32,657 bases of DNA from Caldisericum sp. (GCA_020692945.1 JAIMJY010000008.1:1-32657); one strand, 5' to 3'; shown: positions 1-32,657, numbered from the stretch's first letter. Notes: a model not told the origin generated them from the sequence alone. Program-made: numbers and translations.

Positions 1-1
1 A

Positions 2-25
2 AATCTGCTGAAAAGAGTGCAGATT
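2..25. repeat. Hairpin repeat, copy A (AATCTGC...GCAGATT)
   Basis: A 7-bp inverted repeat (2-8 and 19-25, 10-base loop) is followed by TACA. A second copy with the same stem and a similar purine-rich loop lies at 10313-10337, just upstream of the IS110-type remnant. Similarity fades about 10 bases past the stem. This could be part of an IS end or a dispersed palindrome. Function is unknown, and the window edge prevents seeing what lies to the left. Confidence 0.45.
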
Positions 26-130
26 ACAGAAGAGTATGACACCAATAAATTATCTGTTTACTCCTTTGTATTCGTGCTTCTTATCAGCGAATTTATTCTT
101 TTGTAATTTGCACTCTTCATGAGCGAATTT

Positions 131-168
131 AATATTATCCTGAGTCTCATATGTATGTAACGCGTACA
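131..168 (+). repeat. 38-bp direct repeat, copy A
   Basis: This stretch matches 3868-3905 at 36 of 38 positions, counted by eye. It ends in the near-palindrome around ACGCGT. Copy A ends 10 bases before the ATG of the 80-residue ORF, whereas copy B abuts the -35 box of the peptide-operon promoter. Possible roles are an operator, or a recombination or insertion scar flanking the 3.7-kb segment between the copies. Confidence 0.7.
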
Positions 169-178
169 ACAGTATAGC

Positions 179-421
179 ATGTGGACAGACAGGACCTTAT
201 ATGGAGAGGCTGATTATGCCGTAACAGTAAAAAAGTACCCGTACTATTATGTTTTGGCGTACTCATCTTTTACATATGGCACGGTGTACTTTTGGGATGA
301 ATATTGGGGGCTTCTATCGCAAACTCAACCTACAACTCTTCGTTGGTGGAGGGGTTGTAGTGGCGAACCATATGGAACAATAGAAGCATATCTTGCTGCA
401 GCTGGTATATATGTAAGTTAG
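179..421 (+). CDS. Hypothetical aromatic-rich 80-residue protein
   Basis: I do not recognise a family. The product is unusually aromatic: 13 Tyr and 5 Trp in 80 residues, including a run KYPYYY near residue 19 and RWW near residue 55, with one Cys near residue 60. It has no signal peptide or clear membrane helix. No Shine-Dalgarno site precedes the ATG, and the frame is open only from a stop at 158, so the start is uncertain. It may be the 3' end of a gene whose 5' part was replaced when the 38-bp repeat was joined here. The TAG stop overlaps the ribosome-binding site of the PEGA/propeller gene, so the two are probably cotranscribed and translationally coupled. Coding status is moderately likely only. 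Confidence 0.4.
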   Translation: MWTDRTLYGEADYAVTVKKYPYYYVLAYSSFTYGTVYFWDEYWGLLSQTQPTTLRWWRGCSGEPYGTIEAYLAAAGIYVS

Positions 422-431
422 GAGGCAAAAT

Positions 432-2486
432 ATGCATAAGTTAAGAACTTCTAAAAGAGAAAGAAGTGATGCAAATCCTTTAAGTATCTTCGGACCCATA
501 GGATTTATTATTATTGTAGCAGCAGTCATTATGGGCGTTTTTGTTCTAAAAGAATATTTTACCCCTGTGCAGTATCGCATTCAGGTCAATACATCTCCGC
601 AAGGGGCGGAAGTACTTTTGTTGAACAGGGAGCCTTTGAAGACACCGTGCGATTTCTATATCAAAACAAGTGATAAAGCTGTTAACTTTGTTATTCAGAA
701 AGATGGCTATGAAACGCTTGAAGAGAATATCCTTCTTGAAAAGAAAGATACTATATTGGATTATAAATTAAATGAGGTGAGGTCAGAGGAAACGGTAAGT
801 ATGCCAATGGTACCGATAAACAAAGGACTTCCTTCGCCTGCTGTCTATAAGATTGAAGAATCGCAGGATGGAGGGCTTTATCTCCTCCTTGAGAACGGTA
901 TTGTTTTTTCCAAAAATAATGATGATTTTACTGTCTTGTATAGAGGAAGTCCTTCAGATTTTGCCATCACTCCAAATGGAATTTTTATTGTAGAAGGAAA
1001 CAGTAAACTTATACTTTTAAATAGTAAAGGACAAAACAAAATTGCACCAACGCCGTTCTCTATGGCTCAAGCACTCTGTTACAGCGAAAAAAACAATACC
1101 CTGTTTATAGGATGCCAGTCTGGCTTATACAGCTACAATCCGGAGAGCAGACAGTTTATACAGCTTTATAAAAATATAGTAGGTATTGCAAAGCTTTGCT
1201 TCTCTTCTAAGTATCTCTATATTTTTGCAAATGAGTACACAAATGGCCCTTATTTAATAAATCTCTATCGTTATGATATAGAAACGAACAAACTGTCAAC
1301 GGTAAAAAGAAAGATTGACGCAGCTTTTATAGGAAGGAACAAACTTTTTATTGCAATGCAGAGAGGGAATGATGTCGAAATCCTCTCATCAACAGAAGAT
1401 ACAAACAGATTTGTATCAGTAGGTATGATAACGGACATTCCTCTAAATTCAAGTCATTTTTTGTATGTATTAAATGATAAAATTTACTTTTCTATTTTTG
1501 ATGGTGGGCTGTATTCAAATGAAGGTAACGGCTTTAAAAAGATTGATACTTTTGCTCACATCGCATCTATAGGTGGATATAACAACAAACTTATTATTGG
1601 AACAATAAGAAATGGTTTGATAGAGGACCCTATCTCAGGCAATCCTCAGGCAATCCCTATTGATGTATTAACGCCTCCTCTGTATTTTCTTCATTCACCA
1701 GATATACCAGATATCTTAGTTAGTGCAAGAGGCGAGGGTGTTTACCAGTATAATGAAGGTAAATGGATAAATGTACTAAGTTTTAAGGAAGATATAGGGC
1801 CTCTTGAGCAGGCTTTTTCTGAGGCAAAATTTCAAGGGAAAAAATTTATAGGAACAGATAGAGGTGTTTATATAATTTCAAATATTGTCTCGAACGTTAA
1901 TCCTCCGGACTATTCTGGACATTCAAGAAATTTCCTTCAGAATATTTCTAACTACCTATATGATTTTTCAGAAAGTGGAATTTACTATTTCAATAACAAT
2001 GTTTGGGAAAGAGTTGATTCAAACATTCCGGTTGGTACGGCTAGTGGAGAAGTAATAATGATTAGAAATATAATTTTTCATAATAATATAATCTATGTTT
2101 TAACAGAGTCTAACGGCATTATTATATATTCTGATGGGGGAAAAACAGCCAGTATACTTAAAGGAACTGAAGGCAAGTTTATCTCAGCTATGTGTATTTC
2201 CCCTCAAGGAACTTTCGTCGCTTCTGAAAATGGGTTGTATCTTATCGAAGATAACCAAACCATAACTTCCTTGCCTTGTGCAATTGGGTACATTACCTCT
2301 ATCGCATGCAACAATAATAGTGTCTATTTCGGTAGTTCAAATGGACTGTTCCAGTTTAAAAGCGGAGCTTTCTATCAGATAAACAAAGAAGATTTACATG
2401 CAGTAATATCGATGAAAGTAGCTAATAACAATATTTTCGTAAGTACTGGTGATTGTGTTTATAAACTTGACTTCCCCATACATTAG
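432..2486 (+). CDS. Membrane-anchored PEGA-domain beta-propeller protein
   Basis: This 684-residue protein has a basic N-terminus, one transmembrane helix at about residues 19-40 (IIIVAAVIMGVFVL), then an extracytoplasmic PEGA domain at about 48-115 (INTSPQGAEVLL-type start, KDGYETLEE). The rest, to the C-terminus, is made of short beta-rich repeats with recurring patterns such as NGLY, SGLY, NGIY and NGLF. That is typical of two-component-regulator or sortilin-like beta-propellers. The start is supported by TAGGAGG eight bases upstream. PEGA domains usually sit on cell-surface proteins and propellers bind ligands or proteins, so a surface sensing or adhesion role is inferred. No catalytic domain is visible. 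It follows the aromatic-rich ORF by 10 bp and is probably the last gene of that transcript. Confidence 0.8.
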   Translation: MHKLRTSKRERSDANPLSIFGPIGFIIIVAAVIMGVFVLKEYFTPVQYRIQVNTSPQGAEVLLLNREPLKTPCDFYIKTSDKAVNFVIQKDGYETLEENILLEKKDTILDYKLNEVRSEETVSMPMVPINKGLPSPAVYKIEESQDGGLYLLLENGIVFSKNNDDFTVLYRGSPSDFAITPNGIFIVEGNSKLILLNSKGQNKIAPTPFSMAQALCYSEKNNTLFIGCQSGLYSYNPESRQFIQLYKNIVGIAKLCFSSKYLYIFANEYTNGPYLINLYRYDIETNKLSTVKRKIDAAFIGRNKLFIAMQRGNDVEILSSTEDTNRFVSVGMITDIPLNSSHFLYVLNDKIYFSIFDGGLYSNEGNGFKKIDTFAHIASIGGYNNKLIIGTIRNGLIEDPISGNPQAIPIDVLTPPLYFLHSPDIPDILVSARGEGVYQYNEGKWINVLSFKEDIGPLEQAFSEAKFQGKKFIGTDRGVYIISNIVSNVNPPDYSGHSRNFLQNISNYLYDFSESGIYYFNNNVWERVDSNIPVGTASGEVIMIRNIIFHNNIIYVLTESNGIIIYSDGGKTASILKGTEGKFISAMCISPQGTFVASENGLYLIEDNQTITSLPCAIGYITSIACNNNSVYFGSSNGLFQFKSGAFYQINKEDLHAVISMKVANNNIFVSTGDCVYKLDFPIH

Positions 2487-2642
2487 AAGACTATACTAAA
2501 AAATGTGAGAATTGCTCAGGATAGTTGAGAGATATGTTCAAAAAGTTTTATTGAATGATTTGAATTTTTAGAATAGGTTTTTAATGAGAGAATTTTGATG
2601 CTTGATGAAATTCTTAAAAGAGATAAACTTTTATTAAGTAAT

Positions 2643-2689
2643 AAAAAATCGCTCAATTTAGGTATTTATGAGTTTTTGCAAAAAGGAGG
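2643..2689 (+). promoter_or_regulatory. Upstream region shared with the precursor-peptide gene
   Basis: Bases 2643-2663 match 3843-3863 at 19 of 21 positions. The segment TTTGCAAAAAGGAGG (2675-2689) matches 3963-3979 apart from two extra A residues. So the leaders of the 141-residue membrane protein and of the peptide operon share both ends, but differ by about 90 bp inserted in the second. The GGAGGAGG at 2685-2692 is the ribosome-binding site and fixes the start of the next gene at 2701. Confidence 0.5.
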
Positions 2690-2700
2690 AGGAAAAATCT

Positions 2701-3126
2701 ATGTGGAGCTATTTTGACTTGAATGTGCGTGCATTGAAATCTCGGAATAAAGCCGCCAAGGCGTATTCCATAAAACTAGAAGAGATAGAAAGAAGAGTGT
2801 CAGGAAAAGTAAAGCCACCAGTGCCAGAGAGAAATGAATTTTTTCTTTCGCCAATTCGTCAGATCCTTATGTACTTTGGAATATTTATTGGAGTGCTTTT
2901 CAGCACAGCTATAAGTCAGTTCGAAAGTGGAGCGATCTTTAATATTACTACTATAACTGTTGGCACAGTGGTGGCCTCTGGTATTATCGCCCTCATAATT
3001 ACCCCTTACGTATACGAGAAACTGAGTTTGAATTCACCATCGCCGTTCATTGTTCAGTTTGGGTTCTTTGTTCAAAATGGTGTTTTTTGGCATGTCATCA
3101 TTAAATCTATCGCCATGATTGTTTAG
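2701..3126 (+). CDS. Hypothetical membrane protein, three predicted helices
   Basis: The start is ATG 2701, because a strong AAGGAGGAGG lies just before it; the in-frame ATG at 2668 would place that site inside the gene. The product has 141 residues. A charged N-terminal half (about 1-50, rich in Lys, Arg and Glu) is followed by hydrophobic segments at about 54-74, 80-105 and 113-141. The protein ends within the last hydrophobic stretch. I recognise no family and see no Cys-based or catalytic motif. It stands alone between the propeller gene and a broken surface-protein gene. The shared leader with the peptide operon raises the possibility of co-regulation, but this is inference. Confidence 0.6.
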   Translation: MWSYFDLNVRALKSRNKAAKAYSIKLEEIERRVSGKVKPPVPERNEFFLSPIRQILMYFGIFIGVLFSTAISQFESGAIFNITTITVGTVVASGIIALIITPYVYEKLSLNSPSPFIVQFGFFVQNGVFWHVIIKSIAMIV

Positions 3127-3206
3127 CATAATGATTACTCCTCATTGCTCACAACAGCAGATAACACGGTATAAAAGACTCAGGGGATAGATGCCCTTCG
3201 TCTAAA

Positions 3207-3222
3207 TTCTGCTTACGCAGAA
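3207..3222. other. Small hairpin in the 3127-3268 gap
   Basis: TTCTGC, a TTAC tetraloop and GCAGAA form a perfect 6-bp stem between the membrane protein and the PKD fragment. No T-tract follows, so it is not a standard terminator. The surrounding sequence looks structured, but I could not match it to a known riboswitch. Confidence 0.3.
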
Positions 3223-3268
3223 CTTCTTTCACACCGAAACCGTTAGGCGAAATTGCTGAAGGAAATTA

Positions 3269-3586
3269 ATGAAAAAGTTTATTTGGATAGTGGCTGTAAT
3301 TGTCATTTGCATATTTGGGGTTTACTTTTGGCTTACCCAATCAGAGAATGGAAACCATAAGTCAATAGCTAATGCTGGTGAAAATCAACTTGTAAATTTT
3401 GGAAACACTGTTCAATTAGATAGGAGTGGAAGTAGAGATAAAGATAAAGATGGGAATACATTGGTATATATGTGGAGTTTTATATCTACTCCAGAAGGTT
3501 CGACGGCAATGCTTTCTGAACAAGAGATTGATTTTTTTCATCGGCAAGAACCTTTATCCCATAATAGAATATCCTTTCTCTCTTAA
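3269..3586 (+). pseudogene. Truncated PKD-type surface protein fragment
   Basis: The 105-residue reading frame starts with a signal peptide or signal anchor (KKFIWIVAVIVICIFGVYFW, residues 2-21), preceded by GAAGGA as ribosome-binding site. Residues 35-82 look like the first half of a PKD or Ig-like domain of the type found in bacterial surface proteins: ANAGENQLVNFGNTVQLD, then SGS, D-rich turn, LVYMWSF and EGSTAMLS. After AMLS the expected second half of the fold is absent. The sequence continues as an unrelated tail ending FLS at 3586. Usual proteins of this type carry many such domains. I infer a gene cut off by recombination or decay at about 3530, still able to make a short anchored peptide. 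Confidence 0.6.
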
Positions 3587-3867
3587 TTCTTTAATTTTTA
3601 TCAATTGTTCATTGTTCATTTTCACTACCCCTGTTAGAATGTTCCAAGTGGAGCATGGCCAACAAGTTGCAAAACATAGGCCTATTTCGAGAGATTTTTA
3701 TCCTGGTGATGGGGGGGTTTTACCTCCAGAGGGTAACTTGTTTGTTTTAGGGGCATTTCCGTTGAAATTATGGGGTATTTTATGAAAGACTTCTGATTCA
3801 TTTCAAAGATTTGTAAAATTTAATAAAATTATTGTTGAGTGAAAAAAATTGCTTAATTTAGGTGAAT
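3587..3867. other. Non-coding stretch after the PKD fragment
   Basis: I see no convincing gene here. It contains a G7 run (about 3713-3719) and an AT-rich end. The minus strand (about 3622-3560) encodes a short stretch, MNNEQLIKIKELREKGYS, that resembles the start of a helix-turn-helix protein. It stops after three more residues and lacks a ribosome-binding site, so it is at most a remnant. The last 25 bases share sequence with the leader at 2643. Confidence 0.4.
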
Positions 3868-3905
3868 AATATTATCCAGAGTCTCAGATGTATGTAACGC
3901 GTACA
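3868..3905 (+). repeat. 38-bp direct repeat, copy B
   Basis: Partner of 131-168 (36 of 38 identical). It ends five bases before the TTGACA box at 3911, the position where an activator or repressor site would sit. It could be the operator of the peptide operon, or the right-hand junction of an inserted segment. Confidence 0.7.
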
Positions 3906-3910
3906 GGGTA

Positions 3911-3938
3911 TTGACAAGCAACAAAAATTTGTTATAGT
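3911..3938 (+). promoter_or_regulatory. Sigma70-type promoter of the peptide operon
   Basis: TTGACA (3911-3916), a 16-base spacer and TATAGT (3933-3938) give a near-consensus promoter about 50 bases before the precursor ATG. It is one of the best promoters in the window, fitting strong expression of a small peptide. It lies directly downstream of the 38-bp repeat. Confidence 0.7.
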
Positions 3939-3987
3939 TCAATAAAGTAAGTAATAATGCAATTTGCAAAAAAAGGAGGTAAAAAAA

Positions 3988-4158
3988 ATGAACAAAGAAA
4001 CTGTGCAATTACAAAACGATCAATTAGAGAAGATGGAGAAGGAGTTGTTGAAGAAGCTTCTTCAGGAAGGTGGAGAAGAAATAGATAATGAGTTGGCTCG
4101 AGAAATGGGAGAGTATACATGTAACGGTCCCTCTGCTCCACGTCGAATGTTGCGTTAA
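3988..4158 (+). CDS. Candidate RiPP precursor peptide (56 aa)
   Basis: ATG 3988 follows a perfect AAGGAGGT (3973-3980) with seven A residues between, so the earlier in-frame start is rejected. The peptide has a Glu/Lys/Leu-rich amphipathic leader (about residues 4-27), a Gly-Gly at 28-29 that resembles a double-glycine cleavage site, and a C-terminal segment with the only Cys (C45), the only Tyr (Y43), two Pro and three Arg: GEYTCNGPSAPRRMLR (41-56). The next gene downstream is a radical-SAM/SPASM enzyme with a PqqD-like domain, the usual partner of such precursors. By family logic the product would be a modified peptide; plausible targets are the Cys (thioether) or Glu42/Tyr43 (C-C link). 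The modification itself cannot be read from sequence. No homologue is recognised by eye. Confidence 0.7.
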   Translation: MNKETVQLQNDQLEKMEKELLKKLLQEGGEEIDNELAREMGEYTCNGPSAPRRMLR

Positions 4159-4312
4159 GTCAGTTCAAGAGGTGGCAAAATACTTCTGGAAAAAATATGC
4201 TTCTTTCTGAAGTGTAGTAAGTGTTAAGAATTGCGGTAGGAATTGGACTAACATGTTCGGAAATGACACTCTGGTAATAGGGGCGAGGTTTAAGTGTATT
4301 TTAAATTATGTG

Positions 4313-4337
4313 AGGAGAAAGTGAAGGTAATTCTCCT
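4313..4337 (+). promoter_or_regulatory. Hairpin between precursor and maturase genes
   Basis: AGGAGAA (4313-4319) pairs with TTCTCCT (4331-4337) over an 11-base loop. It sits in the 219-base gap between peptide and maturase and has no strong T-tract. A partial attenuator or mRNA-stability element that makes precursor outnumber enzyme is plausible, as in other RiPP operons. A weaker ACTTC/GAAGT pair lies at 4182-4213. Confidence 0.4.
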
Positions 4338-4377
4338 GGGTTTCTGTTTGTTATCTCTATAAAGATGGTAAGCGCGA

Positions 4378-5736
4378 ATGAGGAAAGAGGCTTTGGGTTT
4401 TAAATTGCGTCTTCCTGCGTTTCCGGAATGGATTCGATATAGACAAGAAACAAGCAATATTATAACAATAATGAATCTTAAGACAAACCGTATTTATTCT
4501 GTTAAAGATCCATTTGGTATAGATATCAAAATGTTGTCTCTTTTATCAAAAGGCAATGTTTCACTAGAAGAATTATTCGTAGCATTAGGAGTAAGGAAAC
4601 AAGCAATAGCGTTATTTGTAATTAGATTCTATCGAACAGTACTTCAAAAAGTTATTAATATTAATGAAAAAGAAAGTGATGTTTTTACTGCAAGTGAGAT
4701 TTCAACACTTAAGTTGCCGAATTTAACTGCGCCTTTAGCCATAGAATTACTTGTGACTTACCAATGTAATTCACACTGTAGACATTGTCTAGTAGGAGAC
4801 TACAGATATTCGAAGGACAGCAACATGCCTTTAGAGTATATTAAAAGAATTGCTTACCAAGCTCATGAATCCGGTGTTTATAAAATAATACTTACTGGTG
4901 GCGAACCAATGGCTAGGGAAGATTTTTTCGATGTCATGGATATTCTTAGTGTTGTACCAACCATAGAAATCGCTACAAATGGATTATTGTTAAATGAAAA
5001 TATTGTAAAAAGACTAAATGAATACCCCGTGAGTCGTTATATAGTCTCATTAGAAGGTGCATCTGCTCAGACTCATGACTTTATTCGAGGTAAAGGATCG
5101 TTCACAAAAACAGTAAAAGGTATCGAGAACCTCAAAAAATTCTCTAAAGCATATGGTGTAGCAGCTAAGGTTACTTGTGGTAAACACAATATCTTTGAAA
5201 TAGAGAAGATCATTAATCTTTGCATTAACTTGGGTATAGAAGCTGTAGAGTTCGGGAGGTTAAACCCTTGGGGGTGGGGAAAAGCATTGGCTGACTATTG
5301 TATTTCGGGAAAAGAGCTGTTTGAATTAGATCAAACAATAAAAGAAATGAAGGAAAAGTATAAAGATAGCATTATAATTGAGGGTAATGCTTTATCTCCT
5401 CAATTCCGAAATAGTTGTGGCATAGGAGCAGGTGTTGCTATTCAACCAAATGGAAATGTATTACCTTGCCGGATTTTTGAACTGGCTCCTACAGAGGAAG
5501 TTATCCTTGGAAATATAGCTAAACAAAATTTGTTAGAGATTTGGAATTCGACGAAAGCAAATAATATTAAAAATTATGCGGATAATATGGAGAGGAGTAC
5601 TATTACTTGTAAGATGTGTGAATTTTATAATTTATGCTCTTATCCACACTGTTTAGCTCGAGCTTTTATATCTTCTCCTAATCTGCCACTTCAAGAAGCT
5701 ACAAAGTTGCTAAAATGCCCTGGAGAACCACGTTGA
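4378..5736 (+). CDS. Radical SAM/SPASM peptide maturase with PqqD-like domain
   Basis: The N-terminal 100 residues resemble a PqqD-type RiPP recognition element, which would bind the precursor leader. The radical-SAM core has C130-x3-C134-x2-C137 (the [4Fe-4S]/SAM site) and GGEP at 174-177. The C-terminal SPASM region has C347, GNVLPC ending at C364, then C411-x2-C414-x5-C420-x4-C425 and C447, enough to ligate two auxiliary clusters; the x4 and the last spacing deviate slightly from the usual SPASM pattern. At 452 residues it is of normal length for PqqE/AlbA/anSME-like maturases. The start has only a weak ribosome-binding site, but a stop lies three codons upstream and no better start exists. 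Role inferred: installs a radical-made crosslink in the upstream 56-residue peptide. Confidence 0.85.
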   Translation: MRKEALGFKLRLPAFPEWIRYRQETSNIITIMNLKTNRIYSVKDPFGIDIKMLSLLSKGNVSLEELFVALGVRKQAIALFVIRFYRTVLQKVININEKESDVFTASEISTLKLPNLTAPLAIELLVTYQCNSHCRHCLVGDYRYSKDSNMPLEYIKRIAYQAHESGVYKIILTGGEPMAREDFFDVMDILSVVPTIEIATNGLLLNENIVKRLNEYPVSRYIVSLEGASAQTHDFIRGKGSFTKTVKGIENLKKFSKAYGVAAKVTCGKHNIFEIEKIINLCINLGIEAVEFGRLNPWGWGKALADYCISGKELFELDQTIKEMKEKYKDSIIIEGNALSPQFRNSCGIGAGVAIQPNGNVLPCRIFELAPTEEVILGNIAKQNLLEIWNSTKANNIKNYADNMERSTITCKMCEFYNLCSYPHCLARAFISSPNLPLQEATKLLKCPGEPR

Positions 5737-5739
5737 GAA

Positions 5740-5845
5740 ATGAAAAAGGCCTTTTTATAAGGAAGTATTTAGGCATCGATATTTCCGGAAGGAAAATAAA
5801 ACGGAAATAAGCCATCGCTTTAAATTCTTCTATTTAACAAGTCTA
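5740..5845 (+). other. Out-of-frame N-terminus of the MFS transporter
   Basis: ATG 5740 begins four bases after the maturase stop but reads only MKKAFL before TAA at 5758. Skipping one base in the T5 run (5752-5756) joins it to an uninterrupted frame. That frame reads basic residues and then SHRFKFFYLTSLLLAVVSS, a typical MFS cytoplasmic start plus first helix, continuing into the transporter. Between 5744 and 5846 the transporter frame has no ATG, GTG or TTG. So either a one-base indel or a +1 shift at TTTTT is needed for a full protein. Confidence 0.55.
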
Positions 5846-7027
5846 TTGTTGGCGGTTGTGTCGTCTCTAACGGGACCATTCTGGGTAGTTTACTTTAATC
5901 AGGTTGGTCTTAAGTATCTTGAGATCTCTATGCTCATTATAGCCAATCATGCTATAACCTTAGCATTCGAAATTCCTACGGGTATAATAGCTGATCTCTG
6001 GGGAAGAAAAATCTCTGTAATAATCTCCCTCTTGCTCTCAAGTGTAGCTTCTATAGGAATATTTTTTGGGAGAACATTCCCCCAGTTTCTTCTATTTTTT
6101 ATCATAAGTGGAATAGGAGCAACTTTCATGTCAGGAGCATACGATGCCTGGTTTTTTGATAGCCTAACTTTAACTGCAAAAGAAGAAGGAAAAGAGATAA
6201 ACATAGAAGACTACTGGGGACGCTTATCAAGCGGCCAACAGTTAGGTAGTTTGCTTGGATTTCTTTTAGGTACAGTTGTAGTATTGGCCTACCACTTGAG
6301 AGTCCTCTGGTTAATGGAAGGATTGGGTGCTCTTTCCATATTTCTTTATATCCTTATTGTAGGAAAGGAAGAAAAACATGCAAGGCAAAGCATGTCGACA
6401 ACGAAAAGTTATAAGCATTTTATCATTGAAGGCTCGTCCTATCTTTTTAAAAGTAAATTACTCACTTTCTTAGTTTTGGGTTCCCTTTTCTGGTTTTTTA
6501 GCACTGGAATTCTTTCACTTGCCTGGCAGCCATTTTTTAAAGCACAAGGAATTGACCCAAAGTATTTCGGTATCATTCTAACGGGATATATGATTCTGAG
6601 TATTTTTGTTGTGAGGAAAGCAGGTATCCTATCCAAGAAATTGGGTAGTGATCTAAGACTACTTCAATTGGTTGGAGTCATCTGCGCTGTCCTTACTGTT
6701 TCTTTCATTTTCGCTTCCGGTTACCAATGGATTCTCTTTATACTCTACGGCGGCATCTATTCTCTACATGATCCAATATTTCAAGCACACTTGAACAAGT
6801 ATATTCCTTCCCCACAAAGAGCGACTATATTATCAACTTATAATATGTCTATTAGCACAGTGACAATTCTCAGTACGTTTATTTTTGGTGTAGTATCTGA
6901 TAAATTTGGTTTAAGTATGTCTATAGTTATTTCCTCAATTGTGTGCTTTGTTACTGTAATTATTTTTAAAGTTGTAGCACTGCTTGAAAAGAGCAGTACT
7001 ACAAAAACCCAAAAAGAAAGTGGGTGA
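5846..7027 (+). CDS. MFS transporter, probable RiPP exporter (N-terminus frameshifted)
   Basis: About 393 residues are readable from TTG 5846, with 11-12 hydrophobic helices. The MFS motif A loop is visible between helices 2 and 3 (GIIADLWGRK, about residues 46-55), together with FEIPTG before it, a common feature of drug-efflux type MFS proteins. TTG 5846 lies inside the first helix and has no ribosome-binding site, so the true start is probably the frameshifted ATG 5740 (see that entry). If the shift is real the gene may be inactive or subject to slippage. Its position between the maturase and the peptidase suggests export of, or immunity to, the modified peptide. A general drug exporter captured by the operon is the alternative. 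Confidence 0.75.
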   Translation: MLAVVSSLTGPFWVVYFNQVGLKYLEISMLIIANHAITLAFEIPTGIIADLWGRKISVIISLLLSSVASIGIFFGRTFPQFLLFFIISGIGATFMSGAYDAWFFDSLTLTAKEEGKEINIEDYWGRLSSGQQLGSLLGFLLGTVVVLAYHLRVLWLMEGLGALSIFLYILIVGKEEKHARQSMSTTKSYKHFIIEGSSYLFKSKLLTFLVLGSLFWFFSTGILSLAWQPFFKAQGIDPKYFGIILTGYMILSIFVVRKAGILSKKLGSDLRLLQLVGVICAVLTVSFIFASGYQWILFILYGGIYSLHDPIFQAHLNKYIPSPQRATILSTYNMSISTVTILSTFIFGVVSDKFGLSMSIVISSIVCFVTVIIFKVVALLEKSSTTKTQKESG

Positions 7028-7041
7028 AGAAAGGAGAATTA

Positions 7042-8226
7042 ATGGATAAGGTCCTTTTTAGTAGTAGAATCGTCTTGTATTACCCGCCTGATTTACCTGA
7101 AGACAAAATTAAACTGCTTTTGAGTAAAGAAGAGAAATCTTTAAAGCAAGTTGAAGAGATTTTTAAAATCCAGTATCCAGATAAACCAAGGATTTTTATT
7201 CGTATAGCCCCTTTTAATATGTCTTGGACAGATTCAGAAGGTATTCACTATTCTGCTCCGTCTTCTGAATTCCAGAAACTTACCGAGGAGAAATATGACA
7301 CTTATTTAGGGAGACTCCATGAATGGAGTCACTTTTTGGCGTTAAACTTACTCTGCCAAGAGAGGCACATAAAGCCACCGTCCTTCTTTCTTATAGAGGG
7401 ATTAGCAACGGCAGTAGATGCTTTAATTAATGCAAAATATAGAACGAACCTTCATTTAACAGCTAAAGGATTACTCAAGCTTGGCAAACTTAAACAAGTC
7501 ACCGAAATTTCTAATAGAGATTTTCTTACCCTTACCATTAACGAAGCAGGTTCTTTTACATCATTCTTATTAGAATACTTTGGAATTGAAAAATTGAAAG
7601 AAGTATACCGATATATCAACGACGAAGAAAAGTTTAATAACCATTTTGAGCGAATATACGGGAAATCCATTTCTTTTTTTGAAGAAAAATGGAAAGCATT
7701 TCTGAATTCTTTCTTACAAGATGAAAATCAAAGAGCACAGTATGTTGCTTATGCATCTTTAGGTCTAGATCAGATGCACCCTTTCGTTCTAGAATGCGAA
7801 AAATTCTGGATATCACAAGGTTTTAGGGACCTTCCTGACAAAATACTCAAAAAAGAGGAGGCGTTTTATGAAGCTTTCTTTAACTTATCGCAAACTTCTG
7901 AACTTGAATATGCATATAAAACCTTTTGTAGAGCTATAGACGACTTTCGCGTCTATTTAGAAAAGCGTCAAAAGAGCATAAAGGCTTTTAGTGAAGCTAA
8001 ATTACTTATCACACAACATAAGTGTTATGATTCAATTCAAGACTTATTGAAATATTCTTTATCTTTAGCTCTTGACATAGAAGACCTCGAAGTAGTTACC
8101 AAAGTATCTCATTATATAGATATTATTAAGTTGTTAAGAAAAGTACGAGAAGCTCATGGATACAATGAAAAAAGAAAACTCCTAAAAGAGGCAGAGAAAA
8201 AGATAATGTTATACAAAGAGAGATAA
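7042..8226 (+). CDS. Gluzincin metallopeptidase (peptidase-MA-like), RiPP operon
   Basis: Start ATG 7042 follows AAGGAG by five bases; an in-frame GTG at 7024 has no such site. In the 394-residue product the zinc site is H93-E-W-S-H97 with a second-zone Glu in IEGLA (E119), 22 residues later. Next comes a helix reading GSFTSFLLEYFGIEKLKEVY, the pattern seen in peptidase MA-like proteins. No signal peptide or membrane segment is seen, so it should be cytoplasmic. The C-terminal 150 residues are helical and charged, without a recognised domain. The gene overlaps or abuts its neighbours (upstream stop at 7027, 5 bases to the next gene). Inferred role: leader removal from the modified precursor, or peptide turnover and self-protection. 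Confidence 0.75.
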   Translation: MDKVLFSSRIVLYYPPDLPEDKIKLLLSKEEKSLKQVEEIFKIQYPDKPRIFIRIAPFNMSWTDSEGIHYSAPSSEFQKLTEEKYDTYLGRLHEWSHFLALNLLCQERHIKPPSFFLIEGLATAVDALINAKYRTNLHLTAKGLLKLGKLKQVTEISNRDFLTLTINEAGSFTSFLLEYFGIEKLKEVYRYINDEEKFNNHFERIYGKSISFFEEKWKAFLNSFLQDENQRAQYVAYASLGLDQMHPFVLECEKFWISQGFRDLPDKILKKEEAFYEAFFNLSQTSELEYAYKTFCRAIDDFRVYLEKRQKSIKAFSEAKLLITQHKCYDSIQDLLKYSLSLALDIEDLEVVTKVSHYIDIIKLLRKVREAHGYNEKRKLLKEAEKKIMLYKER

Positions 8227-8231
8227 GAAAC

Positions 8232-9833
8232 ATGGATAATTATGAAAGTATTAATCATGTTGCATGGACAGAACCTCGAATTCAATTCATAAAACAACAA
8301 TTGGAAAGTCTTCTTAAGGTTGTAGACTTGGAGAGTAAGGGTAAAGTAGTAGAAATAGATGGTTTCCGCTTGAAAGAACTGTCTATGTGGCGAAGTTCTC
8401 TACCTCAAGGTATTTTAGATAACTTTGGAACTCTTTCAAGTGTATGCAACTGCAATTGTGAATTTTGCTATGAACGCGGACTATCGAAAATAAGTAATGA
8501 GCTTGTCTTCTTCCCTAGAAGGTCTATGTTAACGTTACAAGAAGCTAAAACAAGAGCTAAATATTATGATCCAGAAACCCAAACTGGACTATTCATTACA
8601 GCAGCTGATTCTCTGGAACCAACCCTTAACCCTTATTGGCTTGATATTTTACGCATTGCTCGAGAAAAATGTCCAACCGAAACTCTGGGTCTTCCTACTA
8701 CTAATGGAACTAAATTGACAGAGGAAGTCATTAAACAACTATCTGAATTAAAACCTATTACAGTCAGCATTTCCTTACTTAGTATTAACCCTTTAACCCG
8801 AAAACAGTTGATGCACGATCCCAATCCTGAAATCGCTATTCAAAGTATCACTCTATTGAGGAAATATGGAATACCATTTAAAGTAGGTATTGTTGCCTGG
8901 CCTACAATACCTATCAACGAGATTAAAGAGACCATAAAATATGCAGACCACTATGATGCACTTGAAATAGAAATCCAACTGCCAGGTTTTACAAAATTTG
9001 GATTTGAAGCCCCTCCGTTTAATACCAAGCAACAATGGGATAGCATTGTAAATATTGTACAATCGATGAGATTACAGATTCAAACACTGCTTTACACAAG
9101 TCCATATACGTATGAAGTTAATGGAGATCCTTCTGCAGTTGTGGTTGGCACTGTTAAAAACTCACCTGCAGCTAATACAGATCTACACATCGGTGACAGA
9201 ATTTTAGAAATTAATGGAAAGAAAGTATTCACACGCTCTTATTGCAATGACTTGCTAAGAAAAACTTCAGAAGGACTATTGCACATAAAAATATTGAGAA
9301 ATAAGGAAATTAGGAAGATAACAATCGTTTGTAATCAACAAGATAAAGAGAAAGACTTGTATCCCTATAAACCAGCCAATTACTCTATTGATCCGCTTCT
9401 TCATCATGGTATTTTTATGCCAGACTCTTTTAGATTAGAATACATAATTCAAATAGAAGGTATTATTAAAAATTATAATGCAAAAAATGTACTCATTTTT
9501 TCCTCTAAATTAATTTCTCCTTATTTTAAGAAAATTTTACAGGTGTTCAAAAGGCAAGGTCATTTCAAAAATGTGAAAATATACGTTGAGACACCACAAA
9601 ATAATTTTTGGGGTGGAAACATTTGCATAGGTGATCTATTAACGGTTAGTGATTACATAGATTGCATTGAAGAATTTTTACTGAAGAGAAAGGTTAGGCC
9701 TGATCTTTTGCTTATTCCCTGCTCAGGTTTTAGCAATTGGGGAAGAGATATAACTGGCAGAAGCTTTTTAGAAATCGAGCGACGATTTAATATTCCTGTA
9801 GATTTAATAAAATCCTTAGTTATTTGGAGGTAA
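8232..9833 (+). CDS. Radical SAM protein with internal PDZ and DUF512-like C-terminus
   Basis: In this 533-residue protein, residues 15-55 form a small N-terminal module that recurs in the next ORF. The radical-SAM site is C72-N-C-N-C76-E-F-C79 (CxxxCxxC plus an extra C74), followed by an (alpha/beta) barrel to about 280. Residues 290-370 form a PDZ domain (VVVGTVKNSPA, HIGDRILEINGKKV). The C-terminal part (about 390-533) resembles the end of DUF512 proteins: NNFWGGNICIGDLL, DLLLIPCSGF and FNIPVDLI. Classical DUF512 proteins carry the PDZ first, so the order here looks permuted. It is the second radical-SAM enzyme of the operon. PDZ domains bind peptide C-termini, so it may dock the modified peptide; this is inference. 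No SPASM cysteines are seen. Confidence 0.75.
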   Translation: MDNYESINHVAWTEPRIQFIKQQLESLLKVVDLESKGKVVEIDGFRLKELSMWRSSLPQGILDNFGTLSSVCNCNCEFCYERGLSKISNELVFFPRRSMLTLQEAKTRAKYYDPETQTGLFITAADSLEPTLNPYWLDILRIAREKCPTETLGLPTTNGTKLTEEVIKQLSELKPITVSISLLSINPLTRKQLMHDPNPEIAIQSITLLRKYGIPFKVGIVAWPTIPINEIKETIKYADHYDALEIEIQLPGFTKFGFEAPPFNTKQQWDSIVNIVQSMRLQIQTLLYTSPYTYEVNGDPSAVVVGTVKNSPAANTDLHIGDRILEINGKKVFTRSYCNDLLRKTSEGLLHIKILRNKEIRKITIVCNQQDKEKDLYPYKPANYSIDPLLHHGIFMPDSFRLEYIIQIEGIIKNYNAKNVLIFSSKLISPYFKKILQVFKRQGHFKNVKIYVETPQNNFWGGNICIGDLLTVSDYIDCIEEFLLKRKVRPDLLLIPCSGFSNWGRDITGRSFLEIERRFNIPVDLIKSLVIWR

Positions 9834-9837
9834 GAAA

Positions 9838-10065
9838 ATGCAAAATTCTGACGAATTTATATGGCATTATAAAATTGACTACAAGCCTACAGAAGAAGCA
9901 TTATATGATGATCCTATAGTAGAAATGATTCGAACAGAGATACAAAATCTTCTGCAGATAGTCGTTTTGACAAAAGATGGCACTCGCGTACAAATTAACG
10001 GTTTTAAGTTCCACAAAGCTCTCGTTACTGGTAAAGAAGATGTCGAGTACAAAATATGGGGTTAG
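9838..10065 (+). CDS. 75-aa paralogue of the N-terminal module of the PDZ radical-SAM protein
   Basis: The start follows GGAGG in the end of the upstream gene, with a four-base gap. Residues 25-62 align with residues 15-52 of the preceding enzyme: both have P, I, a helix with LLxxV, a Lys/Gly turn, then V-x-I-x-GF and a Leu. The Cys motif is absent. The same frame continues after TAG 10063 for 25 more codons (NDPMVEILGISMPGYLN...), and NDPMVEI echoes DDPIVEM inside the protein. It may be a stand-alone accessory or adaptor module, a truncated duplicate of the enzyme, or part of a longer gene broken by the TAG. A good ribosome-binding site favours translation. Confidence 0.6.
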   Translation: MQNSDEFIWHYKIDYKPTEEALYDDPIVEMIRTEIQNLLQIVVLTKDGTRVQINGFKFHKALVTGKEDVEYKIWG

Positions 10066-10066
10066 A

Positions 10067-10129
10067 ATGACCCAATGGTAGAAATCCTCGGTATTTCAAT
10101 GCCGGGCTATCTTAACATAGACGGGTCAT
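10067..10129 (+). other. Stem-loop structure at the end of the peptide operon
   Basis: ATGACCC (10067-10073) pairs with GGGTCAT (10123-10129). Inside lies a second hairpin around CGGTATT...AATGCCG (10089-10104). No T-tract follows. It may be a 3' stabilising structure, an end of mobile DNA, or a structured RNA element. It begins one base after the TAG stop of the 75-residue gene. Confidence 0.4.
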
Positions 10130-10235
10130 CGTATATTATATAGGTGTAGTAATTAGGTTATGTGGAGAACATATCTTTTGCTATACTTGGTCTGTACGGT
10201 TAAAGGTATGGGGGAAAGTGGGTAAATTATATCCG

Positions 10236-10258
10236 TATTCTGAAATTGTTTCAGGATA
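10236..10258. repeat. Dispersed palindrome, copy 1 (CTGAAA-TTG-TTTCAG)
   Basis: A 6-bp stem extends by three further pairs after a mismatch (TAT/ATA). The core CTGAA-x-TTGTTTCAGGA recurs at 11122-11139. This sequence type is familiar as an intergenic REP-like palindrome in many bacterial genomes. Confidence 0.5.
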
Positions 10259-10312
10259 CAAAAGTAAGGTAAGGCACTCCCCAAGGTACAAAGAGGGAGG
10301 ATACATTGAAAG

Positions 10313-10337
10313 AATCTGCTAAAGAAGATCGCAGATT
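10313..10337. repeat. Hairpin repeat, copy B (AATCTGC...GCAGATT)
   Basis: Same 7-bp stem as at 2-25, with an 11-base loop and the same TACA after it. It lies 120 bases before the transposase remnant, where the 5' non-coding end of an IS110-type element would be. Confidence 0.45.
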
Positions 10338-10387
10338 ACAAAGAATACTATAAATAAGTACCTTGAAAAAGAAGCATAAAATGGTAA

Positions 10388-10435
10388 GATGACCTCGAAA
10401 TAGAAGTAGATAAAAATTAAAGGAAGGAGGTCATC
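10388..10435 (+). promoter_or_regulatory. Hairpin sequestering the transposase ribosome-binding site
   Basis: GATGACCTC (10388-10396) is a perfect 9-bp complement of GAGGTCATC (10427-10435), with a 30-base loop. The 3' arm contains the end of GGAAGGAGG, so folding would hide the Shine-Dalgarno site. Such sequestering hairpins protect insertion sequences from read-through transcription. Confidence 0.5.
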
Positions 10436-10456
10436 AAGACGAATTATAATCAAAAA

Positions 10457-10581
10457 ATGGAAGAGATGAAAGGAGTAAAAGTATTTGTAGGGATAAATAT
10501 TGGGAAAGATAAGCTGTTGCACCTGTAAAGGACCTGCAAAAAAGAGTTATTGCAAATAAGGAGGCTATAGAAATAGTATGA
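10457..10581 (+). mobile_element. Decayed N-terminus of an IS110-family transposase
   Basis: ATG 10457 reads MEEMKGVKVFVGINIGKDK, close to the conserved start of IS110/IS1111 DEDD transposases, where the first catalytic Asp is in G-I-D. Here it is Asn, so the catalytic residue is lost. The frame stops at 10526. Shifting frame at about 10515 recovers VAPVKDLQKRVIANKEAIEIV, which plausibly continues the same domain until TGA 10579. Nothing recognisable as the rest of the roughly 300-400-residue enzyme follows. The remnant ends exactly at the ATGA that starts the next gene. This is a dead fragment; the upstream 130-250 bases may be the old non-coding (bridge-RNA) end. Confidence 0.55.
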
Positions 10582-11126
10582 AAAAAAATAGAGTGGTAAT
10601 TTTGCTGGAAGTCGGATTGCTTATCGCATTAGCGTTGCGGTATGCTAAAGTATTCAACATTAAGTTGTTGCCTAACTTTGAAATCATAACTTTTATGTTT
10701 GTGTATATTACAACAGTTCTGAATCGAGAGACCTATCATAAAAAGGTCAACTTGTATTTTCTGATAGTATTGTTTATGGTTTTAGGGCTTGGAGTTCCAA
10801 AGTTAGATTGGGTTAATCTAATCCCATTTGTTACTTATGGGGTTATAATTATCTCGATTAACCTGTTTAGCAGGAAGAGGTTATTTTTAAGGACTCTGTA
10901 TTCAGTTGCAGTTTTCTTTATTGTCTCAAACTTTCTATTCTGGTTATTCGAGCCCTGGCAAATGTATTCAAAGAATTTCATGGGTTTATTGCTATGTTAT
11001 ATGGGGGCTTTGCCATTCTTAAAAAATCAGCTAATTTCTAATTTAACCGCCTCGGTTGTTTTTAGTTTAGTCCTGAGCGGTAAGTTTTTTGAGGTAGAAA
11101 GTGAAAGAGCATCAGAAACATCCTGA
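10578..11126 (+). CDS. Integral membrane protein, DUF6580-like
   Basis: This 182-residue protein has about five hydrophobic segments (roughly 7-25, 33-48, 57-75, 82-98 and 107-125, with more towards the C-terminus). A pattern resembling small DUF6580-type membrane proteins is visible in SNFLFWLF and MGALPFLKNQL (about residues 115-155); this family call is from memory and moderate. The start ATG overlaps the stop of the IS110 remnant (ATGA). AAGGAGG lies 13 bases upstream, which is rather far, so an upstream or alternative start is possible. The last residues (ESERASETS) run into a REP-like palindrome, so the C-terminus may have been altered. Function unknown; a small-molecule uptake role is speculative. 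Confidence 0.6.
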   Translation: MKKNRVVILLEVGLLIALALRYAKVFNIKLLPNFEIITFMFVYITTVLNRETYHKKVNLYFLIVLFMVLGLGVPKLDWVNLIPFVTYGVIIISINLFSRKRLFLRTLYSVAVFFIVSNFLFWLFEPWQMYSKNFMGLLLCYMGALPFLKNQLISNLTASVVFSLVLSGKFFEVESERASETS

Positions 11127-11139
11127 ACTTGTTTCAGGA
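11121..11139. repeat. Dispersed palindrome, copy 2 (TCCTGAA...TTCAGGA)
   Basis: A perfect 7-bp stem with loop CTTGT that includes the TGA stop of the membrane-protein gene. It shares its core with 10240-10255. It may also serve as a transcription end structure, though no T-run follows. Confidence 0.5.
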
Positions 11140-11590
11140 CAGAATAAATTTTACCTGATTTTCATCTTAAGAAAATAGAGGATCTCCCGGGAATTCCTAT
11201 TGCCATATATCTAAAATTGCGTTACATTATAAATCGGTCCAGAGAAAATATCATTGAATAAGTTACGATACATACGAGATTGCTATTTCTAAATTTTCCA
11301 TATAGATTTTAGGCAGGCAGTGATTCAACTTCATTACCTTCCAGCCACCAAAGCCTCTTTTATTTTCTCTGTGTAGAATATCTCTGTTTGTCGTCTTTTT
11401 GCTCCATCACGAGCCTATAAAAATGCTCACTCCCCTTTTCCTTTTGCTTTCTTCTTTCATTTTCAGCACATATTTCAGTGAGAAGTTGCCTTCTAAAACA
11501 CTACGAGCCCTCGGCAATATCATAAGGTCATGTTATCTATAGGCAGCGCGCACATTTTTCTTTCCTAATTGTAAAAAAGGGTTCATATCT
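11140..11590. other. Intergenic stretch with possible decayed minus-strand gene
   Basis: No intact gene is seen. The minus strand from about 11522 to 11410 reads ILPRARSVLEGNFSLKYVLK and then a basic stretch before a stop. After the stop the same frame continues as WSKKTTNRDILHRENKRG with further open codons. This looks like a degraded coding region, but I cannot name the family. The stretch probably separates the mobile DNA from the sulfur island. Confidence 0.35.
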
Positions 11591-11595
11591 TAAGA

Positions 11596-11623
11596 TTGAA
11601 AAAACACTTTAAGTTGTTATAAT
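11596..11623 (+). promoter_or_regulatory. Promoter of the sulfur/Fe-S island
   Basis: TTGAAA (11596-11601), 16 bases, TATAAT (11618-11623), with TG one base before the -10 (extended -10). The predicted start of transcription is only about 13 bases before the ATG. The Hsp20 promoter at 18174 has the same design. Confidence 0.7.
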
Positions 11624-11643
11624 TATAACAGAGGAGGTAATAA

Positions 11644-12819
11644 ATGAATACAATTATTTATTTGGATAATGCTTCAACAACACCTACTGATAAAAGGGTT
11701 ATTAAGAAAATGCTTCCTTTTTTCAGCGAGAATTTTGCAAATCCTGCCACAAAGTGGACTTCTTCGTTGAGTAAATTGGTTGACGAGGAAGTAGAGCAAG
11801 CTCGGCTGAATATTGCAAAACTACTTGGAGCAGACCCTGACGAAATATTTTTTACGTCTGGCGGTACAGAATCTGACAACACTGCCCTCAAAGGTATAGC
11901 ATTCAAGCATCATGATAGAGGAAACGAAATCATTTCGATACCCATTGAACACGAGGCTGTTTTAAAATCATTGGAAACGCTTGAGGGCTTTGGTTTTAAA
12001 ATTAAATTCGCAAGAGTAGATAGTAAAGGTTTTGTTGATCCTGAAGAGATTAAAAGGTTGATTACCAAGAAAACAATTCTTGTTTCAATAATGCACGCAA
12101 ACAATGAAATAGGGACGATCGAACCAATTGAGGAAATTGGGAAAATCTGTAGAGAAAGAGATATTTATTTTCATACAGATGCAGTCCAAACAGTGGGGCA
12201 TATTCCAATAAATGTAAAATCGTTTAACGTTGATTTACTCAGTCTTTCTGCACATAAATTTTATGGCCCGAAAGGTGTGGGAGCCATTTATGTAAGAAAA
12301 GGTGTTAAAGTTAAACCTTTTATGGATGGTGGTGGTCAGGAGAAAGGAATAAGGTCAGGCACGCTTAATACAACCGGAATAATTGGCCTTGGGGAAGCTG
12401 CAAGGCTTGCAAGTGAAGAAATGGAGCAGACTGAGAGTGATGTTAAAAAAATGAGAGATTTACTGTGGGATAAAATTCAAAAACAGATTCCTAAAGTTTA
12501 TTTAAATGGCGCAGAAATTGATAGCAGACTCTCTAATAACCTCAACATTATAATAAAAGGAATAAGAAATGAACCCCTGCTTGTTGCACTAAACGAGAGA
12601 GGAGTTATTGCAGGTGGAGGTTCAGCATGTGCGGCAGGAAGCAAGTACCCTTCGCATGTATTGAAATCAATAGGCGTGAAAGATAATGATATTTTTGGTG
12701 CTTTGAGGATTACTATTGGTAAGTTTAACAAAATTGAATACGTTGATTATGTTGTTCAAAGCCTAAATGAAATTGTTAATTCTCTCAGGGATTTGAGTCC
12801 TTTCTGGGAAGGAGAATAA
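11644..12819 (+). CDS. Cysteine desulfurase, NifS/IscS type (first copy)
   Basis: This PLP enzyme takes sulfur from cysteine as a persulfide, leaving alanine. The 391 residues match the NifS/IscS length. Visible motifs are YLDNASTTP at the N-terminus, the cofactor-binding region HANNEIGTIEPIEEI and HTDAVQT, the PLP lysine in SAHKFYGPKG, the GIRSGTLNTTG segment, and the catalytic Cys in GGSACAAGSKYPSH on the mobile loop. A GAGGAGGT site precedes the ATG. It is the first gene of the island, one base before the degenerate IscU-like gene, so the pair probably works together. A second desulfurase lies 2 kb downstream. Use for Fe-S clusters, thiolation or cysteine-derived sulfur transfer cannot be separated by sequence alone. 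Confidence 0.93.
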   Translation: MNTIIYLDNASTTPTDKRVIKKMLPFFSENFANPATKWTSSLSKLVDEEVEQARLNIAKLLGADPDEIFFTSGGTESDNTALKGIAFKHHDRGNEIISIPIEHEAVLKSLETLEGFGFKIKFARVDSKGFVDPEEIKRLITKKTILVSIMHANNEIGTIEPIEEIGKICRERDIYFHTDAVQTVGHIPINVKSFNVDLLSLSAHKFYGPKGVGAIYVRKGVKVKPFMDGGGQEKGIRSGTLNTTGIIGLGEAARLASEEMEQTESDVKKMRDLLWDKIQKQIPKVYLNGAEIDSRLSNNLNIIIKGIRNEPLLVALNERGVIAGGGSACAAGSKYPSHVLKSIGVKDNDIFGALRITIGKFNKIEYVDYVVQSLNEIVNSLRDLSPFWEGE

Positions 12820-12820
12820 G

Positions 12821-13168
12821 ATGTATCCTAAAATTATCATTGAGCATTTCATGCATCCTAAAAATGTTGGACGCCTTGAGAATCCATCAAACATCGGTAC
12901 TTACGAGACGCTTTCAAAAGCGAAAGCGGTTTTTTATTTTCTTATTGAAGATGATATTGTGAAAGATATAAAATACCAGGTTGCAGGATGCCCATATGCA
13001 ATTGCTGTTGGCTCGATTCTTTCAGAATATGCAAAGGGGAAGCGTATTTTTGAACTTGCGAAAATCAACAAAAAATTTTTAGAAAAATATTTTCCAGTTG
13101 ACGAAGATAAAGAAGAGTGCATAAATCTGCCGCTTAGAGCTTTTTTGAACGGTCTCAGTAAGATTTAG
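12821..13168 (+). CDS. Degenerate IscU/NifU-like scaffold protein
   Basis: The N-terminus (YPKIIIEHFMHPKNVGRLENPS) is that of IscU/NifU scaffolds. The product has 115 residues. Of the three cluster-ligand cysteines, two have counterparts: the one in QVAGCPYAIAVGS (usually FGCxxAIASSS) and the one in EECINLPL (usually HCSxLAxDA). The first, normally in GSPACGD together with the key Asp, is gone; the region reads YETLSKAKAV. The intact paralogue is at 14684. It may be a cluster-carrier or regulatory variant, a dedicated partner of the adjacent desulfurase, or a decaying copy. The frame is clean and has a ribosome-binding site (GGAAGGAG), arguing for expression. Confidence 0.75.
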   Translation: MYPKIIIEHFMHPKNVGRLENPSNIGTYETLSKAKAVFYFLIEDDIVKDIKYQVAGCPYAIAVGSILSEYAKGKRIFELAKINKKFLEKYFPVDEDKEECINLPLRAFLNGLSKI

Positions 13169-13174
13169 AGGTAG

Positions 13175-13203
13175 TTGCAAAATATTACTTCTTTAGTTAT
13201 AAT
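13175..13203 (+). promoter_or_regulatory. Internal promoter before the DUF59 gene
   Basis: TTGCAA (13175-13180), 17 bases, TATAAT (13198-13203), followed within seven bases by the ribosome-binding site AGGAGG. This would give a separate transcript starting at the SufT-like gene. Confidence 0.55.
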
Positions 13204-13219
13204 TAAATAGGAGGAAAAA

Positions 13220-13525
13220 ATGGTAACAAAAGAAGAAGTGCTGGATGCTTTAAAAAATGTTTATGACCCTGAGATACCAGTTGATATTGTTGCCTTAGGG
13301 CTGATTTATAAATTGGAAATTAACGAAGAGTCAGGCGCTGTAAAGATTCTAATGACTCTAACTGCTCCAGGTTGTCCGATGGGGAATTACATTGTAAGCG
13401 ATGCTGAGATGGTTGTGAAAGCGCTTGAAGGCGTTAAAGACGTCCAAATTGAAATTACCTACGATCCACCCTGGTCCCCTGAAATGATAAGTGAAGAGTC
13501 AAAAAAGGAGCTTGGTTATTCATGA
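13220..13525 (+). CDS. DUF59 / MIP18-family (SufT-like) Fe-S assembly protein
   Basis: This single-domain 101-residue protein has the family hallmarks NVYDPEIPVDIVALGLIYKL near the N-terminus, the reactive Cys in LTAPGCPMG (about residue 53) and ITYDPPWSPEMISEE near the end. Relatives (SufT, PaaD, eukaryotic MIP18) help in maturation of Fe-S proteins. The stop overlaps the start of the second desulfurase (ATGA), so translation is coupled. A homologous DUF59-like domain is also fused to the scaffold gene at 14684. It is more likely a general Fe-S maturation factor than the phenylacetate PaaD, since no paa genes are near. Confidence 0.88.
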   Translation: MVTKEEVLDALKNVYDPEIPVDIVALGLIYKLEINEESGAVKILMTLTAPGCPMGNYIVSDAEMVVKALEGVKDVQIEITYDPPWSPEMISEESKKELGYS

Positions 13526-14679
13526 GAGTTTATTTCGATAATGCCGCCTCAACGAGAACAGACGAAAGAGTTATTGAGGCAATGCTTCCATACTTTACTG
13601 AAAAATATGCCATACCTACTTCGCAATTTTCTCATTCTTTTGGAGTAGAGGTAAGCGATGCAATTAGTCTTTCGAGGCAAACAATAGCTTCTCACGTTGG
13701 AGCAAGCGATGCGGAAGAAATAATTTTTACATCATCGGGAACCGAGGCTAACAACCTTGCAATAAAAGGAGTTGCATATGCGAATTCCAATAGTGGGAAA
13801 CATTTAATTACTTCTCAGGTTGAGCATCTTTCAGTTTTAGAATCCATGAGAAAACTTGAACAAGAAGGATTTGAGGTTACCTACCTTCCAGTTGATAGCT
13901 CAGGGTTTATTGACATAGACAAGCTAAAACTCTCCCTTAGAGATGACACAATACTTGTTTCTGTCCAGCTTGCAAACCATGAAACTGGTACCTTACAGAA
14001 TTTTGAGGAAATTGCAAATATCGTTAAAGGCAAAGGCGTTTTATTGCATACTGATGCAGCAATTTCGTACCCATACATTAATATATCTGCCGATAGATTT
14101 CCTGTCGATCTTATGACTATTTCGCCTCATAAATTCTATGGACCAAAAGGTATTGGAATTCTGTATGTGAAGAAGGGAACGAAGATAACAAAACTTATAG
14201 ACGGAGGCTTTAATGAGTTTAACATTAGGGCGGGATCGGAAAACGTTCCGGGAATTGTAGGAGCAGCCAAAGCGGTAGAAATATTTGATTACAAGGACGT
14301 TGAAAAAATCCATAAGTTAAAAGGACTCCTTGTCCGAAGAATCGAACAAGAGATTAGCGACGTTGAACTAAATGGGAGCAGAAATAATGCATTGCCTCAG
14401 ATTGCAAACTATACATTCAGTTACATCGAAGGGGAATCCGTATCTCTGAGGCTTGACTTTGAGGGAATTGCAGTAACAACAGGTTCAGCATGCTACAGCA
14501 GGAACTTACAGGCAAGCTATATACTTATTGCGATGGGAAAAAGTCACGAACAGGCACATGGTTCAATTCGTTTTTCGCTCTCAAAGTATAATACAGAGGA
14601 AGAAATTAACTATACCGTTGATAAATTGGCTGAAATAGTTGAGGACTTGCGGAAACTCAGTCCGTTAGGAAAGGAGTGA
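13522..14679 (+). CDS. Cysteine desulfurase, NifS/IscS type (second copy)
   Basis: A 385-residue paralogue of the gene at 11644. Motifs are YFDNAASTRTD, EHLSVLES, NHETGTLQNFEEI, HTDAAISYP, the PLP lysine in SPHKFYGPKG, FNIRAGSENVPG, and the catalytic Cys in TTGSACYSRNLQ. Members of this family that act with IscU have such a flexible Cys loop. It overlaps the DUF59 gene by four bases and lies four bases before the intact IscU-type scaffold, so this copy is the likely partner for Fe-S assembly. The two copies differ clearly in loop and neighbour sequence, suggesting separate jobs rather than a recent duplication. Confidence 0.93.
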   Translation: MRVYFDNAASTRTDERVIEAMLPYFTEKYAIPTSQFSHSFGVEVSDAISLSRQTIASHVGASDAEEIIFTSSGTEANNLAIKGVAYANSNSGKHLITSQVEHLSVLESMRKLEQEGFEVTYLPVDSSGFIDIDKLKLSLRDDTILVSVQLANHETGTLQNFEEIANIVKGKGVLLHTDAAISYPYINISADRFPVDLMTISPHKFYGPKGIGILYVKKGTKITKLIDGGFNEFNIRAGSENVPGIVGAAKAVEIFDYKDVEKIHKLKGLLVRRIEQEISDVELNGSRNNALPQIANYTFSYIEGESVSLRLDFEGIAVTTGSACYSRNLQASYILIAMGKSHEQAHGSIRFSLSKYNTEEEINYTVDKLAEIVEDLRKLSPLGKE

Positions 14680-14683
14680 TATT

Positions 14684-15319
14684 ATGCCTACACCATATAC
14701 CAAGCTTGTAATCGAGCATTTTAAAAATCCCCATAATGTTGGTGAGATTGAAAATCCTGATGTGAAGGTTACGGAAGGTAGCCCTGCGTGCGGGGACATG
14801 CTCACTTTGTATTTAAAGGTCGATCCAGTTACTCATAAAATAACAGATATTAAGTTCAAATCATTTGGCTGTGCATCAAATATTGCAACGGGTTCGATAA
14901 TTACAGATCTTGTAGCAGGGAAAACGGTCGAGGAAGCCCTAAAGATTACCTGGAAAGATGCAGCAGAAGCACTTGGTGGTTTACCTCCCGTAAAAATTCA
15001 TTGTTCGGTCCTTGCAGCAGATGCGCTACATTCAGCAGTTGAAATTTATATGGAAAAGGAAGGACTCGTAAAAGAGAAAAATCCGACTAAAATGGAAACG
15101 GTTTTTCAGAAGCTTACACATGTTATAGACCCAAACACGGGTGTTGATATCGTTAAATCTAAAATCATTAAAGGCGTTAAAATTGAAAATGGAATCATTT
15201 TCATCGAAGTTGATCTCAAGGAGAATGACCAGTTTGCAGCTAATGTTAAGGAAGAAATCCTTGAGAGGCTTGGATATCTTTGGGATATTAAGGAAGTGAA
15301 GGTTAGTTTTTCAAAATGA
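14684..15319 (+). CDS. IscU-type scaffold fused to a DUF59-like domain
   Basis: Residues 1-130 form a complete IscU: EHFKNPHNVGEIENPD, the first ligand Cys and Asp in GSPACGDML, the second Cys in FGCASNIATGS, and the third in KIHCSVLAADAL. Residues about 140-211 form a second domain (FQKLTHVIDPNTGVDIVKSKIIKG...VKVSF) with the DP-x-x-G-x-DIV pattern of DUF59/MIP18 proteins, but without the usual Cys. Common IscU proteins end near residue 130, so this is a fusion. It follows the second desulfurase by four bases (ribosome-binding site AAGGAG) and overlaps the sulfur-carrier gene by four. It probably builds the nascent cluster and, through the second domain, passes it on. Confidence 0.85.
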   Translation: MPTPYTKLVIEHFKNPHNVGEIENPDVKVTEGSPACGDMLTLYLKVDPVTHKITDIKFKSFGCASNIATGSIITDLVAGKTVEEALKITWKDAAEALGGLPPVKIHCSVLAADALHSAVEIYMEKEGLVKEKNPTKMETVFQKLTHVIDPNTGVDIVKSKIIKGVKIENGIIFIEVDLKENDQFAANVKEEILERLGYLWDIKEVKVSFSK

Positions 15320-15540
15320 AAGTTAAAGTTAAGCTTTACGGAGATTTTTTACGACAAGGACCTGAAGAAAGTATTGTTGAGCTTCAAGATGGCTCTACTG
15401 TTGAGGAACTTCTTAAACACTTTGAAATTTCTGAAAGAAATTATATAATAATCCTTGTAAATTTAAAGCGTTCATGGTTTGAGGGAGCGCTAAAAGACGG
15501 TGACACAGTTAGTATTTTTTCACCTGTAGGAGGAGGATAA
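15316..15540 (+). CDS. ThiS/MoaD-like sulfur carrier protein
   Basis: A 74-residue ubiquitin-fold protein: KVKVKLYGDFLRQGPEE start, central VEELLKHF helix and the C-terminal tail FSPVGGG. The terminal Gly-Gly is where an E1-like enzyme forms the acyl-adenylate and then the thiocarboxylate. The ATG overlaps the scaffold stop. The likely activator (ThiF/MoeB-like) lies at 17344 and a cysteine synthase between, so this may feed sulfur to cysteine synthesis as CysO does in mycobacteria. A role in molybdopterin or thiamine synthesis is possible, but no moa or thi genes lie nearby. The last residue is an extra Gly; such a tail could need trimming or may be used directly. Confidence 0.82.
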   Translation: MKVKVKLYGDFLRQGPEESIVELQDGSTVEELLKHFEISERNYIIILVNLKRSWFEGALKDGDTVSIFSPVGGG

Positions 15541-15565
15541 ATTTAAAACAAAGGAGGCTTAATAA

Positions 15566-15655
15566 ATGAAAAACAATCAAGGAGGATTTTATGGTTGTAA
15601 TAAGAGAACTTCTCCAGGAAATAAAAAAAGACTTGGAAGTCTATTCAAAAAATGA
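15566..15655 (+). CDS. Possible 29-aa leader ORF overlapping cysE
   Basis: AAAGGAGG (15550-15556) precedes ATG 15566. The frame reads MKNNQGGFYGCNKRTSPGNK, then a basic end, and stops at 15655, well inside cysE. The cysE ribosome-binding site is embedded in its GGA GGA codons. Its own strong ribosome-binding site suggests translation. It may couple to or regulate cysE, but could also be chance. Confidence 0.3.
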   Translation: MKNNQGGFYGCNKRTSPGNKKRLGSLFKK

Positions 15656-16118
15656 TCCAGCAATTGAGAACAAATGGGATATTTTCTTTTCGGTGTCATT
15701 CAGAGGTTTAGTTTGGTACAGAATTTATCATAAGCTCTATCAGAGAGACCATAAATTAATAGCTAAATATTTATATTTTAGAACAAAACTCAAATATCAA
15801 ATGGATATCCACCCCAAAGCAGAGATTGAACCAGGAGTAATGATTGACCACGGAAATGGAGTTGTCATTGGTTCAACGGCTTTCATAGGAAGCGGCACAA
15901 TAATTTATCACGGGGTTACGCTTGGCTCAAGAAGGATTACGAGTGGAAAGCGGCACCCAACTATTGGTAGAAATTGCTTTATTGGAAACCATGCCTCGAT
16001 CCTTGGTAATATAAACATAGGTAACAATGTAAAAATTGGGGCAAACTGTGTAGTACTCACCGATATTCCAGATAATTCTACAGTCGTAGGAATACCAGGT
16101 AGAATTTTAAAAACATAA
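15591..16118 (+). CDS. cysE: Serine O-acetyltransferase
   Basis: Makes O-acetylserine from serine and acetyl-CoA, the acceptor for sulfide or thiocarboxylate in cysteine synthesis. The 175 residues are a short form compared with about 270 in enterobacteria, like the compact SATs of many Gram-positives and thermophiles. The left-handed beta-helix hexapeptide repeats run from about residue 75 (GVMIDHGNGVVIGSTAFIG, IIYHGVTLG, PTIGRNCFIGNHASILG, VKIGANCVVL) with the catalytic His in MIDHGNG and the typical GIPGRI end. The start follows AAGGAGG seven bases upstream. It is 10 bases upstream of cysteine synthase, so the two are cotranscribed. Confidence 0.92.
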   Translation: MVVIRELLQEIKKDLEVYSKNDPAIENKWDIFFSVSFRGLVWYRIYHKLYQRDHKLIAKYLYFRTKLKYQMDIHPKAEIEPGVMIDHGNGVVIGSTAFIGSGTIIYHGVTLGSRRITSGKRHPTIGRNCFIGNHASILGNINIGNNVKIGANCVVLTDIPDNSTVVGIPGRILKT

Positions 16119-16128
16119 GGAGGATAAA

Positions 16129-17022
16129 ATGGTAGATGTTGTTGGTATAATTGGCAATACACCGATTGTTGAATTGAGACAAAACAAGAATATCTTTCTA
16201 AAACTTGAACTTCTTAATCCAGGCGGAAGCGTAAAAGATAGAATTGCATATTTCATGGTCAAAGATGCTATCGAAAGAAATATGCTCAAGGAAGGCGATA
16301 CTATAGTAGAACCAACCTCAGGAAATACAGGTATATCCCTTGCCATGGTTAGTAAAACTTTCGGAATTAAAGTAATTCTTACAATGCCTGACTCACTGAG
16401 CAAAGAAAGAATTTCATTAATGGAAGCTTATGGAGCTCTTGTAATTCTCACAGAAGGGGCGAAAAGAATGGATGGAGCAATTGAAAAAGCTCACGAATTG
16501 ATTGAAACAGGAAAAGCAAAATTAATGTTACAACAGTTTGAAAATCCTGCAAATCCATTAGCTCATGAACTAACAACAGGACCTGAAATATTACGACAAA
16601 TGAACTATGATGTAGATGCTTTTGTAGCTGGCGTTGGAACCGGAGGAACGATAACAGGAGTTGCAAGAATTGTCAAAAAATTTATTAGAAACATTAAAAT
16701 CTTTGCTGTTGAGCCTTCTCAATCCCCTGTTCTTTCTCACGGAAAGCCTGGTTCTCATACAATTGAAGGTATAGGAGCAGGTTTTATTCCCAAAGTTTTA
16801 GATTTGAAACTTATAGATGATGTTATTTGTATCGATCAAGACGAGGCAAGGCAGGCTGCAAGAGAACTTGCAAGAGAAGAAGGAATATTTGCGGGACCAT
16901 CCTCTGGCGCTAATATTCTGGGAGCCCGGTTAGTTTCGGAAAAATACAACTTTAAAAGAGTATTAACGATCGCTCCCGATAGAGGTGAAAGATATTTATC
17001 TGAAAACCTGTTTACTCCCTGA
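16129..17022 (+). CDS. Cysteine synthase (O-acetylserine sulfhydrylase family)
   Basis: A PLP beta-replacement enzyme of 297 residues. The PLP lysine is in NPGGSVKDRIAYFM (about residue 35), the substrate loop is EPTSGNTGISLA, the phosphate cradle is GVGTGGTITGVAR, and GPSSGAN lies near the C-terminus. It joins O-acetylserine with a sulfur donor to give cysteine. The neighbours cysE upstream and the ThiS-like carrier fit this. Whether it uses free sulfide (CysK) or a carrier thiocarboxylate (CysM/CysO system) is not visible from motifs; the nearby carrier and E1-like genes raise the second option. A ribosome-binding site AAGGAGG lies five bases before ATG. No N- or C-terminal CBS-type domain is present. 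Confidence 0.9.
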   Translation: MVDVVGIIGNTPIVELRQNKNIFLKLELLNPGGSVKDRIAYFMVKDAIERNMLKEGDTIVEPTSGNTGISLAMVSKTFGIKVILTMPDSLSKERISLMEAYGALVILTEGAKRMDGAIEKAHELIETGKAKLMLQQFENPANPLAHELTTGPEILRQMNYDVDAFVAGVGTGGTITGVARIVKKFIRNIKIFAVEPSQSPVLSHGKPGSHTIEGIGAGFIPKVLDLKLIDDVICIDQDEARQAARELAREEGIFAGPSSGANILGARLVSEKYNFKRVLTIAPDRGERYLSENLFTP

Positions 17023-17120
17023 AGATCCTTCTTCTTCTCAGTAGTCAAAGGAAGGTTACCTTCTGTACCTAAAACTTTAAAAGACAAGAGATCGTTTAAA
17101 AGTTTTGCAAGGAATACTAT

Positions 17121-17148
17121 TTGAAAGAAAATGAAAAAAATATAAAAT
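17121..17148 (+). promoter_or_regulatory. Promoter before the YHS gene
   Basis: TTGAAA (17121-17126), 16 bases, TAAAAT (17143-17148), then the ribosome-binding site GGAGG about 9 bases on. The 143-base gap after cysteine synthase supports a second transcript for YHS-thiF. Confidence 0.45.
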
Positions 17149-17165
17149 AAAGCTGGAGGTGAATT

Positions 17166-17342
17166 ATGGTACAAGACCCTGTTTGTAAAATGATCCTTGA
17201 GAAAGATGAAGCAAAGGCGACCGTTGAGTACAACGGAGAAATGTATTACTTCTGTTCGCTTCACTGCAAAGAAGAATTTGTTAAGGATACCGAGAAGTAT
17301 ATTTCCAAAAAGCAAAAACGACCAGAAAGTTCAGGATGTTAA
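17166..17342 (+). CDS. YHS-domain (TRASH-like) metal-binding protein
   Basis: A 58-residue protein. The start follows GGAGGTGAATT. Residues 4-9 DPVCKM, then YNGEMYYFCSLHCKEEF at about 22-37, define a YHS domain: C7, C30 and C34 are the metal ligands. The tail is basic and ends SSGC, adding a fourth Cys at the end. Such small domains bind soft metals such as copper, or iron. The stop lies one base before the ThiF/MoeB start, so the two are likely cotranslated. A role in metal or sulfur handling for the island is inferred from position. Confidence 0.85.
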   Translation: MVQDPVCKMILEKDEAKATVEYNGEMYYFCSLHCKEEFVKDTEKYISKKQKRPESSGC

Positions 17343-17343
17343 A

Positions 17344-18111
17344 ATGCTTTCTAAGGATGAACTGGCTCGATATGACAGACAGATAAGAATCGACAAAATT
17401 GGTGAGGTCGGCCAATTGAAGTTAAAGCAGTCTTCTGTCGTAATAGTAGGAGCTGGAGGACTAGGAAGCCCTATCTCTATGTACTTAACTGCTGCAGGTG
17501 TTGGAAGGATTGGTTTGGTTGACGGGGACAAAGTTTCTATCACTAATCTTAACAGACAGATTCTTTATGGGACAGATGATGTAGGGAAAGATAAGGTTTT
17601 TGTTGCAAAAGAGCGACTGAAGAAGTTGAACCCCTATGTAAAAGTAGAAATCTACCCTACTTGGTTTACTGATATCGATATAGCGAAAAATATTTTTTTA
17701 AAGTATGATGCAGTAATTGATGCAACAGATAACTTTCAAACCCGTTATCTTATAAATCAAGCTTGTGTTTCTTTGGGCAAACCACTTTTTGTTGGTGCAG
17801 TTGGACGATTTATTGGACAGGCGATGGATGTGTCGCCGCATGAAACAGCATGCTTTAACTGCGTTTTTCCGGAAAAGGAAAAAGAAGTGGTTTCACTTAT
17901 GACGGAACGAAATCTCTCTGAAGGAATCATCGGTACGCTTGTTGGAACTATCGGCACAATCGTAGCTTCAGAATTTATTAAGTTTACCCTTAATATTGGC
18001 AACACGCTCTTTAACAAGTTACTTATATACGACCTTATAAATAATGAGTTTTCAATAATCAATTTAGAGAAGAATCCAAAGTGCTCGATTTGTGGCGACT
18101 TGAATAAGTAG
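17344..18111 (+). CDS. ThiF/MoeB/HesA-family E1-like adenylyltransferase
   Basis: The start is ATG 17344, at which the family sequence begins (LARYDRQIRIDKIGEVGQLKL); a longer frame from 17197 lies wholly inside the YHS gene and is rejected. The product has 255 residues. The nucleotide-binding loop GAGGLGSP is at 36-43, followed by DGDKVSITNLNRQILY with its conserved Arg, DATDNFQTRYLINQAC, and two zinc CxxC pairs (CFNC and CSIC). It should adenylate the C-terminal glycine of a ThiS/MoaD-type carrier, most likely the one encoded at 15316. ThiF, MoeB and MoeZ-like roles cannot be separated. No rhodanese domain is attached; a cysteine desulfurase from this island could supply the sulfur. Confidence 0.88.
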   Translation: MLSKDELARYDRQIRIDKIGEVGQLKLKQSSVVIVGAGGLGSPISMYLTAAGVGRIGLVDGDKVSITNLNRQILYGTDDVGKDKVFVAKERLKKLNPYVKVEIYPTWFTDIDIAKNIFLKYDAVIDATDNFQTRYLINQACVSLGKPLFVGAVGRFIGQAMDVSPHETACFNCVFPEKEKEVVSLMTERNLSEGIIGTLVGTIGTIVASEFIKFTLNIGNTLFNKLLIYDLINNEFSIINLEKNPKCSICGDLNK

Positions 18112-18173
18112 AATTGATTAATCACTTGTAAAAAGGCATGTTTATCTTATTGTTTGGTTTTTTTAGAAATATC

Positions 18174-18201
18174 TTGAAATTATTTGGAAACTTGTTATAA
18201 T
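18174..18201 (+). promoter_or_regulatory. Promoter of hsp20
   Basis: TTGAAA (18174-18179), 16 bases, TATAAT (18196-18201) with extended TG one base before. The ribosome-binding site GGAGGT starts seven bases later. No CIRCE-type inverted repeat is seen. Confidence 0.65.
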
Positions 18202-18220
18202 TATTTCGGAGGTAATAGAC

Positions 18221-18694
18221 ATGGCAAATTGTGATCCATTTGAAGAAGTAATGAAGCTGGAAAAAGAGATCGACGATATCTTCTCTCGATTCTGGGGAGG
18301 CACGAAGTTTGGTAGAGCTCTTCCTACGGGGAGAGGTACTATTAGAGACCTTGCTCCTTCTATTTTACCTGTTTTTGGTCCTGAAGCTGATGTGGTTGAA
18401 AAAGACAAGGGAATCGATGTAAAAATTAATCTACCTGGCGTTAACAAAGATGGTGTAAAAATAAAAGTTACCGAGGATACAGTTAGTGTCTCTGGAGAAA
18501 TAAAGAAGGAAAAGAAGGAGAAAGAAGAAAATTACACAATCGAGGAGAGGTATTATGGTTCCTTTATGAGAGTCCTTTCTCTTCCATCGAAAGTTGACTC
18601 AGACAAAGCCCAGGCAAATTTTGAAAATGGCGTGCTTGAGATTTCAATTCCTAAAATAGGAAAAGGCAAGAAATCAAAAGAAATAAGCCTTTAG
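18221..18694 (+). CDS. Hsp20-family small heat-shock protein
   Basis: A 157-residue alpha-crystallin-type chaperone. N-terminal residues 1-50 are variable, with DPFEEVMKLEKEIDDIF, which Hsp20 proteins commonly carry. The alpha-crystallin domain spans about 55-148: PEADVVEKDKGIDVKINLPG, KVTEDTVSVSGEIK and the closing NGVLEISIPK. The family C-terminal I-x-I anchor is represented by residues EISL at the end. It holds unfolding proteins for refolding. It is a single gene with its own promoter and a strong terminator right after, independent of the ABC genes downstream. Confidence 0.93.
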   Translation: MANCDPFEEVMKLEKEIDDIFSRFWGGTKFGRALPTGRGTIRDLAPSILPVFGPEADVVEKDKGIDVKINLPGVNKDGVKIKVTEDTVSVSGEIKKEKKEKEENYTIEERYYGSFMRVLSLPSKVDSDKAQANFENGVLEISIPKIGKGKKSKEISL

Positions 18695-18702
18695 TCATTT
18701 GT

Positions 18703-18730
18703 AAGGCCCCCTTAAAAAGGGGCCTTTTTT
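18703..18730 (+). terminator. Rho-independent terminator after hsp20
   Basis: AAGGCCCC (18703-18710) pairs with GGGGCCTT (18719-18726), followed by a T6 tract. This ends the hsp20 transcript. Confidence 0.9.
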
Positions 18731-18756
18731 GCTTTTTTAAAAATTAGACAAATGCT

Positions 18757-18762
18757 TATAAT
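18757..18762 (+). promoter_or_regulatory. -10 box close to the ABC exporter ATG
   Basis: TATAAT ends 12 bases before ATG 18775. No Shine-Dalgarno sequence lies between and no good -35 box is seen. If used, the mRNA would have a leader of about five bases and be nearly leaderless. Confidence 0.45.
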
Positions 18763-18774
18763 ATCTTTGAAAAT

Positions 18775-20502
18775 ATGAAAATGTTATTAGAGTTTTTCCG
18801 AAAGAAAATTAAACTTTATTCTTTGATTATTTTACTACTCATTGTGGTGGATTTGCTACAGGTTTTGATTCCATTATTTACTAAGCGAGCAGTTGATGCA
18901 ATAACGAAAAGCCAAGCACAAAGTCTTGTTAAAAACGGTGTATTGATAATGTCTATTTCGCTCGGCATAATCACAATAAGAATACTTTACAATTATTTCT
19001 TGAGGAGACTGGTTTTGGGTCTTGATTTCGAGATAAAAACCAGTCTTTACAATAAGTACATTGAGCTTTCCAAGAGAGTGTTCGATACAAAAGAAATTGG
19101 GGACCTAATGTCGAGAGTTACAAGCGACACAATGTCCGTTAGAATGTTTCTCATAATGGGATTTCTTGGCATGCTCGACGTTTTTTTGCTTGGACTTACG
19201 ACGTTTATTTCAATGTTTCTTATGAGTAGGAAGCTGACTTTGGTTGTAATTACCCCTCTCTTTTTCCTCATTCCTCTAACGTTCAACTTCGGCAAGAAGA
19301 TACACAAGTTCTACAAAAAAGTTCAGATTATTTTTGCAGATATGACGGTGAGAATTAGAGAGGTCATAAATGGTATTCGTGTCGTAAAAGCTTTTACAAG
19401 GGAAAGTTATTACCTAAAGCTTTTTACTGCCGTTAATGAGCAGTATATCAAAGAAAACTTGAAACTTGTGAAACTTGACGGCTTTCTTGACCCGACAATA
19501 AATCTTTTCACAAATATGTCAGTGTTGCTCCTTTTGTTTTTTGGAGGCACTTTTGTAATAAGGGGAAGCGTTGACATTGGAACGATTGTTGCCTTTTTCC
19601 AGTATATTCAAACGCTTGCATGGCCTATAATGGCGATTGGCTTTTCAACTGCACTTTACAAGAGGGCACATGCTTCTCTCGACAGGATTAACGAGATACT
19701 CAAAATTCCAACTTACGGTATTAAAGAGACATTCTATGAAAGATCAGAGGTTGCCTGTTGTGTTGAGGTAAAAAATTTGAGCTATTCATACAACCAAGAT
19801 AGCGTTAATGCGTTGAATGGCATTTCTCTTACGATTTCCCCCAAAGAGGTTCTGGGCATAACCGGCCCACCAGGCTGCGGCAAGAGCACGTTGATTCAAC
19901 TCATGATGAGAGTCTATGACCCGCCAGAAGGCACCATTTTCATAGATGGAGCTGATATCCTTGATATTGACATTGCTACACTAAGAAGATATATGGCTTA
20001 TGTTCCCCAGGATCCTTTTCTCTTCAGTGATACGATAGCAAATAACATATTGGTTGGCAGGAGAACAGCAACAAATGACGAGATTATAGAAGCAACGAAA
20101 ATTGCTGGCATTTATGACGACATAATTAATTTTCCAAAGGGCTTTGATACAGTTGTCGGGGAGCAGGGGATAACTCTTTCAGGAGGAGAACGTCAGAGGG
20201 TATCAATGGCTCGTGCAATTGTTTCTCAAAAGCCGATTTTAATTTTCGACGATTCTCTTTCAGCGGTTGACACTAACACCGAGAAACGAATTGTTACAAA
20301 CTTAAATGGTTATCTTTCTGAAAATAAGATAATAACAATTATTGTGTCTCAGAGAATTAGTGCCCTCTCCATTGCAAACAACGTTCAGGTAATCGTTAAT
20401 GGCAAAATTATAGAATACGGTAACCCAGAAAACTTGCTTGCCAAAAAAGGATACTACTATCACCTCTACAGAAAACAACTTCTTGAGGGAGTTGAAATAT
20501 GA
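18775..20502 (+). CDS. ABC exporter half-transporter, degenerate-site subunit
   Basis: A 575-residue type IV (multidrug/lipid-type) exporter half: six hydrophobic helices in residues 1-310, then the nucleotide-binding domain. Walker A is GPPGCGKST (about 364-372) and the signature is the canonical LSGGERQ. The residue after Walker B is Asp instead of the catalytic Glu (LIFDDSLSAVD), and the switch His is replaced by Gln (VSQRISAL). This is the degenerate half of a heterodimer, as in TM287/288. Its LSGGE completes the working site formed with the second subunit's Walker motifs. No ribosome-binding site is seen before ATG 18775, though an in-frame ATG follows at 18781. It overlaps the partner gene by four bases. 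Substrate unknown. Confidence 0.9.
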   Translation: MKMLLEFFRKKIKLYSLIILLLIVVDLLQVLIPLFTKRAVDAITKSQAQSLVKNGVLIMSISLGIITIRILYNYFLRRLVLGLDFEIKTSLYNKYIELSKRVFDTKEIGDLMSRVTSDTMSVRMFLIMGFLGMLDVFLLGLTTFISMFLMSRKLTLVVITPLFFLIPLTFNFGKKIHKFYKKVQIIFADMTVRIREVINGIRVVKAFTRESYYLKLFTAVNEQYIKENLKLVKLDGFLDPTINLFTNMSVLLLLFFGGTFVIRGSVDIGTIVAFFQYIQTLAWPIMAIGFSTALYKRAHASLDRINEILKIPTYGIKETFYERSEVACCVEVKNLSYSYNQDSVNALNGISLTISPKEVLGITGPPGCGKSTLIQLMMRVYDPPEGTIFIDGADILDIDIATLRRYMAYVPQDPFLFSDTIANNILVGRRTATNDEIIEATKIAGIYDDIINFPKGFDTVVGEQGITLSGGERQRVSMARAIVSQKPILIFDDSLSAVDTNTEKRIVTNLNGYLSENKIITIIVSQRISALSIANNVQVIVNGKIIEYGNPENLLAKKGYYYHLYRKQLLEGVEI

Positions 20503-22223
20503 AAGGTAAGTATTTAAAAAGTTTTATTCCCTACTTCAAGAAATACAAGTTGCAGATATTTTTTGCGTTTGTTGCCTTAATCGCTGCATCAGTCTTAGCT
20601 TCTATTATACCTCTCCTATCAAAAAAAGCGATTGATAATATAACTGCATCAAAAAACATTCCAAGACTTATATACTATTCTGTCATTTTTGTTTTGACGA
20701 TTTTAGGACTGTATATTGCAAGGCTTTTGCAGATCTACATTGGCAATTCAGCTGGCCAAAAAATCATGAAAGACATTAGAAAAGATCTATTTTCCAAAAT
20801 GGAGAGCTTTGAAATTGATGTCTTCTCAAGAGAGCCCGCAGGGAAAATCATCACGCGAATCACTAATGATGTCGAGAATATGAATGACCTTTTAAATTAC
20901 GGTTTGATTTCACTCCTTGGCGATATTCTGTTTGTTTTTTTTGCGATAGTATTCCTTTTCTATATTAATCCTAAGCTTGCTCTTATTGCTACGTCTCCAC
21001 TCCCTGTTGCCATCTTTATTTCGCTGCTTCTTGGTAATAAGATCGAGCATGTTTTTGAACAAGTGCGTGATGCCCTTACCAAAATGAACATTCACATGCA
21101 AGAGAGCCTGAGTGGTCTTACAATATTGCAGAGCTTTAACGACGAAACTCATAATAGAACACTTTTCAGAACCTACGCAAATGAATTTAGAGATAAGTTC
21201 TATAGATCGCAGATGCTTAACACGCTTCTTAGACAGTTGATCAATTTTGTATCATATCTTTCCAATTTCTTGTTGATAATTTTTGGAGGATTCCTCGTCA
21301 TCAACAACAAGGCGACAATTGGAACGTTACTTGCTTTCCTTTCATATCTTAACCAACTCTACGGACCATTGGGTGACTTATCTGATAAGTTCTCAATCCT
21401 TCAGAATGCAGTTGCTTCTATGAAAAAAATAGACGAATTTATGACCGAAAACAAAGTTGAGGATAAGAGTGGGAGAGTTGACGTTGAGATTACAGGTAAC
21501 ATTGAGCTTCGAGGTATAAATTTTTCTTATGACAAGAAAGACTCCGTGATTAAAAATATCTCGATAAAAATAAACAGAGGAGAAAAAGCTGCAATTGTCG
21601 GCTTTACTGGAGCAGGTAAGTCAACAATTGCAAACTTAGTGCTCGGCTTTTATAATGCCGATTCTGGGAGCGTTATTTTTGATGGCGTCGATATTTTGAA
21701 AATAAACAAGACAAAATTGCGTGAGAACATGGCAATCGTTCAGCAGAATATATTCATATTCAAAGGTACCGTTAAAGAAAATATAACGCTTGGAAGAGAT
21801 GACTTTAGGGATGAATTAATAATTGAAGCCTGCAAAAAACTTGGAGTGCATGATTCCATAATGAAGCTTGATAAAGGATATGATACCGAACTAATAAGTG
21901 AAGGGAAAAATATTTCCTTCGGGGAGCGTCAGCTCATCTCATTTGCGAGAGCACTTGTCTACAATCCAAAGATTTTGATTCTTGACGAGGCAACTGCTTC
22001 TATCGACACTAACACAGAGGAACTGATTGATAAAGGTGTGAGCAAAATCATGGAAGGAAGAACTTCTATTGTGATTGCCCACCGCTTGTCAACAATTCGT
22101 AACGCTAACAGAATCTATGTAATCAACAAAGGGAAGATTGTCGAACAGGGGACACATACAGAGCTTATAAAGAAGCGAGGCCTTTATTACGAACTCTATA
22201 CTACCCAATTTAGGAACTATTAG
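20499..22223 (+). CDS. ABC exporter half-transporter, catalytic-site subunit
   Basis: A 574-residue partner of the preceding gene, with the same six-helix plus nucleotide-binding layout. Walker A is GFTGAGKST (about 369), Walker B has the catalytic Glu (ILILDEATASID) and the switch His is present (IAHRLSTI). The signature is altered to ISFGERQ instead of LSGGQ. So this half supplies the catalytic Walker motifs, and its weak signature faces the partner's weak Walker site. The complementary loss in the two halves is strong evidence for an obligate heterodimer. Translation is coupled (ATGA at 20499-20502). Export of drugs, lipids or peptides cannot be distinguished here. Confidence 0.92.
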   Translation: MKGKYLKSFIPYFKKYKLQIFFAFVALIAASVLASIIPLLSKKAIDNITASKNIPRLIYYSVIFVLTILGLYIARLLQIYIGNSAGQKIMKDIRKDLFSKMESFEIDVFSREPAGKIITRITNDVENMNDLLNYGLISLLGDILFVFFAIVFLFYINPKLALIATSPLPVAIFISLLLGNKIEHVFEQVRDALTKMNIHMQESLSGLTILQSFNDETHNRTLFRTYANEFRDKFYRSQMLNTLLRQLINFVSYLSNFLLIIFGGFLVINNKATIGTLLAFLSYLNQLYGPLGDLSDKFSILQNAVASMKKIDEFMTENKVEDKSGRVDVEITGNIELRGINFSYDKKDSVIKNISIKINRGEKAAIVGFTGAGKSTIANLVLGFYNADSGSVIFDGVDILKINKTKLRENMAIVQQNIFIFKGTVKENITLGRDDFRDELIIEACKKLGVHDSIMKLDKGYDTELISEGKNISFGERQLISFARALVYNPKILILDEATASIDTNTEELIDKGVSKIMEGRTSIVIAHRLSTIRNANRIYVINKGKIVEQGTHTELIKKRGLYYELYTTQFRNY

Positions 22224-22241
22224 ATTTCTAAAATAAAAAGA

Positions 22242-22331
22242 AGGGAAGGTGATGGGGACACCCTCCCTGGCATGAATAAGAAAGGAGGTAGGTATCAGGT
22301 AATTCGGTGGCGAATACCTGAACTTACTTAG
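22242..22331 (+). other. Two tandem strong hairpins with mini-ORFs, between ABC genes and glnA
   Basis: Hairpin 1 is AGGGAAGGTG (22242-22251) pairing with CACCCTCCCT (22259-22268), one mismatch. Hairpin 2 is TCAGGTA-A-TTCG (22295-22306), a GTGG loop, then CGAATACCTGA (22311-22321). Neither has a T-tract. ATG 22252 reads MGTPSLA, and its stop overlaps ATG 22272, which reads MNKKGGRYQVIRWRIPELT to 22331. The rest of this 312-base gap is AT-rich with a weaker hairpin at 22413-22437. It may be a structured RNA, an end-of-operon structure or a tiny peptide gene. Confidence 0.4.
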
Positions 22332-22412
22332 ACGGCATTATATATAAAATTTCCAGTAAGTCAATAGAAAAATGAGAGAATTTTGTAGAATAGGTATAAA
22401 TTTTTTGTTAAG

Positions 22413-22437
22413 CTCTATTCTTGTTCTTGAATAAGAG
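22413..22437 (+). promoter_or_regulatory. Hairpin in the glnA upstream region
   Basis: CTCTATTC (22413-22420) pairs with GAATAAGAG (22429-22437) with one bulge, followed by TTTTTACTT. It looks like a weak terminator or attenuator about 100 bases before glnA. The glnA ribosome-binding site is GAAGGAGG just before ATG 22536. Confidence 0.35.
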
Positions 22438-22535
22438 TTTTTACTTATATCAAAAAATGTGTAAAATTATCGAAAGTAAAATAGTTAAAAAGGAGTAAAC
22501 CAGTTTAAGCGTAATTAAAGGAAGAAGGAGGAAAA

Positions 22536-23939
22536 ATGCTTAATTTTGAAAGTCCTAAAGATGCTGCCTCATTTGTAAAAGGAAACGACGTACAGCAGAT
22601 TGACATTAAATTTACAAATCTTTTTGGTGGTTTACATCACATTACTATTCCCGCATCTCGTTTGAGCAGGAAAACTTTTGAAGAAGGAATTGGATTTGAT
22701 GGTTCTTCTATCCCGGGGTTTGCTTCAATAGAAAAGAGCGATATGGTAGTAATTCCAGACTTGAAAAGGTCTTTTATTGACCCGTTTTACAAAATCAAAA
22801 CCCTCTCTTTTATCGGGTCAACTTTTGAAGCTGCGGACAAAAAAGAATTTGCACTTGACCCTCGAGCGATTGCTTCTAAGGCAGAAAGGCTTCTCTCAAA
22901 AATGAATTTCGCAAACAGAAGCCTATGGGGGCCTGAGTATGAATTTTACGTTTTTAATAGCGTCAACTATCAAAACGAAGAGAACGTTTGTTTCTACGAA
23001 GTAGATTCAGAAGAGGCCCATTGGAACTCCTTGAACGAAGAAAGTGCTAATCGTGGATACTCAATTAAAAAAGGTAAAGGGTACCATACAGTACCCCCGA
23101 AGGATAAACTTTATAATTACCGATCTGAACTCTCAGCCCATCTGGAAAATATAGGGATAGAGGTAAAATATCATCATCATGAGGGGGGAGGTGCCGGACA
23201 AGTAGAACTTGAAGTTCAGATGAAGGAGCTGCTTCAATCTGGAGACCAGGGACAACTCATTAAATACTTTGCAAAAATGGTTGCTTATGAAAGCGGATTT
23301 ACTGTTACATTCATGCCTAAGCCATTGTTTAACGAGGCTGGTTCTGGAATGCACTTTCATCAGATGCTGTTTAAAGATGATGCTCCAATTTTCTACGAGA
23401 ATGGCTCTCAGCCTTTCGAACTTTCTAAAATTGCACTTAATTACATTGGAGGGATCCTTCACCATTCTTCTTCACTACTTGGAATCACAAACCCTTCAAC
23501 AAATTCTTATAAACGCCTAATGCCTGGTTTTGAGGCTCCTATAAAAGCGTGCTTCTCTCTTTCTAATCGCAAAGCTGCCATCAGGATACCAGCTTATGCA
23601 ACATTGCCTGTTGAAAAGAGGATAGAGTTTAGGCCACCGGATGCGACTGGCAATATTTATCTATCTCTTTCTGCGATGCTTCTTGCAGGGTTGGATGGGA
23701 TAGAGAAGTCGATAGATCCAATAAAAGAAGGTTTTGATTCGTTTGAAACAGGCAAATTACTTCCTGCCTCTTTGGAAAATTCTATAAAAGCCCTAAAAGA
23801 TGACAATTCTTACCTTTTAAAAGATAATGTTTTCACTGATGATTGTTTAAAAAACTGGATAGCTGAGAAAGAAAAAGAATTGGAAGAGTTGAATTCAAGA
23901 GTACATCCATACGAAATTGAATTATACTATGATTGTTAG
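22536..23939 (+). CDS. glnA: Glutamine synthetase, type I
   Basis: Makes glutamine from glutamate, ammonia and ATP. A 467-residue GSI: beta-grasp N-terminal domain, then GFDGSSIPGF (about 50-59), WGPEYEFYVF with metal-binding Glu, YHHHEGGGAGQVELEVQ, GSGMHFHQ, NPSTNSYKRLMPGFEAP, RKAAIRIPAY and RIEFRPPDATGN. The segment that holds the adenylylated Tyr in the GSI-beta class reads FETGKLLPASL without it, so it is probably the GSI-alpha type and not adenylylated. HHHEGGGAGQ differs slightly from the usual HHEVAPGQ. It is preceded by AAGGAGG. A transporter gene follows 22 bases later and may be cotranscribed. Confidence 0.95.
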   Translation: MLNFESPKDAASFVKGNDVQQIDIKFTNLFGGLHHITIPASRLSRKTFEEGIGFDGSSIPGFASIEKSDMVVIPDLKRSFIDPFYKIKTLSFIGSTFEAADKKEFALDPRAIASKAERLLSKMNFANRSLWGPEYEFYVFNSVNYQNEENVCFYEVDSEEAHWNSLNEESANRGYSIKKGKGYHTVPPKDKLYNYRSELSAHLENIGIEVKYHHHEGGGAGQVELEVQMKELLQSGDQGQLIKYFAKMVAYESGFTVTFMPKPLFNEAGSGMHFHQMLFKDDAPIFYENGSQPFELSKIALNYIGGILHHSSSLLGITNPSTNSYKRLMPGFEAPIKACFSLSNRKAAIRIPAYATLPVEKRIEFRPPDATGNIYLSLSAMLLAGLDGIEKSIDPIKEGFDSFETGKLLPASLENSIKALKDDNSYLLKDNVFTDDCLKNWIAEKEKELEELNSRVHPYEIELYYDC

Positions 23940-23961
23940 TTATCATAGGTAAAGAGAAAAG

Positions 23962-25149
23962 ATGGAGAAAAAATCAGATTTAATTTTTTACGCCTTCGCT
24001 TTAATTACTGCTATGGTTGGTTTTGATTGGTTCATGTGGGGTCCGATTATTCATTCGATAGTTCTTCCTAAATATAATGTACCATCATTTCTCGTAGCAA
24101 TTTTTATCTCTGCAATACCATTAATGCTTGTTCTTTTTTCTTACTTTTCAGGCAATCTTGCCGATAAGAATCCAAAGCGAACTACTATAATTGCAGCTGT
24201 ATTACTTGGAGTAACTTCCTTAGTAAAACCTTTCATGTTATTTAGTTTCTATGCACTTTTATTGGTGCATTTAGTTTTTGCGTTGAGTGCGGTCTTTTGT
24301 TTTACCTCCTGGTCACCTCTCACATATAGGTTATACGAAAGAGACAATGCTGCGCGTAAAATTGCTCTTTTTACTGCTGCATTAACTATTGGAGAATTTC
24401 TGGGTTACCTTATTACTTATCCTATCGTTACAAAGATTGGTTTGTTTAACGTGTTATTAATCTATGGTATTATCTCAGTTATTTTGTCCTTGATGTACAT
24501 TTACGTAATCACTAAAAACGAATTCCCATACTCTGTGGAGGCACGCCCGAGACCGTCAATTTTAAAGGGATTCGAGCTTGTTCTAAAAGAAAGAACATTG
24601 GTTTACCTTTTTATCATTGCTTTTCTTGATATTGGAGTTTTTGCATGGATTGCAACATGGTATCCTAAACTGTTTACATCTTTCAAAGGAATTAGTCCTG
24701 AGCAAGCAAGTCTTGTAAATTCATTAAAACTGATCGGTTGCCTGATTGGCGCTCTTACGGTTCCTGCTTTAAGCCACAAGTTGAAAAAGGTTAAGGTTTT
24801 CTTCATTTTCTTGCCAATAATTAGTGCATTAATGTTCTTTCTTGTCCCTTTTGTAAACAATTACACCCTGTTGCTTCTTGATAGTTTAGTTCTTGGAATT
24901 ACGCTTTTCCCTATGTATCCTATTGGTGTTCATCTCCCAAGTGCATACACTAAAATTGGAATTGAATATGCAGGAATAGGGAGCGGGATTATTCTAATTT
25001 TTGCAAATCTTGGAGGTTTTCTCTTCCCTCAACTTGGAGTTCTAACTCACGGGCTATGGTCCTCGCTAATTATATTTGGAACTATCCCTATGCTTCTAAT
25101 ATCTATAACTGCCTTGTTCTTCAGTGATCCAGATACATACAGAAAATAA
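23962..25149 (+). CDS. MFS transporter
   Basis: A 395-residue protein with about 12 hydrophobic helices and a central loop near residue 195. A motif-A-like loop is seen as GNLADKNPKRTTII (about residues 65-78). The ribosome-binding site is AGAGAAAAG, weak. It follows glnA by 22 bases in the same direction. No substrate-specific motif is recognised, and its closest subgroup is uncertain (sugar, anion or drug). Co-occurrence with glnA might suggest amine or amino-acid transport, but this is weak inference. It ends convergently with the AMMECR1 gene. A small hairpin (CAGAG/CTCTG, 25157-25170) lies in the gap. Confidence 0.85.
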   Translation: MEKKSDLIFYAFALITAMVGFDWFMWGPIIHSIVLPKYNVPSFLVAIFISAIPLMLVLFSYFSGNLADKNPKRTTIIAAVLLGVTSLVKPFMLFSFYALLLVHLVFALSAVFCFTSWSPLTYRLYERDNAARKIALFTAALTIGEFLGYLITYPIVTKIGLFNVLLIYGIISVILSLMYIYVITKNEFPYSVEARPRPSILKGFELVLKERTLVYLFIIAFLDIGVFAWIATWYPKLFTSFKGISPEQASLVNSLKLIGCLIGALTVPALSHKLKKVKVFFIFLPIISALMFFLVPFVNNYTLLLLDSLVLGITLFPMYPIGVHLPSAYTKIGIEYAGIGSGIILIFANLGGFLFPQLGVLTHGLWSSLIIFGTIPMLLISITALFFSDPDTYRK

Positions 25150-25175
25150 AATATTACAGAGCATTCTCTGAGAGC

Positions 25176-25745
25176 CTAAAATTCTTTCTCAGAAAAGGCT
25201 TCAACTTTGTATGTTTCAACTTCAAGATTTTTCATCTTGTAACAATCAATGCTTAGTCCAGCTTTCAAACAGAGCTGTTTAAAAAAGTTTTCTTTGCTTG
25301 GAAGTTCGTCCCACACTTGTGGAAGAAACGTTGCCTGATAAAATCCTGATCTTATTATTACGCCATCCTTTTTTGCACTTATCTTTGAAAACAATTCATC
25401 AACGTTTGAGAATTGAATTTTTTTAGGGACAGTCAATATTGAAATCTCTATGAGTATTTTTTCGAATTCTTTAGCAGTTAGGGGATAGAAACGAGGATCT
25501 CTGAAGGCGGCATTTATAGAATTGTCTATGACGTCAAAAATAAGAGGTTTGACTGGTAGTATTGAGCCAATGCAACCTCTCAGTTCTTTGTTAATTGTCA
25601 GTGTTACAAAAGTTCCGCGTTCTTCAAATAACTCATTCTCTTTGAGTTCATTCTTCGAAGGGTATATCTTCTTTTTTGCATCAAGGTAATATTTTATTGA
25701 CTTTCTTGAAATATCAAGAAGCGTTTTCTTTTGAATATCATTCAT
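25176..25745 (-). CDS. amrA: AMMECR1-domain protein (AmmeMemoRadiSam system A)
   Basis: A 189-residue single-domain AMMECR1 protein. The signature LRGCIGSI lies at about residues 56-63, with DNSINAAFRDPRFYPLT after it, as in the family, and LPQVWDELPSKENFFKQLCLKAGL in the C-terminal half. AMMECR1 and MEMO proteins form the conserved AmmeMemoRadiSam gene set with a radical-SAM protein. The molecular function is not settled; roles in RNA or protein modification have been proposed. Translation is coupled to the MEMO gene, with two bases between them and AAGGAA before the ATG. The radical-SAM partner AmrS is not next to it. Confidence 0.92.
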   Translation of the reverse strand: MNDIQKKTLLDISRKSIKYYLDAKKKIYPSKNELKENELFEERGTFVTLTINKELRGCIGSILPVKPLIFDVIDNSINAAFRDPRFYPLTAKEFEKILIEISILTVPKKIQFSNVDELFSKISAKKDGVIIRSGFYQATFLPQVWDELPSKENFFKQLCLKAGLSIDCYKMKNLEVETYKVEAFSEKEF

Positions 25746-25747
25746 AC

Positions 25748-26536
25748 TTATTCCTTGTAGAACGCATACGACCCATATCCCACAACTTTCGTTTTCGGTC
25801 CTGCAGTATCGCCACTATTTGCATAAGTAATTATTTTACTTTGCCACCCTAATTTTTTTGCAAGATGCATCAGTGCCTTGATACCAGTTTTCCCACATGC
25901 CTGGCATTTTGCCAATTCCTTAAAGTCAAGGTTGGTTATTGCATTGTTGCAATGTTTGTCTAGTTGTATAGCTTTTCCATATTCGTAATAATGACTAAGG
26001 TCCGAACTTACAATAAACAAACTAGGCTCATCACTGTATTTTTCTAAAACATTGGCAAGATAAGATGGGTCAATGTCTCCAGTGAGTATGGGAATGATTT
26101 CAAAATCTTGCAATGCGTATTGAAGAAAAGGAAGTTGAACTTCAACGGCATGCTCTTCAATGTGTGCGTCGAGAAGAAAATGAAACCCATCTTCTTCTAA
26201 AAGACGAGAAGCAATTTTTGAAACTTTAACAAGCCCTAATGGTGTCTTGTATGCGTCGAACACGCCAACTGAAGCTCCTCTAAAATACTCGTAGTGAGAA
26301 GGTGCAATAATGAAAACCCTATAGAATTTCGTACTATCTAGATTATTCAATTGTCTGTAGCTTGCTCCAGCTATAACGCCAGAATAAATGTAACCAGCGT
26401 GTGGAGCGACAATTGCTTTAAGGTCAGGAAGTTCAAAAAATTCTGAATTTTCAATATATCGCCTTATTAAGGATCTCAATTCCTCTTTGTCCCCTGGATA
26501 AAAAGTACCCTCTACTGCTGGTTCCCTTATCTTCAT
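25748..26536 (-). CDS. amrB: MEMO1-family protein (AmmeMemoRadiSam system B)
   Basis: This 262-residue protein is related by fold to class III extradiol dioxygenases. The family motifs are REPAVEGTFYPGDKEEL at the N-terminus, IVAPHAGYIYSG, APSHYEYFRG, EEHAVEVQLPFLQ, SSDLSHYYEY with the conserved metal-type His, and GDTAG. Mammalian MEMO1 binds copper or iron; bacterial function is open. ATG 26536 is preceded by AGGAGG on the minus strand, and a promoter lies 25-55 bases upstream. It is the first gene of a two-gene operon with AMMECR1. Confidence 0.93.
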   Translation of the reverse strand: MKIREPAVEGTFYPGDKEELRSLIRRYIENSEFFELPDLKAIVAPHAGYIYSGVIAGASYRQLNNLDSTKFYRVFIIAPSHYEYFRGASVGVFDAYKTPLGLVKVSKIASRLLEEDGFHFLLDAHIEEHAVEVQLPFLQYALQDFEIIPILTGDIDPSYLANVLEKYSDEPSLFIVSSDLSHYYEYGKAIQLDKHCNNAITNLDFKELAKCQACGKTGIKALMHLAKKLGWQSKIITYANSGDTAGPKTKVVGYGSYAFYKE

Positions 26537-26561
26537 TGATTTCCTCCTATTATTTGCATAT

Positions 26562-26590
26562 ATTATAACTCATATTTGATAATTAGTGAA
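26562..26590 (-). promoter_or_regulatory. Promoter of the MEMO-AMMECR1 operon
   Basis: On the minus strand TTCACT (26585-26590), 17 bases, TATAAT (26562-26567). The -10 matches consensus; the -35 matches four of six. Confidence 0.5.
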
Positions 26591-26680
26591 TAACTTTTCT
26601 TTAGCGCATGGTAAATTCTCAATATTTGCAGAGTTTCACTATTTGTTGTCTTTTTAACGTTTATGGTATAATTTTCATAC

Positions 26681-26708
26681 TTGAATGTTTGTGTAAAAAG
26701 GCTACAAT
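26681..26708 (+). promoter_or_regulatory. Promoter before the acidic-protein operon
   Basis: TTGAAT (26681-26686), 16 bases, TACAAT (26703-26708). A further TATAAT at 26667-26672 may act as an alternative. The transcript would start about 20 bases before AAAGGAGG at 26734. Confidence 0.5.
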
Positions 26709-26745
26709 TATTTAGATAAATCTTTAATTTTTGAAAGGAGGCAAT

Positions 26746-26937
26746 ATAGAAGAGAAAGAAGAGTCCAATGAAAGCAAAACCAATGAAGAGATTATCAACG
26801 AGAACAATAAAATAGAGAAAGAGAATTACGTTACTCAAGAGAAAACAACAAATGAAGGAGAAGACAATAACGAGAAATATCCTTCAAATATTAGCATTTG
26901 TGTTAGCTTACAACATAAAATTTTAAAAGGAGATTAA
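26746..26937 (+). CDS. Acidic, Asn-rich disordered protein, possible AUA start
   Basis: A perfect AAAGGAGG (26734-26741) is followed at four bases by ATA, then an open frame of Glu, Asn and Lys residues (GAAGAGAAAGAAGAG and so on) that ends TAA 26937. No ATG, GTG or TTG is suitably placed; the in-frame TTG at 26731 overlaps the ribosome-binding site. The product of about 63 residues is strongly acidic, with Asn-rich patches (NESKTNEEIINENNK), and looks unstructured. The last dozen residues (ISICVSLQHKILKGD) are more ordinary, and the final codons include the ribosome-binding site of the next gene. I recognise no family. It may alternatively be a decayed gene whose ATG has mutated to ATA. Confidence 0.45.
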   Translation: MEEKEESNESKTNEEIINENNKIEKENYVTQEKTTNEGEDNNEKYPSNISICVSLQHKILKGD

Positions 26938-26938
26938 A

Positions 26939-27349
26939 ATGTGGGACCCTTCTAAGCACAAGAAATCAGAAAATGAAGCGTATATTTCTGGAAGAGCAAG
27001 CGAGTGGGTGCATTTTCCTATTGTTTTAACTCAGATACTTGTGCCTATTTCATTCTGGTTTGTGAAGTGGTATTATGTTTTAATAGCGCTTGTTGTTCTT
27101 GACATAGCATGGGGGTTTGTGAGAGACAAGTATATTAGTGTTAGGCTGGCAGATACTATATGGCAGATAAATAAAGTTAAGTGGATTATCTTTATTGTGT
27201 TTGGAGGGACCTACATCGCAAAAGACATGTACGTGGAAGCTGCACTTTCTTTTTTGTGGCCATTTGTTTCGCTTTTACTTGCATTTATCAACCCAAAGCA
27301 GAATTTCGATGCCATTAAAAAGAAATTCGAAAGTGCATTTGCAAAATGA
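26939..27349 (+). CDS. Hypothetical membrane protein, multiple helices
   Basis: A 136-residue protein with ATG after AAAGGAG, one base after the upstream stop, so translation is coupled. The N-terminal about 25 residues are charged (DPSKHKKSENEAYISGRASEW). Hydrophobic stretches follow at about 29-45, 47-62, 84-98 and 105-120. The C-terminus is basic (DAIKKKFESAFAK). No recognised family, and no nearby genes that fix a role. The pairing with an acidic partner suggests a small membrane complex, but this is speculation. Confidence 0.65.
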   Translation: MWDPSKHKKSENEAYISGRASEWVHFPIVLTQILVPISFWFVKWYYVLIALVVLDIAWGFVRDKYISVRLADTIWQINKVKWIIFIVFGGTYIAKDMYVEAALSFLWPFVSLLLAFINPKQNFDAIKKKFESAFAK

Positions 27350-27361
27350 GTTTAAAGTACA

Positions 27362-27389
27362 TTGACACAAGTTTTTAAAGTGGTATATT
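27362..27389 (+). promoter_or_regulatory. Promoter of the cDPGS-like/argF operon
   Basis: TTGACA (27362-27367) perfectly matches the -35 consensus; after 16 bases, TATATT (27384-27389) follows. A CGGAGGT sequence (27392-27398) occurs just after with no start codon in range. Confidence 0.7.
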
Positions 27390-27407
27390 ATCGGAGGTAA
27401 ATTTAAA

Positions 27408-27430
27408 AATCCGACTAAAAAGTTCGGATT
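27408..27430 (+). promoter_or_regulatory. Hairpin in the 5' leader of the cDPGS-like gene
   Basis: AATCCGA (27408-27414) pairs with TCGGATT (27424-27430), perfect 7 bp, with a loop CTAAAAAGT that can add two to three further pairs. It lies between promoter and ribosome-binding site and is a candidate for regulation of the downstream genes. Confidence 0.5.
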
Positions 27431-27458
27431 ATAAAAGATTAAAGGAAAGGAGAACACA

Positions 27459-28778
27459 TTGGAAAAAGTAAAAGTAATCATCATGGGTGCTGCAGGGAGG
27501 GACTTTCACAACTTCAACACCTACTTCAGAACAAGACCAGAGTATGAGGTTGTTGCATTTACAGCTACTCAGATTCCAAACATTGAGGGAAGGCTCTATC
27601 CTCCAGTTCTGGCTGGAGAATTCTATCCGCAAGGTATTCCTATCTATCCTGAAAGCGAGCTTCCAGAGCTAATCAAAAAGTTGAGCGCACAGAGAGTTGT
27701 TTTTGCCTATAGCGATGTACAGCACGAGTATGTTATGCACAAGGCTTCGTTAGTTATGGCGAAAGGTGCAGATTTCTGGCTTATGGGCCCTGATAGCACA
27801 ATGATCAAATCAACTAAAACTGTCATTTCTGTTTGTGCGGTCCGTACTGGTTCTGGAAAGAGTCAAACAACAAGGAGAGTTGTAAAAATCTTGAGAGAAA
27901 AAGGAAAGAGGGTTGTTTCAATAAGACACCCTATGCCATATGGCAACCTTGCAGAGCAAGCGGTACAGCGTTACGCAACGTATGAGGACCTTAATAAGTA
28001 CAAGTGCACAATCGAAGAGCGCGAGGAGTATGAGCCTCACATTGATCTGGGCGCAATTATCTATGCAGGTGTAGACTATGAGGCTATTCTCAGAGAAGCA
28101 GAGAAAGAAGCAGACGTAATTATCTGGGACGGTGGAAACAATGATTTTCCATTCTACTATGCTGATCTTCAGATTGTTGTTGCAGACCCGCTGAGAGCAG
28201 GTCATGAGGTTTCTTATCATCCCGGAGAAACAAACTTTAGAATGGCAGATGTAATTGTTATTAATAAAGAAGATTCAGCCGAGCCTGTAAATGTTGAAGA
28301 GATCAGAAAGCACGCTCAGGAAATTAACCCAGATGCCATTATTGTTGATGCAGCTTCCCCTGTGTTTGTAGAGAATGGAGAGATTATTAAGGGTAAGAGA
28401 GTAGTCGTTGTTGAGGATGGACCAACATTAACGCATGGCGGGATGAACTACGGTGCTGGTTATGTTGCTGCCAAGAAGTGGGGGGCAAAGGAAATTGTTT
28501 CTCCGCTACCATATGCATTGGGTTCAATCAAGGCAACTTATGAAAAGTACAACCAAACAAAGGATGTTCTTCCAGCAATGGGATACAGCGATACTCAGAT
28601 AAAAGAGCTTGAAGAAACCATAAACAGTATTCCAGCAGACGTTGTTGTTATTGGAACGCCAATCGATCTTAGAAGGGTTATGAAGTTGAACAAGCCTGCA
28701 GTGAGAGTAAGATATGAATTACAAGAGATTGGGAATCCTACTCTTGAGCAGATAATCACTGATAAATTTGGAGGATAG
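27459..28778 (+). CDS. Cyclic 2,3-diphosphoglycerate synthetase-like P-loop protein
   Basis: This 439-residue protein starts with TTG after AAAGGAG. Residues 1-110 form a Rossmann-type region (VIIMGAAGRDFHNFNTYF). The P-loop is AVRTGSGKSQTTRRV (about 127-141), followed by a nucleotide-binding domain with WDGGNNDFPFY and DPLRAGHEVSYHPGE, a segment VVIGTPIDLRRVM, and the end RYELQEIG. This arrangement is that of the archaeal cDPG synthetase family, which is also present in many bacteria that do not make cDPG. The bacterial function is not established; a kinase or GTPase role is likely. The gene is joined to ornithine carbamoyltransferase by one base, a linkage I recall from other anaerobic bacteria. 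Confidence 0.85.
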   Translation: MEKVKVIIMGAAGRDFHNFNTYFRTRPEYEVVAFTATQIPNIEGRLYPPVLAGEFYPQGIPIYPESELPELIKKLSAQRVVFAYSDVQHEYVMHKASLVMAKGADFWLMGPDSTMIKSTKTVISVCAVRTGSGKSQTTRRVVKILREKGKRVVSIRHPMPYGNLAEQAVQRYATYEDLNKYKCTIEEREEYEPHIDLGAIIYAGVDYEAILREAEKEADVIIWDGGNNDFPFYYADLQIVVADPLRAGHEVSYHPGETNFRMADVIVINKEDSAEPVNVEEIRKHAQEINPDAIIVDAASPVFVENGEIIKGKRVVVVEDGPTLTHGGMNYGAGYVAAKKWGAKEIVSPLPYALGSIKATYEKYNQTKDVLPAMGYSDTQIKELEETINSIPADVVVIGTPIDLRRVMKLNKPAVRVRYELQEIGNPTLEQIITDKFGG

Positions 28779-28779
28779 C

Positions 28780-29715
28780 ATGTCCGTTAATTTAAAAGGA
28801 AAATCGCTTCTTTCTTTAAAAGATTTTTCAAGGGAAGAACTTGAAGAGTTTCTATCACAGTCAGAGAAACTTAAAATTGAGCATATGTCTGGCAAAAATG
28901 AACCGCTTCTTCACGGTCGTACGATAGCCGTGATTTTCGAGAAGCCTTCCACAAGGACGAGAGTATCATTTGCAGTCGCAATCAATGAACTTGGGGCTTT
29001 CCCTCTCGTTCTTGAAACTACAAACATGCAGCTCAACAGAGGCGAAACTGTGTCTGATACTGCAAGAGTAATGGGTAGATATGTCCAAGGAATCGTTGCA
29101 AGGGTCTTTGCACAGAAAACACTTGAGGATATGAGAGACTATTCAGGTGTGCCGGTTGTAAATGCTCTTTCCGATTATTCTCATCCCTGCCAGATCGTGG
29201 GCGACCTTCTTACAATAAAAGAAAAAAAAGGAAAACTTGAAGGTTTGAAATTTGCATACCTTGGAGACGGCAATAATGTGGCAAACTCTATTTTATTCGG
29301 TGGAGCAAAGTTAGGGATGCACGTTTCAATTGCAAGCCCTGAGGGTTTCGAGCCAAAAGAAGATGTTGTAAACATTGCTAAAAAGTTTGCTGAAGAATCA
29401 CACGGCTTGGTTACGATAACCAATAACCCTGAAGAGGCTGCAAAAAATGCTGATATTATTTACACAGATGTTTGGGCCTCAATGGGGCAAGAATCCGAAC
29501 ACGATAAGAGAGTAAAGATTATGATGCCATACCAGATCAATGATAGGGTTCTTGATTTTGCCAAAAAGGACGTCATCGTAATGCATTGCTTACCTGCTCA
29601 CAGGGGAGAAGAGATTACCGATTCAGTTATCGATGGTACTCACTCAGTTGTGTTTGACCAGGCAGAAAATAGACTTCACGCACAGAAAGGCATTCTTTCG
29701 CTATTGATTCGGTAG
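28780..29715 (+). CDS. argF: Ornithine carbamoyltransferase
   Basis: Forms citrulline from ornithine and carbamoyl phosphate in arginine synthesis, or runs in reverse in the arginine deiminase route. The start is ATG 28780, after GGAGG; a TTG at 28768 is inside the upstream gene. In 311 residues the carbamoyl-phosphate loop is FEKPSTRTRVSF (about 53-64), followed by HPCQIVGDLLTI, the ornithine-binding region TDVWASMGQE and MHCLPAHRGEEIT. No other arg genes are in the window. Its Ser-Thr-Arg-Thr-Arg motif and Cys-Leu-Pro motif are standard for OTCases rather than ATCases. Confidence 0.95.
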   Translation: MSVNLKGKSLLSLKDFSREELEEFLSQSEKLKIEHMSGKNEPLLHGRTIAVIFEKPSTRTRVSFAVAINELGAFPLVLETTNMQLNRGETVSDTARVMGRYVQGIVARVFAQKTLEDMRDYSGVPVVNALSDYSHPCQIVGDLLTIKEKKGKLEGLKFAYLGDGNNVANSILFGGAKLGMHVSIASPEGFEPKEDVVNIAKKFAEESHGLVTITNNPEEAAKNADIIYTDVWASMGQESEHDKRVKIMMPYQINDRVLDFAKKDVIVMHCLPAHRGEEITDSVIDGTHSVVFDQAENRLHAQKGILSLLIR

Positions 29716-29727
29716 TAGTGTTTTAGT

Positions 29728-29756
29728 AAGGGAGGCTGCTTTAGCCTCCCTTTTTT
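29728..29756 (+). terminator. Terminator after argF
   Basis: AAGGGAGGCT (29728-29737) pairs with AGCCTCCCTT (29743-29752), with TTTTTT at 29751-29756. It also overlaps the stop codon of the convergent ROK gene, so it may serve both. Confidence 0.9.
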
Positions 29757-30717
29757 AGATTTCTTCGCCGTTTGATCTTTTTAATGCGTACAATCCTGCC
29801 CCTATGCTTACTGCATCTTCTCCTAAACGAGACTCAACTATCTTTACACTATTTTTTGGAATTTCGAGTGTAAATCTATCGAAGACTTCGTAGATAACTT
29901 TTTTTACTGGAGAAAGCCCTTTGACAAGGCCCCCAGCAAGGATGATTTTTTCGGGATTAAGTATATTTGCAACATAGGATAAGGCAAGTCCAATATAATG
30001 AGCGGCTCTCGTTAAAACTTCTATCGAAAGCTTATCCTCATTTAAGGCTGCTTCTTTAATGTCCATTACATCAATTTTTGAAATATCTCCACGCAGTATA
30101 TTTAAAACTATTGTCTTTCTACCTGTTTTTATTTCATCGATCATTGCTCTTTTTATAGACGGTCCGGAAGCAATCGTTTCAAGACAACCTCTTTTTCCGC
30201 ATCCGCAAATTAGACCATTTTCTTCAACAGTCAAGTGCCCAATTTCCCCTACGAGATTATCTGAGCCTCTAACGAGGTGTTTGTTTATGACTATCGCTCC
30301 GCCGATGCCAGTACCAAGCGTTACGAACACAAAGTCATTGACGTTTTTCCCATCGCCTAAGACTAATTCTGCGACTGCTCCTGCCTTGGCATCGTTATCT
30401 ACAAAAGTTTCAATGCCAGTGGTAGATTTAATTGTTTCTGCGAGCTTAAAATTGTTCAGGAATTTTATATTCGGCGATGATATTACTACTCCTGTTCTGT
30501 TGTTGACAAAACCCGCAGAACCTATACCAATTGCTTTAACTTTTACATTGCTTTTTAGTTGATTTATCATTGCATGAATCTTCTCTATTATTTCTTTGCC
30601 GTTTTCGGTATCCCCTGTTAAAATTTTTATTTTATTAATTATTGAACCATTGCTTTTCAAAAGCAACCCGTTAATTTTTGTTCCACCAAGATCAATGCCG
30701 ATTACAATTTCTTCCAC
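29755..30717 (-). CDS. ROK-family sugar kinase (glucokinase-like)
   Basis: A 320-residue ROK protein. The start is GTG 30717 after AGGAG. The ATP-binding loop IGIDLGGTKINGLLL starts at residue 6; the sugar-binding and metal region reads EIGHLTVEENGLICGCGKRGCLETIAS (about residues 155-180), with His and Cys ligands of a structural zinc. Catalytic Asp is likely in VDNDAKAGAVAEL (about 105). DNA-binding domains found in ROK repressors are absent, so it is a kinase. It most likely phosphorylates glucose or a related hexose; an N-acetylmannosamine or fructose role cannot be excluded. It appears monocistronic between two terminators. Confidence 0.92.
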   Translation of the reverse strand: MEEIVIGIDLGGTKINGLLLKSNGSIINKIKILTGDTENGKEIIEKIHAMINQLKSNVKVKAIGIGSAGFVNNRTGVVISSPNIKFLNNFKLAETIKSTTGIETFVDNDAKAGAVAELVLGDGKNVNDFVFVTLGTGIGGAIVINKHLVRGSDNLVGEIGHLTVEENGLICGCGKRGCLETIASGPSIKRAMIDEIKTGRKTIVLNILRGDISKIDVMDIKEAALNEDKLSIEVLTRAAHYIGLALSYVANILNPEKIILAGGLVKGLSPVKKVIYEVFDRFTLEIPKNSVKIVESRLGEDAVSIGAGLYALKRSNGEEI

Positions 30718-30812
30718 TGGTTCTCCTAATCAATTATATCTAATTATAAGGAACTTAGAATAAAAAATCAGAGAATTATTTATCATTTTATTGTTCAATT
30801 TTACTAAATTTT

Positions 30813-30840
30813 AAAAGCCCTACTTCTTCAGAGGGCTTTT
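30813..30840 (-). terminator. Terminator for the trxB-PDO operon
   Basis: AAAAGCCCT (30813-30821) pairs with AGGGCTTTT (30832-30840), with A/T tracts on both sides. It lies just past the minus-strand stop of the disulfide oxidoreductase gene and could stop transcription there. Confidence 0.8.
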
Positions 30841-30862
30841 AAAAAACAATCAGATTAAAATA

Positions 30863-31543
30863 TTAGGCTAACTTAATTCCAAGTGCCTCGTAGACAGAGT
30901 TAAGAAAAGCGTCTTCGGGGAGAGCCCCTTCAAATTGTACTATATCGTTGATTACTATCTTTGGCACCGCGCTAACATTCTTCTCGTTTGACCAATCTGG
31001 AAATTCGTTTGCTTCAATCATAACTCCGTTAATAAAATGGTTTTCCATTGCAAACTGGTGAGCTGTACGCACTGCTTTTGGGCAGTAAGGACAAGTTGGT
31101 GTTACAAACACAAGGATTTCAACAGGAGAACTAATCTTCTTTACCTGATTTTTAATTGACTCTGGAAGCCCTGTTGAGCCTTTTGATGCGTCAATTATGT
31201 CCTCAAGCAATGAAGAAAATTCATAGCCTGACGGGATACCGTAGTATACAACGTTCTTATTAGTGTTTCTTCCTTCAATAAAAAGAGCGGGGATTTCTTT
31301 TACCTCGTACTCCTTCTCTTTTGCTTCGTCATCTCTGAAGGTCTGCACTTTTATTTTTTCTGAAAGTGCCGCTACTTCATTCACAATTGACTCAGTGTAT
31401 GGTAAATACTGCTCATTGTTTTTGCTAACTTTTTTCCCTTTGCTACTCTGTGTGACAAGAGTTAGCCGTACTTCGTCAACAAGATTCTTTGCGAACAAGT
31501 CTCTAATGTACTCTTCGTCTTTTCCTTTTAATAATTTTTCCAT
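30863..31543 (-). CDS. Glutaredoxin-like protein disulfide oxidoreductase
   Basis: The 226 residues have two thioredoxin folds, like thermophile PDO proteins. The C-terminal domain has the active site FVTPTCPYCPKAV (CPYC, at about residues 150-153) and the cis-proline region SAVPKIVI. The N-terminal domain keeps the fold pattern (VKEIPALFIEG, KNVVYYGIPSG) but reads LVTQSSKGKKVS where a CxxC motif would be expected, so it has no redox pair there. It is reduced by the thioredoxin reductase encoded 21 bases upstream (same strand). Likely role: cytoplasmic disulfide exchange. A GAGAGGT site precedes ATG 31543. Confidence 0.9.
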   Translation of the reverse strand: MEKLLKGKDEEYIRDLFAKNLVDEVRLTLVTQSSKGKKVSKNNEQYLPYTESIVNEVAALSEKIKVQTFRDDEAKEKEYEVKEIPALFIEGRNTNKNVVYYGIPSGYEFSSLLEDIIDASKGSTGLPESIKNQVKKISSPVEILVFVTPTCPYCPKAVRTAHQFAMENHFINGVMIEANEFPDWSNEKNVSAVPKIVINDIVQFEGALPEDAFLNSVYEALGIKLA

Positions 31544-31564
31544 TTTTCACCTCTCTAAAATTTC

Positions 31565-32551
31565 TTATTTCTTTATACTTGCTGCTATATATTTTTCGGC
31601 TTCATAAGCCGCTATTGCACCATCTCCACATGCTGTTACAACTTGTTTTAAAGGGCTTACCCTTACATCTCCTACTGCAAAAAGCCCAGGTGTTGATGTT
31701 TCCATTTTTGGATTTGTGACTATATATCCTTGTTCGTTTAATTGAACAAGATTTTTAAAAATTTTACTGTTCGGTGTTGTCCCAATAGCAACGAAGATGC
31801 CGCTTACGGGAATCTCTTTTTGCTTATGGGTTACTACGTTTTCTACAACTAATGCTTCAATTTTGTTGCCACCCTTGATTTTTATAGGTATTTCTTCGAG
31901 TTCGTAGGAAATTTTAGATTTAGAGGCTGCCATTTCTTGAAGACTCTTAGACGCTCTAAGCTCTTTTCTTCTATGAATTAGAATTGTCTTTTCTGCAAAC
32001 TTTGTAAGGTAAATTGCATCATACAATGCAGTATCTCCACCACCTATAACTGCTACTGTCTGACCTTTAAAGAATGGACCATCGCATGTTGCACAGTAAG
32101 AAATTCCTCTTCCTCTAAATTTTGGTTCGTCAGATACATGGAGTTTCTCTGGATCTGTACCTGTAGATATGATAACAGTTTTTGACTTTACTTCACCATA
32201 TTCTGTTAAAGTGTAGAATAAATTTTCTTTTTTCTCAACACCTTTCACATCAGCTGAAACAATTTTAGCACCAAGACGTGATGCTTGTCTCTCAAAATTT
32301 TTTGTAAGTTCTGCACCGGAAATACCCTCTGGAAACCCGGGATAGTTTTCTACTAATTCGCTAACCGTGATTTGTCCACCTGACGCAAGCCTCTCGAGTA
32401 TAAGAGTGTTTAATTTACTTCTTCCAGCGTATATTGCAGCAGTGAGGCCTGCAGGGCCTGCACCTATAATAACAACGTCGTATATAGCGCTTGAGTCAAC
32501 TCCATTTTCTTTCGAGCTTACTTGAACGTTTAGACCTAATAAATCTTCCAT
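31565..32551 (-). CDS. trxB: Thioredoxin reductase (NADPH, FAD)
   Basis: A 328-residue flavoenzyme. The start is ATG 32551, because GTGGAGGT lies just before it; the GTG at 32563 is within that site. FAD loop: VVIIGAGPAGLTAAIYAGRS (residues 26-45). Redox active site: SYCATCDGPFF, near residue 150. NADPH domain: AVIGGGDTALYDAIYLTKF. Near the end: GLFAVGDVRVSPLKQVVTACGDGAIAA. The N-terminal about 25 residues (EDLLGLNVQVSSKENGVDSS) are an extension not present in the basic family. It is cotranscribed with the PDO gene and probably reduces it with NADPH. Confidence 0.94.
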   Translation of the reverse strand: MEDLLGLNVQVSSKENGVDSSAIYDVVIIGAGPAGLTAAIYAGRSKLNTLILERLASGGQITVSELVENYPGFPEGISGAELTKNFERQASRLGAKIVSADVKGVEKKENLFYTLTEYGEVKSKTVIISTGTDPEKLHVSDEPKFRGRGISYCATCDGPFFKGQTVAVIGGGDTALYDAIYLTKFAEKTILIHRRKELRASKSLQEMAASKSKISYELEEIPIKIKGGNKIEALVVENVVTHKQKEIPVSGIFVAIGTTPNSKIFKNLVQLNEQGYIVTNPKMETSTPGLFAVGDVRVSPLKQVVTACGDGAIAAYEAEKYIAASIKK

Positions 32552-32583
32552 TGAAACCTCCACAAAATTATTACTGCGGTGGT

Positions 32584-32612
32584 ATTATATTAGATTTATG
32601 ATTTTTTGTCAA
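32584..32612 (-). promoter_or_regulatory. Consensus sigma70-type promoter of trxB
   Basis: On the minus strand TTGACA (32607-32612), exactly 17 bases, TATAAT (32584-32589): a perfect consensus with optimal spacing, about 33 bases before the ATG. Confidence 0.85.
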
Positions 32613-32657
32613 GAGTTTTATTTTCCGTTTTTCTAATTAAATTAAGATTTTTGAATA

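Follow-up and report, generated by a model that had tools for sequence, protein, structure and literature searches.

The pathways to PQQ and mycofactocin follow a plan of a short peptide, a SPASM radical-SAM enzyme and a peptidase. Radical C-methyl groups, as predicted here, are also found in proteusins and other RiPPs that are methylated by class-1 B12 radical-SAM enzymes. Those enzymes carry an N-terminal Rossmann B12 domain, whereas the second radical-SAM enzyme of the operon described here (rSAM2) has a C-terminal B12 domain of the DUF512 type. About 6,000 DUF512 sequences are known; four have been tested (2024), and all four bound cobalamin and formed methylcobalamin from it, but a substrate is known for none (PMC11659888). 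In both solved DUF512 structures a leucine lies beneath the corrin, and an aromatic residue separates the cluster from the cobalamin (PMC11659888), and the substrates of DUF512 enzymes have been given as an open question (PMC13331322). As rSAM2 belongs to this B12-binding family, whose natural targets are unknown, its operon is a concrete, testable target.

We analysed a window of 32,657 nt from Caldisericum sp. (i.e. the whole stretch of DNA at its full length). A sequence-only reading had proposed an operon for a peptide, a radical-SAM/SPASM enzyme (rSAM1), an MFS exporter, a HEWSH peptidase, a radical-SAM enzyme with a PDZ domain (rSAM2) and a small paralogue of its N-terminus (the 75-aa ORF). 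We observed that all six genes were present in the proposed places and in the same direction, as judged from the ORFs and from Pfam. The peptide gene was separated from rSAM1 by 219 nt, and rSAM1 from the first listed start of the MFS gene by 109 nt. From the MFS gene onward the gaps were 14, 5 and 4 nt, in agreement with the short spacing that had been described (4-14 bases, the disputed transporter start apart). No cobalamin riboswitch or other Rfam element was found in the window, a structured leader between the peptide gene and rSAM1 was not supported (z = -0.98), and base composition did not mark the locus as foreign. Each part of the operon belongs to a known kind. The combination had been said to match no named class, and we likewise found no published match in the literature searched.

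The rSAM2 gene (8232..9833, + strand) encodes an N-terminal module followed by a radical-SAM domain (CNCNCEFCY), a PDZ domain and DUF512. The Radical_SAM, PDZ_2 and DUF512 models of Pfam were all above their gathering scores, which bears out the proposal of a second radical-SAM enzyme with a PDZ domain. PDZ_2 scored 36.6 bits over residues 299-365 (9126..9326, + strand), and the predicted cobalamin-binding DUF512 domain (9396..9830, + strand) scored 29.5 bits against a cut-off of 25. We consider the domain assignments to be solid. The sequence-only reading had overlooked DUF512 as a cobalamin-binding domain; since it is such a domain, the predicted chemistry of rSAM2 shifts to radical methylation.

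A structure model of rSAM2 was built from 11 relatives (mean pLDDT 65). Its best PDB matches, using Foldseek, were 9cg1 and 9cg2 (both DUF512 structures) and 7qbs (Mmp10), and the rSAM2 family profile matched 9cg1 and 9cg2 by sequence (9cg2 weakly in the domain-only search). In the alignment, L469 of rSAM2, invariant in the nine sequences aligned, fell on the axial Leu366 of csDUF512 (9cg1), in line with the leucine under the corrin of class-2 enzymes. Tyr80 directly follows the third cluster cysteine, as do F95, Y47 and Y23 in the comparison proteins. Thr323 of csDUF512 (the cobalamin-tail Thr/Ser) aligned one residue off Ser424/Ser425 of rSAM2, where the alignment is weak. As in class-2 enzymes, DUF512 lies C-terminal to the radical-SAM cluster motif. 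Since DUF512 binds cobalamin, and since the model best matches the DUF512 structures and Mmp10, we predict that rSAM2 is, most probably, a cobalamin-dependent radical-SAM methylase of class 2; its domain order, rSAM-PDZ-DUF512, is unusual.

Like the DUF512 proteins and Mmp10, rSAM2 has the CX3CX2C cluster, the C-terminal DUF512 fold, the axial leucine and the aromatic residue after the third cysteine (PMC11659888, PMC13331322, PMC8828468). Unlike them, it carries an additional module at its N-terminus, of which a gene of its own encodes a second copy; it lacks the DDD motif, and its operon contains a peptide gene. Placement in the PDZ-DUF512 subgroup of csDUF512 was rejected. Both proteins have a PDZ domain, but csDUF512 has the order PDZ-rSAM-DUF512, while the PDZ domain of rSAM2 is not N-terminal and DDD is absent after its cluster motif. 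rSAM2 is a separate architecture outside this subgroup.

The last gene (9838..10065, + strand) encodes the 75-aa partner module of rSAM2, recognized from the ORF and the family profile as a separate copy of the N-terminal module of the rSAM2 family. The sequence-only reading had called it a paralogue of the N-terminus of rSAM2. A direct comparison of the two did not support this (E = 3.8), whereas the profile of the module family matched the N-termini of homologous enzymes (L010, L077, L078) with E of about 1e-7 to 1e-8. The enzyme and its partner therefore have a duplicated module in common. A relative of the module was present at every full-length close rSAM2 homologue that was read, either fused or as a neighbouring gene. 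It was fused to the enzyme N-terminus at L012-L014, L016, L017, L081-L084, L086 and L087 (and at the incomplete L018 and L020), was a separate gene just upstream at L010, L077-L080 and L085, and was a separate gene downstream at L011, L015 and in the window. The module profile gave no match at the incomplete L019 or for the distant Sinorhizobium protein L030, and no module was present in L005-L009, less closely related DUF512-type proteins from the same phylum. The structure model of the 75-aa protein was of low confidence (a helix plus strands) and had no PDB match.

We further examined the surroundings of about twenty close rSAM2 relatives. At 11 loci (L012, L014, L016, L017, L018, L020, L083-L087), the relative lay beside or between methylmalonyl-CoA-mutase genes (MM_CoA_mutase of Pfam, 457 bits for the L012 protein). 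These loci had the gene for the large subunit and, in most, that for the B12-binding small subunit, often along with enoyl-CoA hydratase and CoA-transferase genes. Two more relatives (L081, L082) followed electron-transfer-flavoprotein genes in an EtfAB/FixC operon. In two relatives from different phyla, one of Armatimonadota (L011) and one of Deltaproteobacteria UBA5329 (L015), a gene for a Tat-signal peptide of 120-130 aa stood between enzyme and module; these two peptides share 32% identity and a conserved end. The window rSAM2 grouped with L011 and L015 with moderate support (85/82). No homologue of the gluzincin, the MFS protein or rSAM1 was found beside any of the close relatives. The RiPP link of the PDZ/DUF512 enzyme is thus weaker than had been implied, the acyl-CoA and Etf contexts being dominant and the gluzincin occurring in none. 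Because most relatives stand in operons for acyl-CoA mutase or electron-transfer flavoprotein, and a Tat-signal peptide accompanies two others, the pair of rSAM2 and module is not RiPP-specific; in the window, the pair stands beside a candidate 56-residue precursor.

The gene for this candidate precursor (MNKETVQLQNDQLEKMEKELLKKLLQEGGEEIDNELAREMGEYTCNGPSAPRRMLR; 3988..4158, + strand) has AGGAGG just 5' of its ATG. Upstream is a promoter-like site of the sigma-70 type (TTGACA-16-TATAGT with TG before the -10; 3911..3938, + strand). With 11/12 matches it was the only site of this quality in the region 3550-10600; for the whole window, about 0.7 such sites per strand would be expected. The promoter and the ribosome site agree with the earlier description of a strongly promoted 56-residue peptide gene. 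As in RiPP clusters, a short ORF of precursor size with its own expression signals precedes the gene of a modifying enzyme, here the SPASM radical-SAM gene. The N-terminus of the peptide is helical, acidic and leader-like, and the C-terminus is basic. No homologue of the peptide was found. A sactipeptide or ranthipeptide identity was rejected, as the core of these needs several cysteines and the whole precursor has one.

rSAM1 (4378..5736, + strand) is of the radical-SAM/SPASM peptide maturase type, with Radical_SAM at 84 bits and SPASM at 41.5 bits (both over the Pfam cut-offs), the cluster motif CNSHCRHC and, as read from the sequence, a C-terminal SPASM pattern of seven cysteines. The solved structures nearest to it by sequence include SkfB (6e-12) and PqqE (2e-9), so by this comparison it is a SPASM radical-SAM maturase and a distant kin of the two. 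The radical-SAM/SPASM part of the earlier assignment stood. The PqqD-like domain was not confirmed: the N-terminal ~110 aa had no Pfam match, and hhalign aligned them with seven PqqD-type sequences in the expected register, but shuffled controls reached comparable scores. In its core, its seven-cysteine pattern and the short peptide gene upstream, rSAM1 resembles the SPASM RiPP maturases (SkfB, PqqE, AlbA and WgkB models). It differs from them in falling under every equivalog cut-off, in a precursor with a single cysteine and in an RRE that was not demonstrable. Its NCBIfam matches were all far under the cut-offs, and therefore no named maturase family fits it.

The gluzincin-type peptidase (7042..8226, + strand) scored 26 bits with Peptidase_MA_2, under the cut-off of 32.4. 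The sequence itself has the HExxH motif and downstream glutamate of gluzincins, as HEWSH (7318-7332) followed by EGLA. A signal peptide was not apparent, and the long C-terminal half was without a match. The MFS exporter (5846..7027, + strand; MFS_1, 95 bits) had TetA(P) as its nearest NCBIfam model, with a score far under the cut-off. Its true start is probably upstream of 5846 (TTG). As the frame is open well upstream of this position and membrane helix 1 begins there, and no earlier ATG, GTG or TTG is present, either an unusual start codon or an assembly error is involved.

Computation established the gene order, the domain families, the DUF512 fold and the conserved module, and from gene order and the peptide-linked relatives we infer the substrate to be the 56-aa peptide. 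The operon would then be a RiPP-type pathway making a modified peptide, with a SPASM maturase, a class-2 cobalamin methylase and its partner, a leader peptidase and an exporter. The precursor would be the starting peptide, and rSAM1 would introduce a first radical modification in its C-terminal part. rSAM2 with the 75-aa module may then add one or more carbon-bound methyl groups using the mechanism of class-2 cobalamin enzymes as known for Mmp10 (i.e. SAM would methylate cob(I)alamin, the 5'-deoxyadenosyl radical would come from a second SAM, and the methyl group would pass to the substrate radical). The module and the PDZ domain may hold the polypeptide substrate. Leader cleavage would then fall to the gluzincin, within the cytoplasm, and product export to the MFS protein.

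This remains the best reading of the proposed RiPP operon, even with the weaker link of its PDZ/DUF512 enzyme. We counted in its favour the close packing of the operon on one strand downstream of a good promoter, the peptide maturases SkfB and PqqE among the solved relatives of rSAM1, the DUF512 evidence for rSAM2, and the peptide-linked relatives L011 and L015 with which the window enzyme groups. We hold it as probable only, at about 45%, because the complete operon was not found again, either in the phylum (54 genomes) or in a search of 386 genomes with rSAM1, and because this genome, checked for signs of B12 use, showed neither a B12-binding (PF02310) protein over the cut-off nor a class II ribonucleotide reductase (NrdJ). 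Also counted against it were the RRE score within the shuffled range, the acyl-CoA contexts and the low-confidence model of the module. More tentatively, the enzymes with rSAM-PDZ-DUF512 and a duplicated module may be a family of polypeptide modifiers whose substrates are encoded next door, with a class-2 (Mmp10-type) methylase in a RiPP pathway here. In the window the substrate would be the RiPP precursor, in Armatimonadota and UBA5329 the Tat-signal peptide, and elsewhere perhaps the acyl-CoA mutases.

rSAM2 relatives directly adjoin methylmalonyl-CoA-mutase subunit genes, or lie between them, or are part of the EtfAB/FixC operon. This could also mean that only the peptide, rSAM1, the peptidase and the MFS protein form a RiPP part, and that rSAM2 and the module, as mere operon neighbours, have a different protein of the cell as their target (an acyl-CoA or similar enzyme). 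We consider this rather unlikely, as the peptidase, rSAM2 and module genes are coupled by gaps of 5 and 4 nt and the window contains no mutase or other acyl-CoA gene. It is less likely still that the product is a small molecule derived from the peptide, comparable to PQQ or mycofactocin: the peptidase would excise a short modified stretch of the precursor, and this would leave the cell to serve as a redox factor or metallophore. The peptide, SPASM enzyme and peptidase match that plan, the exporter is of the MFS type, as for small molecules, rather than a peptide ABC transporter, and rSAM1 matches the mycofactocin (4e-31) and PqqE (1e-27) models, though far under their cut-offs. However, rSAM1 misses the equivalog cut-offs by a wide margin, the precursor ends differently from those of PQQ and mycofactocin, and no further genes of these pathways are in the window. 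The operon also departs from them in its peptidase family, its second radical-SAM enzyme of the cobalamin type and its MFS exporter. Equally improbable, in our estimate, is that the 56-aa ORF is an ordinary small protein, with the radical enzymes, peptidase and exporter serving substrates made elsewhere. Its lack of a found homologue and its distance from rSAM1 fit this, but it is on the same strand, has a fitting size and position and a strong ribosome site, and stands behind the best promoter of the region.

In the literature searched, we found no description of a peptide operon with a DUF512 enzyme whose PDZ domain is placed as in rSAM2 and which has a duplicated partner module. The operon and its relatives supply specific candidate substrates for DUF512 enzymes, above all the 56-residue peptide. 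If the RiPP reading is true, Mmp10-type C-methylation joins the RiPP toolkit, and a role is suggested for the PDZ domain and the small partner protein.

The close rSAM2 form was found in this genome only among the 54 of the phylum. No close rSAM1 homologue was present among the 386 genomes searched (best match 33% identity), and no full relative of the gluzincin in 195 genomes, which gave one weak local match. With the close rSAM2 form confined to this genome within the phylum, and no close relatives of rSAM1 and the gluzincin in the genomes sampled, the operon seems to have been acquired or, at the least, to be very rare. Viral contigs contained no homologues of rSAM1 or the gluzincin; plasmids had none of the gluzincin and matched rSAM1 at the ordinary superfamily level only. 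PADLOC matches to viperin-like defence proteins reflected just the shared radical-SAM core, and this identity was rejected. At the best, still distant, rSAM1 match (L031), a 75-aa precursor-like ORF adjoins the gene upstream, an arrangement that shows the same plan rather than orthology.

We observed that methylmalonyl-CoA-mutase subunit genes directly flank or adjoin genes for relatives of rSAM2 (the radical-SAM-PDZ-DUF512 enzyme of the operon) in several phyla. Such a relative lies beside or between mutase subunit genes at L012 (7116-8924), L014 (9743-11572), L016 (9692-11572) and L017 (9554-11545), and also in the loci L020 and L083-L087. One idea is that the mutase would be modified in an Mmp10-like manner by the neighbouring radical-SAM-PDZ-DUF512 protein.

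Candidate substrates of another kind were seen in L011 (Armatimonadota) and L015 (Deltaproteobacteria UBA5329), where a gene for a Tat-signal peptide separates the rSAM2 homologue from the partner module (11696-12058 and 11685-12077, respectively). These two peptides, from two phyla, have 120-130 residues, are 32% identical and end C-terminally in EWS/TWS. In L011, hypC- and hypD-like genes come next.

Other contexts were also observed. In L081 and L082, EtfAB/FixC-type genes are directly followed by an rSAM2 homologue with a fused module, and then by hydantoinase-like genes. A distant rSAM-PDZ homologue, unannotated in the collection, is located on Sinorhizobium sojae plasmid pSJ05684b (L030, 9001-10530); genes for a methyltransferase and for a radical-SAM protein of the B12-binding type are nearby, and the surroundings are possibly a biosynthetic cluster. 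In another family within the window's phylum (L005, L007, L008 and L009), tsaD, the tRNA threonylcarbamoyl gene, adjoins a DUF512-like radical-SAM gene.

At the edges of the operon, a 23-codon ORF (10457-10528; MEEMKGVKVFVGINIGKDKLLHL) resembles by eye the start of an IS110-type transposase, with no Pfam match for this ORF, and possibly shows where an inserted stretch ends. A 36-nt stretch (10311-10347) that contains an inverted repeat has six further genome copies at 86-93% identity. On the other edge, an abruptly ending ORF with a PKD-like domain (3269-3586) is perhaps a truncated bordering gene. Within the operon, the first canonical start in the MFS frame is TTG 5846, and helix 1 begins upstream of it; this anomaly (5738-5846) would reflect an unusual start codon, a frameshift or an assembly error. 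Downstream lies a sulfur-assembly block (11644-18111), made up of two nearby NifS-like cysteine desulfurase genes together with genes for serine acetyltransferase, cysteine synthase and proteins of NifU-like and MoeB/ThiF-like type.
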